Shown here: positions 1-64,000 of the stretch, one piece after another
How the letters are laid out: each line of letters opens with the position of its first letter
Numbering within the stretch: position 1 is the stretch's first letter
From: Gluconobacter cadivus
GTDB lineage: Bacteria; Pseudomonadota; Alphaproteobacteria; Acetobacterales; Acetobacteraceae
Direction of reading: 5' to 3'
Assembly (NCBI RefSeq): GCF_015244745.1
Contig: NZ_JABCQI010000003.1
Location: 219,935-283,934 of the forward strand
DNA length: 64,000 bases
Made by a program: the position numbers and the translations under genes
Notes under the pieces: model-generated
What the model saw: the letters and a program-made list of their open reading frames with translations, nothing else
Database searches by the model: none
What the model was told of the DNA's origin: nothing

Positions 1-290
1 TCCCGGCGCTGATTGCCTGCACACGGATGCCCATTCTCAATGCGGTCGGCACATCGCTGGTCGCGGTGGCGGCGCTGGGCGCGAGTACGGCGCTGAGTTA
101 CATGCTCTCGGGCTATGTGGACTGGGTGATGGGTCTGCTGTTCGTGGCGGGGGGCGTCATCGGCAGCTTTCTCGGGACCCGTGCGGCGAAGCGCCTTTCA
201 GGCTCCGGTCCCGCGCTGACGACGTTCTTTGCCTGCGTCATTTTCACGGTTGCGGCGTACATGATCTGGAAGAGCCTCGCTGCATTGTAA
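1..290 (+). CDS. TauE/SafE (TSUP) family permease, C-terminal part
   Basis: The reading frame is already open at the left edge of the window (first full codon at base 3), so only the last 96 or so residues are present. The start of the visible part, P-A-L followed by a short stretch and then AVGTSLVAV, matches the second half-repeat of TSUP permeases, where a Met-Pro motif is followed by an AxGTSL turn. About three hydrophobic segments follow, with the usual short Gly-rich loop (GSFLGTRAAKRLSG) between the last two. TSUP proteins export or import small anions such as sulfite or sulfonates across the inner membrane; the substrate cannot be told here. It ends 6 bases before the stop codon of the convergent membrane-protein gene. 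Confidence 0.8.
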   Translation, partial: PALIACTRMPILNAVGTSLVAVAALGASTALSYMLSGYVDWVMGLLFVAGGVIGSFLGTRAAKRLSGSGPALTTFFACVIFTVAAYMIWKSLAAL

Positions 291-296
291 GGCGTG

Positions 297-647
297 TCAG
301 TCGAGGCCGAAATTCGGAAAAATTGTGAAGCACACCATCGAGAAATAGAACATGACCGCCAGCAGGATGTGACACATATAAAGTGGTGCGATCATGGCGC
401 CGCGCCTGCGGAAAAACGCCATCAAAACACCGAAGGCCGCGATGGCGACAGCGAGCGCCACGTTCAGCATAAGGCGGCTGTCTCCATTGCTGATCGCAAT
501 GACGAGAAAGACGGCGCCCACAATGGCCGATCCGACATGGACGGGCGTGAGGAAGCTGAAAGGGCGCTTGTAGCGGGCCGCGAAAATAGCGAGCCAGACG
601 CCCATGATCACCGTGAGAGTGAAGCACCCCGTCGAAGCATACAGCAT
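297..647 (-). CDS. Small four-helix membrane protein of unknown function
   Basis: The frame is open from a TTG at 776, but the ATG at 647 was chosen because an AGGA lies about 10 bases before it and the first transmembrane segment begins directly after it; the extra N-terminus from the TTG is basic and lacks a ribosome site. The 116-residue product has four hydrophobic stretches (about residues 5-25, 38-56, 62-80 and 88-110), with charged turns RYKRP and FFRRR between them. I do not recognise a family. It is convergent with the TSUP permease and divergent from the XRE-cupin regulator. The longer start cannot be ruled out. Confidence 0.6.
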   Translation of the reverse strand: MLYASTGCFTLTVIMGVWLAIFAARYKRPFSFLTPVHVGSAIVGAVFLVIAISNGDSRLMLNVALAVAIAAFGVLMAFFRRRGAMIAPLYMCHILLAVMFYFSMVCFTIFPNFGLD

Positions 648-846
648 CAGTCGTCCATCCTGTCTCTGCGCAAAATCGCGGAGCCGTGACTGGAGCAGTC
701 GGAAGTCCGCACATGCCGTTCTGGTGGCTTGTTTACTCCAGAACGGTTTTGCGGGCCATATGTTCCGGACGATCAAGTCTTTGCCTGTGCGGGCATATCA
801 CAAACAAATACCACCTACAGGTATAATGATTTTCAAGGTTTCCTTT

Positions 847-881
847 CTGTTTCGATATGACATAATCATGAAACGAAACAG
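847..881. promoter_or_regulatory. Inverted repeat, probable operator of the XRE-cupin gene
   Basis: CTGTTTCG (847-854) and CGAAACAG (874-881) are exact inverted repeats separated by 19 bases, and the spacer holds a -10-like CATAAT (860-865). The repeat sits 20 bases before the ATG of the XRE-cupin regulator. A perfect 8-base dyad spanning a -10 element directly ahead of a regulator gene suggests autorepression. This is inference from position and symmetry. Confidence 0.45.
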
Positions 882-901
882 GAGAGGGGGCATGGGACAG
901 G

Positions 902-1444
902 ATGGATCTGGGAGCGCGCCTGCGGTTTGTCCGGACAGCCAGAAATCTGTCCCAGCGTGAACTGGCCAAGCGGACCGGAGTCACCAATTCCACGATTTCC
1001 CTGATCGAATCCGGGGATATGAACCCCTCCGTCGGGACGCTCAAGCGGGTGCTGGACGGGATTCCCGTAACACTTGGTGAATTTTTCAGCATCGTCCCGG
1101 AAGGGGGAGACAAGATCTTTTACCGCGCGGACGAACTCCTGACCTTCGAGCAGGGAGGCGTCGTGTTCCGGCAGGTGGGTGCGTCCTCATTTGGCAGGAC
1201 GCTTCAGATTTTGCGGGAAAACTATTCGTCCGGCGCTGATACGGGGGCTGCGGTTTATGCCCATGAGGGTGAGGAGGGCGGTTTCATCCTTCACGGGCGT
1301 GTGGAAATTACGGTCGGAGAACGGCAGGAGATCCTTGGGCCGGGGGATGCTTATCATTTTGACAGTCGCCAGCCACACCGGTTTCGATGTCTGAGTTCCG
1401 AAGGCTGTGAGATCATCAGCGCCTGTACGCCACCGACATTCTGA
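902..1444 (+). CDS. XRE-family transcriptional regulator with C-terminal cupin
   Basis: This 180-residue protein has an N-terminal Cro/C1-type helix-turn-helix (about residues 5-58, with LSQRELAKRTGVTNSTIS as the recognition region) and a C-terminal cupin_2 domain (about 105-176). The cupin contains HEGEEGGFILHG and the GPGDAYHFDSRQPHRF strand typical of small-molecule-sensing cupins. The layout is that of the PuuR/SutR group of repressors, which sense a metabolite through the cupin. A purine-rich GAGAGGGGG precedes the ATG. A dyad (847-881) directly upstream is the likely self-operator. The divergent gene is the small membrane protein; the sensed ligand is not predictable from this neighbourhood. 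Confidence 0.85.
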   Translation: MDLGARLRFVRTARNLSQRELAKRTGVTNSTISLIESGDMNPSVGTLKRVLDGIPVTLGEFFSIVPEGGDKIFYRADELLTFEQGGVVFRQVGASSFGRTLQILRENYSSGADTGAAVYAHEGEEGGFILHGRVEITVGERQEILGPGDAYHFDSRQPHRFRCLSSEGCEIISACTPPTF

Positions 1445-1567
1445 GTTTTTTTGCTCTGTTCTTCAAAAGAACGGGAGGGGTGTGGCCGTCTCCCGGTTGC
1501 TGCGTTCTATCGTCTGGTGGGCCTGTCAGACATGTGAGATGGGTGTGCTCAGGGGAGAGCCACGGGC

Positions 1568-1990
1568 ATGCGAGACCGTCCGTATCCTGAACGTTTCAAC
1601 TGGCGGCGTTTCATATCCGGATCTGTGCGGACGGGGCTACGCGTGTTGATGTGCGTGTGCGTTCTGGAGGGGACGGTATGGGGAGAAACCGTCACGCGGA
1701 CACCTGACATCTGCCCGGTTCGCAAAAGCGTTTTGCAGATCGACACGAAGGCACTTGCGGCGGCTGTCGCAGAGTTGGAGCGCAAGACGCGATGCCCGGT
1801 GCTGATGGATGATGCGCTTTTGCAGGACAAAAGCAGCGTGCCCATCCGGGGGCTGTATACACCGCGGGATGCGCTGGTGCGGCTGCTGGGTAATGCGGAA
1901 CTGGACGTGATCGAGACGGTTCAGGGGCTGGCAGTCATGCCGCTGACCTATCGCGAGGCGCATCGCAGGGATCATGCCTCGCATCTGTAA
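1568..1990 (+). CDS. Stand-alone secretin/TonB short N-terminal (STN) domain protein
   Basis: The 140-residue product has a basic N-terminus and a hydrophobic stretch (about 24-38, LRVLMCVCVLEGTVWG) that looks like a signal peptide or anchor, then one STN-like domain (about residues 54-122). It shows the family pattern: a short LAAAVAELERKTRCPV helix, a variable strand, then IRGLYTPRDALVRLLGNAEL. STN domains normally form the periplasmic N-terminus of transducing TonB receptors or secretins and contact an anti-sigma factor or signal partner. Here no barrel, FecR or sigma factor follows: the next gene is petC on the other strand. GGAG about 10 bases before the ATG supports the start. The role is unknown. 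Confidence 0.65.
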   Translation: MRDRPYPERFNWRRFISGSVRTGLRVLMCVCVLEGTVWGETVTRTPDICPVRKSVLQIDTKALAAAVAELERKTRCPVLMDDALLQDKSSVPIRGLYTPRDALVRLLGNAELDVIETVQGLAVMPLTYREAHRRDHASHL

Positions 1991-2002
1991 GTGTTGTTCC
2001 AG

Positions 2003-2710
2003 TTATTGGGGGCGCGATTTCCAGATCCGGCGTTGCAGCACGAAGGTCAGGAGCGCCATCAGGGCGAGGTACGCCAGAGCGTAGAGGCCAATCCGTCTGC
2101 GTTCTGCTGCGTGCGGATGCGCGACGTCGTTGAGAAAGGCCGAAACGTCGGTTGCCATCTGTTGGGTGGTGGCTTTTGTACCGTCCGGGTAGGTCAGCAT
2201 TCCGTCCTGAAGGGGCGGCGGCATGCCGATATGCTTCCATTTCAGCGCAGTGTTGTAATAGCGGCCGTCATCGAGTTTCACGCCTGCAGGTGTGGGGGCA
2301 TAGGACAGGAGGATGCGCCGGATCTGTTCTGCGCCCCCCGGTAATGTCATGGCCAGACGGGAGAGATCTGGCGGAAGCAGTCCGTGATTGGCAAGGCGTC
2401 CTACGGCCTCGTTGGGATAGGGCGAGAGAATGGGATCAGCGGGTGTGGCGGAACGGGTTTTCGGATCGCCATTGTCGTCCGTTCCGTTCGGAATCTGCTG
2501 ATCGGCGGCCCAGCTTCGGATGGCGTCTGGGGACAGTCCGAAGGCGGCCATATCGCCGTAATCGACATGGTCCATGCCGTGGCAGGCGGCGCAGACCTGC
2601 TGGAAGACTATCAGACCACGCTGGGCAGGCGTGCTGGCGCAGGCGGGAAGGGTTGCGAACAGGGGGGGGAGGCTGGCGACAAGTATGAGATTTCGGATCA
2701 GGCGGCTCAT
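2003..2710 (-). CDS. petC: Cytochrome c1 of the bc1 complex
   Basis: The 235-residue haem subunit of ubiquinol:cytochrome c reductase carries electrons from the Rieske centre to a periplasmic cytochrome c. It has a signal sequence ending near residue 26, a haem site CAACH (residues 40-44), and a probable axial Met in IGMPPP (Met163). One C-terminal anchor (about 208-228) is followed by RRIWKSRPQ. The frame is open far upstream, but the ATG at 2710 overlaps the petB stop as ATGA, which fixes the start. It is the last gene of petABC and is convergent with the STN gene. It is compact compared with many alphaproteobacterial cytochromes c1. Confidence 0.93.
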   Translation of the reverse strand: MSRLIRNLILVASLPPLFATLPACASTPAQRGLIVFQQVCAACHGMDHVDYGDMAAFGLSPDAIRSWAADQQIPNGTDDNGDPKTRSATPADPILSPYPNEAVGRLANHGLLPPDLSRLAMTLPGGAEQIRRILLSYAPTPAGVKLDDGRYYNTALKWKHIGMPPPLQDGMLTYPDGTKATTQQMATDVSAFLNDVAHPHAAERRRIGLYALAYLALMALLTFVLQRRIWKSRPQ

Positions 2711-3870
2711 GATGTGATCTCCCGTTCCGAAACGAGCGGCATGACCACCAGAAAATGGATGAACCACCATGCCATCGCCAGACGGCTGACAATCAGCCAT
2801 GTTTCGGTCGGAGGGTGCATCCCCGCGACGCCCAGCAGAATAAACGACAGAAAAGCCAGTGGCAGGGACAGTCGTACCAGTGGGCGGCGTGTGGCCGAAC
2901 GGGTGGGGGAACGGTCCAGTGCAGGCAGGGCGAACAGAACGGCGAGGCTGCCGACCGCAAGGAGCAGTCCGCCAAGGCGGGACGGCACGGCGCGGAGAAT
3001 CGCGTAGAATGGTGCGAAATACCATTCCGGTCGGATATCACGCGGCGTCACGAGTGGATTGGCCTGAACATAATTGTCCGCGAGCGTCAGCAGGTCGGGC
3101 AGGAAAAAGACCAGCCCGGCATAGACCATCAGGAACAGACAGAGCGCGAAGCCGTCCCGGCTGGTGTAATACGGATGGAACGGGAGGGTCTGTTTCGGGC
3201 TGACGGGGTCGATGCCGGAAGGATTGTTCGGCTTGACCACATGCAGGGCCGTAACATGCAGGGCAATGACGGCGACGATCGCAAAGGCCATTGTGAAATG
3301 CAGCACGAACAGGCGGTGCAGGGCCGTATTCCCCAGCGTTTCGCCACCCAGAAGCAGTTCGGAAACCGGCTTGCCGATCAGGGGAATGGTGTGGGCGGCA
3401 TTCAGGACCACCGTGGCGCCCCAGTAGGACATCTGTCCCCAGGGCAGGACATAACCGGCGAAGGCCGTGACCATCACCATCAGCATCAGGCCCAGCCCTG
3501 TTAGCCACAGCAGTTCGCGCGGAGCCTTGTAGGAGCCGTACCAAAGGCTGCGCGCAATATGGATGTAGAGGCAGGCGAACAGCATCGTCACGCCGCCCAT
3601 ATGCAGGCTGCGCAGAAACCAGCCTGAGGGGATCTGCCGGTCTATGGCTTCGACGCTGGCAAAAGCCTGTGTGATGTCAGGGGTGTAGTTGATGGCGAGG
3701 AACAGGCCACTGGCGATCATGATGGCCATCGTGACCATCAGGAAGGCGCCGAAGCTCCACAGGGCATTGAGGTTCCGGGGCATCGGAAAGGCAATGTATT
3801 CGCGGCGCAGGACGCTCATGACGGGCAGGCGGCGTTCAAGCCATCCGGAAGTTTTCTCGGGTGCGGGCAT
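2707..3870 (-). CDS. petB: Cytochrome b of the bc1 complex
   Basis: The 387-residue integral membrane subunit carries both haems b and the two quinone sites. Visible hallmarks are the haem-ligand regions SLHMGG...LYIHIA and LHRLFVLHF...ALHVTALHVV, the YVLPWGQMSYWGA loop of the Qo site and the invariant PEWY motif (in IRPEWYFAPFYAILR). Eight to nine hydrophobic segments are present and the length is a little below the usual 400-430. A GAGGA lies ahead of the ATG, 12 bases after the Rieske stop. The gene overlaps petC by four bases, so the three subunits are translationally coupled. Confidence 0.95.
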   Translation of the reverse strand: MPAPEKTSGWLERRLPVMSVLRREYIAFPMPRNLNALWSFGAFLMVTMAIMIASGLFLAINYTPDITQAFASVEAIDRQIPSGWFLRSLHMGGVTMLFACLYIHIARSLWYGSYKAPRELLWLTGLGLMLMVMVTAFAGYVLPWGQMSYWGATVVLNAAHTIPLIGKPVSELLLGGETLGNTALHRLFVLHFTMAFAIVAVIALHVTALHVVKPNNPSGIDPVSPKQTLPFHPYYTSRDGFALCLFLMVYAGLVFFLPDLLTLADNYVQANPLVTPRDIRPEWYFAPFYAILRAVPSRLGGLLLAVGSLAVLFALPALDRSPTRSATRRPLVRLSLPLAFLSFILLGVAGMHPPTETWLIVSRLAMAWWFIHFLVVMPLVSEREITS

Positions 3871-3882
3871 GGGGGCCGGTCC

Positions 3883-4515
3883 TCAGATCTGCTGGATGTC
3901 GGACATGCTGAAGCCCGGATCGCCCGCGCTGTGGCCGATGCGGATTTTCGTGTCGGAGAGGAACGTCACCGGCGGGACCGGCAGATTGTACGGCGCGGGC
4001 GCGCGCTGTGCGACGCGGCCTGCGGCATCGAAATGCGAGCCGTGACAGGGGCAGGAATACCCGCCTTCTGCCTCTGGCGCAGAGCCGGGTTTCTCGAAAG
4101 ACGGGACACAGCCCAGATGGGTGCAGATTCCGACCAGTACCCCGTAATCGGGGCGGACCGAGCGGTGCCAGTTCGTGGCGTCTTTCGGCTGCTGGGGCAT
4201 TTTCGAGTTCGCGTCGCGCAGGGTGGCGATGTGTGCGGGGGTCTGGAGGGCGGCCAGCATCTGTGGTGTGCGGCGCTGGATGAAAATGGGCCAGTCCTGC
4301 CATTGCACGGTCATGTCCTGTCCGGGCGCAAGGGAAGACAGATCGACCTCCAGCGTCTTGTCGGACAGCGTCGTGGCGGAGGGGTTTTTCAGGCTGTTGA
4401 GAAAAGGGACGGCAAGGGCGCAGGCCCCTGCGCAGCCCAGTGTGACGGTTGCGGTCGTCAGCAGGTCGCGCCGTTTCGTGCCGCCCGGGGAAGGGGACGT
4501 CTCGCTCTGGGTCAT
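3883..4515 (-). CDS. petA: Rieske iron-sulfur subunit of the bc1 complex
   Basis: This 210-residue protein takes the first electron from ubiquinol at the Qo site. After a basic N-terminus with a KRRDLLTT twin-arginine-like motif (residues 14-21) comes a single membrane anchor (about 22-40) and then the soluble head. Both cluster boxes are intact: CTHLGC (131-136) and CPCHGSH (155-161), giving Cys131/His133 and Cys155/His158 as ligands with Cys136-Cys157 as the expected disulfide. AGAGG lies 7 bases before the ATG. It heads petABC and is divergent from the cytochrome c gene at 4692 across a 176-base gap that must hold both promoters. Confidence 0.95.
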   Translation of the reverse strand: MTQSETSPSPGGTKRRDLLTTATVTLGCAGACALAVPFLNSLKNPSATTLSDKTLEVDLSSLAPGQDMTVQWQDWPIFIQRRTPQMLAALQTPAHIATLRDANSKMPQQPKDATNWHRSVRPDYGVLVGICTHLGCVPSFEKPGSAPEAEGGYSCPCHGSHFDAAGRVAQRAPAPYNLPVPPVTFLSDTKIRIGHSAGDPGFSMSDIQQI

Positions 4516-4691
4516 GCGGAACCTCTGTCGACTGTGCCGGAGTTCCGGCAGGAAAGATGCGCGCAGGATAGGCGGATTTGCGCTTTCGAGAAAGACACGC
4601 TGCCGCGCCGGGAGCGGTAGCTTTCAGACGAAGCGGGGGGTAGTGTGTTTCAAACTGCTACGACAACGCATATGCCGGAGGGCTTCGGGCC

Positions 4692-5165
4692 ATGATGATG
4701 AGACACGGGTTCAGGATCATGCTGGCGGGGCTTCTTGGCATGGGACCGTTGGTGGCGTCTGCGGCGATGGCGGCGGATGGTGCGGCGCTCTACGCGGGAA
4801 AATGCGCGATGTGTCACGGCCCTGTGGGCGCAGGGCGGCTCGGCACTTTTCCGGCCCTTGCGGGGCGGGTTGGTGCCATCGCTTCTTCACCCGAGGGGAA
4901 GGCATATCTTGCGGCGGTTCTGGTGAACGGGCTGCATGGGCCGATTCTTGTGGAAGGGCAGTCCTACAAGGGATTTATGCCGTCGTTTAAGGCGCTCTCC
5001 GATGACGATATTGCCGCTGTTCTGAGCTATGCAGCGACGCTGGGAGGCGGATCGTCGTCCGGGATTTCCGCTCAGGAGGTCGCATCCGTCCGATCGGTCC
5101 CGATGGATGCAGCGGCAGTTCAGGCCAAAAGAACGGCGCTTCAGGCGAGTCACGTTATTCCCTGA
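4692..5165 (+). CDS. Small periplasmic c-type cytochrome
   Basis: The 157-residue precursor has a signal peptide (cleavage likely after AMA, about residue 27) and one class I haem site CAMCH (38-42), with Met96 in GFMPSF as the likely sixth ligand. The C-terminal 40 residues form an Ala/Ser-rich extension. It is transcribed divergently from petABC, which makes it the natural electron acceptor of the bc1 complex; acetic acid bacteria are known to have a soluble cytochrome c of this kind. GGAGG about 10 bases upstream supports the first of three consecutive Met codons. Its terminal acceptor is not in the window. Confidence 0.85.
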   Translation: MMMRHGFRIMLAGLLGMGPLVASAAMAADGAALYAGKCAMCHGPVGAGRLGTFPALAGRVGAIASSPEGKAYLAAVLVNGLHGPILVEGQSYKGFMPSFKALSDDDIAAVLSYAATLGGGSSSGISAQEVASVRSVPMDAAAVQAKRTALQASHVIP

Positions 5166-5181
5166 TGGAAAATGGACATCT

Positions 5182-5208
5182 TTTGATATCAAATAAACGC
5201 AATTGCGT
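5182..5208. promoter_or_regulatory. Two adjacent perfect 12-bp palindromes, probable TetR operators
   Basis: TTTGATATCAAA (5182-5193) and ACGCAATTGCGT (5197-5208) are both perfect 12-base palindromes separated by only TAA. They lie in the gap between the cytochrome c gene and the TetR-family gene, about 90 bases before the TetR ATG. Perfect dyads of this size ahead of a TetR gene are typical operators. The two differ in sequence, so they may bind different proteins. Confidence 0.5.
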
Positions 5209-5294
5209 GTTGTAACGAAGCGTCTATCTCTGACTAGCTGCGTTAACTCAAAAGATGATGTCGACCGATCAGATGGTCAGGAAGGGAAATACTC

Positions 5295-5948
5295 ATGTCG
5301 CAGACCGCAGTGACGCATACTTTACCGCTAAAGCCTGTTCATGTTCCCGTCCGGGACCGTGCGTTGATCCGTGCGCCGGGACGGCCGATCAATCTCGGGC
5401 TGAAAGACAATATCCTCGCGGCGATCGCGCAGGTTCTGGCGGAGGAAGGCTATCAGGGCCTCACCATCAGTCGCGTGGCCAAGGCCGCCGGGGTTTCAAC
5501 CGCTACGGTCTATCGTCGCTGGCCCACGAAACAGGCGATGTTCTTCGATGCAATTCGTCTGTGGCGCGATGATCTGACGCCGCAGATCGATACGGGGAGC
5601 TTTGCCGGGGACGTGGACGAGCTGATTGCCGCGCGCATCCGCTTCCTCGCTACCCCGCTGGGCCGGACTTACGGAACCCTGCTGGGCGAGGCTGTGCATG
5701 ATCCGGAGTTCGGTCAGGTTCTGTGGGAAGTCAGCGTCGTGCCGGCGCGTGCGCAGATGGCATTGTTTCTTGAGCGCGCAAGCAAGCGGGGCGAAAAGGT
5801 TTTCTGCCAGCATGCCGATACGGTGCTGGACATGCTCCTCAGCACGATCCATTTCCGCGCTATGAACATGCTGGGGCGGGAGCCCATGGACGCGCAGAGC
5901 AATCTGCGGGAAATCCAGTCGCTCGCGCGGTGTCTGATTTCCTGCTGA
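5295..5948 (+). CDS. TetR/AcrR-family transcriptional regulator
   Basis: The 217-residue protein has a TetR_N DNA-binding domain at about residues 35-80, with VAKAAGVSTATVYRRWPTKQ as helix-turn-helix and the typical tyrosine-tryptophan end. The C-terminal region (about 95-210) is a helical ligand and dimer domain that I cannot assign to a ligand. The N-terminal 30 residues, rich in Pro and Val, are longer than usual. GGAAGGGAAA precedes the ATG. It is convergent with the TBDR gene ending at 5965 and lies behind two perfect palindromes, so self-control is likely; control of the TBDR is possible but the TBDR promoter is 3 kb away. Confidence 0.88.
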   Translation: MSQTAVTHTLPLKPVHVPVRDRALIRAPGRPINLGLKDNILAAIAQVLAEEGYQGLTISRVAKAAGVSTATVYRRWPTKQAMFFDAIRLWRDDLTPQIDTGSFAGDVDELIAARIRFLATPLGRTYGTLLGEAVHDPEFGQVLWEVSVVPARAQMALFLERASKRGEKVFCQHADTVLDMLLSTIHFRAMNMLGREPMDAQSNLREIQSLARCLISC

Positions 5949-5964
5949 GAGGGCAGGCGCCTTA

Positions 5965-8289
5965 TCAGAAGCCGTATGAGATCCGGCCGCCGATAAAGCG
6001 CGGCGGGCCGGGGATGTAGAAATAGGTCGTCGTCGCCATGCCGCCGCTTTCGAAAAAGCTGCGGTTGAGCAGGTTGGAGGCGTAAATCGTGGCCTCCCAC
6101 TTCCCGGAAGAGGGGCGCAGGGTCGCATGGGCGCCGAGCAGAAAATACGGTGGCAGGCGATAGAAGCCGGTGCCGCCGACCGCGATGGCCTGACTGCCGC
6201 GATAGGACCAGTCCGGCCCGACATCGAGCCCGAGCGCCGATGTCAGAGGCTGCCGCCATTCCGCCTGACCGTTCAGGGTCAGCTTGGGCTGGCCGTTATC
6301 CACGCCTGCAAAGTTGCTGTTCACGGCCCGCCAAACGCCCGTTTTGGCGTAGGCCGCATTCGTGGCGGCGCGGTTGACGTTCAGGAAGTCCTGATAATTG
6401 CCACGCTGCCAGCCAATGTTCTGCGTCACGAAGACATGGCGTATGGGGTGAAATTCGACCGTGCCTTCGAAACCCCAGCTTTCGGATTTCGGGACATTCG
6501 TGATTTCGCTGAGTGGGCCGTAATTCGGGATCAGGACCGTGCCGACAACCTGCTGGCCGTGGAAGTCGTTATAGAACGCCGCACCATTCAGACGCAGGAC
6601 ATTGGGGATCGGATCGCTTTTGAACCCGAATTCGTAGGTCAGAACCGTCTCGGGGCCGAACGGATCAAGCTGGGCCTGGATCTGGGTGTTGTTGGCGCTG
6701 AAACCGCCGGGTTTGAAGCCCTTGCTCATCTTGTAATAGACGAGCGTGGTTTTTGTCGCCTGCCATGAGACGCCGACCTGTCCGGCGAACTGGGCCGCAG
6801 CCGTGCTCTCGCCATGGAAAGCCGTCGTCTTTCCGCCGAAAATTTCAGACGTCAGGCCTGGCAGGCTGCGGTCGTCGATTTCGTGCAGCAGGCCCGCAAA
6901 CAGCGTGACATTATGAGGCAGGCGATAGCTGACATGGCCAAATTCGGACGTGCTTTCCTGATTCATGGAAAAGGACGTCGCCATCATGTAACCGCGGGCC
7001 GCATAGTCGGTATAATCGAAGAAAAAGCGCTGTTTCATTCGGCTGCGCTGATAGAACGCGCCCACGACCCATTGCAGGCGGCTGTCGGGGTTGCTGGAGC
7101 CCAGACGCAGTTCCTGCGTGAAGGCGTTGGCACTGATGGTGCGGTAGGTGTCGGCTTCGGCCCGTGATGTGCCGTCCTGATCGGTGTATTCGCCCTGTCG
7201 TCCGGTTTCGAAGGCTGTGACGGATGTGAGTTTCGCAACTCCGAAATCATGGTCCATATGCAGGTCCCAGCCCCAGAACTGGTTGTGTTCGCTGGGTTTG
7301 AGACCTTCCGGGCGTCCGATCAGGTTTGCGAATTGCGGCCGCATCGACCATTCGGCCTGTTGCTGGCCAAGATGCGGCAGCGCGGCCGAGCCGATCAGGC
7401 GATGGACGGCCTGACTGGTGACGACCTGACTGTTGTCCTGCACGAAATGCCCGGATAGCAGGATCGTGGTGCGGTTGTCGTCTGAATGCCAGCGCAGCTT
7501 TCCACGCAGGGCGTAGGAGTCTGCGTCGCCCAGATGCGCGCCGTTCTGCGGATCGGTCTGCCAGCCACCACCCTGCCGGATCTGTCCGGCCAGACGGAAA
7601 TCGAGCCCCTTGGCGATCGGGCCTGAAATATAGGCCTCGCTCCGGCTTCGGGCGTAAGACGCGATGTCCTGACTGGCGCCGTAGTGCCATGTGCTGGTTG
7701 GATCGGCGGTACGGAAGCGGATTTCACCGCCGGTATCGGACTGGCCATGCGTGGTCCCGACCGGGCCCGGAGCAACCGTGACGTCCGCCAGATCGAACAT
7801 CAGCCCGCTCGACAGCGTCGAGAACGCGAACGGCACGTCATCGAAATAGGTCATGACGGTAGGAATATTGTTCTGGGTGAAGTCGTTGAAGCCGACCCCA
7901 CGCAGATAGAAATTGTTGGAGGCCGTGCCGTTGACCGACTGGATTGTCAGGTTGGGGGCCACGCGCTCCAGACCGCGCAGGGTGACGACGCCGCGCTGGA
8001 TCAGGCGTTCTGCGCTCAGGCGGGTGTCGGCATCGGGGAGATGCTGTGCTGCAACGAAGGCGAAATCCGTGCGGCGCGCGGTGACGGCGATCGTTTCGGT
8101 ATTACGGGCCTGAACGGATTGTGGAGTGGTTTTGCGCGGGGCTGGCTTTGCCCCTGACGGATGGGCATTCGCGTGATGGGGGGCTCCGGTTTTTCCGTGC
8201 AGCGGCTTCGCTTTCTCCGTCGGGGCGGCGAGAGCGAGGGACGGGCCGAGGAGGCTGGCGCTCAGGAGAAGGGCCTTGCGAAGCGTCAT
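5965..8289 (-). CDS. TonB-dependent outer-membrane receptor with His-rich N-terminal linker
   Basis: The 774-residue protein has a signal peptide (cleavage likely after LALA, about residue 21), then a His/Pro/Lys-rich linker (residues 22-60, with HGKTGAPHHANAHP). A TonB-box-like ETIAVTARR comes next, followed by a plug domain (about 80-190) and a 22-strand barrel ending in a terminal aromatic (Tyr-Gly-Phe). In the plug, NFYLRGVGFNDF and the VTVAPGPVGTTHGQSDTGGEIRFRT strands are typical. The plug and barrel resemble the large IroE/Pec-type group with unknown substrates. The histidine-rich linker could bind metal, but this is inference. It is divergent from the next receptor gene over a 236-base gap. 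Confidence 0.85.
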   Translation of the reverse strand: MTLRKALLLSASLLGPSLALAAPTEKAKPLHGKTGAPHHANAHPSGAKPAPRKTTPQSVQARNTETIAVTARRTDFAFVAAQHLPDADTRLSAERLIQRGVVTLRGLERVAPNLTIQSVNGTASNNFYLRGVGFNDFTQNNIPTVMTYFDDVPFAFSTLSSGLMFDLADVTVAPGPVGTTHGQSDTGGEIRFRTADPTSTWHYGASQDIASYARSRSEAYISGPIAKGLDFRLAGQIRQGGGWQTDPQNGAHLGDADSYALRGKLRWHSDDNRTTILLSGHFVQDNSQVVTSQAVHRLIGSAALPHLGQQQAEWSMRPQFANLIGRPEGLKPSEHNQFWGWDLHMDHDFGVAKLTSVTAFETGRQGEYTDQDGTSRAEADTYRTISANAFTQELRLGSSNPDSRLQWVVGAFYQRSRMKQRFFFDYTDYAARGYMMATSFSMNQESTSEFGHVSYRLPHNVTLFAGLLHEIDDRSLPGLTSEIFGGKTTAFHGESTAAAQFAGQVGVSWQATKTTLVYYKMSKGFKPGGFSANNTQIQAQLDPFGPETVLTYEFGFKSDPIPNVLRLNGAAFYNDFHGQQVVGTVLIPNYGPLSEITNVPKSESWGFEGTVEFHPIRHVFVTQNIGWQRGNYQDFLNVNRAATNAAYAKTGVWRAVNSNFAGVDNGQPKLTLNGQAEWRQPLTSALGLDVGPDWSYRGSQAIAVGGTGFYRLPPYFLLGAHATLRPSSGKWEATIYASNLLNRSFFESGGMATTTYFYIPGPPRFIGGRISYGF

Positions 8290-8525
8290 GGAAAGGTCGG
8301 AGCTCCTGAAAAGGACGGCGTCAGTCGTGGGGGCAGTCTGCCTGAGAGCGCAGGCAAACCCGGCAATTCACGGTGCTTATATTGTACTTGTGCAACAGCG
8401 CCAACGCGCAACGCCTTGTGGCGGGTTGGCGGGGCAGATTTCGCTTGAATCGTTATGATATAACATAATAAGAGGGCCGCTCTGACAATCCTTCGTCTTT
8501 GCCTGCATCCCCGTCCGGAGGTTTC
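8290..8525. promoter_or_regulatory. Divergent promoter region between two TBDR genes
   Basis: This 236-base gap must hold promoters for both receptor genes. Its right part is AT-rich and contains GTTATGATATAAC (8452-8464), a 5-base dyad around GAT, with a TATAAC that could serve as a -10. The 11-mer CGTTATGATAT (8451-8461) recurs exactly at 48143-48153, near the start of the paralogous receptor in the N-acetylglucosamine cluster. No clear Fur-type box was seen. Confidence 0.4.
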
Positions 8526-10832
8526 ATGCCGTCTTTCGTGTCTGCCCGTTCCTTTCTGCTGCTGTTGGGTTGCACTACCGCCCTTGCCGATTCCGCGTTT
8601 GCCCAGTCGGTCACGCCGTCCGCAACCTCTTCCCAGACAACTGCGGCTCCCGCCGATGCCCAGACGGACGATGAGGCTTCCGCCGCCCGTTCCAGCTTCG
8701 GCCATGCTGACGACCAGCATGGAACGACAACGACGGAGACAAGCCGGGCAGGTGAGGATGCGGTGACGGTCAACGCCCATCTCGAACGCGCCCGCGCTGC
8801 GCTTCAGCCGTCAACAGGGGCTACGGTCTATAATTTCTCGCGTCAGGCGATCGAGACCAATCCGGGGGGTGATAATGCACCGCTGAACGCGCTGTTGCTT
8901 CAGGCTCCGGGCGTGGCGCAGGATAGTTACGGGCAGATCCATATTCGCGGTGACCATAATGAAGTGCAGTTCCGTCTGGATGGCGTGGCGCTTCCCGAGG
9001 GCATGAGCGTGTTCGGACAGACGCTCATGACGCGTTTTGCCCATTCCATGTCGCTGACGACTGGCGCGCTTCCCAGCGAATACGGATTTCTTCAGGCTGG
9101 TGTGATCGATATCACCACCAAGAACGGCTATTCGGATGCTGGCGGTGACGTTTCGATTTATGGTGGCGCGCGCGATTACTTCTTTCCGTCCGTGCAGTTC
9201 GGTGGTCATCACGGTAAGTGGGACTGGTTTGCGACGGGTGATTTCGTGCATAACCGCGTTGGTATCGAAAACACGACGCCGAGCTTCAATGCTCTGCACG
9301 ATCTGACCAACCAGTACCATTTCCTCGGGCATGGCCGTTACACGGTTGATGAAAACACCCGGATCAGCTTCACGGCCGGTGTGTCCAATGCCGAATATCA
9401 GCTTCCCAACAACCCCGGGCAGCAGCGCCAGTTCGCCAATCCGTCCTTTGCCAACAGTGACCTGTCGCAGCAGCTTTACGGGAATGGCGACAGCTCAAGC
9501 CTGAACGAGCATCAGAAGGAAATCACGGATTTCGGCATCCTGTCCCTGCAGAAGGACATGGGTAAGCTGAGCTTCCAGACCTCCGCCGTGATGCGCTACA
9601 GTTCCCTGCGCTATTCGCCCGATCCGCTCGGCGATCTGGTTTATAACGGCATTGCACAGCGTGCGGCCCGTTCGGTCTTCTCGACGGGAACGCAGTCCGA
9701 CGCGACATGGCAGGCCGCGAAGGATCATACTGTCCGCTTCGGCTACCAGATTTATGTGGAGCGAAACGTTTCTAAATCTGATTCAACCGTCTATCCGCAG
9801 ACGGGCGAAGACGCCGACGGAGGAGCGATTTATTCCGACAATCCCCTCACCATTCATGACGGCACGGGCCGTACGGGTTGGATGTACGGGCTCTATGCGC
9901 AGGACGAATGGCGTCCGCTCAAGAACCTGACAGTCAATTACGGTCTGCGTTTTGATGGCGTGGATGAATACACGCATGCCAAGCAGGTCAGCCCGCGTCT
10001 GAACATTGTTTACAAGCCCTGGCATGGCGGCACGTTCCATGCGGGATATTCCCGTTACTTCACGCCGCCGCCGTTCGAACTGGTGGGTGGTACGTCGCTC
10101 AACAAATTCGCCAATACGTCTGCGGCTCCGGGAACGTTCCTGAACAGCAACGTCAAGGCTGAGCGTGACCATTATTTCGATGCGGGTTTCGCGCAGACCA
10201 TTCTGCCGGGCTGGCACGCCTCTTTTGATGCGTATGTGAAGCTCGCCAAGAACATGATCGATGAAGGCCAGTTCGGTTCTCCCGTCATCCTGTCGGCGTT
10301 CAACTATCGTCGTGGTCAGGTTCATGGGTATGAATTCGCGACGGACTATACCCGTGGTGCGTTCAGCGTTTACGGCAATTTCTCCTGGTCCCGCGCGATC
10401 GGCAAGGACATCACGACCGCTCAGTGGAACTTCGATCCGGACGATCTGGCCTATACCAGCAAGCGCTGGATCCATCTGGATCATGATCAGCGCTGGACCG
10501 CTTCGGCAGGTGGAAGCTACTCCTTCTTCCACAGGACCGGTCATCCGCTGCGTCTGTCGGCTACGATGGTCTATGGCAGCGGTCTGCGGGCTGATGGTGC
10601 GACACCCAACGGTGCTTCGGTTCCGCAATACGCCACATTCAACCTGTCTCTGGTTCAGTCCTTCAAGGATCTGTTTCAGGTTCCGTTCCTCAAGCGGACG
10701 CAGCTTCGTCTGGATGTGACCAATCTGTTTGACCGAACCTATCTGCTGCGTGACGGTAGCGGCATCGGCGTTGGGGCACCGCAATATGGTCTGCGCCGCA
10801 CGATCCTGACCGGTATTGATCAGCGTTTCTAA
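8526..10832 (+). CDS. TonB-dependent receptor, paralogue of the receptor at 45840-48041
   Basis: The ATG at 8526 was chosen over one nine codons upstream because CGGAGG lies 5-10 bases before it and the signal peptide (SFLLLLGCTTALADSAFAQ) starts there. The mature 768-residue protein has a Thr/Ala/Glu-rich linker, VTVNAHLERARA as a TonB-box region, a plug with QIHIRGDHNEVQFRLDGVAL and a barrel ending in aromatic Phe. Plug and C-terminus align closely by eye with the receptor of the nag cluster: LPEGMSVFGQTL against LPEGLNGFGQEL, and LRDGSGIGVGAPQYGLRR against LRNGSGVGIYQAQYGQRR. A carbohydrate or other organic ligand is therefore as likely as iron. A hairpin terminator follows. Confidence 0.88.
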   Translation: MPSFVSARSFLLLLGCTTALADSAFAQSVTPSATSSQTTAAPADAQTDDEASAARSSFGHADDQHGTTTTETSRAGEDAVTVNAHLERARAALQPSTGATVYNFSRQAIETNPGGDNAPLNALLLQAPGVAQDSYGQIHIRGDHNEVQFRLDGVALPEGMSVFGQTLMTRFAHSMSLTTGALPSEYGFLQAGVIDITTKNGYSDAGGDVSIYGGARDYFFPSVQFGGHHGKWDWFATGDFVHNRVGIENTTPSFNALHDLTNQYHFLGHGRYTVDENTRISFTAGVSNAEYQLPNNPGQQRQFANPSFANSDLSQQLYGNGDSSSLNEHQKEITDFGILSLQKDMGKLSFQTSAVMRYSSLRYSPDPLGDLVYNGIAQRAARSVFSTGTQSDATWQAAKDHTVRFGYQIYVERNVSKSDSTVYPQTGEDADGGAIYSDNPLTIHDGTGRTGWMYGLYAQDEWRPLKNLTVNYGLRFDGVDEYTHAKQVSPRLNIVYKPWHGGTFHAGYSRYFTPPPFELVGGTSLNKFANTSAAPGTFLNSNVKAERDHYFDAGFAQTILPGWHASFDAYVKLAKNMIDEGQFGSPVILSAFNYRRGQVHGYEFATDYTRGAFSVYGNFSWSRAIGKDITTAQWNFDPDDLAYTSKRWIHLDHDQRWTASAGGSYSFFHRTGHPLRLSATMVYGSGLRADGATPNGASVPQYATFNLSLVQSFKDLFQVPFLKRTQLRLDVTNLFDRTYLLRDGSGIGVGAPQYGLRRTILTGIDQRF

Positions 10833-10841
10833 GTAATATGG

Positions 10842-10867
10842 TCTGACGGGTTAAAGTTCTCGTCAGA
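10842..10867 (+). terminator. Hairpin terminator after the TBDR gene
   Basis: TCTGACG (10842-10848) and CGTCAGA (10861-10867) form a perfect 7-bp stem around a 12-base loop, followed by TTTCTCT. It starts 10 bases after the TBDR stop and lies between convergent genes, so it may act on both strands. Confidence 0.5.
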
Positions 10868-10887
10868 TTTCTCTGGTACAAGGCCCT

Positions 10888-12648
10888 TTACAGAAGCGCC
10901 TTGTACCGGATTTTTTCCAGTGCATCTGGGATGTCCATCACAGGCACCGCTTCGCACAGAAAATCTCCCTGCACGAAATCACATTCCATTTCCAGAAGCG
11001 CGCGGACCTGTGAGGCGCTCCTGATCCCTTCGGCGACCACCTTGCGTCCGAGGCTGTGGACGATGTCGATCACCCCCCTGATGATTGCCGCATCGGTCCC
11101 GTGACGCTCCAGGCCTGCCACAAATGCGCGGTTGATCTTGACGTAGTCGAACGTGATGGTTTTGAGCTGGGTCAGGGACGCAAAGCCCGTGCCGAAATCG
11201 TCCAGCGAAATCTGGACCCCCTTGCGATGCAGGGTATCAAGTTCGCGCTCGACCTGCTGGTGGTGCGGTCGGGAAAAGATATTTTCGGTAATTTCGAGCG
11301 CCAGAGAATTGAGCGGAACATTCATGCCATCTGCGAGGCTGTCGAGTTTCCGGAAAAAGTCGGTATTCTCGAAATCGCAGGAGGTGATGTTAATGGCGAT
11401 GCGCTCAAAGCGGATGTTTTGTTCGCGAAGTCTGCTCACATCTTCCATAACCCTGTGCGTTACAAAAGTATTCAGGGTCATGGTCAGGCTGTGGTCTTCA
11501 AACACCTCAGGAAAATACTGCGGAGAAAGTACTTTATGTTGTGGGTGGTCCCAGTGCAGGAGGGCTTCAAATGAAATACGCCCGGGGATGCTGAGGGAAA
11601 AAATCGGCTGATAGAAGACTTTGATGCTCTGATCTCGCAAACCGGTCTGAACGCGTCGACGCAGACGGGCCGCGAGGTCCAGTTTTTCCTCCATGACGGG
11701 ATGGTATTCCCGCATGCGGTTCCGGCCTTCGGTCTTTGCGGCATAAAGTGCCAGATCGGCGCATTTCAGGAGGGTTTTCTCCCGCGCATCGGAGAGGGGC
11801 ACGGACACATAACCGATACTCACGGTACAGGCATGGGTCATGGTCCGGTTGCGGATGCTGAAACGCATCTGCTCCAGGATGTCCTGAAGGATCGTTTCAA
11901 AAAGAGCCAGAGTGTCGCCTGTCATGAGGACGGCAAATTCATCACCGCCGATGCGGGCGATGAAACAGTTCTCGCTTTCGAATTCCTGCAGTTTTTCGGC
12001 GACCTTGCGCAAAAGGCGGTCGCCGGAATCATGGCCGGACGTATCGTTGATTGTTTTGAAGGTGTCGATGTCGAGCAGGGCCAGACAGAGATGGCTTGCG
12101 GTGCTCGTGCGGAGGGTCTTGCGCAGGATATGGGAAAAATGCAGTCGGTTGGAAATCTTGGTCAGGAAATCGGTATTGACGACTTTCTGTAATTTCTGCC
12201 GACTTGATTTGAGATGGTTTTCAGCCTGCTTGCGGTCAGTGATGTCAAAGCGGATGGCCACATAGCTCGTGACTTTTCCGCTTTCCGAAATATGGGGTAC
12301 AATTGTGGTGTCGACCCAGTAAAGACTGCCATCCTGACGACGATTGCAGATCTCGCCATGCCAGACATTCCCTGAGGCGATCGTGCGGTACATCTGGCGA
12401 AAGAATTTCTTGTCGTGCTGCTTTGAACGCAGCATGCGGTGGTCGTTTCCGATGAGTTGGTCACGGGTATAACCGCTGATTTCCTCAAACCGGTTGTTGA
12501 CTGAAAGAATGCGACCGCGTGTATCGGTGATGGCGACAATAGCGGAACAGTCCAGGGCGTGAAGGACAAAGTCATCACGGGCGCCCTGAGGCCAGTTTTG
12601 GACAGAATTCAGGCTTTCCCTGAAGTCATCCTTTTGCTTTTCCATCAC
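10888..12648 (-). CDS. PAS-GGDEF-EAL cyclic-di-GMP signalling protein
   Basis: The 586-residue cytoplasmic protein has a PAS domain (about 28-140, ending in FDITDRKQAE), a GGDEF domain (about 155-318, intact IGGDEF with GGDEF at 234-238) and an EAL domain (about 330-575). The cyclase site looks active and no RxxD inhibitory site precedes it. In the EAL domain EAL (361-363), Asn420, Glu452, Asp483-Asp484, Lys504, Glu540 and Gln560 are kept. However, the usual KID reads KIN (Asn506), and the second acid of the usual EGVE reads Arg543, so phosphodiesterase activity may be weak. No membrane segment is seen; the PAS domain is the likely sensor. Direct repeats lie upstream. Confidence 0.92.
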   Translation of the reverse strand: MMEKQKDDFRESLNSVQNWPQGARDDFVLHALDCSAIVAITDTRGRILSVNNRFEEISGYTRDQLIGNDHRMLRSKQHDKKFFRQMYRTIASGNVWHGEICNRRQDGSLYWVDTTIVPHISESGKVTSYVAIRFDITDRKQAENHLKSSRQKLQKVVNTDFLTKISNRLHFSHILRKTLRTSTASHLCLALLDIDTFKTINDTSGHDSGDRLLRKVAEKLQEFESENCFIARIGGDEFAVLMTGDTLALFETILQDILEQMRFSIRNRTMTHACTVSIGYVSVPLSDAREKTLLKCADLALYAAKTEGRNRMREYHPVMEEKLDLAARLRRRVQTGLRDQSIKVFYQPIFSLSIPGRISFEALLHWDHPQHKVLSPQYFPEVFEDHSLTMTLNTFVTHRVMEDVSRLREQNIRFERIAINITSCDFENTDFFRKLDSLADGMNVPLNSLALEITENIFSRPHHQQVERELDTLHRKGVQISLDDFGTGFASLTQLKTITFDYVKINRAFVAGLERHGTDAAIIRGVIDIVHSLGRKVVAEGIRSASQVRALLEMECDFVQGDFLCEAVPVMDIPDALEKIRYKALL

Positions 12649-12932
12649 CCGAATTGACTCTCTCGATAGGAGAATTGACTATTATCCTACAATAATTAAA
12701 CGTTCGTTAAAAGGCTGTCCGGGTCTGTTCGGGTGGAGCGTTCCCGGATTTGTTGCAGGATTTTTTCTTTTCTGCGCGGATGATGTCAGTTTTTATTTAA
12801 TCTCTTTCAATAAAGATGGTTTTTGTCAGACCGCGTCAGCAATCTGGTCTTCCATAACGCCTCTGATATGCGCTTGAGAACCCGCTTTCCTGTTTTTATA
12901 TGTGTCGATAACCGGGAATGTTACGGTCGGAT
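12649..12932. other. Gene-free AT-rich stretch with a direct repeat
   Basis: These 284 bases carry no supportable gene. Near the GGDEF-EAL start, GAATTGACT occurs at 12651-12659 and again at 12672-12680, a spacing of 21 bases (two helical turns), which fits a two-site regulator or sigma-factor binding region for that gene. The remainder is AT-rich, with a run of T around 12790-12830 and no convincing terminator for the PiuC-like gene. Confidence 0.4.
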
Positions 12933-13616
12933 TCAGAGTTCCGCCCATTGCCGCAGAAGGTTGTGATAGGTCGAGGTCAGGCCGAGGACGGCAGGGTGGC
13001 TGTCCGGCAGGGCTTTGCGGGTTTCGATGATGGAGCAGTCGAAGTCGTAGAGTAGTCTGCGTTTCGTGTCGTCACGTACCATGGACTGGGACCAGAAGAA
13101 CGAGGCCCAGCGACTGCCGCTGGTGATGCGGTTGACACTGTGCAGGCTGGTCGAGGGATAGAGCACCATATCCCCGGCAGGAAGTTTCACACTCTGGGTG
13201 CCGTAAGTGTCCTGAATGACGAGTTCGCCGCCTTCATATTCCTCCGGGCCGGTGAGGAACAGCGTGGAGGACACGTCGGTGCGGATGCGCAGCCCGGTTC
13301 CGGGAATGGGGCGGATGGCATTGTCCACATGGGCATCGAAATGCATGCCGGTGTCGTAGCGGTTGAAGAGCGGCGGATAGACGCGCAACGGCAGGGCTGC
13401 ACTGTTGAATGTCGGATTGCGGCCCAGGGCGCGCAGGACGATTTCCCCAAGTTCCCGGCATTCCGCAGAGTCCTGCGGGATCTGGAGGTTCAGTTTGGCC
13501 TGTGCAGACTGTTCTCCGGCGGTGATGCGGCCATCCGTCCATTTGGCCGCTTCCAGTCTGCCGCGGAAATGGCGGACCTGTTCGGGAGTAAGGACGTTCG
13601 GAATGTGGATCAGCAT
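12933..13616 (-). CDS. piuC: Fe(II)/2-oxoglutarate-dependent dioxygenase, PiuC/YbiX family
   Basis: The 227-residue protein is full length for PKHD-type hydroxylases. The metal triad is visible as His96, Asp98 (in DAHVDNA) and His159 (in TSLHSVNRI), with Arg169 as the likely 2-oxoglutarate ligand; the C-terminal [10 protein letters not shown] is also typical. PiuC proteins are usually encoded beside TonB receptors and are induced by iron limitation. Their chemical substrate is not established. A Fur-like box (13634-13648) lies 18 bases before the ATG, consistent with iron control. The gene is divergent from the metal efflux operon. Confidence 0.9.
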
Positions 13617-13633
13617 AGGTGGCGGGCCTCAAA

Positions 13634-13648
13634 TGAGAATAACTCTTA
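13634..13648. promoter_or_regulatory. Fur-like box upstream of piuC
   Basis: TGAGAAT-A-ACTCTTA fits the 7-1-7 dyad layout of Fur sites with two mismatches between the arms, and lies 18 bases ahead of the piuC ATG on the minus strand. A second site of the same form is at 54565-54579 before the siderophore-type receptor. The assignment rests on pattern and gene function. Confidence 0.5.
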
Positions 13649-13778
13649 GCTTGGAGTCATAAGATCGTTTGGGAAGGGGAGCAATTGGCGCTGGAGCCCC
13701 GTGCGGCATACGGAACCGGGCAAAAGAGTCGCATTTCCGTCCGTTGACACGTCCTGTCGGTCGGGGGATGAGACGGGA

Positions 13779-15074
13779 ATGGCATTTCATCCCCTTTGCG
13801 TTGCGCGATGTGCAGGAGGGTCGCGCAGGCTGTTGGCCAGCGTGGCGGTTCTGACCATAATCTGTGTCGCAGGCGCAGATTATGGCCGTGCCGAAGGGAG
13901 TATGGCCGCACCCCTTTCGATGCATGATGCGATTGCTGCGGCCTGGAAAAACGATCCCGTCCGGATCGAGCTTGAGACCAATCAGGAGTCCGCGGATGCG
14001 CGGGCGAAGGCGGCGCAGTCCTGGTTTGCGGGCGGCCCGACGCTGAGCGGTGAATATTATGACGACCGTATCAGCGGGGATAATCACGGCTATATCACCT
14101 GGCAGGGGGGTGTCTCGGTGCCGCTCTGGCTGCCGGGTCAGGGCACGGCCACCGAGAATGTTGCGAAGGCTGAAGCCAAAACCGCGACCGTTCGTCTGGA
14201 TGTAGAGCGCATGTCTGTTGCGGTGCGGGTCGTGGATGCGACGGGGGCTGCGATCATGGCGATGCGTCGGCAGACTGCGGCACTGGCGACAGTGTCCGCC
14301 TTGCGCCGGATCGAGGCCGATGTGCAGCGGGCCGAGCGTTCGGGCGAAACCGCGATGTCCGACCAGCAGGCTGTGGAGGCCCAGCTCGCTCAGGCCCGGA
14401 CTGAAGCGGACATGGCCGCCGAGGACATCGAAACCACCGCGAGCCAGTTGCGGACCTTGACCGGCCTGCCCGGTGTGCCGGATATCACGCAGGCGGATGA
14501 CCACTGGCTGGCGCTGACACGGGCGAATGACGGACGTTGGGTCGAAGACATTGATCCGCGGGTGCGGGCGACGCATCAGGCCGTGATTGCGGCGCAGAAT
14601 CAGATGAAGCTGGTCCGCAGGAGCTTTATGCCCAACCCCGAAGTGGGCGTCGATGCGATCGATCAGGGGCAGTATGGCAGTCCGTGGGACACGCAGGTGG
14701 GTGTTAATCTGCGGGTGCCGCTGCCGAGTGCGGTGACGAATACGCCACAGGAATCCGCCGCCCGGGACCGCATGGCGGCTGCGACACGACAGGAAGTCGA
14801 GGCACGCAGGGCCGTGCGGAACGAAATGGCGCAGGTCCGGGCGCGGCTGGTGGCGGCGACCGGCGCGCGTTCCAACGCCCGTATCGAAGCCAGTTCCATG
14901 TTGCACCGAGCAGACGGGATGGAGCGGTCCTGGCGGGTCGGTGAGACGCCGCTTATTGAAGCGCTTCGCGCCCGGACGGATGCGTATCGTGCGCTTCTGG
15001 ATTTGAATCGTGCGGAGATTGCCTGGCATGCGGCCGTTATCCGGATGGGCATTGCTACGGGGACCATTCCATGA
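13779..15074 (+). CDS. Outer-membrane efflux protein of the TolC family (CzcC-like)
   Basis: The frame opens at 13701, but the ATG at 13779 is preferred because a signal peptide follows (RRLLASVAVLTIICVAGADYGRAEG). The product of 431 residues contains two OEP repeats rich in long Ala/Glu/Gln coiled coils (about 50-230 and 260-420), as in TolC-type ducts, plus MHDAIAAAWKNDP, typical of the first repeat. It is the first gene of a three-gene RND operon and overlaps the adaptor gene by four bases (ATGA). The product should be the outer-membrane channel of the tripartite pump. The length is close to that of CzcC/CusC proteins. Confidence 0.82.
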   Translation: MAFHPLCVARCAGGSRRLLASVAVLTIICVAGADYGRAEGSMAAPLSMHDAIAAAWKNDPVRIELETNQESADARAKAAQSWFAGGPTLSGEYYDDRISGDNHGYITWQGGVSVPLWLPGQGTATENVAKAEAKTATVRLDVERMSVAVRVVDATGAAIMAMRRQTAALATVSALRRIEADVQRAERSGETAMSDQQAVEAQLAQARTEADMAAEDIETTASQLRTLTGLPGVPDITQADDHWLALTRANDGRWVEDIDPRVRATHQAVIAAQNQMKLVRRSFMPNPEVGVDAIDQGQYGSPWDTQVGVNLRVPLPSAVTNTPQESAARDRMAAATRQEVEARRAVRNEMAQVRARLVAATGARSNARIEASSMLHRADGMERSWRVGETPLIEALRARTDAYRALLDLNRAEIAWHAAVIRMGIATGTIP

Positions 15075-16234
15075 GCCGCTTTTCACGTTTTCTGCTTGTT
15101 GGAGTGGCTGCATGTGCTGTGGGTTGCGCGCATGCGGTTGAAACGCCGGGCTGGATGCAGCCGCTGACACTGGGGACGCAGGCGCGGGATGCGGAGCGTC
15201 TGCGGACCGTGATCGTACGGCAGGGAACCTTGCATGACACGGTCTCGGCGCTGGCTCAGGTGAGCGCGGATCTGTCCCGGACGGTCGTGATCCGTGCGAG
15301 CGGCGACGGCAAGGTCACGGCGGTCCGGGTGACACCGGGGCAGACCGTGGAGCCGGGGCAGGCACTTATTGATTACACCGATCATTCGCTGCATGTGCTG
15401 CATCTTCAGATGGAGCAGGATCAGGCGGCTCTGGCTTCGGCGAAGGCGACGCTCGGGGAGGCCGAACTGGCTTACCGGCGGGGGCAGGCGCTTGTCGGCA
15501 GTACGGTGTCGGTCGGGGAAGTGCGGCGGCGTCAGGCGGCGGTGCAGCAGGCCCGCAGCATGGTTGTGGCGCGGGAAGCAGATATCGGGCTGATCGAGCA
15601 TCGCCTGACAGAAGAGTTCACTTCCGTGACGGAAAAGATCGTGCAGGACGAGGCCTCCACGCTCATTTCGCCGGTGCGGGGTGTCGTACAGTCCATCCAG
15701 ACCTCCGTAGCGTCGGATGTGACGCCGGGGCAGGCCGTGGCGACGGTTGTAGATCTGTCGGGCGTGTGGATTGTCGCGGATCTGCGGCCCGACGAGGTAT
15801 CCCGATTAGGCGTAGGAAGCGTCGTGACGGTACGGCCTTCGGGCAATGCGCGGGCCGAGCCGTTCCGGGCGAAGATTACGACGATCGACGGCGTTGCAGA
15901 CCCGGTGACGGGGCTGGTCAAGGTCGTCTGTGTCGTGGACCGGCCTGTGGCGTTTTTGAGGCCGGGGGTCATGCTGGATGCGACCCTTGAAACCAGCGAG
16001 GCAGTCGAGGGCATGATCGTCCCGGCCGATGCTGTGCAGACGATCGAGGGGCATGACCTTGTTTATGTTCAGACGTCGGAAGGCCAGTATGCGCCGCGCG
16101 AAGTCCGGGTCAGGCTGGCTACCGATGAAAGCGCCGTCGTGCAGGGTCCTCTGAAGGTGGGGGACAACGTGGTGACGGAAGGCAGTTTTGCCCTGAAATC
16201 CATGTCGCTCGTCAGCGGGCTGGATACGGACTGA
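15071..16234 (+). CDS. RND efflux periplasmic adaptor (CzcB/CusB-like)
   Basis: The 387-residue membrane-fusion protein has an N-terminal hydrophobic segment with a weak lipobox (AVGC, Cys19), then a biotinyl-lipoyl-like half (about 70-115, with ASGDGKVTAVRVTPGQTVE). A helical hairpin (about 116-190), the second lipoyl half (LISPVRGVVQSI) and beta-barrel and membrane-proximal domains (about 230-385, with RPGVMLDATLE) follow. These link the inner-membrane pump to the outer-membrane channel. No His-rich metal-binding N-terminus like that of CzcB is present. It overlaps the channel gene by four bases and ends 9 bases before the pump gene. Confidence 0.88.
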   Translation: MSRFSRFLLVGVAACAVGCAHAVETPGWMQPLTLGTQARDAERLRTVIVRQGTLHDTVSALAQVSADLSRTVVIRASGDGKVTAVRVTPGQTVEPGQALIDYTDHSLHVLHLQMEQDQAALASAKATLGEAELAYRRGQALVGSTVSVGEVRRRQAAVQQARSMVVAREADIGLIEHRLTEEFTSVTEKIVQDEASTLISPVRGVVQSIQTSVASDVTPGQAVATVVDLSGVWIVADLRPDEVSRLGVGSVVTVRPSGNARAEPFRAKITTIDGVADPVTGLVKVVCVVDRPVAFLRPGVMLDATLETSEAVEGMIVPADAVQTIEGHDLVYVQTSEGQYAPREVRVRLATDESAVVQGPLKVGDNVVTEGSFALKSMSLVSGLDTD

Positions 16235-16243
16235 GCGGGTTTC

Positions 16244-19200
16244 ATGCTGCGTTTTTTCCAGTCCAACCGTTTTGTCCTGCTGGGGCTGCTCGTCGCGCTG
16301 ATGATCGGCGGGATTATGACCGTGCCGGGTCTGCCGGTCGAGCCGGTACCGGATATTTCGCCCAAACAGGTCATGGTCTCTGTCACGGCGCCGGGGCTGG
16401 CGACGGAAGAGGTCGAGAAGCTCATCACCTTCCCCGTCGAGGCCAGCCTGACCGGAATTCCGGGCGTGACGGATCTGCGGTCCGTGTCGCGGACGGGTGT
16501 GTCGGCGGTCTATCTCCAGTTCGATGATGCGACGGATATCGATCTGGATCGGGCGCGGGTGTCGGAACGACTACAGGCGGCGCGGGACAGCATCACGCTT
16601 CCGGGCGTGAGTGTGTCTATGGGACCACTTGCGACGGGCATGGGTGAGATCATGCAGCTCCAGATCCGGGGCGGTGGCCTATCGCTGATGGAACTGAACC
16701 GGCTCATGACCTGGACGGTCGTGCCGCAGCTTCGGCTGGTGCCGGGCGTGGTGGATGTCAACGTCAATGGCGGGTCGGTCGAGACATATCAGGTGGCGGT
16801 TGATCCGGCGCGGATGCGGGCGTTTGGCGTGTCGATCGGCGATATCGTTCAGGCTGTGGACACAAATAACGCCTCGTCAGGTGGGGGCTGGATCGCGCAT
16901 CATGCCGAACAGAATGTCGTGGTCGGGCGCGCGCTCGTGGGCAGTCTGGCGGATTTCGGCGCCATCCCCGTGAAGTTCGGCACGAATGGTCATGTGATCC
17001 GGCTGCGGGACATGGGCGTTGTGTCCGCAGGGCCGCGCACGCGGCTTGGGGCCGTGACGCGGGACGGGCAGGGCGAGGCGGTCATTGGCGTTGTGATGAT
17101 GCAGACCGGCGCAAGTTCGAATGCGACGCTGGATGCGATCCGGCATGTCCTGCCGACGATCCGCCAGTCCCTGCCGCCGGGTGTCACGCTGGAGCCGTTT
17201 TACAGCCGGGCGGATCTGACGGGCCAGACCATCCATACGGTCAAGGAAAACCTGCTGATCGGCGCGGTTTTGGTGCTGTTCGTGCTGGTGGTCGTTCTGG
17301 GCGACTGGCGGGCGGCGCTGGTGATCGTGTCCGTCATTCCGGCGTCGCTGGTCGCGGCGATGGCGGGGATGCGGCTGTTTGGCGTGTCGGCCAATTTGCT
17401 GAGTCTGGGCGCGATTGATTTCGGGATGATCGTGGACAGTTCGCTCGTCGTGGTGGAGCATATCATGGTCGAGCGCGGCGAGAACCGGGAGGGAAAGCCC
17501 TTTGCCGCGCTGACTGCGGATGCGGCGCGCGCCGTGGTGCGACCGGTGAGTTTCGCGATTTTCGTCATCATCATGGTCTATCTGCCGGTGCTCACGCTTC
17601 AGGGCATCGAGGGCAAGATGTTCCGGCCGATGGCGCAGACCGTCATCATGGCCCTGCTGGCGTCGCTGGTTTACTGCTTCGTCTGCGTGCCGGTTCTTGC
17701 GGCAATGTTGATGCGCAAGGTTCAGGCGGACCGGGAAACCGTATTTGTCCGGACCGTGCGCCGGTATTATGAACCCGCCCTGCGCTGGACCGAGCATCAT
17801 AGCGGGCGGCTGCTGATCGTCACGGGTGTCGCATTTATTACGGCGGTACTGATCGGCGGACGACTGGGTGGAGAATTCGTTCCGCAGCTTGAAGAGGGCT
17901 CGCTGGTCGTGACTTCGACGCGCCTGCCGGGGGCTTCGCTGGAGACGGTGCTGGCCAGCGTGACGGCGGAGGAAAAGATCCTGCGCTCTTTCCCTGAAGT
18001 CCGGACGGTTGTGAGCAGCACGGGGACGGCGGCGATCCCGACCGACCCTATGGGGACGAACGAGACCGATACGTTCGTTTTCCTGCGTCCCCATGACGAA
18101 TGGAAAACGGCGTCCACACAGACGGAACTGGTCACGAAAATCAATGACGCCCTGCAGAAAACCCTGCCGGATGCAGCATATTCGTGGTCACAGCCGATTC
18201 AGATGCGGATGGACGATCTGCTCGCCGGGGTCAGGACACAGCTTGCGATTTCGATCTATGGCGATGACCTGTCGGAGCTGAACCGGATTGCCGGACAGGT
18301 TGTCACGACGCTGCAAACCGTGCGGGGCGCGGCGGATGTCGCGTTGCAGGGAAGCGGGACGGTGCCGTTCCTGCATATCGACGTGAACCGCGATGCGGCA
18401 GCACGGCTCGGGGTCGCTGTGCCGGATATTCTGGCGGTGGTGGAGGCCGTGGGCGGTCATGTGGGCAAGCCCGTGACGGTGCAAGGCGCGATCATTCCGA
18501 CGCAGGTGCGTCTGCGGGCGGATGCGGTTAGTTCGCCGGACAGGATCGGGCATCTGCAGGTGCGCCGGGCGGATGGGAAGGGCTGGGTTCTGCTGTCACA
18601 GGTCGCGGATATCGTGCTGTCGGATGGCGTGCCGCGCATCGACCGGGACAACATCCACCGCCGGGTGATCGTTCAGGCCAATATCCGCGGGCGGGACGTC
18701 AGTTCGTTCGTGGCGGCCGCGCAGAAAGCGGTGGTGCAGACTGTGAAACTGCCACAGGGCTACCGGATGGTCTGGGCCGGGCAGTTCCGCAACCTGCAAT
18801 CGGCGCTGCACCGTCTGTTCATTGTCGTGCCGATCGCGCTGGCGCTGATTTTCCTGCTGCTGGTGGCGGCTCTGGGATCGTTCGGCGCGGCGTCGCTCGT
18901 GTTTGCCAACCTGCCGATGGCGGCGACGGGCGGCATTTTCATGCTGGCGCTGCGGGGGCTGCCCTTCAGCATTGCAGCGGGGATCGGGTTCATCGCACTG
19001 TTTGGCGTGGCGATCCTGAACGGTGTGGTGCTGGTCAGCCAGATCCGTGTGTTCCGGGAACAGGGACTGGCAGCGGCGGATGCGGCGTTTCAGGCGGCCC
19101 GGAGCCGGTTGCGACCGGTTCTGGCGACGGCATCCGTAGCCAGTCTGGGCTTTTTCCCGATGGCGTTTTCGGGGGGATCGGGCGCGGAAGTCGAGCGACC

Positions 19201-19321
19201 TCTGGCGTCTGTCGTGATTGGAGGGCTGATGTCCTCCACGCTCCTGACGCTGTTTGTGCTGCCGACGCTTTATGCGCGGTTCTTTGGCCGCGACGATCAG
19301 GACGCACCGGAGCAGAAGTGA
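16244..19321 (+). CDS. Heavy-metal efflux RND transporter (CzcA/CusA family)
   Basis: At 1025 residues this is full length for an HME-RND pump. It shows the N-terminal helix, the PVEPVPDISPKQVMV segment at the first periplasmic domain, twelve hydrophobic segments in two sets of six, and the TM4 proton-relay pattern AIDFGMIVDSSLVVVEHI near residues 393-410. There the Asp-Asp-Glu spacing matches metal-type RND pumps. It exports divalent or monovalent metal ions in exchange for protons. I could not decide between Co/Zn/Cd and Cu/Ag from the sequence alone. No regulator gene lies beside the operon. It converges on the porin gene. Confidence 0.92.
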   Translation: MLRFFQSNRFVLLGLLVALMIGGIMTVPGLPVEPVPDISPKQVMVSVTAPGLATEEVEKLITFPVEASLTGIPGVTDLRSVSRTGVSAVYLQFDDATDIDLDRARVSERLQAARDSITLPGVSVSMGPLATGMGEIMQLQIRGGGLSLMELNRLMTWTVVPQLRLVPGVVDVNVNGGSVETYQVAVDPARMRAFGVSIGDIVQAVDTNNASSGGGWIAHHAEQNVVVGRALVGSLADFGAIPVKFGTNGHVIRLRDMGVVSAGPRTRLGAVTRDGQGEAVIGVVMMQTGASSNATLDAIRHVLPTIRQSLPPGVTLEPFYSRADLTGQTIHTVKENLLIGAVLVLFVLVVVLGDWRAALVIVSVIPASLVAAMAGMRLFGVSANLLSLGAIDFGMIVDSSLVVVEHIMVERGENREGKPFAALTADAARAVVRPVSFAIFVIIMVYLPVLTLQGIEGKMFRPMAQTVIMALLASLVYCFVCVPVLAAMLMRKVQADRETVFVRTVRRYYEPALRWTEHHSGRLLIVTGVAFITAVLIGGRLGGEFVPQLEEGSLVVTSTRLPGASLETVLASVTAEEKILRSFPEVRTVVSSTGTAAIPTDPMGTNETDTFVFLRPHDEWKTASTQTELVTKINDALQKTLPDAAYSWSQPIQMRMDDLLAGVRTQLAISIYGDDLSELNRIAGQVVTTLQTVRGAADVALQGSGTVPFLHIDVNRDAAARLGVAVPDILAVVEAVGGHVGKPVTVQGAIIPTQVRLRADAVSSPDRIGHLQVRRADGKGWVLLSQVADIVLSDGVPRIDRDNIHRRVIVQANIRGRDVSSFVAAAQKAVVQTVKLPQGYRMVWAGQFRNLQSALHRLFIVVPIALALIFLLLVAALGSFGAASLVFANLPMAATGGIFMLALRGLPFSIAAGIGFIALFGVAILNGVVLVSQIRVFREQGLAAADAAFQAARSRLRPVLATASVASLGFFPMAFSGGSGAEVERPLASVVIGGLMSSTLLTLFVLPTLYARFFGRDDQDAPEQK

Positions 19322-19343
19322 ATCTGCCCCGTGCAGGGGGCTC

Positions 19344-21275
19344 TTACTGGAAGGGCAGATAGCGGAAGTCGAAGAAGATCTGGCTCATGCTGGTATGCGG
19401 ATCGCCGCCGATGCCGGACCAGATCTGACGTCGGGAATAGGCAAGCTGTGTGCCCGCTTCGACAGTACCGAACTTGCCTTTGAAGAAGCGCCACCAGCCG
19501 CCAATCGTGACTTCGGATACGCCGCGTGTGTTGGCGGTGCAGGACAGGGTGGAGAGTTCCTGAAGACAACCAGCGTTGGAATAGGCGGGGTTGCCGTAGC
19601 CGTAAGACCCGCCGTTTTCGTTGAAATAGGAATGGCCGACGCGCTGAGTGCCGAAATAGCCGTACACATCAATCCGCGGATTGGGATGCGCGATGATGCC
19701 CGCCTGCGCCTGAACGCCGAAGAGTGGATCAGGGCTGCCATTGGCCTTGAGCGTGGCATCGGGCAGAAGCACGGAGCCGTAGCGGTTGATGCCCCAGCCC
19801 GCGAGGCCAGCCATACGCAGTTCCAGTTTGCCGGGGATGAGGGGCAGGATCATGGAACCACCCGCTCCTCCGCCGACAGCGGTGTTGTTATGGCCGGTAT
19901 GGCCCATGGTTACGCGGTCATGGGGGAAGTGCAGGATGCCTTCCATTTCGTAGTGACCCCAGACGGGGTCGTAAGCGACCTTACCAATGACATCCGGGGC
20001 GATTTCGTTGGAAAAATTGGTCGTATCATTGGTCAGTCCAACGCCGTTTTCGCCGATCGTGACGGTCGAGCCATTGGGCATCGCAACAGCGCCGTTCGTG
20101 TTTGAAAAACCGGTTGTATCATACAGCGTGGCGGGGTTTTCGATGGAAAGGCCGGTCCAGAGGCGGTGATGGAAGAAATCCTTCACGATGCGGACCTGCC
20201 ATTGCCGGGACCATGTCTGGCCTGCGAGCATGGACGCCTCGATCGTTTCCGGAAGACTTTCCTGTCGCGCGACGATGCCTGCACGGCCCGGAGTCAGGAG
20301 GCTCCAGGCCTGACCGCCAAGGAAATGCCAGCCTTCCGTGTTGTCGTCATAGGCGAGATAGGCCTGACGCAGACGGAAGGAGTAGCTGTTGCTTTCGTAA
20401 GGGTCAGTCGTGACCGCACCGGCTCCGAAATCGGATTCAAAGAAGCCGGAAATCGTTGATTCCGCATCAATATTGCCGCGTGCCAGCAGGGACAGGCGGC
20501 TGTAACGCGCGCCGCCCGTGAAATTGTTGGTGTGATAGCGCGGCTCGTTCGGATACGGCATGTCCTGCCAGTAATTGAACGTGTCCGAAGCGATATGGCG
20601 GTTTTCGAGCACAGCGGCGGTATCGACGAAACCACCCAGCATGAGTGTGACGGGGCCAAGATGGAAAACCCCGTGATCGCCAATCGCACCCGCAGACTGT
20701 GCGCCAACGGTTTCACGCGGATGAGGGCCGACGCCGTTCTCTGCGAAATGAACCAGAACATCTTCGGCGCGATGCCCCACAACGGCAAGTTCAGATCCTT
20801 TGCCGGTGTCTATCAGGTCACGTCCGCTTGGCGAGAGGGACACCCTGTCGCGCCGCGCATGAGCGCCACGCACTGGCTCCGAACCGGAGGCTGCTGTCAT
20901 TTCACGCTCGGCACCGGAGGTTTCGGATGCTTCAGTCGTTTTGTTGCCGTGATGATGGACGGATGCGGTGATGATGTGCCCGGAATGGTTTTCCTGTGTA
21001 GCGATCTGTTCGGCATGGGGGGCGGTGGTGCGGATCGGTGATGCGCCTGAGGCGTGGTGTCGGGCGATTTCTGCTTTCAGGAGGGCCATGTCGTGATTGA
21101 TGGCGCGCTGTTCTTCCTGCACATGGGCCTGAGCGGCCTGAAGGCGGCTCATTTCCTGTTCCATTTTCGAAACAATATCGTCGTCGGCGCGTGCCTGTGC
21201 GCTCAGTGCGAGTGCGCCCAGAGCCGTTCCAAGAAACAGGGATGTGCGTCCCGAATAACGCAGGGACCGCAGCAT
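19344..21275 (-). CDS. Outer-membrane porin with N-terminal coiled coil (DcaP-like)
   Basis: The frame runs from a GTG at 21341; the ATG at 21275 is preferred because a clean signal peptide follows (SLFLGTALGALALSAQARA). A start at 21329 is also possible, and none has a strong ribosome site. The mature protein has a coiled coil (about 25-65, with MEQEMSRLQAAQAHVQEEQ), a long His/Ser/Thr-rich linker and then a barrel. In the barrel, GGARYSRLSLLARG, FESDFGAG, LRQAYLAYD, LGGQAWSLLTPG and ESLPETIEASM follow the order seen in DcaP-type trimeric channels. The last residue is an aromatic-penultimate Gln. Such channels take up small anionic organic molecules. Substrate unknown. Confidence 0.75.
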   Translation of the reverse strand: MLRSLRYSGRTSLFLGTALGALALSAQARADDDIVSKMEQEMSRLQAAQAHVQEEQRAINHDMALLKAEIARHHASGASPIRTTAPHAEQIATQENHSGHIITASVHHHGNKTTEASETSGAEREMTAASGSEPVRGAHARRDRVSLSPSGRDLIDTGKGSELAVVGHRAEDVLVHFAENGVGPHPRETVGAQSAGAIGDHGVFHLGPVTLMLGGFVDTAAVLENRHIASDTFNYWQDMPYPNEPRYHTNNFTGGARYSRLSLLARGNIDAESTISGFFESDFGAGAVTTDPYESNSYSFRLRQAYLAYDDNTEGWHFLGGQAWSLLTPGRAGIVARQESLPETIEASMLAGQTWSRQWQVRIVKDFFHHRLWTGLSIENPATLYDTTGFSNTNGAVAMPNGSTVTIGENGVGLTNDTTNFSNEIAPDVIGKVAYDPVWGHYEMEGILHFPHDRVTMGHTGHNNTAVGGGAGGSMILPLIPGKLELRMAGLAGWGINRYGSVLLPDATLKANGSPDPLFGVQAQAGIIAHPNPRIDVYGYFGTQRVGHSYFNENGGSYGYGNPAYSNAGCLQELSTLSCTANTRGVSEVTIGGWWRFFKGKFGTVEAGTQLAYSRRQIWSGIGGDPHTSMSQIFFDFRYLPFQ

Positions 21276-21341
21276 GTGAAAGGTGAGCAGAATCAAGTAA
21301 TCCCCCGTGTCAAAAGATGTCAGGAGCATGTGCATGAACAC

Positions 21342-21770
21342 GGGCCTGATAGCTCTTAAAAATATTTTCAGAGGAATGGCAGAAGGCCGGAAACCGCAAT
21401 GGATGGGCGAGAAAATGACAATATTCTCGGAGGGATCTGACCAACATAACGGAATCGTGAAGTCTTTTTTAAAGATAGGAATGTTGGTCTGAACTGAGGA
21501 AAGAAAAAATCAGGATAAATTTTGATAAAACTTGTCTGAAAATTTAAGGAGATAAGCTGATTAATATTATTAATACATTATATTATTCGGAATTTATGTT
21601 TTATTTTCCGGAATTTGTTTTAGAATTTATTTTTTCCTGATTCCTGTTTGAGGAATTTGTTCCTGTAATAAAAAGTATCAACCTCCTGCATCTTCACCGT
21701 GACGTACGGGTCGGGCATGGTGGGAGCCTAGATGTAGGCGTGTATCCGCTCTTTTGGAAAATGGAATGCG
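21342..21770. other. AT-rich gene-free region with hairpin and repeats
   Basis: No gene is supportable in these 429 bases. GACCAACAT (21439-21447) and ATGTTGGTC (21481-21489) form a perfect 9-bp inverted repeat around 33 bases, which itself contains a small TCTTT/AAAGA stem. From about 21500 to 21670 the sequence is strikingly AT-rich, with a TTAATA-T-TATTAA palindrome (about 21560-21572) and four copies of GAATTT followed by A or G and T, starting near 21590, 21611, 21623 and 21653. It probably carries the promoters for the porin and the amidase-type gene. Confidence 0.5.
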
Positions 21771-22562
21771 ATGATGAAAGTTGCTCTGGGACAGTTTGCT
21801 GTTGCGCCGGACTGGGAAACCAACCAGCGGCAATGTCTGGATCTGATCGCGCAGGCAAAGGCGGGCGGCGCTGAACTGTTGCTCCTGCCCGAAGGTATTC
21901 TGGCGCAGGACATCAACAATCCGGAGCTTCTGCCTCAGACGGCACAGCCGCTGGATGGCCCGTTCATGGAAGGACTGCGTGCCGCCAGCCAGGGCATTGC
22001 CGTGGCGGGATGTGTGAATGTGCCGGACGGGCACGGGCGGTTCTACAACACGCAGTTTGTCCTGCGCGACGGGGCGTTTATCGCGCAGTATCGCAAGCTG
22101 CATCTCTATGATGCGTTCAGCATGAAGGAATCCCAGCGGACATCGCCGGGGCTGGAGCTGCCGCCTGTCGTGCAGATCGGTGACATGAAGGTCGGTCTGA
22201 TGACCTGCTATGATGTGCGCTTCCCGGAACTGGCGCGCCATCTCGCTCTGGCGGGGGCTGAGGCGATATTGTTGCCTGCGGCATGGGTCAGAGGTCCGAT
22301 GAAGGAACGGCACTGGGAAATCATGGCCGTGGCGCGGGCTCTGGAGAACACCTGTTATGTCGTGGCGGTCGGAGAATGTGGCGCGCGCAACTGCGGCGCC
22401 AGCATGGTGGTCGATCCGCTGGGCGTGATTACGCTCGCGTTGGGTGAAGCGCCCGCTCTGGGTTTTGCCACACTGGATCGTGAGCGGATCGCCCATGCGC
22501 GGCGCGTACTCCCTGTTTTGGAAAACCGCCGCTTCGCTGATCCGGTTCTGGCCGACCGGTAA
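21771..22562 (+). CDS. Carbon-nitrogen hydrolase, deaminated-glutathione-amidase (Nit1/YbeM) type
   Basis: The 263-residue protein carries the nitrilase-superfamily triad Glu41 (LLLPEG), Lys109 (YRKLHLYDAF) and Cys146 (MTCYDVRFPE). It matches the Nit1/YbeM group closely, including KLHLYDAF, LPAAWVRGPMKE.HW and the ending VLENRRF. That group hydrolyses the 2-oxoglutaramate-like deaminated glutathione, a repair reaction. Because the next gene is a hydantoinase, an N-carbamoyl-amino-acid hydrolase role was considered, but the motifs favour Nit1. The gene is alone on the plus strand and is convergent with the hydantoinase gene. The first ATG is followed by a second at codon 2. Confidence 0.85.
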   Translation: MMKVALGQFAVAPDWETNQRQCLDLIAQAKAGGAELLLLPEGILAQDINNPELLPQTAQPLDGPFMEGLRAASQGIAVAGCVNVPDGHGRFYNTQFVLRDGAFIAQYRKLHLYDAFSMKESQRTSPGLELPPVVQIGDMKVGLMTCYDVRFPELARHLALAGAEAILLPAAWVRGPMKERHWEIMAVARALENTCYVVAVGECGARNCGASMVVDPLGVITLALGEAPALGFATLDRERIAHARRVLPVLENRRFADPVLADR

Positions 22563-22577
22563 GTCGGCCTTCACTCA

Positions 22578-22599
22578 TGAGGCTGGGGCGGAAGCCTCA
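22578..22599. terminator. Hairpin between convergent amidase and hydantoinase genes
   Basis: TGAGGCT (22578-22584) and AGCCTCA (22593-22599) form a perfect 7-bp stem with an 8-base loop. It lies between the ends of the two convergent genes and touches the hydantoinase stop. No T-run follows on either strand, so termination is only suggested. Confidence 0.35.
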
Positions 22600-23985
22600 G
22601 TCCCGGCGTGACCTGAGGAAGCGTCCCGTGCCGGGCTGAGCGGTGACGGTGCCGTTGTCCATGGCCAGCACGCCTCTCTGGAACACCTTGACCGGCCATC
22701 CCTGAACCTGCCGTCCTTCATAGGGCGTGTAGTCGATATTGCTCTGAAACAGGGCGTTGGTGATCGTGACGGATTTGTTCGGGTCCCACAGGACAAGATC
22801 TGCGTCCGAACCCGGAGCAATCGTTCCTTTTTCGGGATAGAGACCATAGCGCTGGGCCGGGGTGGTGGCGGTCAGGCGCACGAAGTCCGTCAGGTCGATT
22901 TTTCCGCCGTTGATGGCGGCATCGTAGAAGACCGGAAGGCGTGTTCCGAGGCCCGGCATACCATTGGGAATCAGCGAGAAATCCGCATCCCGGCCGTGGC
23001 GCCCCTTACCGACGGCTCCATCGAACGTATAGCCGCAGTGATCCGAAGAAATGATGCTGATGACACCGTTGCGAAGATACTGCCACATGCCGTCCTGAGC
23101 GGCTTTCGTGCGCAGAGGCGGGCTGCAGATATATTTCGTCCCGTCAAAACCGTCCCGCTTGAGGTCGTCTTCCGTCAGGGTCAGGTAATGCGGACAGGTT
23201 TCCGCCACGACCTTCACATCCCGGGACTGTGCGCGGGCGATCTCTTCGGCGACGTCGGGGCAGGAGACGTGAAAGATCTGGATCTTCTGGTCAACCAGTT
23301 CGCTCATTGTCATGGCGCGATATGTGGCTTCACGTTCTACGGCAGGCGGGCGCGAGGTTGCGTGTCCGTGCGGCTCGGTGCGGCCCTCTGCAAGATGCTG
23401 CAGGATCAGGTGACGGATGGCGTCATAGTTCTCGCAGTGGACGGATACGATGATGTCGCTTTTGCGGGCCGCTTCCAGAACCTGAAGAAACTGGCCGTCC
23501 GTCAGATGGAAATCGTCATAGGTCATGAAGACCTTCAATCCTGCCGCGCCACGCTCGGCCACGACGGGAATGTCGTCGCGGATGGTCTGTTCGTCAGTGC
23601 GGGTGATGATCTGGTGGATGGCGAAATCAATGCGGGAATTGGCGCCTTTTTCGCGATAGGCGTCGAACTGCTCCACAAGGCCCCGGCCGGGGACGTGGGA
23701 CGCGAAGCAGACGACCGTTGTGGTGCCGCCCAGGAGTGCCGATCCGGTGGCGGAGACGAAATCGTCTTCATGGATCGTGCCGTCGGCTTCTTCCTGTTCG
23801 ATATGACAATGACCGTCAATTCCGCCTGGCAATACGAGCAGGCCGGTGGCATCAATCGTCTCATGGCCTTTCAGGTCGAAACCGATATCGACGATCTTTG
23901 AGCCGTTTATTCCGATATCGGCAGTATATTTATCCGTGGCGGTCACGATCATGCCGTTGCGGATAACGATGTCAAAAGTCGTCAT
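22597..23985 (-). CDS. Hydantoinase / dihydropyrimidinase
   Basis: The 462-residue cyclic amidohydrolase has every binuclear-metal ligand of the family: His59 and His61 (GHCHIE), the carboxylated Lys151 (GLKVFMTY), His183 (SVHCEN), His239 (FHVSC) and Asp315 (SSDHCG). It opens hydantoin or dihydropyrimidine rings to N-carbamoyl amino acids. The substrate loops differ between family members, so D-hydantoinase and dihydropyrimidinase cannot be separated here. No dihydropyrimidine dehydrogenase is nearby, which argues against uracil breakdown. It lies 30 bases downstream of the GntR gene in the same direction, at the end of the catabolic operon. A GGAG-like GGAGAAACC precedes the ATG. Confidence 0.88.
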   Translation of the reverse strand: MTTFDIVIRNGMIVTATDKYTADIGINGSKIVDIGFDLKGHETIDATGLLVLPGGIDGHCHIEQEEADGTIHEDDFVSATGSALLGGTTTVVCFASHVPGRGLVEQFDAYREKGANSRIDFAIHQIITRTDEQTIRDDIPVVAERGAAGLKVFMTYDDFHLTDGQFLQVLEAARKSDIIVSVHCENYDAIRHLILQHLAEGRTEPHGHATSRPPAVEREATYRAMTMSELVDQKIQIFHVSCPDVAEEIARAQSRDVKVVAETCPHYLTLTEDDLKRDGFDGTKYICSPPLRTKAAQDGMWQYLRNGVISIISSDHCGYTFDGAVGKGRHGRDADFSLIPNGMPGLGTRLPVFYDAAINGGKIDLTDFVRLTATTPAQRYGLYPEKGTIAPGSDADLVLWDPNKSVTITNALFQSNIDYTPYEGRQVQGWPVKVFQRGVLAMDNGTVTAQPGTGRFLRSRRD

Positions 23986-24015
23986 GACGGTTTCTCCTGA
24001 AATGGGCAGGGGTGG

Positions 24016-24669
24016 TCAGCCGCCCCTGAGAATGTCCATGCAGTCTGTCGCGACATTGCGCAGATGCATGACCATGGCGTCGCGCGCGCCGGTGCTGTCG
24101 CCGTCGAGCAGCGCGTCCAGAATGGCCAGATGTTCGCGCGTGGATGCGGGAACACGTCCGAGCGGGTAGCTGACTTCACACAGGCGCGTCAGGGTCCGCA
24201 GTTCGTTGATGGAACGGAGCAGGACCGTGTTGCCCGAGACTTTGGGAAACATCAGATGGATGCGGTCGTCGAGTTGCCACTGCGCGGCGGTCTGTTCGGG
24301 TGTCTCGCCAAGTTCGATGACTTCGCGGCGGAGATTTTCCAGCACTTTGCGATCAAGCCTGTCGAATGACAGGTTGATGGCCTCGCTTTCAAGGATCTCA
24401 CGGATATGGATGCCCTGAAAGAATTCGGTAGCCGAGACGTTCCGCACTGCAAACGAGCGCGAGCCCTGCTTGACCAGAAGATCCTCGGCGGCGAGTCGCA
24501 TCAGGGCCTCGCGAACGGGCGTGCGCGAGATTTCGAGATGATCCGCCAAGCGCCCCTCCACGACGGACATTCCGCCGGGGAGTTCTTTTTCAAGGATCAT
24601 GCGCCGGATCTGTGTATAGGCCAGTTCCGCGAGATTCAGCTCGCGTTCGGCCACCATATAATCGCCCAT
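24016..24669 (-). CDS. GntR-family regulator with FCD domain
   Basis: The 217-residue protein has a winged helix-turn-helix (about 10-72; VVEGRLADHLEISRTPVREALMRL shows the core in part) and a helical FCD ligand domain (about 82-212). Late histidines, in REHLAILDAL and VMHLRN, are typical of the metal-binding FCD pocket. The ATG at 24669 overlaps the stop of the DapA-like gene by one base (TAATG), which fixes the start against a longer frame. The upstream genes are the dehydrogenase operon, so it is the natural local regulator. The shared 9-mer TCGTATACA before 28557 and 37664 fits the GTATAC core often bound by FCD-type GntR proteins. Confidence 0.88.
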   Translation of the reverse strand: MGDYMVAERELNLAELAYTQIRRMILEKELPGGMSVVEGRLADHLEISRTPVREALMRLAAEDLLVKQGSRSFAVRNVSATEFFQGIHIREILESEAINLSFDRLDRKVLENLRREVIELGETPEQTAAQWQLDDRIHLMFPKVSGNTVLLRSINELRTLTRLCEVSYPLGRVPASTREHLAILDALLDGDSTGARDAMVMHLRNVATDCMDILRGG

Positions 24670-25610
24670 TACGGTCCTTCCAGTGCCATTGCATCGTGCA
24701 AGGCTGCTGACAGCTCCTGCCATTCTTCGGGGGCGATGATATCAGAAGCCTTGCGGGTGCGGCAGGAGGGCCATTTGCCCTGCATGACCAGACAGGCCTT
24801 CAGACGCAGCGTAGCCCGGCCCGAGGGCGCACGACCGTAAATCAGGTTCGCCAGCGGCTGGATGGCGTCATGGACCCGGCGCGCAGCGGGCAGGTCGTCA
24901 TTCTGCATCGCGCGCCACAATTTGGCGAGCGCCACGGGGAGGATGGCCGCGAGGCTGACGAGGCTGCCGGTCGTTCCAATGGCGAAGCAGGGCAGGAGGT
25001 GTTCGTCTCCCGACGCCATGACGTCTACATGCGGGGCCACGCGCGCGGCCAGCCTGCGGTGTTTGTCATAGGCGTTGGTTTCCCAGCTTCCTTCCTTGAT
25101 GGCGACGATGCCGGGGAGCCTGAGCAGGCTTTCCAGAATGGGAAGGGAATAGGCCATGCCGCCGCTGCCGACGGAAGATTGATACAGCATGATCGGGGCA
25201 TCGACGGCCTCGCAGATCGCGGCGTGATGGGCGATGATGGCGTCGTGATCCTGTGAGACTGCCCATGAAAACGGCGGGAACACGAGCAGCGCGTCCGCTC
25301 CGGCCGCGATGGCATCACGGGCATGAAGACAGGCTTCGTCGAGGTCTTCGGACAGGATGCCCGAGACGATGATGCGGTCTTTGCCGATGGTGTTGGCGGC
25401 CAGTTCCACGACGCGGCGCTTTTCCTCGCGGGTCAGGAGATGGTTCTCGCCCGCATGACCGTTGCACAGGATGCCCACGATGCCGTCGGCACGGGTGCAG
25501 TCCGACAGATGCTGTATGAAGCGTGCCTCATCCAGCGTTCCGTCTTCCAGAAAGGGCACCAGTGTTGCGGCATATACGCCCCGGAATGGCGTGAGGGAGG
25601 CGGGGATCAT
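24669..25610 (-). CDS. DapA-family lyase/deaminase (dihydrodipicolinate synthase family), copy 1
   Basis: This 313-residue TIM-barrel protein has the Schiff-base Lys172 (VAIKEGSWE) and the catalytic Tyr143 (MLYQSS). The first phosphate-like loop reads GHAGE instead of GTTGE. Members of this subgroup next to D-amino-acid-type dehydrogenases deaminate pyrroline carboxylates, for example 4-hydroxy-pyrroline-2-carboxylate in hydroxyproline breakdown. That role is inferred from the neighbours. The start at 25610 overlaps the DAO gene stop by four bases (ATGA) and gives the proper barrel N-terminus (GVYAATLVPF). A second DapA-type gene lies in the divergent operon at 31438. Confidence 0.85.
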   Translation of the reverse strand: MIPASLTPFRGVYAATLVPFLEDGTLDEARFIQHLSDCTRADGIVGILCNGHAGENHLLTREEKRRVVELAANTIGKDRIIVSGILSEDLDEACLHARDAIAAGADALLVFPPFSWAVSQDHDAIIAHHAAICEAVDAPIMLYQSSVGSGGMAYSLPILESLLRLPGIVAIKEGSWETNAYDKHRRLAARVAPHVDVMASGDEHLLPCFAIGTTGSLVSLAAILPVALAKLWRAMQNDDLPAARRVHDAIQPLANLIYGRAPSGRATLRLKACLVMQGKWPSCRTRKASDIIAPEEWQELSAALHDAMALEGP

Positions 25611-26761
25611 GGGTGTGTTCCAGTGGCGGGAAGGGAGGAGAAGCGGGTGGGGTCGAACGCGCCCAGATCCGGGTCGCCGCCCAGAATGCGCTCGGCAAGC
25701 AGGCGGCCCATATATGGCCCGCTCGTAAATCCGGAATGGACACATCCGACAACGAAAGCATCGTCATCCGGTGTCAGCGCACCGATCAGGGGCATGGCAT
25801 CTGGTGTTTCGGATTCGAGACCGAGCCAGACGCGCAGGATCTGCGCTTCGTTGAGGCGTGGGACGACATGCTGGGCCAGACGGACATTGCCGCGCAGGTT
25901 TTCGGGAATGACGCGGGTGCCGCCCTGATGGATGTTGCCCTCGCCCTGCCAGCCGCCACCGATCAGCACGCTGCCATTGGCAAACTGCTTGAGGGACAGA
26001 AGGCCATTGGCAATGCTCAGCACGCTCCTCATGACGGGCGGCAGCGTTTCCGTGACGACAAGTTGGTTGATGAGGCAGCGGATTGGAATGTCATATCCGA
26101 GCCAGCCCAGCATCTTTTCCAGCCAGGCTCCGGTGCTGAGCACGATCCTGCGGCCCCGTACGGGGTGCGCGCGGCCGGTCATCTGAACGTCGTAGCCTCC
26201 GCCCGTAACGGGGCAGATGCCCTCAACCGGACTGTTCTCGATGATCGTGACCCCGGCCTGCCTGAGGGCGCGGGCATAGGCCCCGCCGACGCGATAGGTC
26301 GGGATATGGCCGTCCAGCGCGCAGTAGGCGGCGGCGCGGAGGGTCGGGTTTACGCCGGGTTCGATCCTGATGGCCTCTTGGGCTGACAGGACTTCAATCG
26401 GCGCACCCATCTCCTGCCGGACATGCGCGCGCTGGCGCAGAAGCTCCTCTTCGGCTTCGGTAAACGCCATGGACAGGCCGGGTGTGGCGAGGGCGCCGAC
26501 GTCTTCTCCGAGCCACTCAGCGCTGTCGAGCCACATCTCGCGGCCACGGATGGCGTGGGGAATGAGCTGGGCTCGGGTCATGTGCAGGGTCAGGGTGCCA
26601 GCATTGACACCGGATGCCGCCCGGAACATGTCCTCCCGGTCGATCAGGGCGACCTTCTGGCCAGCGCGGGCAAGAAAAAGCGCAGTTGTGGCGCCCATGA
26701 CGCCCGCCCCCACGACGACCGTATCAAAGACATCCGGTCTGCTGTGCAGCGCCTGAGTCAT
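25607..26761 (-). CDS. DAO-family FAD-dependent dehydrogenase subunit (LhpB/OoxB/SoxB-like)
   Basis: The 384-residue flavoprotein has an N-terminal FAD-binding motif GAGVMG (18-23), an Asp at the end of the second strand (LIDRED), the ATG motif LSTGAWLEKML, and a C-terminal GCVHSGFTSGPYMGR flavin loop. Such subunits oxidise a secondary or D-amine, as in D-hydroxyproline dehydrogenase, octopine oxidase and sarcosine oxidase beta. They pass electrons on to FAD/FMN and 2Fe-2S partners. It overlaps the next-upstream gene and the DapA gene by four bases each. Its counterpart is the C-terminal third of the fusion protein at 33948. Substrate not defined by sequence. Confidence 0.88.
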   Translation of the reverse strand: MTQALHSRPDVFDTVVVGAGVMGATTALFLARAGQKVALIDREDMFRAASGVNAGTLTLHMTRAQLIPHAIRGREMWLDSAEWLGEDVGALATPGLSMAFTEAEEELLRQRAHVRQEMGAPIEVLSAQEAIRIEPGVNPTLRAAAYCALDGHIPTYRVGGAYARALRQAGVTIIENSPVEGICPVTGGGYDVQMTGRAHPVRGRRIVLSTGAWLEKMLGWLGYDIPIRCLINQLVVTETLPPVMRSVLSIANGLLSLKQFANGSVLIGGGWQGEGNIHQGGTRVIPENLRGNVRLAQHVVPRLNEAQILRVWLGLESETPDAMPLIGALTPDDDAFVVGCVHSGFTSGPYMGRLLAERILGGDPDLGAFDPTRFSSLPATGTHP

Positions 26762-28179
26762 AGGGGAGCTGCCTTCGGAAGGGGAATATCGGAATAGGTG
26801 AAATCTCCGGTCACGGCTGTGAGCGGGAGGGGGAAGAAGGGCATTCGCGCTGTGAAGCTGCCTGCTTCTTCGGGGGTTTTGCCGCAGGCCGCCGCGAGCA
26901 GGCCGCGGGCGCTGTCCTCACACATGCGGCCCTGACACGGGCCCATGCCACAGCGTGTCCAGGCTTTGAGCTGGTTCAGGTCTTCGGCTCCGGCCTGAAT
27001 GGCGGAACGCAGGGTCGCGGCTTTCACGCGTTCGCAGCGGCAGACGATGGTGTCGTCCTGAAGATGGGCGGGAATGGCGCTGCCGGCGTTCATCAGAGGC
27101 AGCATCCGGCGCGAAACGGCCTCAAGACGACGGCGCTGACGGAGAGGCGTGCGTGTCAGGGTTTCATAAGTCTCCGTGGAGATTACACCCCGGTCATGGG
27201 CGATGGCATGAGCCGTGATCAGGCCCCGTAGACGGGCCACGGCCATACCCCGGACTCCGGCAGCGTCCCCCGTGACATAAAGATCGGGGCGGCTGGTGCG
27301 GCCTGCGTTGTCCGTTACGGGTTCGAGATAGCCGCCGATCGGATCGTAACGGTGGTGAACGCCTGCCGTGCGGGTGATGAGAGTCGAGGGTTTGAGGCCA
27401 TATCCGCAGGCCGCCGCGTCGGCCGCATAGAGGTGGCGGCGTTCGGGATGATCCATTTCGGTAACGGTCAGAAGCAGGCCGGCCTCCGTTTCCTGCGCTT
27501 CCGAAATATGGGCGCGATGATGGATCGGGATGCCAGCCTTTCTGAGGCGCAGCATCCAGCTTGTGGCCTGCGTCAGGCGTGCCGGGTCGAGCGACAGCAT
27601 GGCACCAAGACGCAGCCAGTCCGAACGATGACCGGCATCCACGATAGCCACGACCCGGCCGCCCAGTTCAAGAACCTGATGGGCGACGGAGAACAGGAGC
27701 GGCCCCGAACCCGCGACCACGACACTCTGGCCGGGCAGGGTGCCGCCGTTGCGCATCAGGATGCTGGCGCCCGCAAGACCGATGATGCGCGGAGTCGTCC
27801 AGCCCTGAAATGGCAGAAAACGTTCGGTGGCACCATTGGCGACGACAAGCGTTGCGGCCGGGAGTTGGTCGATGCCGTCCGGTCCGAGCAGGTCGAGCGT
27901 TAGTGTGGGCGACACGCCCCAGACGCGGGTGGAAAACCGGACATCCACGCTGGATGCGGCCAGTTTCTGGCGCAGAGTGTCGCCGCCGGAAAATTCGTGA
28001 TTGGGCGGCACGACCCGACGTGCATAAGGTGAGGGGGCGCGGAAGATCTGGCCGCCTGCGACAGGCTGTTCGTCGATCAGGGTGACCGGGAAGCCATGTC
28101 GGGACAGGGCGATGGCAGAGGTCGCACCGGCAATGCCGCCACCGATGACGGTTACGGGAGAAAAATCAGGACTGGACAT
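26758..28179 (-). CDS. FAD/NAD(P)-dependent oxidoreductase with BFD-type 2Fe-2S domain (OoxA/LhpE-like)
   Basis: The 473-residue protein has an N-terminal dinucleotide motif VIGGGIAGATSA (about 9-20), a second Rossmann motif VVAGSGPLL near residues 153-161, and a BFD-like [2Fe-2S] domain at about 376-425. The cysteines of the latter are in CRCERV and in MGPCQGRMC. This is the electron-transfer subunit layout of octopine and D-hydroxyproline dehydrogenases. It overlaps the 2Fe-2S gene by 14 bases and the DAO gene by 4. Its last 30 residues (FFPLPLTAVTG and a tail) resemble the linker after the BFD domain of the fusion protein at 33948. Confidence 0.88.
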   Translation of the reverse strand: MSSPDFSPVTVIGGGIAGATSAIALSRHGFPVTLIDEQPVAGGQIFRAPSPYARRVVPPNHEFSGGDTLRQKLAASSVDVRFSTRVWGVSPTLTLDLLGPDGIDQLPAATLVVANGATERFLPFQGWTTPRIIGLAGASILMRNGGTLPGQSVVVAGSGPLLFSVAHQVLELGGRVVAIVDAGHRSDWLRLGAMLSLDPARLTQATSWMLRLRKAGIPIHHRAHISEAQETEAGLLLTVTEMDHPERRHLYAADAAACGYGLKPSTLITRTAGVHHRYDPIGGYLEPVTDNAGRTSRPDLYVTGDAAGVRGMAVARLRGLITAHAIAHDRGVISTETYETLTRTPLRQRRRLEAVSRRMLPLMNAGSAIPAHLQDDTIVCRCERVKAATLRSAIQAGAEDLNQLKAWTRCGMGPCQGRMCEDSARGLLAAACGKTPEEAGSFTARMPFFPLPLTAVTGDFTYSDIPLPKAAPL

Positions 28180-28429
28180 AGGGCGTGACGGTCATGTTCG
28201 GGAGGACGGGAGCTTTGCAGGCATAGGCGACGGCGCCGTCGATGCGGACGCGGCATTCCTGACAGCTTCCCATGAAGCAGAACGCTCCACGGGGTGTTCC
28301 ATCGACGCCTGACCGGCCGAGTTCCGTAATTCCGGCGCGTCTGAGGGCTGCTGCAACCGGTTCTCCCTCGACCCCTTCGACGGTGTTGTTCAGGAAGGTG
28401 AAGGTTACAGGAGGCATCTTGTTTCCCAT
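28166..28429 (-). CDS. Small 2Fe-2S ferredoxin-like subunit
   Basis: This 87-residue protein has a Fer2_4-type fold, with cysteines at 51, 56, 59 and 71 in CFMGSCQEC and AYACKAP; this is the N-terminal cluster seen in HcnA and sarcosine oxidase alpha. It is the first gene of the minus-strand dehydrogenase operon and is the third subunit beside the FAD/NAD and DAO proteins. An internal Met at residue 5 could also be the start. It is divergent from the ABC transporter operon over a 127-base gap that contains the TCGTATACA motif. It has the same order of cysteines as the fusion protein at 33948. Confidence 0.87.
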   Translation of the reverse strand: MGNKMPPVTFTFLNNTVEGVEGEPVAAALRRAGITELGRSGVDGTPRGAFCFMGSCQECRVRIDGAVAYACKAPVLPNMTVTPYVQS

Positions 28430-28472
28430 CAGGATCGGTCCGGAGAAGAAATTTCTTTTAAAGGGTTTTCTA

Positions 28473-28491
28473 TCGTATACAGAACGTATAT
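28473..28491. promoter_or_regulatory. Probable GntR operator in the divergent promoter
   Basis: TCGTATACA (28473-28481) followed by CGTATAT (28485-28491) makes two CGTATA units spaced 11 bases, that is on one face of the helix. The 9-mer TCGTATACA recurs exactly at 37605-37613 ahead of the M20 gene. GTATAC is a common core of FCD-type GntR sites. It lies midway between the two divergent operons. Confidence 0.5.
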
Positions 28492-28556
28492 CTGGATTAG
28501 ATCAGTGATCGGGTCACCGCAACCCCAAAGTCGCACAACATGCAGGGAAACCTTTC

Positions 28557-29357
28557 TTGAGAGCGATCCGGAACAGTCTTCTGCTGGGGGTCTGTGCTGC
28601 ATCCGTCGTCCTGTGGGGCGGTGGCGTGCAGGCGAGGGACAGTGCCGCCATCCGGGCGAGCGGGCACATCAATATCGGTGTGGAGTCCGGACTGCCCCCG
28701 CTTGGGGAATATGACGATCACAACGAACTTGTGGGATATGATGTCGATATCGGTCGGGCGATTGCGCAGGGTCTGGGTGTTGAGCCGCGCTTTGTGACGC
28801 TCGCTTCCAGCGGTCGCATTCCCTATCTGATGGCCGGGAAAGTCGACATCGTTCTGGGCGGTCTGACGCGGACGCCTGTACGGGCGGATGTCATTGCATT
28901 TTCGCGGCCACTTTATTCCGAGCAGTTTGCGGTTATTGCTCCCGAAGATCGGGGTATCACGTCTTTCGCGGATCTTGAATCGGGCGCACACCGCTTGATT
29001 GAGGTGCGTGGGTCAACGGCGGTTGCGTATCTGCAACAGCATGTTCCCAAGGCGCCGATGCTGCTGCTTGAGAGCTATGCCGATGCCATTCGTGCGCTGG
29101 CGCAGGGGCGTGGCGATGCGATGGTGGATGTCATCGAATATGTCGGACACTACCTGCCGTCGCAGCCTCAGGTACACTGGCGGATTATCCGGGGATTTGC
29201 GCCGCCCGTGGGGGATGACTGCATTGGGATGTCACAGCAGGACGTGGCCCTGCGTGCGGATGTGAATCGTATCCTTGACGGGATGGAGCGCGACGGACGT
29301 CTGGAGCAGATCCATCGTCGCTGGTTCGATCCCGCTGGTGCAGGGCACGCGCCATGA
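28557..29357 (+). CDS. Amino-acid ABC transporter substrate-binding protein, set 1
   Basis: The 266-residue protein has a signal peptide (about 1-26, ending VQA) and a family-3 solute-binding fold, with INIGVESGLPPLGEY and YDVDIGRAIAQGLG, as in HisJ/GlnH-like proteins. It starts with TTG at 28557: AGGGA lies about 11 bases upstream and no in-frame ATG is available. It is followed by two permease genes (four-base overlaps) and an ATPase gene, forming the first full ABC set of a nine-gene operon. The binding pocket cannot be assigned to a ligand. The protein would deliver a polar amino acid or cyclic relative to the inner-membrane permease. Confidence 0.85.
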   Translation: MRAIRNSLLLGVCAASVVLWGGGVQARDSAAIRASGHINIGVESGLPPLGEYDDHNELVGYDVDIGRAIAQGLGVEPRFVTLASSGRIPYLMAGKVDIVLGGLTRTPVRADVIAFSRPLYSEQFAVIAPEDRGITSFADLESGAHRLIEVRGSTAVAYLQQHVPKAPMLLLESYADAIRALAQGRGDAMVDVIEYVGHYLPSQPQVHWRIIRGFAPPVGDDCIGMSQQDVALRADVNRILDGMERDGRLEQIHRRWFDPAGAGHAP

Positions 29358-30013
29358 CGAGGTTGGATTTCCGTCCCGTTTTCGCGCATCTCCCGTTTCT
29401 TCTGGGCGGTGTCGGGGTGACAATCCTGATCGCGACGCTGGCCTTTGTGTTCGGACTGTCGCTCGCGGTCGCACTCGCTGTTCTGCGGTTTGAAAATCAG
29501 GGCGCGTGGCGCAGGCTCAGTCGCAGCTACAGCACGGCCCTGACCAACACGCCGCAGCTCTCTCAGATTTTTGCTGTGTTTTACTGTCTGCCGCTGATGG
29601 GGCTGATGGTCTCGCCGTTTTTGTCAGTCGTGATCGGCATGACGCTCAATGCGGCGGCCTATCTGGCGGATATCCTCGGAGCGGGCATGGCGCGGGTACC
29701 TCCTGTCTATCATGAAGTTGCGCTGACGCTGGGGTTGAACCGGCGTCAGACCTATCTGCGGGTTATCCTGCCCTATGCGGGGCGTGCAATGTTTCCGGCG
29801 CTGGCCAACCATTTTCAGATCATGATTTTGGGTAGTGCCATGGCGTCCATTTTCGGCGTCGAGGATCTGACGGGCCGCGCTTATGATATCGGATCGACAA
29901 CGTTCCGCATCCTTGAAGTTATGCTCGTGACGGGCGGATTGTATGCCCTGCTCTCTTTCGCGCTGACGGGCGTGTTTGCGCTGTTCCGCCGCACGATGGA
30001 GCGGATGGTATGA
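29354..30013 (+). CDS. Amino-acid ABC transporter permease, set 1 first subunit
   Basis: This 219-residue inner-membrane subunit of the HisM/GlnP type has about five hydrophobic segments. The EAA loop that contacts the ATPase reads EVALTLGLNRRQTYLRVILP (residues 117-136). The LTNTPQLSQIF stretch after the first helices is typical of the permease family. It overlaps the binding-protein gene by four bases and the second permease gene by four bases, so the two permeases are coupled and form a heterodimer. The N-terminal SRSYS and FE segments give no further specificity. Confidence 0.88.
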   Translation: MTRLDFRPVFAHLPFLLGGVGVTILIATLAFVFGLSLAVALAVLRFENQGAWRRLSRSYSTALTNTPQLSQIFAVFYCLPLMGLMVSPFLSVVIGMTLNAAAYLADILGAGMARVPPVYHEVALTLGLNRRQTYLRVILPYAGRAMFPALANHFQIMILGSAMASIFGVEDLTGRAYDIGSTTFRILEVMLVTGGLYALLSFALTGVFALFRRTMERMV

Positions 30014-30663
30014 TCGCATTCTCGCAGTATGACATCACCCTTCTGCTTCAGGCGATGGCCCGGACGGTCGTGCTGTCGCTGGGCGGCGGCATTCTCGGGA
30101 TTGCGGGCGCCATCATCCTCACGGCGCTTCGCCTGTCCGAAATACGGGTCATGATACCGCTGCGGGTTCTGGCGGTGGTGTATGTTCAGACCATCCGGCG
30201 CATTCCGTTCATCGTGACGTTGTATATCGTCTTTTTCTGCACGGGCATGATGGGCTTGGATGTGTCGGCAACTGTTGTTGCGATTGGCTCCATTGGTCTG
30301 ATTGCTGCGGCCTATCTCTGCGAAATCCTGCATGGCGGGGTCAAAACGGTTCCGGTGGAGCAGGTCGAAGCCGCACTGGTCCTGAACCTGCCGCTTTGGG
30401 CGCGGTGGCGGTATGTGATCGGGCCGCAGGCGATGTCCGCTGTTGTGCCGCCCGCGGTGGGGTATCTGGTGCTGTTCATCAAGGACACGGCGCTGGCCTC
30501 CCAGATCGGAGTTGTGGAGCTGAGCCAGGCTGGGGTGATCCTGACCAATCGCGGCCTGCCCTCAACGCAGGTCTTCTGTGTGGTTCTGCTGCTCTATTTC
30601 GCGATTTCCTATCCCCTGACCTGCCTGAGCCGCCTGCTGGAGAAACGTATTGCCGTACATTGA
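30010..30663 (+). CDS. Amino-acid ABC transporter permease, set 1 second subunit
   Basis: The 217-residue permease has five hydrophobic segments and the EAA loop EAALVLNLPLWARWRYVIGP (about 120-139). The TIRRIPFIVTLYIVFF stretch is like the GlnP/HisQ consensus for the helix before the EAA loop. It overlaps the first permease by four bases and the ATPase gene by 14 bases. The two permeases are unlike each other, so this is a heterodimeric transporter. No other specificity can be read. Confidence 0.88.
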   Translation: MIAFSQYDITLLLQAMARTVVLSLGGGILGIAGAIILTALRLSEIRVMIPLRVLAVVYVQTIRRIPFIVTLYIVFFCTGMMGLDVSATVVAIGSIGLIAAAYLCEILHGGVKTVPVEQVEAALVLNLPLWARWRYVIGPQAMSAVVPPAVGYLVLFIKDTALASQIGVVELSQAGVILTNRGLPSTQVFCVVLLLYFAISYPLTCLSRLLEKRIAVH

Positions 30664-31423
30664 TGTCCGGGACGTCTGCGTCCGCCACGGGAAAAACGAA
30701 ACCCTGCGTCACGCTGGATTTGAGGCCGAACGCGGGGACATCGTGAGTTTCATCGGGCCGTCCGGTTCCGGGAAAACCACGTTTTTGCGGACGCTGATCG
30801 GGCTTCAGCCGGTCTGGCAGGGGCAGATGGGCGTGAACGGGCGCATTGTGGACATGGCCGCGCCTGCCTCTGCGCGCATTCTGCGGGAGCAGGCTGCGAT
30901 TGTGTTCCAGCAATACGGACTGTTCGGTCATATGTCGGTTCTGCGGAACCTGACGCTGGCGCCGACGGTCGTGGCGAAGCGTTCGCGTCGGGAGGCCGAG
31001 CACGAAGCGCGCGCGCTGCTGGAGCGTCTGGGGCTGGCGGACAAGGCGGACGTGCTGCCAGCCGATCTGTCGGGCGGCCAGAAACAGCGTGTGGCGATTG
31101 CACGCGCGCTCATGCTTCGCCCGGCGCTGCTTCTGCTCGATGAGCCGACATCGGCGCTCGATCCGCACAAGGTGCGTGATGTCGGCGTGCTGCTGCGCGA
31201 TCTGGCGCAGGACGGCATGACCATCATTCAGGTTTCCCACGCGATGGGTGTCGTCTCATCGCTGTCGGACAGGATCGTTCTTCTGGAAGACGGTCAGGTC
31301 AGAGCCGTCGGAACGGGGTGCGGGGATGCGGCGCAACAGCCCGATATTGCGGCGTTCATGAATACCCATGGCGGTGATGCCGCCACGGACCCGGCCGGAT
31401 CGCGGTCGGACCCGGAACATTGA
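30650..31423 (+). CDS. Amino-acid ABC transporter ATP-binding protein, set 1
   Basis: The 257-residue ATPase has Walker A GPSGSGKTT (near residue 36-44), a Q-loop, the signature LSGGQKQR, Walker B LLLLDEPTSALDP and the H-loop SHAMG. It starts with TTG at 30650, inside the end of the permease gene. The C-terminus is about 15-20 residues longer than usual, and its Asp/Gly-rich tail contains GGDAATDPAGSRS. It energises the set-1 importer. It is followed after 14 bases by the second DapA-family gene, so transport and catabolic genes are in one operon. Confidence 0.9.
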   Translation: MPYIDVRDVCVRHGKNETLRHAGFEAERGDIVSFIGPSGSGKTTFLRTLIGLQPVWQGQMGVNGRIVDMAAPASARILREQAAIVFQQYGLFGHMSVLRNLTLAPTVVAKRSRREAEHEARALLERLGLADKADVLPADLSGGQKQRVAIARALMLRPALLLLDEPTSALDPHKVRDVGVLLRDLAQDGMTIIQVSHAMGVVSSLSDRIVLLEDGQVRAVGTGCGDAAQQPDIAAFMNTHGGDAATDPAGSRSDPEH

Positions 31424-31437
31424 GGAAGGAAAGACCC

Positions 31438-32328
31438 ATGAAGTTTCGTGGCACATATACCGTCATGATCACGCCTTATGACAGCGAAGGACGCGTTGAC
31501 GTTCCGGGGCTGCGGCGCTTCACCGACTGGCAGATCGCACAGGGCATCGCAGGTCTGATCCCGCTGGGTTCAACCGGCGAGTTCCTGTCGCTGACGGATG
31601 ACGAACGCACACTGGTTGCACAGACCGTCATCGAGCAGGCTGCAGGCCGCGTTCCGGTGTTCATCGGAACAGGTGCGGAAAACACCTATGACGTGATCCG
31701 CTACAGCCAGGAGGCCGAAAAGCTCGGGGCTGATGGCGTCATGATCATCCCGCCGTTCTATTCCACGCCAACGGATGACGAACTGTTCGTTCATTATCGC
31801 CGGGTGTCGGATGCGATTGGGCTGCCGATCATGCTCTACAACAACCCGGCCACGGCGAATGTGGATCTGAAGCCGGAACTCGTGGCGCGTCTGTCCCATA
31901 TCGACAACTGCTGCCTGATCAAGGAATCCACGATGGATGTAACCCGCGTGCGGGACATCATTCGTCTGTGTGGCGACCGGCTTTCGGTCTTTGGCGGCAT
32001 CATGGGCTTTGAGAGCTTTCTTGAAGGCGCCATCGGGTGGGTCGCAGTGGCCTCCAACGTGGCGCCGCATGTCATGAGTGAGATTTTTAATCTCTGTGAC
32101 GGTTACAAGGACATCGGAAAGGCGCGGGAGATGTATTTCCGCCATGTGCCGCTGATCCAGTTCGTGGGCGGGCAGGGGTATGTCTCGGGAACGAAAGCTC
32201 TGCTGAAGCACATGGGCTTCGATGTCGGTGGTCCGCGCGCGCCGCGTCTGCCGCTGCCGGAAGCGGATGATGCCCGCGCTCTTCAGATCGTCCGCGATCT
32301 GGACCTCCGGTTTGAAGAAAGCGTCTGA
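31438..32328 (+). CDS. DapA-family lyase, copy 2
   Basis: This 296-residue TIM-barrel protein has Lys162 (CCLIKEST) as the Schiff-base lysine, Tyr134 (MLYNNP) and the STGE loop (PLGSTGEFLSL). It is closer to the general dihydrodipicolinate synthase or N-acetylneuraminate lyase family than copy 1, because it keeps the canonical GSTGE and YNNP loops. GAGGAAGGA lies 7-15 bases before the ATG at 31438, which was chosen over a frame-extended start at 31420. Lying among amino-acid transport genes and the fusion dehydrogenase, it is probably a catabolic deaminase or aldolase rather than a lysine-biosynthesis enzyme. Confidence 0.87.
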   Translation: MKFRGTYTVMITPYDSEGRVDVPGLRRFTDWQIAQGIAGLIPLGSTGEFLSLTDDERTLVAQTVIEQAAGRVPVFIGTGAENTYDVIRYSQEAEKLGADGVMIIPPFYSTPTDDELFVHYRRVSDAIGLPIMLYNNPATANVDLKPELVARLSHIDNCCLIKESTMDVTRVRDIIRLCGDRLSVFGGIMGFESFLEGAIGWVAVASNVAPHVMSEIFNLCDGYKDIGKAREMYFRHVPLIQFVGGQGYVSGTKALLKHMGFDVGGPRAPRLPLPEADDARALQIVRDLDLRFEESV

Positions 32329-32329
32329 T

Positions 32330-33178
32330 ATGGGGGGCGGTCCTGTGTCAGGTCTGATCCGGGGAGCGGGGTTGCTCTGTGCGGTCCTGGCTTTCGGGGC
32401 GCAGGCGGCACCGTGTCCGCAGGCTGTTGAGGGGCTGATCTCTCCGCCGCATCTGGTCATGGCGACCAACCCGACGCTGCCGCCTCTGCAATATGTGACG
32501 GTGGACGGGCAGATCGCCGGAATGCGGATCGAACTCGGCAACGAAATCGCCCGCAGGCTCTGTCTGACGCCGGTCACGCTCTCGACGTCCTTTGCGCAGC
32601 TCACACTCGGGCTGCTCGAAAAACGGTGGGACGTCATCAATACGGGGATGTTCTACACTGCCCAGCGGGCGCGGCTGATGGAGATGATCCCCTACGAAAT
32701 CCAGGCGATCAGCGTGTCTCTCAACGATGATTCCGCGCTGCATCCCGCACGACTTGAGGATCTGTCCGGCTCTTCGATCGGGGTCGAGATGGGTGGAATA
32801 GAAGAACACCATGCCCGCGAGGCCGATCAGGCCCTGCGGAATGCCGGACGGCCGGGCTTTGATATCAAGACGTTCCAGAACGTGGGCATCGCCTTTGCGG
32901 CCCTGCGCGCGCGGCAGGTGACGGCGGTGTTTTCCATTGATGCGGTCGCACGGCGCAACGCTCTTCAGGGTGGCGTGAAGCCTGTTCTGAAAGGGCTGTA
33001 TCCCACGCCCGTTGCTCTGGCACTGCGGGACCCGGCTCTGGCGCAGCGTCTGGCGGATGTTCTGGAAGCCATGCGTGAGGACGGAACGCTGGAGCGGCTT
33101 ATGGCGCCTTATGGCGTCGTACCCTTTCCCGGACGGATTGTGGTTTCAGGACCGTCCCATCCGTCCGACATGCACTGA
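32330..33178 (+). CDS. Amino-acid ABC transporter substrate-binding protein, set 2
   Basis: The 282-residue family-3 binding protein has a signal peptide (GAGLLCAVLAFGAQA) and the fold landmarks LVMATNPTLPPLQYV and GMRIELGNEIARRL. It begins one base after the DapA-2 stop (TGATATG), which settles the start at 32330. The mature protein carries a possible disulfide (Cys near residues 29 and 83). It is followed after 38 bases by a single permease gene. It is unlike the set-1 binding protein, so the operon appears to import two ligands or to use two affinities. Confidence 0.83.
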   Translation: MGGGPVSGLIRGAGLLCAVLAFGAQAAPCPQAVEGLISPPHLVMATNPTLPPLQYVTVDGQIAGMRIELGNEIARRLCLTPVTLSTSFAQLTLGLLEKRWDVINTGMFYTAQRARLMEMIPYEIQAISVSLNDDSALHPARLEDLSGSSIGVEMGGIEEHHAREADQALRNAGRPGFDIKTFQNVGIAFAALRARQVTAVFSIDAVARRNALQGGVKPVLKGLYPTPVALALRDPALAQRLADVLEAMREDGTLERLMAPYGVVPFPGRIVVSGPSHPSDMH

Positions 33179-33216
33179 TACGACACACAAACACGATACG
33201 AACGCGGGGCATCGAC

Positions 33217-33948
33217 ATGCAGATCTGGAGCTGGCACGGCTTCTTCACCTATCTCGGCAGCCCCTATATCTTCCGGGGCGCGCTTATCACGGTCTATATG
33301 ACGGCCGTCTCGATGGTGATGGGGTTTCTTCTGGGGCTGCTGATTGCGGTCATGAAGCGCTCGCAGCGCCGTCTGCTGTCCTGGCCTGCGCGGTTTTATG
33401 TCTGGTTTTTCCGGGGCACACCGCTGCTGGTCCAACTGGTCGTGATCTATACCGGTCTGCCGAAGCTGGATATCCGGCTGAGTGTTCTGGCGTGTTCGAT
33501 TATTGGGCTGACACTGAACGAGGCAGCGTATCTCGCGGAAATTATCCGTGCGGGGCTGAATGCCGTGCCAACCGGCCAGATCGCGGCGGCACGGGCGCTG
33601 GGCCTGAGCGAGCGGCAGATCGCCTGGCGCATCGCATTTCCGCAGGCGTTCCGGCTCATCATCCCGCCGCTGGGCAATTCGGTGAATGGTCTGCTCAAGA
33701 CGACCAGTGTGACCTCGGTCATTTCCATGGAGGAACTGATGCAGCGCAGCCAGATTCTGGTGCAAGACCAGTTCATGGTGCTGGAGCTGTTTTCCGTGGC
33801 GGCGCTGTATTACCTGCTGATGACAACGGCATGGGACTTCCTGCAACGGCGGATCGAGCATTATGCGGAGCGGCCCTATCGTCGCCAGCAGAAAACCGCA
33901 GCGGTTGAGGCCATCGAATTTCCCGCGACGACGCAGGATGCGCGCTGA
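33217..33948 (+). CDS. Amino-acid ABC transporter permease, set 2
   Basis: The 243-residue permease has five hydrophobic segments, the FFRGTPLLVQL motif of the family and the EAA loop region AARALGLSERQIAWRIAFP (about 127-145). Only one permease is present in this set, so it probably acts as a homodimer with the ATPase at 36818. The C-terminal 30 residues are charged (RRQQKTAAVEAIEF). Its stop overlaps the fusion-protein start by one base (TGATG), which places the dehydrogenase inside the transporter operon. Confidence 0.88.
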   Translation: MQIWSWHGFFTYLGSPYIFRGALITVYMTAVSMVMGFLLGLLIAVMKRSQRRLLSWPARFYVWFFRGTPLLVQLVVIYTGLPKLDIRLSVLACSIIGLTLNEAAYLAEIIRAGLNAVPTGQIAAARALGLSERQIAWRIAFPQAFRLIIPPLGNSVNGLLKTTSVTSVISMEELMQRSQILVQDQFMVLELFSVAALYYLLMTTAWDFLQRRIEHYAERPYRRQQKTAAVEAIEFPATTQDAR

Positions 33949-36821
33949 TGTCGGACCGGCTGAACTTCACGTTCAATGACACCAGCGTCTCCGCAAAACC
34001 CGGACAGACCCTGACGGCTGCGCTGATGGCCGCAGGCAGAATTGCGCACCGGACGGCGCCGGATGGATCGGAGCGTGGTCCGTTCTGCGGGATCGGGGCC
34101 TGTCAGGAGTGTCTGCTAGAGGTGGACGGGCAGATGTCCCGCCGGGGATGCATGACGCCGGTGCGGGACGGGATGCGGGTTCGCAGTAATGACCGTCTTC
34201 CGGATGCGGCTGTTTCAGCCTGTCTGGCGAAGGGTGAGGAGCGTCTGGCTCAACATGCCTGCGATGTACTGGTGGTGGGTGCGGGCCCGGCGGGTCTGGT
34301 TGCAGCGACCGAACTGGCGCGCGGTGGGATGGATGTTCTCATCGTGGATGAACGCCATATTCCGGGCGGCCAGTATTTCAAACAGAACGCGGTGCATCCG
34401 GAACGGCAGGATGATCAGGGTCGCAAGGGGAGGTACCTGATTGAAGCCATGCGGGCCAGTGGCGCGCGGCTGTGGTACGACACGCTCGTCTGGAGCGCCC
34501 ATCGCGAAGAGGGCGCTCTCGTCATCGGTGGGCTGCGGGATGGTGAGGCGTTCTATATCCGCACGCAGCATATCATCGTGGCGACGGGTGCACAGGAAAC
34601 GCCTGCGGCCCGACCGGGCTGGACGTTGCCAGGTGTCATCACGACGGGGGCCGGACAGACAATGCTGCGCGCCTATGAAGCGGTGGCTCCGGGGCGGATC
34701 GTTATTGCCGGGAATGGCCCGCTCAATCTTCAGCTTGCGGCGGAACTGGTCCGGCGTGGAGCGGATGTGGCGGCCGTTGTGGATTCAGCACCTGCGGCCG
34801 TAAAGCGGCCCTTTCTGGCCACACGGCTATCGGTGGCGTCGCCCCGTCTTGCGCTCGTGGGGATGCGACATCTGGCGACATTGCGTCGGGCCGGGGTACC
34901 GGTGCTGTGGGGAAGCGTTGTGACCCGCATCGAGGGCGAGGATCGTGTCGAGCGCGTGGCGGTGAAGCAGCGGGGAGGCGCAGAACGCTGGATCGAGACG
35001 CAGACTGTCTGCCTCGGAGACGGGTTCGTTCCTGCCAGCGAACTGCCACGGCTTCTGGGCTGCCGACAGCAGATCCGGAACTGGCCTGTGAGCCATCCCG
35101 AGACGGGCCGAGAACCAGACGGAAAGACCGATCAGGCGGATGTGTCCGTTATTGGTGAGGCCGGGCGTTTTGGGGGTGCTTTTCTGGCGCAGGCTCAAGG
35201 GGTGCTGTGTGCGGCCAGACTGCTGGAACGGGCAGGAAAACCGGTCCCGTCCGGTTTGGAACGCAGTCGGCGGGTATATCGCGATAATGCGCGTTTTCAG
35301 GAGCTTCTGTGGACGCTGTATGATCCGGTTGTCTCGCTGCCGTCCCCGCAGGAGACGACCATCCTGTGCCGATGCGAATGCGTGACCGCAGGGACTGTCC
35401 GGGCCCGCGTGTCGGAAGATGGGATCACCGATCTGGCGTCTCTTAAACGAGCGACACGGGCCGGAATGGGGCGGTGTCAGGGGCGGTTCTGTCAGGCTTC
35501 GCTGATGAAGATGCTGCCGGAACCGAAAAACGAAAAGGATTTTACCGCACCGCAGATCCCCCTGCGTCCGGTTCCGGTTGCGGCCCTCGCGCGTCAAAAA
35601 CCGGAATGGCGGGGGCATGTCCGGGTTTCCATTCCATCGGGGCTGGGAGCAGTGGGGCCATCGGCTTTCGGCGCTGTCGAGACTGTGGATGTCGTGGTCG
35701 TGGGTGGCGGGATCGTCGGGCTTTTCACGGCGCTGTTTCTCGCCGAAGCCGGGAAAAGTGTCGTGGTGCTCGAACGTGGTCGGGCAGGAGCGCTGGCCTC
35801 GGGCGGCAATGCGGGCAGTCTGCACGCGCAGCTCATGGCATTCGACGCCAGCGCGGATACGGACGGACCGTCCATGCCTGCGCGGACGCTGGCGTTGCAG
35901 CGGGAATCCATCCGCATGTGGGAGGCGCTGCGCACAACGTTCGATCGCGATCTGGAGATCAAGGTCAGCGGCGGGTTGGTGGTGGCGGAAACCGAAGCCG
36001 ATATGGACCGTCTGCGTAGCAAGGTCGCGGTCGAACAGGCCCTTGGCGTCGATGCGCGGCTTCTGGCATCGGACGAATTGCACGGGATCGAGCCCAATCT
36101 GAGAGATGGCTTTCTGGGCGGGGCGTATTGCTCCGAGGAAGGCAAGATCAATCCCATGGCGGCAACGCAGGCTGTTCTGGCGCGGGCACGGCGCGCGGGC
36201 GTGCGGGTTGAGGAACTCACAGCCTTGTCCGCAATCCAGCCCGACGGCACACGGTTTCATGTCAGCGCGGGGTCAAGGCGCTGGTCGGCCGGAGCGGTGG
36301 TGAATGCGGCCGGTGCCTATGCGGGAGAAGTCGCCGGGCTGGTCGGACGTCGGCTGCCGGTTTTCGGTGCCCCGTTGCAGATGATCGTGACCGAGCCTGT
36401 GGCTCCGCTGGTCTTTTCGCTTCTGGCCCATGCAAGCCGGCATCTCACGCTTAAACAGGCCACGAATGGCTCGCTGCTGATCGGCGGGGGATGGAGTGCG
36501 GGGCTTGATCCGGTGCACGGGCATCCGCGACCGCTGCGGGAAAATCTGGAAGGAAATCTCTGGGTGGCACAAAGGCTGGTTCCGGCGCTGGGGGCCGTGA
36601 ATGTCGTTCGGAGCTGGGCTGCGATGAACATCGATATCGACGGGGCTCCGATCCTTGGAGAAAGTCCGGACGTGCCGGGCTTTTTCACGGCCGTAACGGC
36701 CAATGGTGTCACGCTCGCTCCGGCCATGGGGCGGCATGTCGCGGATATGGTTCTGCGCCGCTCCGAACGTCCTGATCTGGAGATCTTTTCTCCCGCACGC
36801 TTTTATGGAGATCCGTCATGA
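33948..36821 (+). CDS. Three-domain fusion dehydrogenase: 2Fe-2S + FAD/NAD-BFD + DAO
   Basis: This 957-residue protein joins three units that are separate subunits at 25607-28429. Residues 1-90 form the 2Fe-2S domain (Cys47, 52, 55 and 68, in FCGIGACQEC). Residues about 100-545 form the FAD/NAD protein: VVGAGPAGLVAA near 105, IAGNGPLNLQ near 263, and the BFD cysteines in CRCECV near 474 and GRCQGRFC near 510. After a linker, residues about 575-957 form the DAO dehydrogenase (VVVVGGGIVGLFTAL near 580, GWSAGLDPVHG, FFTAVTANGVTLAPAMGRH). The order 2Fe-2S, FAD/NAD, DAO matches transcription order in the split operon. A single gene fixes the stoichiometry at 1:1:1. Substrate unknown. Confidence 0.9.
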   Translation: MSDRLNFTFNDTSVSAKPGQTLTAALMAAGRIAHRTAPDGSERGPFCGIGACQECLLEVDGQMSRRGCMTPVRDGMRVRSNDRLPDAAVSACLAKGEERLAQHACDVLVVGAGPAGLVAATELARGGMDVLIVDERHIPGGQYFKQNAVHPERQDDQGRKGRYLIEAMRASGARLWYDTLVWSAHREEGALVIGGLRDGEAFYIRTQHIIVATGAQETPAARPGWTLPGVITTGAGQTMLRAYEAVAPGRIVIAGNGPLNLQLAAELVRRGADVAAVVDSAPAAVKRPFLATRLSVASPRLALVGMRHLATLRRAGVPVLWGSVVTRIEGEDRVERVAVKQRGGAERWIETQTVCLGDGFVPASELPRLLGCRQQIRNWPVSHPETGREPDGKTDQADVSVIGEAGRFGGAFLAQAQGVLCAARLLERAGKPVPSGLERSRRVYRDNARFQELLWTLYDPVVSLPSPQETTILCRCECVTAGTVRARVSEDGITDLASLKRATRAGMGRCQGRFCQASLMKMLPEPKNEKDFTAPQIPLRPVPVAALARQKPEWRGHVRVSIPSGLGAVGPSAFGAVETVDVVVVGGGIVGLFTALFLAEAGKSVVVLERGRAGALASGGNAGSLHAQLMAFDASADTDGPSMPARTLALQRESIRMWEALRTTFDRDLEIKVSGGLVVAETEADMDRLRSKVAVEQALGVDARLLASDELHGIEPNLRDGFLGGAYCSEEGKINPMAATQAVLARARRAGVRVEELTALSAIQPDGTRFHVSAGSRRWSAGAVVNAAGAYAGEVAGLVGRRLPVFGAPLQMIVTEPVAPLVFSLLAHASRHLTLKQATNGSLLIGGGWSAGLDPVHGHPRPLRENLEGNLWVAQRLVPALGAVNVVRSWAAMNIDIDGAPILGESPDVPGFFTAVTANGVTLAPAMGRHVADMVLRRSERPDLEIFSPARFYGDPS

Positions 36822-37552
36822 TCACGCTGGATACTGTGACGAAATCATATGGCGCCTTTCAGGTGCTCAAGGGCTGTTCGGCGGAGATCGGCAGAGGGGA
36901 GGTTGTGGTTGTCTGCGGCCCTTCGGGTTCGGGTAAGTCCACGCTCATCAAATGCATCAATGCGCTGGAGACGTTCGAGAGCGGGCAGATCTACGTTGAT
37001 GGCATGGCCGTGCGTTCCGCGAACACCGATCATTCGGCGCTGCGGGCGAAAGCGGGGATGGTCTTTCAGAGCTTCGAGCTTTTTTCCCATCTGAGCATTC
37101 TGGACAACATCATGCTGGCCCCGCGTCTGGTCCAGAAACGGGGGAAGGAAGAGCTTCGCGAGCATGCGGAAACGCTTCTACGCCGGGTCGGGCTGGAACA
37201 GCATGCGGACAAATATCCGATCGCCCTGTCCGGCGGCCAGCAGCAGCGGGCGGCGATCGCACGCGCTCTGGCGATGAAGCCGGATGTAATGCTGTTCGAT
37301 GAGCCGACATCGGCGCTCGATCCTGAAATGGTGCAGGAAGTCCTTCAGGTCATGATGGAGCTGGCGCGCGAGGGCATGACCATGATGTGCGTTACCCACG
37401 AGATGGGATTCGCGCGTCAGGTCGCGACGCGGATTCTGTTCGTGGATGCGGGCGAGATCGTCGATGACTGCCCGGCGGCAGATTTTTTTGCAGGGCGCTG
37501 TTCGGCCAGAGCGCAGGCTTTTCTGCGGTTTGAGGAGGCGCACCCCAGCTAA
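36818..37552 (+). CDS. Amino-acid ABC transporter ATP-binding protein, set 2
   Basis: The 244-residue ATPase has Walker A GPSGSGKST, signature LSGGQQQR, Walker B VMLFDEPTSALDP and H-loop THEMGFARQVA, all typical of GlnQ/HisP. It overlaps the fusion gene by four bases (ATGA), so it ends the operon that starts at 28557. It powers the set-2 permease, 2.9 kb upstream in the same transcript. After its stop come 111 bases holding the TCGTATACA motif before the next gene. Confidence 0.92.
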   Translation: MITLDTVTKSYGAFQVLKGCSAEIGRGEVVVVCGPSGSGKSTLIKCINALETFESGQIYVDGMAVRSANTDHSALRAKAGMVFQSFELFSHLSILDNIMLAPRLVQKRGKEELREHAETLLRRVGLEQHADKYPIALSGGQQQRAAIARALAMKPDVMLFDEPTSALDPEMVQEVLQVMMELAREGMTMMCVTHEMGFARQVATRILFVDAGEIVDDCPAADFFAGRCSARAQAFLRFEEAHPS

Positions 37553-37604
37553 AAGGAAATATTTTCAGCAAGAGGCAACATTCCGCTTCAGGATCGAATT
37601 CAGT

Positions 37605-37613
37605 TCGTATACA
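37605..37613. promoter_or_regulatory. Second copy of the TCGTATACA motif
   Basis: TCGTATACA at 37605-37613 is identical to the motif at 28473-28481 and lies about 50 bases before the M20 gene, at a typical operator position. It probably brings this gene into the same GntR regulon. The match is exact over nine bases. Confidence 0.45.
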
Positions 37614-37663
37614 AAGAGAATATGAGCTGAGGACTGTCAGGCGATCCGGTGGGAGAAGGCGCT

Positions 37664-38932
37664 GTGCTTGAAAAGACTTCCTGTTGTGAGAAAACGGCGA
37701 GCGAACGTCTGGGTCATGTCATCGACCGGGATTTCGAACTGCGTCAGGTGCCGTTCCTTCAGGATCTCGTCGGCGTCCCGTCGGATAATCCGCCCGGTGA
37801 CTGCGCGCCGCACGCCCGGTTTTCCGCCGACAGGCTGCGGGCACTCGGTTTTGAAGTTGAATGTCATGCTGTCCCGCAGGACTTCGTGCAACGGCACGGT
37901 ATGCAGAGCGCAACGAATCTGATCATCCGGGAGCGTTTCGGAAATGGCAGCGGCCCTGTCATTGCGCTCAATGCGCATGGGGACGTGGTTCCCCCTGGCG
38001 AGGGCTGGGTGCATGATCCGTATGGCGGCATCATTGAAGATGGCAGGCTTTATGGACGGGGGGCCGCGGTCTCGAAGTCAGACTTCGCAACCTATGCCTT
38101 TGCGTTGCGCGCGCTGAAGGAAGCCGGTTCTGACCTGTCCGGCACGGTCGAGCTTCATCTGACCTATGACGAGGAAATCGGTGGTCATGTCGGGCCGGGT
38201 TGGCTTCTCTCGGAAAAGCTGAGCACTCCCGACTACGTCATCAGTGCCGGTTTTACCTATGACGTGATGATTGCCCATAATGGCAGCCTTCAGCTTGATG
38301 TGGCTTTCACGGGCAAAGCGGCGCATTCCGCATGGCCCGAGACGGGCGCCGATGCCATTGAGGCGGCGTGTCGTGTGATGACGGCTCTGTACGTCTATCG
38401 GGACGGGCTGGCGAAGACGGTCTGTTCCATTCCGGGGATTGAATCGCCGACGCTCGTCATTGGTACGATCAATGGCGGCGTTGCAGCAAACGTCGTGCCC
38501 GAACAGGCGACATTCCGGCTTGAGCGCCGGATTTTGCCAGACGAAAAAGCGGCCGAGGTCGAGGCGGATCTGCGGCAGCTTATTGTGAATGCGACAGATG
38601 TGCCGGGCGTGAGTTGCGTCGTAACGCAGCATCTTCTGGCGTTGCCACTGGTTCCGGATGAGGGGCAGGCCCCTTTGATCGGAGCCTTGCAGGACGCTGC
38701 CGAAGCGGTGTTCGGGGAACGGATTGCCGTCAAGGGTATGCCGTTGTTCACGGATGCCAGAATTTACAGCAATGCGGGCTATCCGACCGTTCTATACGGG
38801 GCTGGTCCGCGTCGTCTTCAGGATGCCAATGGCCATCGTGCGAACGAGCATGTGGTTCTGGAAGATATGCGTCGTGCGACGAAGGTTGTCGCAACGGCAC
38901 TTTCCCGCCTTTTACGTTCTGAATCCGAGTAA
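37664..38932 (+). CDS. M20-family metallo-amidohydrolase (ArgE/DapE-like)
   Basis: A GTG at 37664 is preferred over one at 37649, because GGAGAAGG lies 5-12 bases ahead of it. The product is about 422 residues. Numbered from 37649, the metal site has His110 (NAHGDVV), Asp145 (bridging) and Glu175-Glu176 (DEEIGGH), with a late His in HRANEHVV. A dimer domain sits about 215-335 (TGKAAHSAWPE). M20 enzymes cleave N-acyl, N-carbamoyl or peptide bonds of amino acids; an N-carbamoyl-amino-acid hydrolase working with the hydantoinase is possible but not shown. The TCGTATACA motif lies just upstream. Confidence 0.83.
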   Translation: MLEKTSCCEKTASERLGHVIDRDFELRQVPFLQDLVGVPSDNPPGDCAPHARFSADRLRALGFEVECHAVPQDFVQRHGMQSATNLIIRERFGNGSGPVIALNAHGDVVPPGEGWVHDPYGGIIEDGRLYGRGAAVSKSDFATYAFALRALKEAGSDLSGTVELHLTYDEEIGGHVGPGWLLSEKLSTPDYVISAGFTYDVMIAHNGSLQLDVAFTGKAAHSAWPETGADAIEAACRVMTALYVYRDGLAKTVCSIPGIESPTLVIGTINGGVAANVVPEQATFRLERRILPDEKAAEVEADLRQLIVNATDVPGVSCVVTQHLLALPLVPDEGQAPLIGALQDAAEAVFGERIAVKGMPLFTDARIYSNAGYPTVLYGAGPRRLQDANGHRANEHVVLEDMRRATKVVATALSRLLRSESE

Positions 38933-38974
38933 TTCCGAGTTCGGAATAAAAATCCCGCATAATTCCGTTATGCG
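38932..38974. promoter_or_regulatory. Two adjacent inverted repeats before the TBDR gene
   Basis: ATTCCGA-GT-TCGGAAT (38932-38947) and CGCATAA-TTCCG-TTATGCG (38956-38974) are both exact dyads lying 9 bases apart, directly after the M20 stop and about 55 bases before the TBDR ATG. The central TTCCG of the second echoes the first arm. They could be tandem operators; the 2-base loop of the first argues against a simple terminator. Confidence 0.45.
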
Positions 38975-39029
38975 ATCCGACTGTTTCTGACTGATATCCC
39001 TGTGCTGCGCCAGGGCGATGGAGCCGATT

Positions 39030-41603
39030 ATGAACATCAGGAAACTTGCGCTTTACTCTACGTTCCTCTCCGTCAGCGTCTGTAGTGGATCGGTTTTTGC
39101 AGCCTCGGAAAAAGCCGTGCCGGAACCGGCGAAGGCCTCCGTCCACAAAGCACCGTCCAAAACGGTATCTCCGAAGACGCGCAGGTCGTCTGCGGCGAAA
39201 CATCGGCCTGCGGATGTCATCGCCGGAAGCGAAGAAGGCGTGATCGTCACCGGAACGCATGCGTCCAACCGCCACGCCCGTCAAAGCACCAGCCCGATCA
39301 CGGTCCTGTCCAGTGCGACGCTGCGTCGCTCAGGCATGATGAACCTCGCCGATGCGCTGACCAAGACCTATCCGTCCATCAATATGAGCACGATGGGCAA
39401 TGACGCCGGTGCACTGACGTCCTTCATCCGGATGCGCGGCCTCAATCCGAATCAGGTTCTGGTTCTGCTGGATGGCAAGCGTCGGCACACCACGGCCAAC
39501 ATCAATGCCGATGCCGGTCCGAATTTTGGCGCGACGCCCGTGGATCTGAACATGATCCCGTCCAACATGATCGATCATATCGAGGTTCTCGAAGACGGCG
39601 CCGCTGCGATGTATGGCTCTGACGCTATTGCCGGTGTGGTGAACATCATCACCAAAAAGCAGGATCATGGGCTGAATATGAGCGCCCAGACGGGGGCAAA
39701 CGCCTATAACGGCGATGGTTGGCAATACCAGCTCAACGCTGATGGTGGATTCAAACTCGGCCGTGACGGCTATGCTCATATTGCGGCACAGGTTTACCAT
39801 ACGGACCATTTCGTAACCAACACGGTTGATAATCGTCTGGCGGGTTATGTCCCACCGGGGGCAGCGAACGAGCTGTATACCGGGTCGGTCAAAGTGCCCA
39901 AGAACTCCAACAAGATCATGAGTACGCCGGAAGAAACGCGCGAAAATCTGGGGATCGATTTCGGCAAGAACCTGACCGATGACATCCAGTTTTACGGGCA
40001 GATCACCTACGCGCACCGCCATGCGGAAGCGTATGAGAATTATCGTGTTCCCTCGGGTGCCAGCGCCAGCAATCCAGAGTTGTTTCCATATGGCTATTCG
40101 CCGTTGGAGACGATCGACGAGAACGATTATGCTGCGACGCTGGGCCTGAAGGGTCGTCATCTCCTCGGTTTCGACTGGGATCTGAGCAGCACCTGGGGTG
40201 AGGATCTGGACAAGATTTCTAACCAGAACACCACCAATCCGAACATGTACGCCGCCACGGGCTACACACCGACGACCGTGCGGACCTCCAATTTCCGTCT
40301 GGCGCAGTGGACGAACAATCTCGATCTGCGCCGGAACTTCAAGATTGCCAACGTGGTTCCTGTCACGGTGGCTTTCGGTGGCGAACAGCGTCTAGAACAG
40401 TATACCATTCTAGCGGGCGAACCTGCGTCTTACGAATATGGCGGCACTTCTGCGCTGGCGGGGCTGACGCCGCAGGACGCTGGCAAGTGGGATCGTGATG
40501 TCTGGGCGGCTTATCTGGATGGCGATTTCCATCTGCTGAAGAACTGGGATCTCGATTTCGCCGGTCGTTTCGAACACTATACCGACGTCGGAAATACCGA
40601 GAACGGCAAGGTTTCCACGCGTTACGATATCACCAAGCGTATTGGCCTGCGTGCGACGATCAGCAACGGTTTCCGCGCGCCGACGATGGCAGAACAGCAT
40701 TACAGCGCCATCAATGTCGGGCCGACATCGGTGTTGGGATTGTTGCCGGTTTCGTCTTCCGAAGCGCGTGCGACAGGGGCGTCTCCCCTCAAGCCCGAAC
40801 GCTCGACCAGTGCGACAGGTGGCATTGTTCTTGAGCCGATAGATGGTTTCCATGTCGAGGCCGATGTCTATCAGATCAACATCCGCGATCGCGTCGTGCA
40901 GGGTGGTAACGTGACGGGTCCGGCTGCGATTGCAGCATTGGAAGGCATGGGCGTTTCGCTTCCGGCTCTGACGCAGCTTTCCGAAAACGCCGTGCAGACC
41001 TATTACTTCACGAACGGTGCCAGCACGCGGACGCAGGGTCTGGATATCAAGGCGGATTACATGTTCCGCATGCATCGCTTCGGCAATCTGAGCCTGTCGA
41101 TGGCGCTGGACCTGAACCGTACGCGTCTGTCGCATAACGGAATGTCTGCAACGGGATCACCGCTGCTGAATGCTCAGAATATCGCTTACCTCACGACGGC
41201 CTATCCGCGAAGCAAGATCATTCTGAATGCGTTCTGGACAATCGGGAAATGGGACGTGAACCTGCGCCAGACCCGTTATGGCGAAACGACCGGTATGATG
41301 ACGTATCAGGACTGGACGCCTACGGCGGCGATCTGTCCAATTGATGGCAAGCAGCTTCAGCAGTCCAGCAGCTGTTTTGCGCAGTTCAAGAACTCTCCGC
41401 GCTGGCTGACGGATCTGGAGATCGGGTATCGCGTCAATTCGCGCTGGCATCTGGCGGTGGGGGCGAACAACATCTTCAATATCCGTCCGCGCAAGCTGCC
41501 GGGTGAGCTGAACCAGCTTGGTGCCAATCCTTATGATACGTTCTCGTCTCAGGTGCCGATGACGGGTGGGTATTATTACGGGCGTGTGAACTTCACGCTC
41601 TGA
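39030..41603 (+). CDS. TonB-dependent receptor linked to the catabolic island
   Basis: The ATG at 39030 has GGAG 7-10 bases ahead and starts a signal peptide (KLALYSTFLSVSVCSGSVFA). The 857-residue protein has a Lys/Ala-rich linker, the TonB box EGVIVTGTH, a plug (about 75-190) with IRMRGLNPNQVLVLLDGKRRH and the VEVLEDGAAAMYGSDAIAGVV-type end of the plug, then a barrel ending in NFTL. The NPNQVLVLLDGKRRH plug subtype belongs to the broad receptors often found beside catabolic genes. It follows the M20 gene in the same direction. A ligand related to the island substrate is inferred from position only. A Cys pair in the barrel lies in ICPIDG and SSCFAQ. Confidence 0.87.
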   Translation: MNIRKLALYSTFLSVSVCSGSVFAASEKAVPEPAKASVHKAPSKTVSPKTRRSSAAKHRPADVIAGSEEGVIVTGTHASNRHARQSTSPITVLSSATLRRSGMMNLADALTKTYPSINMSTMGNDAGALTSFIRMRGLNPNQVLVLLDGKRRHTTANINADAGPNFGATPVDLNMIPSNMIDHIEVLEDGAAAMYGSDAIAGVVNIITKKQDHGLNMSAQTGANAYNGDGWQYQLNADGGFKLGRDGYAHIAAQVYHTDHFVTNTVDNRLAGYVPPGAANELYTGSVKVPKNSNKIMSTPEETRENLGIDFGKNLTDDIQFYGQITYAHRHAEAYENYRVPSGASASNPELFPYGYSPLETIDENDYAATLGLKGRHLLGFDWDLSSTWGEDLDKISNQNTTNPNMYAATGYTPTTVRTSNFRLAQWTNNLDLRRNFKIANVVPVTVAFGGEQRLEQYTILAGEPASYEYGGTSALAGLTPQDAGKWDRDVWAAYLDGDFHLLKNWDLDFAGRFEHYTDVGNTENGKVSTRYDITKRIGLRATISNGFRAPTMAEQHYSAINVGPTSVLGLLPVSSSEARATGASPLKPERSTSATGGIVLEPIDGFHVEADVYQINIRDRVVQGGNVTGPAAIAALEGMGVSLPALTQLSENAVQTYYFTNGASTRTQGLDIKADYMFRMHRFGNLSLSMALDLNRTRLSHNGMSATGSPLLNAQNIAYLTTAYPRSKIILNAFWTIGKWDVNLRQTRYGETTGMMTYQDWTPTAAICPIDGKQLQQSSSCFAQFKNSPRWLTDLEIGYRVNSRWHLAVGANNIFNIRPRKLPGELNQLGANPYDTFSSQVPMTGGYYYGRVNFTL

Positions 41604-41666
41604 GGGCTCTTATCTTCGTCTGTGGATGTGTTACGGTTGGTATCAGGCAAACATATCTGCAGATGA

Positions 41667-41963
41667 ATGATGAAAAACGGGATTGCGTGGGGTGTAGGGG
41701 CGGGCGCTCTGGTTGTCGGGCTGGGGGTTCTTGGCCTGACGATGCGGCATCCTCAGGCGGCGCAGCCGGACCCCTGCGCGGCAGCATCTGACAAGGCGCC
41801 CCAGAACTGCCCCGAGCAGGGCAGTTCTTCGGGGCATGGTGTGTATATCTCTTCTGGCACGGACCGTGACGGTCGTGCCGGGCATGGCGACGGCGAGGCT
41901 GAGTCCGCGGGGCATGCCGGATTTGGGGAAAGCGCGGGCGGACATGCGGGCGGGGGCGAATAG
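41667..41963 (+). CDS. Small membrane-anchored Gly/His-rich protein, YgiB-like
   Basis: This 98-residue protein has an N-terminal hydrophobic anchor (about 5-26) and then a Cys/Gly/His-rich tail: DPCAAAS...NCPEQG, a HGVYISSG stretch and AGFGESAGGHAGGGE at the end. The GFGES near the C-terminus resembles the GGFGES ending of YgiB/DUF1190 proteins, which are encoded beside glutathionylspermidine-synthase-like genes in other bacteria. It ends 9 bases before such a gene, so the pairing is repeated here. The ribosome site is weak and a second ATG follows at once. The product probably faces the periplasm. The exact function is unknown. Confidence 0.55.
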   Translation: MMKNGIAWGVGAGALVVGLGVLGLTMRHPQAAQPDPCAAASDKAPQNCPEQGSSSGHGVYISSGTDRDGRAGHGDGEAESAGHAGFGESAGGHAGGGE

Positions 41964-41972
41964 GGTCGGTCC

Positions 41973-43187
41973 GTGGGGCAGATCCGCCGTCTGATATCCT
42001 GTGCGAGGCCGGACTGGCAGCGTCAGGCCGATCGGCTCGGTTATCATTATTATCGCAATACGGATGGAAGTTTCGCATGGCGTGAGGACGTGCGTTACGA
42101 GTTCGATGCGCAGGCGGTGGCGCGTGTTCAGACCGTGGCCGAAACGCTGCATCGGCTCTGTCTGGAGGTTGTGGACGAGGCCGTTCGGCAGCCTGGTGGT
42201 TTGGATGCGTTTCATATTCCGGCCGCCATGCAGGATGTGGTGCGGGATTCCTGGAGGCGGGGGGACCCGTTTCTGATCGGGCGGTTTGATCTGGCGTGGT
42301 GCGACGGGCGACCAAAGCTGATTGAATATAATGCCGATACGCCTGCGACACTGCCGGAAAGCACGCGGATGCAGGAATTCTGGCACCAGCAATGCGGCGG
42401 GGCTGATGGTCATGCGCCTCTGGATGCGCGGGCTCTGGTGGAGCGTCTGGCCGGGCTGAGGCGTGCGGGGCGGATAGGGCACATGGTGCATATCGTGCCC
42501 TATCCCGACAATCTCGAAGACACCACGCATGCCGTTTATTACCGGGAATGGGCCGAGCAGGCGGGCTTGGAGGCGGTTCACTGCGAGTTGCGGGATCTGG
42601 AGGTGACGAAGGATGGTCAGCTTCTGCATCGGGGGCGGATCGTTCGCAGCATGATCCGCATGTATCCGTGGGAGTTGATGTTTCGAGATTCCGGGGCGCG
42701 GCATCTGCGGGAGTGTGGGTGTATGTTTCTTAATCCGCCCTGGACGGCGCTTTTGTCGAACAAGGCGCTTTTGCCAGCTTTGTGGCGGCGGTATCCCGGG
42801 CATCCCAACCTGCTGGCGGCGGGATATGCGCCCGAGGATCTGCGTCGCGGGCGTGGGGGGAAGGCCGGGGCGCCTTATGTGGAAAAACCGATCCATGCCC
42901 GGGGCGGGGAGAATGTGCGCATCGTTGCAGGCGGACGGACAGTTTGTGCCGAGGGCGGGACGTATGGGGCGTATCCGAGAATTTTTCAGGAATTTGCGGA
43001 TCACCGGATCGACGGGGTGACGGCGTCGGTCGGGGCGTGGATCGTGGGGGAGCGGTTTGCGGGACTGACGATGCGGGAGAGTGCGGACCCGATTGTGCGG
43101 CATACATCGCCCATCGTGCCACATCTGGTGCGCGAAGAGCGGGGCAGGCTGGCGCGATGGCGCGGAGTGTTGGGGAAGCGTTTCTAA
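41973..43187 (+). CDS. Glutathionylspermidine-synthase-family ATP-grasp protein (YgiC/YjfC-like)
   Basis: The 404-residue protein starts with GTG at 41973. The N-terminal RPDWQRQADRLGYHYYRN agrees with the YgiC start (RPDW, then GF/Y), and it ends near RWRGVLGKRF. The synthetase signature regions are seen in the acidic KLIEYNADTPATLPES stretch (about 112-127) and the GGENVRIVAGG loop (about 307-317). These proteins have the C-terminal ligase fold of glutathionylspermidine synthase without the amidase half; their product is not well established. It pairs with the YgiB-like gene upstream and is followed after about 100 bases by the DUF1800 gene. Confidence 0.85.
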   Translation: MGQIRRLISCARPDWQRQADRLGYHYYRNTDGSFAWREDVRYEFDAQAVARVQTVAETLHRLCLEVVDEAVRQPGGLDAFHIPAAMQDVVRDSWRRGDPFLIGRFDLAWCDGRPKLIEYNADTPATLPESTRMQEFWHQQCGGADGHAPLDARALVERLAGLRRAGRIGHMVHIVPYPDNLEDTTHAVYYREWAEQAGLEAVHCELRDLEVTKDGQLLHRGRIVRSMIRMYPWELMFRDSGARHLRECGCMFLNPPWTALLSNKALLPALWRRYPGHPNLLAAGYAPEDLRRGRGGKAGAPYVEKPIHARGGENVRIVAGGRTVCAEGGTYGAYPRIFQEFADHRIDGVTASVGAWIVGERFAGLTMRESADPIVRHTSPIVPHLVREERGRLARWRGVLGKRF

Positions 43188-43284
43188 AAAACTTCACATG
43201 TTACGGCCCATCTTTTGCCACATGGACGGCCCAGCGTTCTGTAGGGTGCCGACTCCCGTTATCGCCCCGTTTCGCGAGGATGCC

Positions 43285-44592
43285 ATGCGATCAGTCAGCG
43301 CAATCAACAGGTTTGGGTGGGGCCAGCGGGATGGCTCCAGTTCCGGTCTGTCCGTTCAGGACTGGCTGGCGGGTCAGTTGACCGAGCCGGACAGGGCCGT
43401 GTTTGCGGGTGTGGGGCCGTGTGCGGACGGGCTGGTTGCGCTGCGGGAACAGCGGAAGGCCAAGATGCAGGGCGATCCGCTGGTCAAGCCGATCTTTCAG
43501 GCTGAAGTCGCAACGCAGATGGACAATCTGTTGCTGACGGAGCAGCCGTTCCGGGAGCGGCTTGTCTGGTTCTGGTTCAATCATTTCACGGTCAGTCTGC
43601 GGCAGGGCAGTACGCGCGCCGTTGTGGGCGCTTATATGCGCGAGGCGATCCGTCCGCATGTGACGGGGCGCTTTTCGGACATGCTGCTGGCGGTCATGCG
43701 GCATCCGGCGATGTTGATGTATCTGGACAATGCGTCCTCCATCGGGCCGGACAGCGCGGCGGGGCGCAAAAGCCATCGCGGATTGAACGAAAATCTGGCC
43801 CGCGAATGTCTGGAGTTGCATACCGTCTCGCCTGCGTCCGGGTACAGTCAGGCGGATGTGACGTCTTTTGCCGCGATCCTGACGGGATGGGGCGTGGATC
43901 TGAAGGCCGACGAGCCGGGGTTTGTGTTCCGCGAAAAGGCCCATGAGCCGGGTGTGAAAACGCTCATGGGACAGGCTTTCCCCGAAGGCGAGGACGGCGG
44001 CGTGCAGGCGTTGCAGTTTCTGGGCACGCATCCGGCGACCTACCGTCATATTGCGACGCAGATGGTCCGGCATTTCGTTTCGGATACGCCAGCGCCGGCC
44101 TCCGTGCGGCATGTCGAGAGTGTTTTGCAGGCCAGTGGTGGGGATCTGCGGGCGGCGTCTCTGGCGCTGGGGGCATTGCCGGAACCGGCTTTGGGCGGGG
44201 GCAAGTTCCGCTCTCCCATGGATTATGTCACGGCGGTTCTGCGGGCGTTGTCCGTGGGGGGCGCGCCCAGCCAGCCGGGCGATCCGCATTCTCCGGCACA
44301 TCAACTGGTTTCGGGTTTTGCGTCGCTCGGGCAGCCGCTGTGGACCGCGCCGCTACCCAATGGCTGGAGCGACGATGCGGCGGACTGGTCCGCGCCTGCG
44401 GACATGCTGGCGCGGACGGACTGGGCCTGGCGCGTGGCGGCGCATGTCCGGACCGGCGATCCAATGGATGTTGCCGATATTGCCCTTGGTCCGGCCCTGC
44501 GACCGCAGACCCGCACGGCCATGCATCATGCCGGGTCGCGTCAGGATGCGCTGGCCCTGCTGTTTTCCTCTCCTGAATTCCAGAGGCGCTGA
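43285..44592 (+). CDS. DUF1800 family protein
   Basis: The frame is open upstream, but the ATG at 43285 has GAGGA 5-9 bases before it and begins with the family-typical AINRFGWG. The 435-residue protein has RERLVWFWFNHFTVS, the AYMREAIRPHVTGRFSDML stretch and the strongly conserved GLNENLARECLELHTV (about 163-178), and ends in SSPEFQRR. DUF1800 genes almost always precede a DUF1501 gene, as here (3-base gap). The pair is widespread but without a firm function. No signal peptide is obvious on the chosen start. Confidence 0.87.
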   Translation: MRSVSAINRFGWGQRDGSSSGLSVQDWLAGQLTEPDRAVFAGVGPCADGLVALREQRKAKMQGDPLVKPIFQAEVATQMDNLLLTEQPFRERLVWFWFNHFTVSLRQGSTRAVVGAYMREAIRPHVTGRFSDMLLAVMRHPAMLMYLDNASSIGPDSAAGRKSHRGLNENLARECLELHTVSPASGYSQADVTSFAAILTGWGVDLKADEPGFVFREKAHEPGVKTLMGQAFPEGEDGGVQALQFLGTHPATYRHIATQMVRHFVSDTPAPASVRHVESVLQASGGDLRAASLALGALPEPALGGGKFRSPMDYVTAVLRALSVGGAPSQPGDPHSPAHQLVSGFASLGQPLWTAPLPNGWSDDAADWSAPADMLARTDWAWRVAAHVRTGDPMDVADIALGPALRPQTRTAMHHAGSRQDALALLFSSPEFQRR

Positions 44593-44595
44593 GCC

Positions 44596-45819
44596 ATGAT
44601 GATTTCCCGTCGTACCGCTCTGCTGGGTCTGACGTCTGCTTGGACGCTCGGGCGGTCTTCTCTCGCTTTTGCAGGCTCTTCCGGTGGGCCGGATGATCCG
44701 CGTCTGGTGGTGATCCTGCTACGGGGCGCGCTCGACGGATTGTCGGCTGTCACGCCGTATGGAGATCCGGATCTGGCGTCGTATCGCCGGGCGCTGGTTC
44801 TGCCAGAGCCGGGGCAGGAGGGCGGGCTGCTCGATCTGGGTGGGTTTTACGGGCTGCATCCATCTCTCGTGACGCTGCATGGGCTGTATGGTCAGGGGCA
44901 GATGCTGCCGATCCATGCCGTTGCGGGGCATTATCGCAGCCGATCGCATTTCGAGGCGCAGGATTATCTGGAGAGCGGGGCGGATGAGCGTCTGGGGAGC
45001 GGATGGCTGAACCGGGCTGTTTCCGTGCTTCAGGGCAAGGCGAACCGGCCGGATGGGTATGGGCTGGCGATGGGGCTGACGGTGCCGCTTCTGCTGCGCG
45101 GTTCGGCGCGGGTTGGGAGCTATGCGCCTGCGGGGAGCCAGCATCCGGATGCGGATCTTTATGGTCAGATTCTGGCGCTGAATGCGTCCGACCCTGTGAC
45201 GGGACCGGCGTTGCGGAATGCTCTGAAAGCGCGGGGATTTTCGGATGCCGCCATGACGCAGGAGGGTATGGCTGCTGCGCCGGGCGTGGATGCTGCGGGC
45301 AAGCCGCGGAAAATCGACGCGTTTACGCAGCTTTCCACGGCAGCGGGGGAGATGCTGGCGACGGCGCATGGTCCGCGTGTGGCGGCGCTGGAAATCGGGG
45401 GGTGGGACACCCATGCCGGGCAGCTCGGGCGGTTGGGCGGACCGCTGGCGCAGCTTGACCGCGGCATTGGGGCGCTGCGTCAGGGGCTGGGCGAGAGCTG
45501 GAACCGCACCGTGGTTCTGGCTTTGACGGAATTCGGGCGGACCGTGCGGATCAATGGCACGGGCGGGACGGATCACGGGACGGGGACGGTCGCGTTTCTG
45601 GCGGGTGGCGCGGTTGCGGGCGGGAAGGTCGGGGGGACGTGGCCCGGTCTGCGCTCCGGGCAGTTGTTCGAGAACCGGGACCTTGCGCCGACGACCGATC
45701 TGCGGTCGGTCGTGGCGGGGGTGCTGTGCGATCATCTGCATCTGCCGCAGCATGCGGTGGGGACGGTCTTTCCGGGGGCGGCTGTGGAACCTGCGCGGGG
45801 GCTGGTTGTTCCGGTGTGA
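44596..45819 (+). CDS. DUF1501 family protein with Tat signal
   Basis: The 407-residue protein begins with a twin-arginine motif SRRTALLG, a hydrophobic core and a cleavage site after AFA (about 27), so it should be exported folded. DUF1501 landmarks are VVILLRGALDGLSAV, the HYRSRSHFEAQDYLESG stretch, GGWDTHAGQ, TEFGRTVRINGTGGTDHGTG and GGKVGGTWPG. The fold is sulfatase/phosphatase-like but catalytic metal residues are not evident to me. It follows the DUF1800 gene by 3 bases, and it converges on the nag-cluster receptor gene 20 bases away. Confidence 0.88.
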   Translation: MMISRRTALLGLTSAWTLGRSSLAFAGSSGGPDDPRLVVILLRGALDGLSAVTPYGDPDLASYRRALVLPEPGQEGGLLDLGGFYGLHPSLVTLHGLYGQGQMLPIHAVAGHYRSRSHFEAQDYLESGADERLGSGWLNRAVSVLQGKANRPDGYGLAMGLTVPLLLRGSARVGSYAPAGSQHPDADLYGQILALNASDPVTGPALRNALKARGFSDAAMTQEGMAAAPGVDAAGKPRKIDAFTQLSTAAGEMLATAHGPRVAALEIGGWDTHAGQLGRLGGPLAQLDRGIGALRQGLGESWNRTVVLALTEFGRTVRINGTGGTDHGTGTVAFLAGGAVAGGKVGGTWPGLRSGQLFENRDLAPTTDLRSVVAGVLCDHLHLPQHAVGTVFPGAAVEPARGLVVPV

Positions 45820-45839
45820 GGCCGGGTTCTTCCATCCGT

Positions 45840-48041
45840 TCAGAACTCCGAGACGACTGAGAAAAACGTGCCGCGCCGCTGGCCGTACTGGGCCTGATAG
45901 ATGCCGACGCCGCTGCCATTGCGAAGTTGGTAGCGTTTGTCGAACAGGTTCATGACGTCCGCGCGGATTTTGATGTCATGCCCGACCGGGACCTTCGTGA
46001 AGGTGTGCTGATAGCCGATGTTGAAGACGTCGTATTGCGGCTCTTTTTCCAGATTGGCGAAGCCGCTGCGCAGGCCGTAACCATAGACGAAATCGACATA
46101 GGCCATGTCGTGTTTCGTGGTCCAGGATGCGCCTGCGGTGGCGGTGAATTCGCCCTGATGGTCGAGCTGGATTGCGTGGTTGCGGATATAGGCGAGTTCG
46201 ACCAGATCGAATTGGTACTCTGCCGAATTGATGTCCCGGGCTGAAGTTTTGACGTAGGAAAAATTGCCGTACATCGACCAGGGGCCATGCCGCCATGAGC
46301 TGCCGAATTCTGCGCCATAGACGCGGCCGCGTTTGTAGCTGAAGGGGGCGAGGATGACCGCGCGGCCGAACTGTCCGAGATCGGTGAGGTCATGCGCCCA
46401 TTTGGCGTAGGCATCGAGCGTGATCTGGAATTCGGGTGTGATGCGCTGGAGGATGCCGCCATCGACGTAATTCGATTTCTCGACTTTGGTGGCGTTGTTG
46501 ATCATGTTCGCGGCCGCGTTGGTGGTGCCTGCAAAGCGCGCGAGTGTGGACGGGTAGACATATTGCGGGGACGGCGGGGCGAAATAGCGCGAATAGCCGA
46601 GATGCAGCGTCGTGGTGCGGGTGGGTTTCCAGACCATGTTCGCGCGCGGGCTTAACTGTCCTTCATTGTCGAAGGACGAGGCGAAGCGGTCGTAGCGGAT
46701 GCCGTAATTGAAGGTCAGGGTGTGGGTGATTTTATACTCGTCCTGAATATAGGCACCCGCTTCGACGGACCAGTTGCCAGTATTGTCGATCATGCGTTTT
46801 GCGATGTCGGACGTCTGGTTTCCGGCGTCGTCCACGGGGAAGGCCAGCGTATCGGTATCCAGACGTTCGGACGTGTACTGCCCCAGCAGACCGGCCCGCA
46901 GGGTGTGATGGGGGGCGATGTCGTAGGACAGATCCGCCTGCATGCCGCCGGTTGTGAAGTCGTTGACTTCGTGTTCCGAGACGCCCTGATAGAGCAGGTC
47001 GCGGTCACGGTCCGGTGTGTAGTCGATCCGGCCGTAGCGGAAATAGGGTGAAACCTGAAGGTTCAGTTTCTCGGTCGTGCGCTGGTAAGACAGCACGGCG
47101 TAATAGTTCTGTTCGGTCTGGCTGTCGTTCAGATTGGCCCAGTTCATGGACGGGTCATGCGGATTGACGCCCGCGACATTGTACAGGGTCGTGTAATCCG
47201 GGCTGGTTGTGTCGAACGTTTTGAACGAGTTGGGGATTTCAAAATCCGCGTAGGAGGCGCTCGTCAGCAGCGTGATCCGGCTTGCGTCGTCGAGATGGTA
47301 GGACAGATACGCGAAGGCTTTTTCCTGTTCGGTCACGTCATGGATGGCGCGGAACGTGTTGCTCGGGTTTTCGATGCCGATATTGTTGCGGGTGAAGGAC
47401 AGGGTGGTGAAATAGTCCAGTTTTCCATGCTGGCCGCCAAACTGCGCGGACGGGACGAAGGTGTTGTAGCTGCCGCCATACAGCGAGACCTGATTGTGTT
47501 TGAGGCTGTCGCCGGTTTTGGTCGTGACATCCACCACGCCTGCGGTGCGGAAGCCGAACTGCGCGGGCAGCGTGCCGGTCAGCAGGTCCACGGACTGGAT
47601 GATGCGCGTGTCGAGTTCCTGTCCGAAGCCGTTCAGCCCTTCTGGCAGCAGCACGCCGTTGACGCGATAGGTCAGGCCGCCATGTTCGCCGCGGACATGG
47701 ACTTCCCCATAGCTGTCGAGAACGACGCCGGGGACGCGGAGGAGGATCTGGCTGAAGACCGCGTTCTGGCCGCCGGGTGTGGTCGCGATCTGGCGCTGGT
47801 CGATGGTGTAGTCCACGGCGCCGAGGCCGGGGAAAATGCGGGCGCGTTCGCTGTTGAGATGTCCGACGACGCTGATGTGTTCGGAAGGGGCGGGTTTTTT
47901 CGCGGGATCGGCTTTTTTGATGGTCCGGGATTTGTGTTTGGATGGGATGTCGTTGGCGAAGCCCGTGCCGATGAGGGTCAGGCTGACGGCCATCAAACCG
48001 CAGGTCCGGAAGCATTTCCGGCACGATAGTAAACTGATCAT
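45840..48041 (-). CDS. TonB-dependent receptor of the N-acetylglucosamine cluster
   Basis: An ATG at 48041 is preferred over 48074 because a signal peptide (GLMAVSLTLIGTGFA) follows at a normal distance; neither has a clear ribosome site. The 733-residue product has a Lys/Pro linker, HISVVGHLNSERARI as TonB-box region, a plug with EVHVRGEHGGLTYRVNGVLLPEG in two pieces and a barrel ending in VVSEF. It is a close paralogue of the receptor at 8526-10832. It is divergent from nagK-nagP-nagA-nagB over a gap with repeated operator-like sites, so chito-oligosaccharides or GlcNAc are likely ligands (inference). Confidence 0.85.
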   Translation of the reverse strand: MISLLSCRKCFRTCGLMAVSLTLIGTGFANDIPSKHKSRTIKKADPAKKPAPSEHISVVGHLNSERARIFPGLGAVDYTIDQRQIATTPGGQNAVFSQILLRVPGVVLDSYGEVHVRGEHGGLTYRVNGVLLPEGLNGFGQELDTRIIQSVDLLTGTLPAQFGFRTAGVVDVTTKTGDSLKHNQVSLYGGSYNTFVPSAQFGGQHGKLDYFTTLSFTRNNIGIENPSNTFRAIHDVTEQEKAFAYLSYHLDDASRITLLTSASYADFEIPNSFKTFDTTSPDYTTLYNVAGVNPHDPSMNWANLNDSQTEQNYYAVLSYQRTTEKLNLQVSPYFRYGRIDYTPDRDRDLLYQGVSEHEVNDFTTGGMQADLSYDIAPHHTLRAGLLGQYTSERLDTDTLAFPVDDAGNQTSDIAKRMIDNTGNWSVEAGAYIQDEYKITHTLTFNYGIRYDRFASSFDNEGQLSPRANMVWKPTRTTTLHLGYSRYFAPPSPQYVYPSTLARFAGTTNAAANMINNATKVEKSNYVDGGILQRITPEFQITLDAYAKWAHDLTDLGQFGRAVILAPFSYKRGRVYGAEFGSSWRHGPWSMYGNFSYVKTSARDINSAEYQFDLVELAYIRNHAIQLDHQGEFTATAGASWTTKHDMAYVDFVYGYGLRSGFANLEKEPQYDVFNIGYQHTFTKVPVGHDIKIRADVMNLFDKRYQLRNGSGVGIYQAQYGQRRGTFFSVVSEF

Positions 48042-48170
48042 GGTATAGTATTTGCTATATATGCTGGAGTGCATGCGGGTGGCCTGAGGCGTGGGGTTCA
48101 GCCACCCGGAATTAGGGGGCAGGCTCAGACTTAAAGCATCAGCGTTATGATATGCAATATGCTATATCAA
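48042..48170. promoter_or_regulatory. Repeated AT-rich operators before the TBDR and nag operon
   Basis: On the minus strand ATATAGCAAATACTATA (48060-48044) and ATATAGCATATTGCATATC (about 48167-48149) share ATATAGCA followed by similar halves about 105 bases apart. Each contains a dyad: TATAG-tatttg-CTATA at 48044-48059, and TGATAT-gcaatatgct-ATATCA at 48148-48169. The first abuts the TBDR start, so a repressor there could block it. No candidate repressor gene for GlcNAc lies within the cluster. Confidence 0.5.
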
Positions 48171-48352
48171 TCAGCAGAGGATCTATCTTGGGGGCTAATC
48201 GAAAGATCGGGAGAGGCTGGAGCTGAAAAGCCTCTGTCAGGGTGGTCTGAAAAGCGATAAAAATCATTACGGTACTGGATATGCGATCATTCGTCCGCCA
48301 TGCTCGCCCGTCTTTCTTTCTGCCTCTGTTGTCTCAAGCGAAGCGTCAAAAC

Positions 48353-49339
48353 ATGCCAGTCTCTTCTCCGGTCCTAATGCCCCTTCATCAGCCCTGCATT
48401 GCCGCCATAGACGGTGGGGGGACCAAGACGCTTCTTGCTGTTGTGGGAAGGGACGGATCGCTGGGGCCAGTGCTTCGGGGGGCAGGGTCCAATCCGTTTG
48501 ATCAGGCCGGATGGCAGGATGTGTTGCAGTCTTTGCTGAGGCAGCTTCCCTCCACGACAGCTGCTCTGTCTCTGGGGCTTGCGGGGTATGAGGAGACGCG
48601 GGTTTTGGGGCGCGAACAGAGCGATGTCGTGGGGAACGCTTTTGCGGGGCCTTTCAACATCTGTAGCGATGTGGAGATGGCCTGTACCGGGGCTTTCGCG
48701 GGCGCCGCCGGGGTTCTGGTTCTGTCGGGTACGGGGTCGGTGGCATGGGCTACGGATGGTCGGGGCGGTCAGGTCAAGATTGGCGGCTGGGGTGGATTGT
48801 TCGGGGACGAGGGCAGTGGGTTCTGGATCGGGCGTCAGGCGTTGGCGCTGCTGACGGCGCTTCTGGATGGGCGCAATCAGGCGGATCATGCGTTTTTCGC
48901 GCCGTTCGTGGCGGCGATGGGACTTCCGACTGAAAAAGCAGCGTGTGGGACGGCGCTTCTGGAATGGTACGGGGCGCTGCGTCATCCGAGGGCCAGTGTT
49001 GCGGCTCTGGCACGGATTGTTTCGGATCTGGCCGAGGGCGGGCTGGAACCGGCCCGGCGGCTGATGCGTGAGGCGGCGGATCATCTTTGCGCCCATATCG
49101 AGGCAGCCCAGCGCCATTTTCCCGAAACATCGCTGCCGTGGAGTTATGCCGGAGGAACGTTCCAGAGCCGGTCTCTTCGGGAAAGCGTTGCTGTTCGGCA
49201 TGGTGCGCCTGTGCCGCCGCGTCTTCCGCCGGTCGGAGGGGGGCTGCTCAATGCCGCGCGTCTGGCCGGGTGGGATGTGGATGATGCGTGGATTGAGCGC
49301 GTGTCTGTTGCACTGCGTGATGCGGGGCTGACGTCGTGA
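48353..49339 (+). CDS. nagK: N-acetylglucosamine kinase, BadF/BadG/BcrA/D ATPase family
   Basis: The start is uncertain: ATGs occur at 48281, 48353 and 48377, none with a strong ribosome site, and 48353 is a compromise. The protein (about 328 residues) has the actin-like ATPase phosphate 1 motif AIDGGGTKT and phosphate 2 VLSGTGSVAW, plus the GDEGSGFWIG loop typical of the BadF-type GlcNAc kinase. It phosphorylates imported GlcNAc in the cytoplasm to GlcNAc-6-phosphate. It overlaps the transporter gene nagP by four bases (GTGA). It is divergent from the TBDR gene. Confidence 0.85.
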   Translation: MPVSSPVLMPLHQPCIAAIDGGGTKTLLAVVGRDGSLGPVLRGAGSNPFDQAGWQDVLQSLLRQLPSTTAALSLGLAGYEETRVLGREQSDVVGNAFAGPFNICSDVEMACTGAFAGAAGVLVLSGTGSVAWATDGRGGQVKIGGWGGLFGDEGSGFWIGRQALALLTALLDGRNQADHAFFAPFVAAMGLPTEKAACGTALLEWYGALRHPRASVAALARIVSDLAEGGLEPARRLMREAADHLCAHIEAAQRHFPETSLPWSYAGGTFQSRSLRESVAVRHGAPVPPRLPPVGGGLLNAARLAGWDVDDAWIERVSVALRDAGLTS

Positions 49340-50625
49340 CGGGGCCTGTCCAGTCCGGCAGGGGGCTGACCGGGGATTATGGACTGGCGCCTCTGGGTGT
49401 GGCTGCGGCGATTTTCTTCATCATGGGTTTTGTGACCTGGATGAACGGTCCGCTGATTTCGTTCGTGCGTGTGGCGTTTGATCTGAGCGATACGAGCGCC
49501 TTTCTCGTGCCGATGGTCTTCTATTTTTCGTATTTCCTGTTTTCCCTGCCTGCATCTTTCGTGGCCCGGAGGCTTGGTCTGCGTCGGGGGCTGGCTGTTT
49601 CGCTCGTGTTATGTGCGGCGGGCGTGGCGCTGTTCGGACAGTTTATTGCCATGCGTCTTTATGGGGGTGCCCTGACCGGATTGCTGGTCATGGGGGCCGG
49701 GCTGTCGCTGATGCAGGTGGTGATCAACCCGCTGGTCAGTCTGCTAGGGCCGTCCGAACGAGCGTCACAGCGCATTGCCATTATGGGCGTGTGCAACAAA
49801 TGCGCGGGAATTCTGGCCCCCATCGTTCTGGCGACTGTGGTGATGGGGGATATTGGGACGCTGTCCCAGCGGGCGCAGGAGACGACGGACCCTGTGGCGC
49901 GCAATGCGCTTCTGTCGGGGTTCGTGCAGGCGATTTATGCGCCTTACATGACGATGGCTGTTGTTCTGCTGCTGACGGCCATCGGCGTGGCGCTCTGCCC
50001 GCTGCCGGATTTGCAGGCGCCTGCGCTGCCGGGGCCTCTGGAGGGGAGTCGGCGTATTTTCCGGCCGCATCTGATGTTCGGGATCGTCGTGATGTTCCTG
50101 TATGTCGGCGTGGAAGTCATGGCCGGGGACGCCATTGGGACCTATGGGCAGGGTTTTGGTATGCCGCTCAGTCAGACGCGCTTTTTCACGTCCTTGACGC
50201 TGGCCGGGATGCTGGGGGGATATATTCTCGGGTTTCTGGTTGTGCCGCGGATTGTGACGCAGGAGCGGCTTATGGAACTGGCCTGTTTTCTGGGCGCGGG
50301 ACTGACGGTCGCGGCGTTTCTGACGCAGGGCTATGTTTCGGTTCTGTGCGTGGCGTTGCTGGGGGCGGCCAATGCCATGCTGATGCCCTCGATTTTCCCG
50401 ATTGCCATCCGGGGGGCGGGGGCGTGGACGCCGCTCGCATCCGCCCTGCTAGTCATGGCGTATAGTGGCGGGGCGATCATTCCGCAGATTTACGTCATTC
50501 TCAAGCCGTTCGTGGGCTTTCAGGGCATGTTTGCGCTGCTGGTTCTGCCGTCTTATCTGGCCTTGCTACTTTACGCGCAGCGTTATGGTCGGACGGGGCT
50601 TTTACCACTGGATCAGGAGCCATGA
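49336..50625 (+). CDS. nagP: MFS sugar permease of the FucP/NagP type
   Basis: The 429-residue protein has 12 hydrophobic segments and a FucP-like N-terminus (AAIFFIMGFVTWMNGPLISF), with QVVINPLVSLLG in TM4-5 as in the GlcNAc permease NagP. GTG at 49336 overlaps the nagK stop. The position between kinase and deacetylase supports GlcNAc as substrate; the family also includes fucose and glucose/galactose carriers. It overlaps nagA by four bases (ATGA). Confidence 0.87.
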   Translation: MTGPVQSGRGLTGDYGLAPLGVAAAIFFIMGFVTWMNGPLISFVRVAFDLSDTSAFLVPMVFYFSYFLFSLPASFVARRLGLRRGLAVSLVLCAAGVALFGQFIAMRLYGGALTGLLVMGAGLSLMQVVINPLVSLLGPSERASQRIAIMGVCNKCAGILAPIVLATVVMGDIGTLSQRAQETTDPVARNALLSGFVQAIYAPYMTMAVVLLLTAIGVALCPLPDLQAPALPGPLEGSRRIFRPHLMFGIVVMFLYVGVEVMAGDAIGTYGQGFGMPLSQTRFFTSLTLAGMLGGYILGFLVVPRIVTQERLMELACFLGAGLTVAAFLTQGYVSVLCVALLGAANAMLMPSIFPIAIRGAGAWTPLASALLVMAYSGGAIIPQIYVILKPFVGFQGMFALLVLPSYLALLLYAQRYGRTGLLPLDQEP

Positions 50626-51731
50626 TGGCGCATCTTGAGGGCAGGATCGTCCTGCGCGATCGTATTGTTTCGGGGCGGGTGGATTTCGACAGTCATATCC
50701 GCGAGATCGTGCCTCAGTCCGGAGTGCCGGAGCGCTATATCCTGCCGGGCTTTATTGATGGTCATGTCCATGGTGGCGGTGGGGCCGATACGATGGACGG
50801 GGTTGCGGCCATCGAGACGCTCTCGCGCTTTCATCTGGGCCACGGAACCACGACGATCCTGCCGACGACGATCACCGCGCCCTGGGCGGAGGTTATGGAC
50901 GCGCTGCGGGCGGTGGCGGAAGTTTGTGAGCGGGGCGTAGAGGGTGGGCCGCGCATTCATGGCGCGCATCTGGAAGGGCCGTTCGTCAGTCCGCACAAGC
51001 TGGGGGCCCAGCCGCCGTTCAATATCGAGCCGACCGCCGAGCGGGTGGCGGAAGCCGTTGCGACGGGGTGTGTGCGTGTTGTGACGATCGCGCCGGAACT
51101 GGACCACGCGCCGACGGCCATGAAGGCCTTTGCGCAGGCGGGTGTCCGGGTCAGTCTGGGGCATACCACCACGGATTTCGAAGGTGCCGAGCGGGCGATC
51201 TGTCTGGTTTGTGCGGCCGGGGGAACCGTTGGAGGGACGCATCTGTTCAACGCCATGTCGGCGATTGAGGGGCGGCGTCCCGGGCCGGTAACGGCGCTGA
51301 TGTGCAGTGATGTGGCTTATGGGGAAATGATCTTCGATACGCATCATGTTCATCCTGCCAGCTTCCGGCTGGCGGAGCGGATGATGGGGCAGCGGCTGCT
51401 GTTCGTGACGGATGCTATGCGGGGTACGGGTGAGGCGGATGGTCCGAGCCAGCTTGGCGGGCAGGATGTGATGATCCGTAACGGGGTGGTGCGGCTGCCG
51501 GATGGCACGCTTGCGGGGAGCATTCTGACGCTGGATCAGGCGTTGCGGAATGCTCTTGATGCCGGAATGTCGCTTCCGAAGGCGGCGCGTCTGGTCAGTA
51601 CGAATGCTGCGGCCTATCTCGGGTTGCAGGACCGGGGGGCGATTGCGCCGGATCTTCTGGCGGATTTCACGGTTCTGGATGACAGGTTTCAGGTCAGCGA
51701 AGTCTGGGTCAATGGAGAGCGCAGGGTATGA
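50622..51731 (+). CDS. nagA: N-acetylglucosamine-6-phosphate deacetylase
   Basis: The 369-residue amidohydrolase removes the acetyl group from GlcNAc-6-phosphate. Key residues are visible: the H-x-H pair His48/His50 in IDGHVHGGG, metal-binding Glu118 (HLEGPF), His181 (GHTTTD), His207 (THLFNAM) and the catalytic Asp264 (VTDAM). The HHVHP segment (about 241-245) helps bind substrate. It overlaps nagP and nagB by four bases each, and the order kinase, carrier, deacetylase, deaminase gives a complete route to fructose-6-phosphate. Confidence 0.93.
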   Translation: MMAHLEGRIVLRDRIVSGRVDFDSHIREIVPQSGVPERYILPGFIDGHVHGGGGADTMDGVAAIETLSRFHLGHGTTTILPTTITAPWAEVMDALRAVAEVCERGVEGGPRIHGAHLEGPFVSPHKLGAQPPFNIEPTAERVAEAVATGCVRVVTIAPELDHAPTAMKAFAQAGVRVSLGHTTTDFEGAERAICLVCAAGGTVGGTHLFNAMSAIEGRRPGPVTALMCSDVAYGEMIFDTHHVHPASFRLAERMMGQRLLFVTDAMRGTGEADGPSQLGGQDVMIRNGVVRLPDGTLAGSILTLDQALRNALDAGMSLPKAARLVSTNAAAYLGLQDRGAIAPDLLADFTVLDDRFQVSEVWVNGERRV

Positions 51732-52462
51732 AAATCATCGTCACGGACACGCCCGGTCAGGCGTTTCAACGCGCGGCGGACATGATCGCGGAGGAAATCC
51801 GCGGATCTCAGGCGCCTATTCTGGGGCTGGCGACGGGCCGCACGATGGAGAGCATTTACCAGCTTCTGGTACGGGATCATGACGCGGGGACGCTGGATTT
51901 TTCCGGCACGACGTCGTTCAATCTGGACGAATATGTCGGTCTGCCGCCGACGGACCCGAATTCCTACAGCCACTACATGCAGGAGCATCTGTTTTCGCAT
52001 GTGAACATGGCCGAAGGGCAGGGGCATGTTCCGAATGGTGTTGCTGTGGATCTGGAGGCTGAGTGCGCGCGCTATGAGGCCGCCATTCGCGCGGCCGGTG
52101 GGCTTGGGTTGCAGCTTCTGGGCATTGGCGAGACGGGGCATATCGGTTTCAACGAACCGCCCTCCGCGTTCGACAGCCGGACGCGGGTTGTCCATCTGGA
52201 TGATGTGACGCGACGGCAGAACAGCGCCATGTTCGGCGATGATCCGGAGCGTGTGCCGGAACGCGCTCTGACGATGGGGGTGGGGACGATCCTGGAAGCG
52301 CGCCGTCTGGTGCTGGTGGCTGTTGGTGAGGGCAAGGCGGCGATCGTTGACGAGGCGCTGAACGGTCCGATCAGCGAGGCTGTCAGTGCCACGGCCATCC
52401 GCCTTCATGACGATGCGACGGTGATTCTGGACGAAGCCGCGGCCCGGATCTGGCGGCGTTAG
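51728..52462 (+). CDS. nagB: Glucosamine-6-phosphate deaminase
   Basis: The 244-residue protein has the family motifs GLATGRTMESIYQ (33-45), FNLDEYVGL with Asp67, and GIGETGHIGFNEP (132-144) with His138 and Glu143. In the last motif the aspartate of enterobacterial enzymes (GxDGH) is replaced by Thr136, as the GxxGHIGFNEP type of many other bacteria also lacks it. It converts glucosamine-6-phosphate to fructose-6-phosphate and ammonia. It is the last gene of the nag operon and overlaps the convergent LysR gene by four bases. No allosteric C-terminal extension is present. Confidence 0.92.
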   Translation: MKIIVTDTPGQAFQRAADMIAEEIRGSQAPILGLATGRTMESIYQLLVRDHDAGTLDFSGTTSFNLDEYVGLPPTDPNSYSHYMQEHLFSHVNMAEGQGHVPNGVAVDLEAECARYEAAIRAAGGLGLQLLGIGETGHIGFNEPPSAFDSRTRVVHLDDVTRRQNSAMFGDDPERVPERALTMGVGTILEARRLVLVAVGEGKAAIVDEALNGPISEAVSATAIRLHDDATVILDEAAARIWRR

Positions 52463-53382
52463 GACGGACAGATCGCTTCCATGTTCGGGAGTGCCTCCCG
52501 GAAGGCGTCGCTGATGATCTGGCGCATCCAGAGGTTATCCGCTGTCCGTTGCCAGAGCAGCGACACAGAATAGTCTCCCAAATCGATGGGTGCCGCGCAG
52601 ACGGTCAGGCCAGAGACGGCAGCGAGGCTCTGCGCGGCATGGAGGGGCAGGGTAGCAATGGCGCGCGTTCCGATCAGGAAAGGGGGGAGCGCAGAAAAAT
52701 GCGTCAGTGCCGATTGTACCCGGCGCGCGTGGCCCAGAGTTTTCAACACATGGTCCACGATCCCCTCCCGTCCGGAAAAGGACACCAGAAGATGTGGCAG
52801 AGTGAGGTAATCTTCCAGTTTCAGGGGAAGTGTGAGGCCGCAGGCGGTTGGATCAAGCAGGCAGGCGTAACCGGATTGTCCGATCTCCTGATGCTGTAAT
52901 CCGGAGCGTATATTGGGCTGTGCGACGACGGCAAAATCGATGTCTCCTGCTTCGAAAAGAGCCTCGACCCGGTGTTTGTTGGCCTGTCTGAATGTCACGG
53001 AAACCCGTGGGGCTTCCGCTGCCAGACGTTGTGCAATCAGGGGGCCAGCCGCGATCTGGAAATCGTCGGACATTCCCAAAGAGAAATGCTGTCGGCTGGT
53101 TGCCGGATCAAATGCCGTGACGGTTGAGAACGCGGTCTGGATCAGTGTCGCTCCGTTTTGCAGCGGTTCTGCCATGGCAATTGCCCGAGGGGTTGGTTGC
53201 ATGCCGTCACGTGTGCGGACGAACAGAGGGTCATCCGCCGCTTCCCGCAGGCGGGCCAGAGAGGCGCTGACGGCGGATTGACTCAGGGACAGTCGGCGTG
53301 CCGCTCTGGAGACGCTGCGTTCTTCCCAGAGTGCCAGAAACGTGGTGGCCAGATTGAAATCGAGGCGTGAAATATCGACCAT
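52459..53382 (-). CDS. LysR-family regulator, likely of the divergent nitrilase
   Basis: The ATG at 53382 gives the usual start RLDFNLATTFLALWEERSVS with a winged helix-turn-helix (about 5-62; SLSQSAVSASLARL is the recognition helix). The 307-residue length and the effector domain (about 90-300) are typical of LTTRs. The gene is divergent from the nitrilase across 98 bases that contain a TTGATT/AATCAA dyad (53390-53409). It therefore probably activates the nitrilase gene in response to its substrate. It overlaps nagB by four bases on the opposite strand, so control of the nag genes is less likely. Confidence 0.88.
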   Translation of the reverse strand: MVDISRLDFNLATTFLALWEERSVSRAARRLSLSQSAVSASLARLREAADDPLFVRTRDGMQPTPRAIAMAEPLQNGATLIQTAFSTVTAFDPATSRQHFSLGMSDDFQIAAGPLIAQRLAAEAPRVSVTFRQANKHRVEALFEAGDIDFAVVAQPNIRSGLQHQEIGQSGYACLLDPTACGLTLPLKLEDYLTLPHLLVSFSGREGIVDHVLKTLGHARRVQSALTHFSALPPFLIGTRAIATLPLHAAQSLAAVSGLTVCAAPIDLGDYSVSLLWQRTADNLWMRQIISDAFREALPNMEAICPS

Positions 53383-53389
53383 GGTGATT

Positions 53390-53409
53390 TTGATTATCAA
53401 AACAATCAA
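53390..53409. promoter_or_regulatory. LysR-type dyad between the LysR and nitrilase genes
   Basis: TTGATT (53390-53395) and AATCAA (53404-53409) are exact inverted repeats with an 8-base spacer, a LysR-type site by form. The site is 8 bases upstream of the LysR ATG and about 75 bases before the nitrilase ATG, so it could both repress the regulator and activate the nitrilase. Confidence 0.5.
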
Positions 53410-53480
53410 TTTGCCCGATAATGGGAGAAAGTCCACTCTTCCTCTCACTGTAATCCGCTACATGCATGAGAGATCCGGAC

Positions 53481-54464
53481 ATGAGCCAGCGTCGCGTCGC
53501 CGTTATTCAGGCGGGAACCTGTCTTTTCGACACGCCCCGGACACTGGATCGGATGGAAGCCCATTGTGATGCGGCTGCCGCACAGGGTGTTGAGCTTGCA
53601 GTTTTTCCGGAAGCGTATGTTGGCGGATATCCAAAAGGGCTGAGTTTCGGCGCAATTCTGGGAAGTCGTTTTCTGGAAGGGCGTGAGGATTATCTGCGTT
53701 ACTGGAAATCTGCCATTGACGTGCCAGGCGCAGAAACGGCGCGGATCGGCTCGTTTGCGGCGAAAATGAAGGCCCATCTCGTTGTTGGTGTCATCGAACG
53801 TGATGGGGCGACGTTGTATTGTACGGCGCTCTTTTTCGGACCTGACGGGGCGCTTTTGGGCAAACATCGCAAGCTGATGCCGACGGGAACCGAGAGGCTG
53901 GTCTGGGGGCAGGGCGACGGCTCGACCATTCCGGTTTTTGAGACGGATATTGGACGTATCGGGGCTGCGATCTGCTGGGAAAACTATATGCCGGACCTGC
54001 GTCAGAGCATGTATGCCCGGGGCATCAATCTCTGGTGTGCGCCCACGGTGGATGAGCGCGACATCTGGCAGGCTTCCATGCGGCATATTGCCTATGAAGG
54101 ACGAACGTTTGTTCTCAGTGCCTGCCAGTACATGACGCGTGCGGATGCGCCGGAGGAGTATGCCTGTCATCAGGGCAATAACCCGGACACCGTGCTTATT
54201 CGGGGGGGCAGTGTGATCGTCAGTCCGCTTGGAGACATCATTGCCGGACCGATCTATGATCGCGAAGCGATCCTTACGGCGGATATCGATCTGGATGATG
54301 TGATCCGGGGGAAATACGATCTGGACGTGGCAGGCCATTATGCCCGTCCCGATATTTTCAGTCTGCGGGTTCATGACGCACCACGGCGTCCGGTATCATT
54401 CTCTGAAGCTGTGGAAGCTCTGCCGGATTGTAAAGAAGAAGCAACGGTCAAGCCCTGTTCTTAA
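53481..54464 (+). CDS. Nitrilase (aliphatic/aryl nitrile hydrolase family)
   Basis: The start was moved from 53466 to the ATG at 53481, which gives the normal N-terminus RRVAVIQAG. The 327-residue enzyme has the triad Glu44 (VFPEAYVGGYPKG), Lys131 (HRKLMPT) and Cys165 in CWENYMP, the signature of true nitrilases that turn nitriles into acids and ammonia. The length and YARPDIFSL near the C-terminus also match nitrilases rather than amidases. Divergent from a LysR gene, so likely inducible. It is not near other amide genes, unlike the Nit1-type protein at 21771. Confidence 0.9.
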   Translation: MSQRRVAVIQAGTCLFDTPRTLDRMEAHCDAAAAQGVELAVFPEAYVGGYPKGLSFGAILGSRFLEGREDYLRYWKSAIDVPGAETARIGSFAAKMKAHLVVGVIERDGATLYCTALFFGPDGALLGKHRKLMPTGTERLVWGQGDGSTIPVFETDIGRIGAAICWENYMPDLRQSMYARGINLWCAPTVDERDIWQASMRHIAYEGRTFVLSACQYMTRADAPEEYACHQGNNPDTVLIRGGSVIVSPLGDIIAGPIYDREAILTADIDLDDVIRGKYDLDVAGHYARPDIFSLRVHDAPRRPVSFSEAVEALPDCKEEATVKPCS

Positions 54465-54564
54465 GGGGACGGGCTGACGTGAAGATGTGGGTGAAGCAGT
54501 AAAATTAAACATTCCCAATGCTGGCAACTTGGCATTGTCGGGAGGTGAGAAGAAATGTAGCCAA

Positions 54565-54579
54565 TGCGAGTCATTCGCA
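54565..54579. promoter_or_regulatory. Fur-like box before the siderophore receptor
   Basis: TGCGAGT-C-ATTCGCA is a 7-1-7 dyad with one mismatch, lying 17 bases before the receptor ATG. ATGCGA/TCGCAT make an exact inner repeat. The form is that of Fur boxes and the downstream gene type supports iron control. Confidence 0.55.
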
Positions 54580-54596
54580 TCTGGAATTAAAGCATC

Positions 54597-56849
54597 ATGC
54601 CTGCCCCTCTGCATTTTTCTCGTCTCCGCTCGTGTTCGTTTCTGTTGGGATGTCTTGCAGGAACAGTTTTGCAGTCCCGTGCTTATGGCGCGTCGACAGA
54701 TGATTTGCCTTCGTCTGGTCAGAACACTGCTGCCCACGGGCTGAATTATCAGGGCAGTAAGGTCTCGGGCGGGCAGGAGCGTTTGACGGTATGGGGGAAG
54801 AATCATCCGCAATTGACCGGGACTTCTCCGAATAAAAAACTGACGGCGTCTTTGCTGGATACGCCGAGATCCATTTCCGTGGTGACGCAGGAGCAGATGA
54901 AACTGGTCAATGCGACGTCGTTTGAAGAGGCCATGCGCACTGTCCCGGGGGTCAGTTTTCGGGGTGGGGACGCTTATGCCGTGCCGGGCGGGAATTATCC
55001 TGTCATTCGTGGATTTGGGTCTTACAGCAATATGTTCATCGATGGCCTGCGCGATAGTGGCGTTAGCCAGCGCGAGGTTTTTGATGTTGACGAGATGGAG
55101 GTCTTGAAAGGGCCGGGGTCTGTGTATGGGGGGCGTGGTGGTTTGGGTGGGCAGATTAATATCACGACGAAAAAAGCCCAGCTTGGCAGCCTGACATCCG
55201 GGCAGATCGGTTTTGGTACGGCGTCCTACAAGCGTGGAACCGTTGATATTAATCGCCAGATTGGCTCTTCCACGGCGTTTCGTTTGAATGCGATGGGGGA
55301 TGATGGTGATACGGCAGGGCGGGCGCCAGCGGGTGGGCACAAATGGGGTGTTGCGCCTTCCCTGTCATTCGGGCTTGGCACACCGACCCGGCTGACGTTG
55401 GGGTATTACCATCTCTATTCATTCGACATGCCGGATTATTCAGCGCCTTATAGTAAAACGACGCATGAGCCGCTGAATATTCCCCGGCATACGGTGTTGG
55501 GATTGCAGGATCGCGATTTTGAACGGAGCACCACGGATCTGGGGCAGATCATACTTGAGCGTGATTTGTGGCATGATTTCGTCTTTCGCAATACGTTGCA
55601 GTGGACCAGTACGCAATATGATTACATTGCGACCAACCCCCAGTGGCAGAGCGCGTCTCCGGCAAACCAGACCATTTTGCTGGAGGCGAAATCAGGACTT
55701 TTCCATACGGACAATTTTCAGGAACAAGCCATGGTGTCGGGGAAATTCGATACCGGATTTATTCATCATGCGATCAATACGGGAATTGAAGTCTCGCGTG
55801 AGCGTCTGACCCGTAATGAATATTACATCAAGGATTCTGCTGGAAATAACCTCCGGAATGGCGGTCCATGCACCGTCGCTTATAACTGTATTCTCGCACC
55901 GAATGCAGGGCGCTGGAGTTCATCAAATCCTTGGACAGGCTCTTATTCTGTTGGCGAGCCTGGGATCGCGCCTTTGAATACCAATGTCGATACCGGGTCT
56001 GCCTATGCGTTTGATACGATGAGCATGTGGCACGATCATCTGTTGATTAACGGAGGCGTGCGGTTCGATCGTTTCATGACGTCTGCCGTGCAGGGGAATG
56101 TGGGTCTGAGTAATAATCAGAGCTTCATCAATTATCAGGCCGGTGCGGTTTATAAACCGATCAAGCCGGTCAGTCTGTATTTCTCGTATGCGACCGCGTC
56201 CAACCCTGTGGGTGTGGATGCAGGTGCGGATGGGCAGATTGCTTTGTCGACGGCGAATACCAAGCTGGCGCCGCAGAATGGCAAAAACATCGAAGTTGGA
56301 GCGAAAGCGGATCTGTTCAACGGTCGTTTTTCGATCACCGGATCTCTGTTTGACGGCAAGATGACGAATGCGCAGGTTTCTGATGGATATGGCAATCAGA
56401 TCAATGCGGGAACCCAGCGGGTTCGTGGTGCTGAGATCAACGTTGCGGGGAACATAACGCCACGTTGGGAAATGTTCGGCGGCTGGACGTATCTTGACAG
56501 TACGGTTCTCAATGGTGGGCCAACGCATGCGAATGTGGGGAAGCGGTTTCCGTATACGCCGGGAAATTCCGTGGCGTTGTGGAGCACATACCGCGTGTTG
56601 CCGCATCTCAAGGCGGGCGGTGGTATTACATATATGAGCAAGCGCTATACCAACGTTAATAATCTGACTTGGGTGCCGGAATATGTGCGCCTTGATATGG
56701 TTGCGGATTATCAGATTACACGGACTCTGGATCTTCAGGCCAATTTACAGAACCTGACAAACAAGCGTTATTATGATCGGATTTATACCAATTACTCGCG
56801 CATCGCTGCGGGGCGTGCGGTGACGTTCCAGTTGAGTTTCAAGATGTAG
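54597..56849 (+). CDS. TonB-dependent siderophore receptor
   Basis: The 750-residue precursor has a signal peptide with cleavage near residue 33 (RAYGAS). The plug (about 85-190) shows the siderophore-receptor pattern DTPRSISVVTQEQM, ATSFEEAMRTVPGVSF, PVIRGFGSYSNMFIDGLRD and VLKGPGSVYGGRGGLGGQIN. The barrel has a Cys pair (GGPCTVAYNC) and ends in QLSFKM. Such receptors import ferric hydroxamate or catecholate complexes with TonB-ExbBD energy. The gene looks slightly less GC-rich than its neighbours by eye. A Fur-like box lies upstream, and its 3' end overlaps the convergent histidine kinase gene by 11 bases. Confidence 0.9.
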   Translation: MPAPLHFSRLRSCSFLLGCLAGTVLQSRAYGASTDDLPSSGQNTAAHGLNYQGSKVSGGQERLTVWGKNHPQLTGTSPNKKLTASLLDTPRSISVVTQEQMKLVNATSFEEAMRTVPGVSFRGGDAYAVPGGNYPVIRGFGSYSNMFIDGLRDSGVSQREVFDVDEMEVLKGPGSVYGGRGGLGGQINITTKKAQLGSLTSGQIGFGTASYKRGTVDINRQIGSSTAFRLNAMGDDGDTAGRAPAGGHKWGVAPSLSFGLGTPTRLTLGYYHLYSFDMPDYSAPYSKTTHEPLNIPRHTVLGLQDRDFERSTTDLGQIILERDLWHDFVFRNTLQWTSTQYDYIATNPQWQSASPANQTILLEAKSGLFHTDNFQEQAMVSGKFDTGFIHHAINTGIEVSRERLTRNEYYIKDSAGNNLRNGGPCTVAYNCILAPNAGRWSSSNPWTGSYSVGEPGIAPLNTNVDTGSAYAFDTMSMWHDHLLINGGVRFDRFMTSAVQGNVGLSNNQSFINYQAGAVYKPIKPVSLYFSYATASNPVGVDAGADGQIALSTANTKLAPQNGKNIEVGAKADLFNGRFSITGSLFDGKMTNAQVSDGYGNQINAGTQRVRGAEINVAGNITPRWEMFGGWTYLDSTVLNGGPTHANVGKRFPYTPGNSVALWSTYRVLPHLKAGGGITYMSKRYTNVNNLTWVPEYVRLDMVADYQITRTLDLQANLQNLTNKRYYDRIYTNYSRIAAGRAVTFQLSFKM

Positions 56850-58215
56850 GGAGAATGATCTCGCAGCGGAGGCCGGGATGATTATCCGCAAGCCGGATCG
56901 AGCCTCCGTGCAGGTTCACGATGGCCCGGACCATGCTGAGGCCTAATCCGGTGCCGGGGACGGTTCGGCTGGTGTCGAGCCGGACCATCTTTTCGAAAAC
57001 GCGCTCATGGTCTTCGGCGGGAATGCCGGGGCCATTATCTGAAACGGTTATGATGATCCTGTTGTTCTGCATGCGAGCTGACAGAGTGATAACCGTTCCG
57101 GATGGCGAATGGTTGATGGCATTTTCGATAAGGTTGGAGAGTGTTTGTGTTAAAAGGATGCGGTTGCCCTCAAGTGTCAGGTTTTGGGCGGGGCTGAGAA
57201 TTGTCAGTGTCTGTTCTTGTTCCTGTGCGACGGGCTGATAGAGGCCAGCGAGCGTGTTGAAAAGATCTGCAACGACCAGTGTCTGGCGATCGGGAATACG
57301 GTCTCCGGCTTCGAACTGTGCAAGTCTTAAAAGAGACGAGAAAATTTCCAGTGCGTCCTGAAGATTGTTTTGCGCCTGTGTGATCGCAGTGTTCTGGATG
57401 TCATGGGTCGTGGCGGTCTGGGCCTTGTCGAGATTCTGGCCCAGTCGTGCCAGAGGGCGGCGCATATCATGTGCGATGTCGTCACTGATCTGACGGACAC
57501 TGGCGATCAGTATTTCGTTTCTGTCGAGCATGGCGTTGAGGCTGTGGGCGAGATGATCGAATTCGTCGCCTGTTCCATTCAGGGCAAGTCTTTGGGAAAT
57601 ATCGCCTCGCATGATTTTGCGTGCCGTCTGGCTGATGACTTCAATCCTGCCGAGCACAAGGCGGCTGAGGAGAAATCCGCCGCCCAGTCCGATCAGAAGG
57701 AACATGAGTGCGCTCCAGGCCAGTGTCAGCCAGAGATCGTGCCGGAGCGACTGGAGAGGGGTTGCGTCAATTCCAACAAAGAAGTAACCGCCGTCATTCA
57801 GTGCGGTTCCGTAACCGATGACAGGATGATGGTCAGGCGGGTGCGTCCGATGCGTCCATGACAGCCATCTCCAGCCCGTGATGGGGCGCAGATGAAACAT
57901 ATTTCCGACGACAACCTGTTCCTGCGCATTCTGTAGCAGATAGTAAAATCCTGGTTCGTTCAGGACCAGTTCTTTGACCGTGGATTGCAGATGTGTGACG
58001 TCTTGGCCCTGTGCTTCGGACAGGGCTTCGTCGCGTTCATTTGCGACAATGCGCTTTGTCTGCTGTGAGAGCAGGCGTTGGCTGTGATAGCCGGAGAGCG
58101 CGGTTACGGTTATGCCTGTGAAGAGAAAGCACCCCGCGAACATGGCGATGATCCGAAAGGATGAGCTGCGTAAAACCGGCAGGCGGAGCGGGGCGCTGTG
58201 AAGAGAGGCTGGCAT
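56839..58215 (-). CDS. Sensor histidine kinase
   Basis: The 458-residue kinase has TM1 (about 20-42), a periplasmic sensor part (about 43-158, with a short aromatic run TGWRWLSW), TM2 (about 161-184), a HAMP linker (about 185-236), and the H-box DDIAHDMRRPL with His249. A HATPase domain follows with NLIENAIN, DNGPGIP and GTGLGLSMV. All catalytic boxes are intact. It lies 1 base after the response regulator. Its 3' end overlaps that of the siderophore receptor gene, but functional linkage is not shown. Confidence 0.92.
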   Translation of the reverse strand: MPASLHSAPLRLPVLRSSSFRIIAMFAGCFLFTGITVTALSGYHSQRLLSQQTKRIVANERDEALSEAQGQDVTHLQSTVKELVLNEPGFYYLLQNAQEQVVVGNMFHLRPITGWRWLSWTHRTHPPDHHPVIGYGTALNDGGYFFVGIDATPLQSLRHDLWLTLAWSALMFLLIGLGGGFLLSRLVLGRIEVISQTARKIMRGDISQRLALNGTGDEFDHLAHSLNAMLDRNEILIASVRQISDDIAHDMRRPLARLGQNLDKAQTATTHDIQNTAITQAQNNLQDALEIFSSLLRLAQFEAGDRIPDRQTLVVADLFNTLAGLYQPVAQEQEQTLTILSPAQNLTLEGNRILLTQTLSNLIENAINHSPSGTVITLSARMQNNRIIITVSDNGPGIPAEDHERVFEKMVRLDTSRTVPGTGLGLSMVRAIVNLHGGSIRLADNHPGLRCEIILPTS

Positions 58216-58216
58216 G

Positions 58217-58918
58217 CTAGATGCGCTTCAACATATAGCCCTGTCCCTTGAGTGTCTGGAGGAGGGGCGGGGCGTCTCTGCCCAGACGTTCCCGCAGCCG
58301 ACTGACATGGGTGTCCACCAGATTGGTATGGACTGGAAAGTCGATGTCCCACACGGCTTGCAGTATCATTTCGCGTGACAGTGTCATGTGTGGGTGTCGC
58401 ATGAAATATTCCAGAAGTTTGAGTTCCTGCGCCTGAATGTAGAGTTTTTCTCCACCCCGGCGGACTTCACGCGTCAGGAGGTCAATTTCAAGGTCGGCAA
58501 AAACCAGACGGGTCTGATCATAGGATTGCTGTGTTCTGCGCAGCAGATTTTCGAGACGTGCGGAGAGTTCCTGAACGGAAAAAGGCTTCACGAGGTAGTC
58601 GTCGGCGCCGTTTCGCAGTCCGGTGACACGGTCATGAATTCCGTCCATTGTTGTCAGGAACAGGACGGGCGTCTGAATACCGATGGCGCGCAGGTCTTTG
58701 AGGATGGAAAGCCCGTCGAGGCGTGGCAGGCGTCGGTCGAGGATAATGCAATCCCAGTGGCCTGATATGGCCGTGTCTTTACCCTGTTGTCCATCCGCAA
58801 CGATGCTGATTGTGGTGTGCGGCCCTGACAGGGCTTTTTCAATGTAATCGGCTGTATCCAGATCATCTTCGATCAGAAGGATAATATTCTGGGGATGTGA
58901 CGGAGGCGCGTTCATCAT
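58217..58918 (-). CDS. OmpR/PhoB-family response regulator
   Basis: The 233-residue protein has a receiver domain (about 10-122: acidic pair in LIEDDLDT, phosphoacceptor Asp61 in IILDRRLPR, Lys111 in LVKPF) and a winged-helix output domain (about 138-231, ending RLRERLGRD...LKGQGYML). It would be phosphorylated by the kinase that follows. Both genes are on the minus strand, with the regulator first and a 1-base gap. Target genes are unknown. Confidence 0.93.
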   Translation of the reverse strand: MMNAPPSHPQNIILLIEDDLDTADYIEKALSGPHTTISIVADGQQGKDTAISGHWDCIILDRRLPRLDGLSILKDLRAIGIQTPVLFLTTMDGIHDRVTGLRNGADDYLVKPFSVQELSARLENLLRRTQQSYDQTRLVFADLEIDLLTREVRRGGEKLYIQAQELKLLEYFMRHPHMTLSREMILQAVWDIDFPVHTNLVDTHVSRLRERLGRDAPPLLQTLKGQGYMLKRI

Positions 58919-58996
58919 GTCCTGCCGAGTGATGGTGCAAAGTTGTATTTTCAGCCGATCGAGCGCTCCAGATATAATAGGAGTGTGTGGATGGAA

Positions 58997-59026
58997 TGTC
59001 AGCCCTGCATTACGGCAAGGCTGACA
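58997..59026. terminator. Hairpin terminator after the yghU-type gene
   Basis: TGTCAGCC (58997-59004) and GGCTGACA (59019-59026) form a perfect 8-bp stem with a 14-base loop, 27 bases after the yghU-type stop on the minus strand. It may also serve to separate it from the two-component genes. No strong T-run is seen. Confidence 0.5.
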
Positions 59027-59053
59027 TCGGGAAAGAGGGCCGTAGCGGTGAGG

Positions 59054-59950
59054 TCAGGGCTTTGAAGAGTTTTCCTTTTGCCTCTCAAGGCGATCCTGCG
59101 TTTTTGTCTCGAAATCGGAAGCGTCGTGACGTTCATGAAGCTGGCTGGAGAGGGCTCCGGATGTCCGGTTGACCATCCGTCCACGTTGCACGGCTGGGCG
59201 TTCCAGAAGGCGGTCTGCCCATGCCTTGAGGTGGGGATAGTCCTGTACGCTCAGGAACGTGGCCGCATCATTGTAGAGCCAGCCTTCCACCAGGCCACCA
59301 TACCACGGGAAAATGGCCATATCGGCGATTGTATAGTCTGGCCCTGCTATGAAAGGACTTTCCGCAAGGCGCCGATCAAGCACGTCCAGTTGCCGTTTGG
59401 CCTCCATGGTAAAACGATTGATCGCGTACTCGATTTTCTCCGGGGCATAGGCATAGAAATGTCCAAATCCGCCGCCGATATAGGGCGCGCTGCCAACCTG
59501 CCAGAAAAGCCAGTTCAGGCACGTTGTCCGATGCGCGATATCTTTGGGAAGAAAGGCACCGAATTTCTCGGCCAGATACAGCAGGATCGATCCGGATTCA
59601 AAAACGGCCAGAGGCTGATCGCCGCTATGATCGACAAGAGCCGGAATCTTGGAATTGGGATTGATGTCCGTAAAGCCGGAGCCGAACTGGTCGCCTTCGC
59701 CGATACGGATAAGCCATGCGTCATATTCGGCCTGCGTGTGACCCGTAGCAAGCAGTTCTTCGAGCAGGATCGTGACTTTCACTCCGTTGGGCGTGCCCAG
59801 GGAATAGAGCTGGAGGGGGTGTCGTCCGACAGGGAGCGTTTGTTCGTGTGTCGCGCCTGCTGTCGGGCGGTTTGTGCTGGCGAATTTGCCGCCGCTTGGT
59901 GCCGTCCAGGTCCAGACTTTGGACGGCGTATAATCGGAAGGTTCGCTCAT
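59054..59950 (-). CDS. yghU: Glutathione-dependent disulfide-bond oxidoreductase, YghU type
   Basis: The 298-residue GST-fold protein has the YghU-type N-terminal extension (SKVWTWTAPSGGKFASTNRPTAG in two parts), a thioredoxin-like half (LYSLGTPNGVKVTILLEEL, with IPALVDH and FESGSILLYLAEK) and a helical half with APYIGGGFGHFYAYAPEKIEYA. This subfamily binds two glutathiones and reduces disulfides. It overlaps the following GST gene by four bases (ATGA), so the two are a small operon. The C-terminal 25 residues are an unusual charged tail (RHDASDFETKTQDRLERQ). Confidence 0.9.
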   Translation of the reverse strand: MSEPSDYTPSKVWTWTAPSGGKFASTNRPTAGATHEQTLPVGRHPLQLYSLGTPNGVKVTILLEELLATGHTQAEYDAWLIRIGEGDQFGSGFTDINPNSKIPALVDHSGDQPLAVFESGSILLYLAEKFGAFLPKDIAHRTTCLNWLFWQVGSAPYIGGGFGHFYAYAPEKIEYAINRFTMEAKRQLDVLDRRLAESPFIAGPDYTIADMAIFPWYGGLVEGWLYNDAATFLSVQDYPHLKAWADRLLERPAVQRGRMVNRTSGALSSQLHERHDASDFETKTQDRLERQKENSSKP

Positions 59951-60666
59951 GACACTGTTCCTTTTGACGCTGGGGAAAAACTGGTCGGGTACATGGCCTG
60001 ACGCGCCTCTTCGTCCATTGTGGTTTTGAAGGCGTGTCCGCTCATAATGGCTTGCGCGTGTTGAACGGCCGGGCGAGCATTGATCATGTCCATGAAACGG
60101 ACAAGATTGGGCCAGCGTTCAAGAGGACGGTCTTCAGCGTTCATGACTCTTACGGCCCGGTCCAGCCAGCCCCATGCGGACATATCGACGATGGTATAAC
60201 GATCGCGGACGATGAAAGATCGCCCTTCCAGATGATCGTTCAGAACCTGATAATGCCGTTCTGCTTCCCGGCGATATCGATTGACCGCGTAGTCCAGCCC
60301 TTTGGGGGCGGCATGCTGGAAATGCACAGCCTGTCCTGAGAAAGGGCCGAGACCTGTTGCAATAAACATCAGCCAGGACAGAAGCTGGGGACGGTCCTGC
60401 GCTTCTCCGACGAATTGTCCCGTTTTTTCGGCGAGGTAAAGGAGAATGGCTGTGGAATCGAACACGATCGCAGCCCTGCCCTCTGGACCATCCGTATCCA
60501 CGAGGGCCGGCACCTTGCCATTGGGATTGAGGGCCCGAAATGCGGCATCATGCTGGGCGCCGCGATAAGTATCGACGGGTCTGGCTTTGAAGGGCAGGCC
60601 GGTTTCAGCCAGAAACAGCGCAATTTTGAGCGGGTTCGGGCCCGGACCATAGTAAAAATCAATCAT
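59947..60666 (-). CDS. Glutathione S-transferase family protein
   Basis: The ATG at 60666 was chosen because AGGGAAG lies about 8 bases before it and the GST fold begins at once (MIDFYYGPGPNPLKIALFLAE). The 239-residue protein has an N-terminal thioredoxin-like domain with VPALVD and FDSTAILLYLAEK, and a helical domain from about 90 on, with AAPKGLDYAVNRY and IVDMSAWGWL. It is the first gene of the two-gene operon with the YghU-type gene. Substrate not evident; a nu-class-like GST is likely. Confidence 0.87.
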   Translation of the reverse strand: MIDFYYGPGPNPLKIALFLAETGLPFKARPVDTYRGAQHDAAFRALNPNGKVPALVDTDGPEGRAAIVFDSTAILLYLAEKTGQFVGEAQDRPQLLSWLMFIATGLGPFSGQAVHFQHAAPKGLDYAVNRYRREAERHYQVLNDHLEGRSFIVRDRYTIVDMSAWGWLDRAVRVMNAEDRPLERWPNLVRFMDMINARPAVQHAQAIMSGHAFKTTMDEEARQAMYPTSFSPASKGTVS

Positions 60667-60767
60667 GTGCCACTTCCCTTGGGCCAATACAGGAAAAATT
60701 TTTGTCTGATGGCGACCGGGATGACCCCGAACGAGAAGGTTATACCCGGACGCCAGAAGACTAAGGG

Positions 60768-61445
60768 TCAGTTTGCCGGAGACTGGGCAGCTTTCCGAAG
60801 GGCAGGGAGCATGTCTTCCGGTTCCGGGCGGCGGGTATAGTCCGGATTGACCTCGGCATAGAGGATCACACCGTCCTGTCCGATAACGAAACGGCCGGGC
60901 ATCGGCAGGGTCCAGCTGTCGTCACCGTTGAAGGACGGAAGATCGTTTTTCAGGTTGGTGTAGAGGTCGACGAGGTAGTCCGGCAGCGCGAACCGCAGGC
61001 CGAATGCGGCTGCAACGTCGTTATGCGTATCTGACAGGATCGGGAAGTCGAGATGGTTCTGACGGACCGATTTGCGGCTGTTCACGGCTGTTTGCGGGGA
61101 AATGGCAATCAGGTTCGCGCCCAGTTCGCGGAAAGACGGAAGCGCCGTTTCAAGGGCCTGAAGTTCCATGTTGCAGTACGGGCACCACACGCCGCGATAG
61201 AAGCTGATGACCAGCGGGCCTTTGGCCAGCAGATCGGCAGAGGACACCGGATTGCCATCCGGATCGTTCAGCGTGAAAGACGGCGCCTTGTCGCCAGCTT
61301 TGAGAGCTTTTTCGGCTGCACCTGAAGCGACCAGTTCAGCGGTCGCACGATGCATGACTTCGATGACTGACGTGGGAACATTGTAAGGCGGCTTGCCTGC
61401 TTCGAAGTCCGCTTTGAAGGCATCGAGTTTTGCTTGAAGAGACAT
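60768..61445 (-). CDS. Peroxiredoxin-like AhpC/TSA family protein
   Basis: The 225-residue protein has a thioredoxin fold with FYRGVWCPYCNMELQAL, giving Cys88 and Cys91 as a CPYC pair, and the KAPSFTLNDPDGN entry strand. The peroxidatic position and the WCPYC pair are those of the peroxiredoxin-like (AhpC/TSA) group often annotated as alkyl hydroperoxide reductase subunit C-like. The C-terminal RRPEPEDMLPALR is typical. It lies in the same direction as the GST pair, 102 bases upstream of it. AGGAAAG precedes the ATG. Confidence 0.87.
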   Translation of the reverse strand: MSLQAKLDAFKADFEAGKPPYNVPTSVIEVMHRATAELVASGAAEKALKAGDKAPSFTLNDPDGNPVSSADLLAKGPLVISFYRGVWCPYCNMELQALETALPSFRELGANLIAISPQTAVNSRKSVRQNHLDFPILSDTHNDVAAAFGLRFALPDYLVDLYTNLKNDLPSFNGDDSWTLPMPGRFVIGQDGVILYAEVNPDYTRRPEPEDMLPALRKAAQSPAN

Positions 61446-61875
61446 TGTTCTTTCCTTTGGAATGAGGCGACGCCTGACGTTAGGGCGACTGCGTTTTTCA
61501 GGGATGATGGCATGGAGGACTATTGGTCATTCCGTGCCGGAATAATCGTCAGCTGGAGATTCCGGCGCTTGGGCAATCGGTGGGTCCGTAAAGCCTCGGT
61601 GCTGCGTCGGTAAGTTTTCCACGATCTGAAGATGACGGGCCGGAAATGACATGCCCGATTAGGATCGAGACGACGTTCAGCAGGCTGCCTGACAGGTGAA
61701 AAGCCAGAAGACTGTCGGTGACGATGGGGCCGGACATGGTGCGTATGAGTGAACCGAACATCTCTGAGATCCTGCAAAACCCGGTTTGTCCGGGGTGATG
61801 CACAAGAGATGCCTATTCCATACTCGACATGTCAGATGGCTTGGGGCGATAAGGATCATTCCCTGGAGGAATATC
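61446..61875. other. Gene-free stretch between peroxiredoxin and LysR genes
   Basis: These 430 bases hold no gene I can support. Overlapping minus-strand frames of about 85 codons (61520-61803) contain one hydrophobic patch but lack a recognisable family and a ribosome site. The region must contain the divergent promoters of the peroxiredoxin and LysR genes. No strong dyad was seen. Confidence 0.4.
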
Positions 61876-62772
61876 ATGGACCGTTATCAGGCAATGGCCA
61901 CGTTCATCCGCGTGGTGGATACAGGCTCGTTCTCGGCAACTGCCCGGCAGCTTGGGGTGGGGCAACCGGCGGTGTCCAAGACCATCGCACAGCTTGAAGC
62001 CCGTCTGCAGGTGAGTCTGCTGATCCGCTCCACGCATGGTTTGACGCCGACCGAGGCAGGGCAGAATTTCTACGAGCGGGCACGCAATGCCATTCAGGAG
62101 GCTGATGAAGCGGAACTTGCAGCCAAGGGAGCGGGTGCGGGTCTGTCAGGCCGGTTGCGGGTTTCCGCGGCAACGACATTCGCACGGCTGCACATTATTC
62201 CGGAATTGCCGAGGTTTTTGGCAGAACATCCCCACCTGACAGTGGAGATCATTCTTGATGACCGAATGATCGACCTTGTGGCGGAAGGCGTCGATATTTC
62301 CCTGCGGATGGGAACGCTTTCGGATTCCACCGCCATCGCCCGGAAGGTCGTAACGGGTCGACGTTCTGTTCTTGCCACGCCTGCCTATCTCAAGCGTGCC
62401 GGAAGGCTTCGCTCTCCTGCGGATCTGGCGAACCATGAAGCCATTATTTATAGCCAGTTACCGAGTGTGTGGTCATTCCTGCGCGATGGTGCGGCGGTGT
62501 CGGTGTCTGTCAGCGGACGGCTCAAGGTCAGTGCGGCCGAGGGGCTGCGGGCGGCCGTTCTGGCGGATATGGGCCTGACCATTGCGTCGGACTGGATGTT
62601 TGCGCCGGAACTCGAAAACGGAGCGGTCGTGCGTGTTCTCGAAGCGTGGACTCTGCCTTCGATCGATCTCTGGGCTGTCTTTCCCGCAGGACGGATGATG
62701 ACAGCCAAGGCGCGCCATTTCGGAGATTTTGTGGAAAGCATCATGAAGGCCGCAGATGTTTCGCCTGTGTGA
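61876..62772 (+). CDS. LysR-family transcriptional regulator
   Basis: The ATG at 61876 has GGAGGAATATC directly upstream and the typical start MDRYQAMATFIRVVDTGSFS. The 298-residue protein has the winged helix-turn-helix (about 1-60, LGVGQPAVSKTIAQLEARL) and an effector domain (about 90-290) of the subgroup with ADLANHEAI and the SGRLKVSAAEGLRAAVLADM stretch. It is divergent from the peroxiredoxin and GST genes, which makes these likely targets. It is the last intact gene before the IS remnant. Confidence 0.9.
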   Translation: MDRYQAMATFIRVVDTGSFSATARQLGVGQPAVSKTIAQLEARLQVSLLIRSTHGLTPTEAGQNFYERARNAIQEADEAELAAKGAGAGLSGRLRVSAATTFARLHIIPELPRFLAEHPHLTVEIILDDRMIDLVAEGVDISLRMGTLSDSTAIARKVVTGRRSVLATPAYLKRAGRLRSPADLANHEAIIYSQLPSVWSFLRDGAAVSVSVSGRLKVSAAEGLRAAVLADMGLTIASDWMFAPELENGAVVRVLEAWTLPSIDLWAVFPAGRMMTAKARHFGDFVESIMKAADVSPV

Positions 62773-62859
62773 AAGGCGCGGTGTTAGGGTGTGTTGACAG
62801 AAGGTCTTTTCAGGCTGTTTGGGACGTGATTCAAAACTGGTCTTTGCGGAGACCTGTAG

Positions 62860-63200
62860 ATACGTGTCGATCTGACGGACGAGGAATGGGCAATCATTGG
62901 CGGCTTACTGACGCCTGAAAATGGCCGTTTCTAACGACCAGAACAGGATAATCGCCTGTTTTTCAATGGAATGCTTTATGTCCTGCGTGTCGGTTGCCCA
63001 TGGCGGGACATGCACGCGCGCTACGGAACATGGAACTCGGTCTATGTCCGGTTCCGTCGATGGGCTGAGCAAGGCGTCTGGGATGCCTTGCTGGAAACGC
63101 TGGTCGAACTCGGCCTGACCGATGACTGGCAACACATGATCGACAGTATGCTCGTTCGAGGTCATAGCCAAGCAGCCGACGAAAAAGGGGGACCCATAAG
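62860..63200 (+). pseudogene. IS5-family transposase remnant
   Basis: The frame reads a transposase N-terminus (DLTDEEWAIIGGLLTPENGRF), then an in-frame TAA at 62932-62934. It resumes with DNRLFFNGMLYVLRVGCPWRD, the RYGTWNSVYVRFRRW stretch and HSQAADEKGGP, typical of IS5/IS1031-type elements of acetic acid bacteria. After about 63200 the similarity stops, so the catalytic DDE core is missing. The 257 bases downstream to 63457 hold no gene; a possible short trace of the transposase end (SIWRSVASRF) occurs near 63420. No intact terminal repeats were found. The insertion is dead. Confidence 0.75.
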
Positions 63201-63457
63201 GAGAACACAGTCTCTATGGTTGCCTGATCTTCACTGTAGGCCTCGACCGCTTCTTCTACACAGGCGCCGCTTGGCACCCCTAAGAGCACTAGTCTGCCGG
63301 GCTGAAGGCGCCCTTCGCCCCCCGTCTTGACACCTGCAGGCCAATGTCCCTGAATCCCCGCGTTGGCGTTATTGGGGCTTCGTGCATCACAACCCAAACG
63401 GTCGAAAAATACATTTCCATCTGGCGCAGTGTTGCAAGCCGCTTTAAATGAAGAAGA

Positions 63458-63850
63458 ATGATGCGAAGTGCGCGGCATAGCGGAGGGAGTCTGGTCTTTT
63501 GGCCGCTGGTTCTGCTTGCCATCATTATTCGCCTCAGCGTTGGAAGTCTGCCTTTACCGCAGTTCCTGCTCAACGATCCGTTAAAACAGTTCACCAACTT
63601 GTCGACCCTTTGCGACAGCCAGGATTTTGGTCCGCATAGTCCTGATCATCATCACGCAGCGGATGTTGGTGATGGGATTGCAGTGGTCGACGACCTGCTG
63701 ACGATCCTGATAATCGGATGCGTCGCTGCTGTTTTCCTCGTCATGTCTGTGACAGGGCGGAGTTTTTTCTGGTGTTTCCCGCCCGTGCGGGGGCCTCCTC
63801 TATGGCGGCTATCGGGCATTTATGCTCAAGGACCTCCTAACCTGATCTGA
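63458..63850 (+). CDS. DUF2946-like membrane protein with His-rich segment
   Basis: The 130-residue protein has an N-terminal hydrophobic segment (about 11-31), a His/Asp-rich stretch (PHSPDHHHAAD), a second hydrophobic segment (about 78-100) and a C-terminus with VRGPPLWRLSGIYAQGPP. The RGPP and QGPP ending is what DUF2946 proteins usually show; those are found beside copper-linked TonB receptors. A copper connection is inference only. GAAGAA precedes the ATG pair. Its stop codon is inside the left arm of the long hairpin that follows. Confidence 0.55.
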   Translation: MMRSARHSGGSLVFWPLVLLAIIIRLSVGSLPLPQFLLNDPLKQFTNLSTLCDSQDFGPHSPDHHHAADVGDGIAVVDDLLTILIIGCVAAVFLVMSVTGRSFFWCFPPVRGPPLWRLSGIYAQGPPNLI

Positions 63851-63910
63851 CAAAAACTTAGCGCCTTTATCGCATCTGCGATGGAAGGCTTTCTGCGTTT
63901 TTCAGATCAG
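63842..63910 (+). other. Long imperfect hairpin between two genes
   Basis: CTGATCTGA (63842-63850) pairs with TCAGATCAG (63902-63910), and AAAAC (63853-63857) with GTTTT (63897-63901). Inside, GCCTT-T-ATCGCA-TC-TGCGAT-GG-AAGGC (63863-63889) folds on itself. The whole makes a stem-loop of about 69 bases ending 9 bases before the next start codon. It may be a terminator, an attenuator or a structured leader. Confidence 0.6.
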
Positions 63911-63919
63911 AACGAACAC

Positions 63920-64000
63920 ATGAATACTTCTTTTGAATCAAGCCGGCCTCTCGGCTCGCTGGTGCTTGGCTGCGTTTTTCTTGGAGCCTTTCCAGCTCAT
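63920..64000 (+). CDS. Start of a secreted or outer-membrane protein (partial)
   Basis: An ATG at 63920 opens a frame of 27 codons to the right edge: a polar start (MNTSFESSRP) and then the hydrophobic stretch LGSLVLGCVFLGAFPAH, which looks like a signal peptide. It follows a DUF2946-like gene and a long hairpin. In other bacteria a TonB-dependent receptor often comes next, but nothing beyond the signal can be seen here. Confidence 0.4.
   Translation, partial: MNTSFESSRPLGSLVLGCVFLGAFPAH

Follow-up and report, generated by a model that had tools for sequence, protein, structure and literature searches.

Organization of the locus

The window analyzed here, a 64,000-nucleotide stretch of a Gluconobacter cadivus contig, carries two related dehydrogenase gene sets in divergent orientation (Table 1). 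The plus-strand set contains a gene that joins three dehydrogenase parts in one chain. The minus-strand set encodes these parts as separate subunits (28429-25607), in the domain order of the fusion and divergent to it, as described in the initial annotation. Identity between the split subunits and the matching thirds of the fusion is 40% for Fer2, 29% for FAD, and 33% for DAO.

Table 1. Features of the divergent locus, in window coordinates.
Feature	Position	Strand	Remarks
HydA, dihydropyrimidinase/hydantoinase-family hydrolase, end of split operon	22597..23985	-	TIGR02033 501 bits, cut-off 393
GntR-family regulator	24016..24723	-	
dapA2, DapA family, mostly travelling with split dehydrogenase	24669..25610	-	
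Split DAO subunit	25607..26761	-	384 aa; Pfam
Split FAD/NAD-BFD subunit	26758..28179	-	473 aa; Pfam
Split Fer2 subunit	28166..28429	-	87 aa; Pfam
Split-module amino-acid ABC transporter	28557..31423	+	SBP1 28557-29357, permeases 29354-30013 and 30010-30663, ATPase 30650-31423
dapA1, DapA/DHDPS-family Schiff-base enzyme travelling with fusion	31420..32328	+	Profile match
SBP2, amino-acid-type substrate-binding protein	32324..33178	+	Resembles amino-acid-binding proteins of PDB
perm2, amino-acid ABC permease	33217..33948	+	Orthologues annotated 'amino acid ABC transporter permease'
Three-part fusion dehydrogenase	33948..36821	+	957 aa, single uninterrupted frame
ATP2, amino-acid ABC ATPase	36818..37552	+	Annotated orthologues
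M20 ArgE/DapE-family deacylase	37649..38932	+	TIGR01910 228 bits, cut-off 217.6
TonB-dependent receptor	39018..41603	+	

The perm2 stop overlaps the start of the fusion gene, whose 3' end shares 4 bases with ATP2. The start of SBP2 is a chosen position inside the open reading frame 32222-33178, and 43 of 56 fused loci have a counterpart. In an alignment of SBP2 with AncQR, the aspartate that we take to bind the alpha-amino group of the ligand is shifted one place, so that an ordinary alpha-amino acid is not secure as the SBP2 ligand. The M20 deacylase is present in 13 of 14 fused loci from acetic acid bacteria versus 4 of 42 others, and among those four only one match is strong (L066, 447 bits). 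We rejected its identification as an L-carbamoylase, the best-matching families being ArgE/DapE deacylases. The TonB-dependent receptor gene occupies an equivalent position in Gluconobacter, Gluconacetobacter, and Asaia loci.

On the side of the split set, an equivalent divergent arrangement of the transporter is annotated in relatives, and SBP1 also matches a nopaline-binding protein. HydA is here a member of the split operon rather than a neighbor of the fusion, and is retained in all eight related stretches. A nitrilase gene at 21771-22562 was considered as a D-carbamoylase accompanying the hydantoinase and dropped, because NCBIfam identifies it as a deaminated glutathione amidase (410 bits, cut-off 355) and it lies beside HydA in only one of the eight related stretches, with L158 among the eight stopping too early for a judgment.

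A three-part dehydrogenase in one chain

Pfam and the open reading frame bear out the order Fer2, FAD/NAD with BFD, and DAO in one frame, with Fer2_4 at residues 3-82 (89 bits), Pyr_redox_2 at 106-380 (103 bits), Fer2_BFD at 472-523 (35.8 bits against a cut-off of 26), and DAO at 581-934 (237 bits). The cluster cysteines and three dinucleotide motifs listed in the initial annotation are likewise present and invariant among 80 aligned homologues: C47, C52, C55, and C68 of Fer2; C474, C476, C510, and C515 of BFD; and G111/G113/G116, G255/G257, and G586/G588/G591. An R-x-W motif (R888-x-W890) is found in 58 of 58 fused proteins. AlphaFold2 models the protein as one confident chain of known fold (pLDDT 91.5). 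With the three parts and their cofactor motifs in one chain, the fusion belongs to the wider kind of 2Fe-2S/FAD/DAO dehydrogenases.

The two findings named beforehand as refuting this description were a frameshift between the parts and a GcvT C-terminus in place of DAO. The frame has no inner stop in the seven other Gluconobacter genomes that have the gene (78-95% identity). Across five comparisons, dN/dS of the whole gene is 0.08-0.20; for the stretch between BFD and DAO it is 0.07-0.18 in four of the five, the fifth giving no finite dS. Because the frame is open in seven congeners and dN/dS is low for both the gene and the BFD-DAO stretch, a frameshift artefact joining the parts appears very unlikely. 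GcvT is not matched among the 17 Pfam families listed at E<=0.001.

Comparison with characterized dehydrogenases

The heterotrimeric D-hydroxyproline dehydrogenases of P. aeruginosa, Azospirillum, and Streptomyces (SCO6289-6291) also consist of Fer2, FAD/BFD, and DAO parts, and their cysteine and ADP motifs resemble those of the fusion. The fusion carries their Cys-X4-Cys-X2-Cys-X11-12-Cys (Fer2) and Cys-X-Cys...Cys-X4-Cys (BFD) patterns, although the BFD spacing is X33 in the fusion versus X15-20 as printed for heterotrimers in PMC4575208. The Streptomyces system also resembles the fusion in its GntR and DapA-family partners. These enzymes comprise three chains (alpha4 beta4 gamma4 in print) rather than one, and are fed by a proline-racemase-family epimerase, for which 56 fused loci gave no match.

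The opine dehydrogenases OdhABC, NoxABC, and OoxABC share the three parts and the R-x-W motif with the fusion but consist of separate subunits, and a Ti-plasmid relative falls in a separate clade; the sections of PMC4575208 consulted describe no DapA/HydA module for them. Archaeal L-proline dehydrogenase (1y56) is a close solved complex for both halves of the fusion. Its A chain matches residues 7-275, the Fer2 and FAD parts, by sequence; its DAO part is a separate chain, and identity to the fusion is about 20-23%. The fold comparison by VIA-align covers almost only residues 575-956 and hardly touches the N-terminal two thirds, and a protein missing from its list carries no weight.

Heterotetrameric sarcosine oxidase (SoxABDG) has the same Fer2-FAD order and a DAO partner. 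Its alpha chain ends in GcvT (PMC9045290). We rejected the fusion as a sarcosine oxidase alpha chain for its lack of GcvT; its scores also lie far below the SoxA and SoxB cut-offs (101 bits for SoxA, TIGR01372, against a cut-off of 1164). Glycine oxidase ThiO was rejected as well (TIGR02352, 131 bits against 250.8), the fusion having Asn at the place of the carboxylate Arg.

Distribution of the fused form

The fusion is not peculiar to this locus, and a reading of it as a rarity is not supported. Among the 120 best homologues, 119 align over 94-100% of the protein. Of 200 Acetobacteraceae genomes, 45 carry the fusion, which is also present in other alpha-, beta-, and gammaproteobacteria; its spread is patchy (3 of 289 genomes of the class, this one counted), and it is found on 14 plasmids, six of which were used (L063-L067, L147). 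Its presence across many other proteobacteria marks the joined form as a distinct branch of a known kind of enzyme and not a local oddity. Gene-neighborhood counts given here refer to 56 fused loci that were selected with peptide patterns and by deliberate choice rather than randomly, with L054-L062 left out as repeats of other loci.

Recurrent partners

The partners that recur with the fusion are an amino-acid ABC transporter, DapA1, and GntR, often HydA or a phosphotriesterase-family hydrolase (PTE), and often DUF3830. DUF3830 was not found in this genome, which leaves the module here short of the complement known from other loci. Neither HydA nor PTE was found in 10 of 42 fused loci, some of them on short contigs; the count of HydA in acetic-acid-bacterial loci is 0 of 14 only because most of the fetched flanks end before HydA.

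DapA1 has a match of at least 200 bits in 50 of 56 fused loci. Among 45 aligned rows, one of them not fusion-linked, the Schiff-base Lys and the Tyr are kept in all 45, by which DapA1 fits the DHDPS/HypD family. It does not look like biosynthetic DapA (DHDPS): it scores 199.6 bits against the curated dapA cut-off of 206.15, and the place of the Arg after YNxP, which we take to be a functional residue of the biosynthetic enzyme, holds Thr in 42 of 45 rows and Ser in the other 3. The other DapA of this genome has Arg at this position.

Candidate substrates

We compared the position aligned with the Arg of glycine oxidase that binds the substrate carboxylate. It is Asn (Asn894) in 58 of 58 fused proteins and Glu in 21 of 21 split proteins, whereas 5 of 6 racemase-linked DAO proteins have Arg there. 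Arg is not universal here, since L-proline dehydrogenase has Tyr. The difference between Asn in fused and Glu in split proteins makes a change of substrate between the two forms plausible.

D-hydroxyproline had been put forward as a substrate. Searches with six distinct racemase queries (E<=1e-5) found no proline racemase at any of the 56 fused loci, and the genome itself has no match; with the carboxylate position not Arg, this disfavors a D-hydroxyproline role as judged from the genes. Ready-made D-hydroxyproline or derivatives could be imported with no epimerase needed, which we regard as unlikely. The enzyme kinds match those of the Streptomyces hydroxyproline operon (GntR, DAO, Fer2, FAD, DapA-type; PMC6608401) and of the P. 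aeruginosa/Azospirillum heterotrimer (PMC4575208). A quick DapA tree joins DapA1 with 8 of 10 racemase-linked DapA rows (SH-aLRT 92), most of which share a YNNP motif, but the remaining two fall with the other DapA of this genome, and DapA1 is 25-34% identical to the DapA proteins of racemase loci.

Alternatively, the fusion could be a flavin-containing opine dehydrogenase that splits N-carboxyalkyl amino acids into a 2-oxo acid and an amino acid, with HydA or PTE opening their lactams; this we consider quite unlikely. The known opine enzymes have the same motifs in a heterotrimeric form (PMC4575208), and the SBP1 match to a nopaline-binding protein points the same way. In a second DAO tree of 71 rows, reduced by 8 more long-branched locus prefixes (four of them racemase-linked), the fused clade lies nearest a group with a Ti-plasmid opine-region protein (94/80, not starred), in a set that includes no characterized sequence. 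However, fused and opine-type proteins form distinct clades on long branches, whose order is left open by the AU test. A DapA-type enzyme is not known to have a role in opine breakdown, which also counts against the opine reading.

Origin of the fusion

Before the DAO and FAD trees were built, we removed 22 locus prefixes as redundant, which took the DAO rows from 108 to 79; for the DapA tree, removal of 20 prefixes reduced the rows from 81 to 56. Both the DAO tree and the FAD tree separate fused from split proteins into two clades with good support, either of which contains alpha-, beta-, and gammaproteobacterial members. An ancient sister relation between them is not rejected by an AU test (p 0.148). 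By these trees, the two forms are separate old clades. Although they are neighbors here, as in 13 of 14 acetic-acid-bacterial fused loci (the fourteenth, L051, reaches a contig end), the initially suggested duplication of the split set within this locus, followed by gene fusion in this lineage, does not appear to fit and is highly improbable: the parts are only 29-40% identical, the trees contradict it with two clades that each span three classes, and 35 of the 45 fusion-bearing Acetobacteraceae genomes have no match to the split DAO at E<=1e-70.

Plasmid pRA01 of Roseicitreum antarcticum (L075) encodes a 563-residue Fer2-FAD-BFD chain and a 376-residue DAO chain in two overlapping genes, with the part order of the fusion. 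It falls outside the fused clade in the DAO tree and inside it in the FAD tree, and could represent either an intermediate on the way to the fusion or the outcome of a later split.

Proposed pathway and significance

The fusion is most likely a dehydrogenase in an uncharacterized, hydrolase-primed amino-acid catabolic module, judging from its sequence and neighbors. We favor, with some reservation, the view that it is a single-chain version of the heterotrimeric dehydrogenases that oxidizes an imported amino-acid-type substrate, and that the DapA-family enzyme cleaves or deaminates the imine or 2-oxo product. The substrate would enter via SBP2, perm2, and ATP2. If cyclic or N-acylated, it would be hydrolyzed by HydA (or PTE) and the M20 deacylase, a step that would stand where the epimerase stands in the hydroxyproline pathway. 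The FAD of the DAO domain would accept two electrons from the substrate; from R888-x-W890, an FMN is predicted to sit between the DAO and FAD domains, in line with proposals for the heterotrimers, and electrons would reach a respiratory acceptor by way of the 2Fe-2S centres and second flavin. DapA1, with its Schiff-base Lys and Tyr kept and Thr for the biosynthetic Arg, would then act on the product. In parallel, the split set (Fer2, FAD, DAO, DapA2, HydA, and its own transporter) may handle a related substrate or a second step. Fusion would set the three parts at 1:1:1, and a single gene would fit between the permease and ATPase genes of the transporter. Points that weigh against this view are the lack of DUF3830 here, the place of HydA in the split operon, the fused loci in which neither HydA nor PTE was found, the non-random choice of loci, and the shifted aspartate of SBP2.

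More tentatively, these genes may mark a widespread, undescribed proteobacterial pathway in which a hydantoinase or PTE (with DUF3830) opens a cyclic or N-acylated amino acid, the triple fusion oxidizes it, and a dedicated DapA-type lyase splits the product. In acetic acid bacteria it would be paired with a further dehydrogenase-lyase set, of the split kind, that serves the following step or the opposite stereoisomer.

The characterized members of this enzyme kind described in PMC4575208 have separate subunits, have been hard to purify, and can exchange subunits. In open-licence papers we found no description of the single-chain form and no report on the complete gene set. Such a natural one-chain protein should be easier to produce and study, and represents an evolutionary end-point of multi-subunit assembly. 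Its partners (DapA1, HydA or PTE, DUF3830, and an amino-acid transporter) outline a catabolic module not found in those papers, and offer a concrete route to the function of DUF3830 and of many genes annotated only as 'FAD-dependent oxidoreductase' or 'dihydrodipicolinate synthase family protein'.

A widespread single-chain probable dehydrogenase

The fusion is real and the initial annotation read its domains (2Fe-2S, FAD/NAD with BFD, DAO) correctly: the Pfam domains follow one another in that order along a single open frame, and a Pfam search of the whole 957 residues gave no GcvT match. No substitution occurs at the eight cluster cysteines or in the three glycine-rich motifs across 80 aligned homologues, and five comparisons of the gene gave dN/dS of 0.08-0.20. 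The adjoining split version was also correctly described as divergent and of the same part order. Its genes overlap: the FAD gene starts at 28179, before the Fer2 frame closes at 28166, and the FAD and DAO genes have 4 bases in common. The Fer2, FAD and DAO thirds of the fusion are 40, 29 and 33% identical to the matching split subunits.

Coordinates of the features discussed (window positions unless a locus is named)
Feature	Coordinates	Strand	Remark
Fusion gene	33948-36821	+	957 residues
Fer2_4	residues 3-82 of fusion		Pfam
Pyr_redox_2	residues 106-380 of fusion		Pfam
Fer2_BFD	residues 472-523 of fusion		Pfam
DAO	residues 581-934 of fusion		Pfam
Split Fer2, FAD, DAO genes	28429-25607	-
665-aa protein	19344-21341	-	no Pfam match at E<=1e-8; by impression, may resemble an outer-membrane porin
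Glutathionylspermidine-synthase-family gene	41973-43187		precedes DUF1800/DUF1501 pair
DUF1800 and DUF1501 genes	43081-45819		tandem
Roseicitreum two-chain form	L075:155-2963
Distant fused copy	G289:C1:1560763-1563597		class-genome sample; one in-frame TGA in its reading
DUF3830 example near a fusion	L028:12930-13343
DapA1-like genes, stretches without fusion	L072:7992-8882; L073:7986-8879		63 and 50% identical

The fusion is not confined to this locus. In a protein search 1285 of 7996 scored sequences matched at E<=1e-60, and 119 of the best 120 of the 1285 cover 94-100% of the query; 45 of 200 evenly drawn Acetobacteraceae genomes have the fused form. The closest homologue among the matches listed, from Gluconobacter albidus, is 95% identical. 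A pattern-based scan of one genome per species found 47 fused loci, hosted by acetic acid bacteria, Devosia, Thalassospira, Lichenibacterium, Kaistia, many Rhodobacterales, and Vibrio, Granulosicoccus and other gammaproteobacterial bins; one of the 47 sits on a short contig that may have been mis-binned into Lentisphaeria. Fourteen plasmids of Rhizobium, Azospirillum, Variovorax, Aureimonas and Agrobacterium carry the fusion. Among evenly drawn genomes its occurrence is patchy (3/289 in the class, counting the window's own genome). Far from being unique, the Gluconobacter fusion belongs to a single-chain branch of a known enzyme kind; this branch is widespread and uncharacterised.

Separate clades of the fused and split forms

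Local duplication and gene fusion had been suggested for this locus, a reading that the trees do not bear out. In the DAO trees all fused proteins fall in one clade with two Roseicitreum DAO proteins (100/98 with 79 rows, 100/99 with 71), the split module forms its own (100/100 and 100/99), and a third group contains a Ti-plasmid opine-region protein. The same three groups come out of a quick tree built on the FAD part (SH-aLRT 99, 96 and 96). Because the clades are separate in both parts, it is very unlikely that the fusion was built from the neighbouring split genes in this lineage. An ancient common origin of the two forms is still compatible with the DAO tree, where holding them together cost 2.86 log units (AU p 0.148); holding the split and opine-type groups together cost 2.41 (AU p 0.208), and the AU test does not settle the branching order of the three. 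A two-chain state on Roseicitreum antarcticum plasmid pRA01 (Fer2-FAD-BFD, 563 aa, then an overlapping DAO gene, 376 aa) is close to the fused clade, falling outside it in the DAO tree and inside in the FAD tree.

The fused-split pairing was either kept or arose more than once, since the modules lie side by side not only in acetic acid bacteria but also in Rhizobium rhododendri (L147) and Marinibacterium (L041). Assuming the same 200 Acetobacteraceae genomes for both counts, 45 have the fused form, 18 the split DAO (E<=1e-70) and 10 both (Fisher p 0.0014, kinship ignored); the two lie within about 10 kb in four of these ten and on different contigs in six.

Active-site differences

An R-x-W motif has been proposed as an FMN site (PMC4575208). 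It is kept, as R888-x-W890, in 58/58 fused and 21/21 split proteins. At the position aligned to the glycine oxidase Arg that binds the carboxylate, all 58 fused proteins have Asn, all 21 split proteins Glu and 5/6 racemase-linked proteins Arg; two Ti-plasmid opine-region proteins have one Glu and one Arg, and L-proline dehydrogenase aligns Tyr. Given these residues, substrate binding probably differs between the fused and split enzymes, and between both of these and the hydroxyproline enzymes.

Gene company and a recurrent module

We searched 56 fused loci (14 acetic-acid-bacterial, 42 other) with 15 window queries (dehydrogenase parts from both sets, and neighbouring genes), DUF3830, the phosphotriesterase-family hydrolase PTE and six distinct racemases. 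DapA1, split DAO and M20 each accompany 13/14 acetic-acid-bacterial loci. The hydantoinase-family HydA was found in 0/14, because most flanks stop short of its position; it ends the split operon in 8/8 longer stretches. The other loci have DapA1 (37/42), the transporter genes perm2 (30/42), SBP2 (30/42) and ATP2 (29/42), DUF3830 and GntR (30/42 each), PTE (21/42), HydA (13/42), M20 (4/42) and split DAO (2/42). HydA and PTE, which both belong to the amidohydrolase superfamily, mostly replace each other: 11 of the 42 have HydA only, 19 PTE only, two both and ten neither. DUF3830 is missing from the window's genome by genome search, and the open-licence papers searched do not mention it.

Two annotated plasmids share the operon GntR, binding protein, permease, DapA family, fusion, ATPase, hydA and DUF3830; the set recurs on an Azospirillum plasmid with its genes ordered differently. 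Three split modules elsewhere have a like plan, with transporter genes divergent from Fer2-FAD-DAO-DapA, hydA and GntR in 3/3 and DUF3830 in 1/3. Separately, the DapA1-like genes of L072 and L073 adjoin acyl-CoA dehydrogenase and MaoC genes; since L072 also carries SBP2, perm2 and ATP2 relatives without the fusion, the fusion may there have been exchanged for another oxidation system.

Each of the two dehydrogenases mostly comes with a DapA of its own. A quick tree of 56 rows puts fused-linked DapA1 in one group, including two rows with no fusion at hand (L073, L075), and split-linked DapA2 in another, apart from the split-type loci L071 and L111, which have other DapA proteins. Eight of ten racemase-linked, hydroxyproline-type rows form a clade grouping with DapA1 (SH-aLRT 92, with L074); two fall with the other DapA of the window's genome. 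DapA1 keeps the family's Schiff-base Lys and Tyr in 45/45 rows and has Thr (42/45) or Ser (3/45) at the DHDPS Arg position.

The Streptomyces hydroxyproline regulon comprises GntR, DAO, Fer2, FAD, a DapA-type deaminase and a proline-racemase-family epimerase (PMC6608401), and the heterotrimer is present in Pseudomonas and Azospirillum (PMC4575208). By analogy, the present modules look like the hydroxyproline plan with a hydrolase in place of the epimerase. The racemase queries matched beside 0/14 acetic-acid-bacterial and 0/42 other fused loci, and a family search found no proline racemase in the window's genome while being positive in 51/192 class genomes. Of the new results, the most useful is the module itself, in which the fusion is accompanied by an amino-acid transporter, a DapA-type enzyme and a hydrolase (HydA or PTE).
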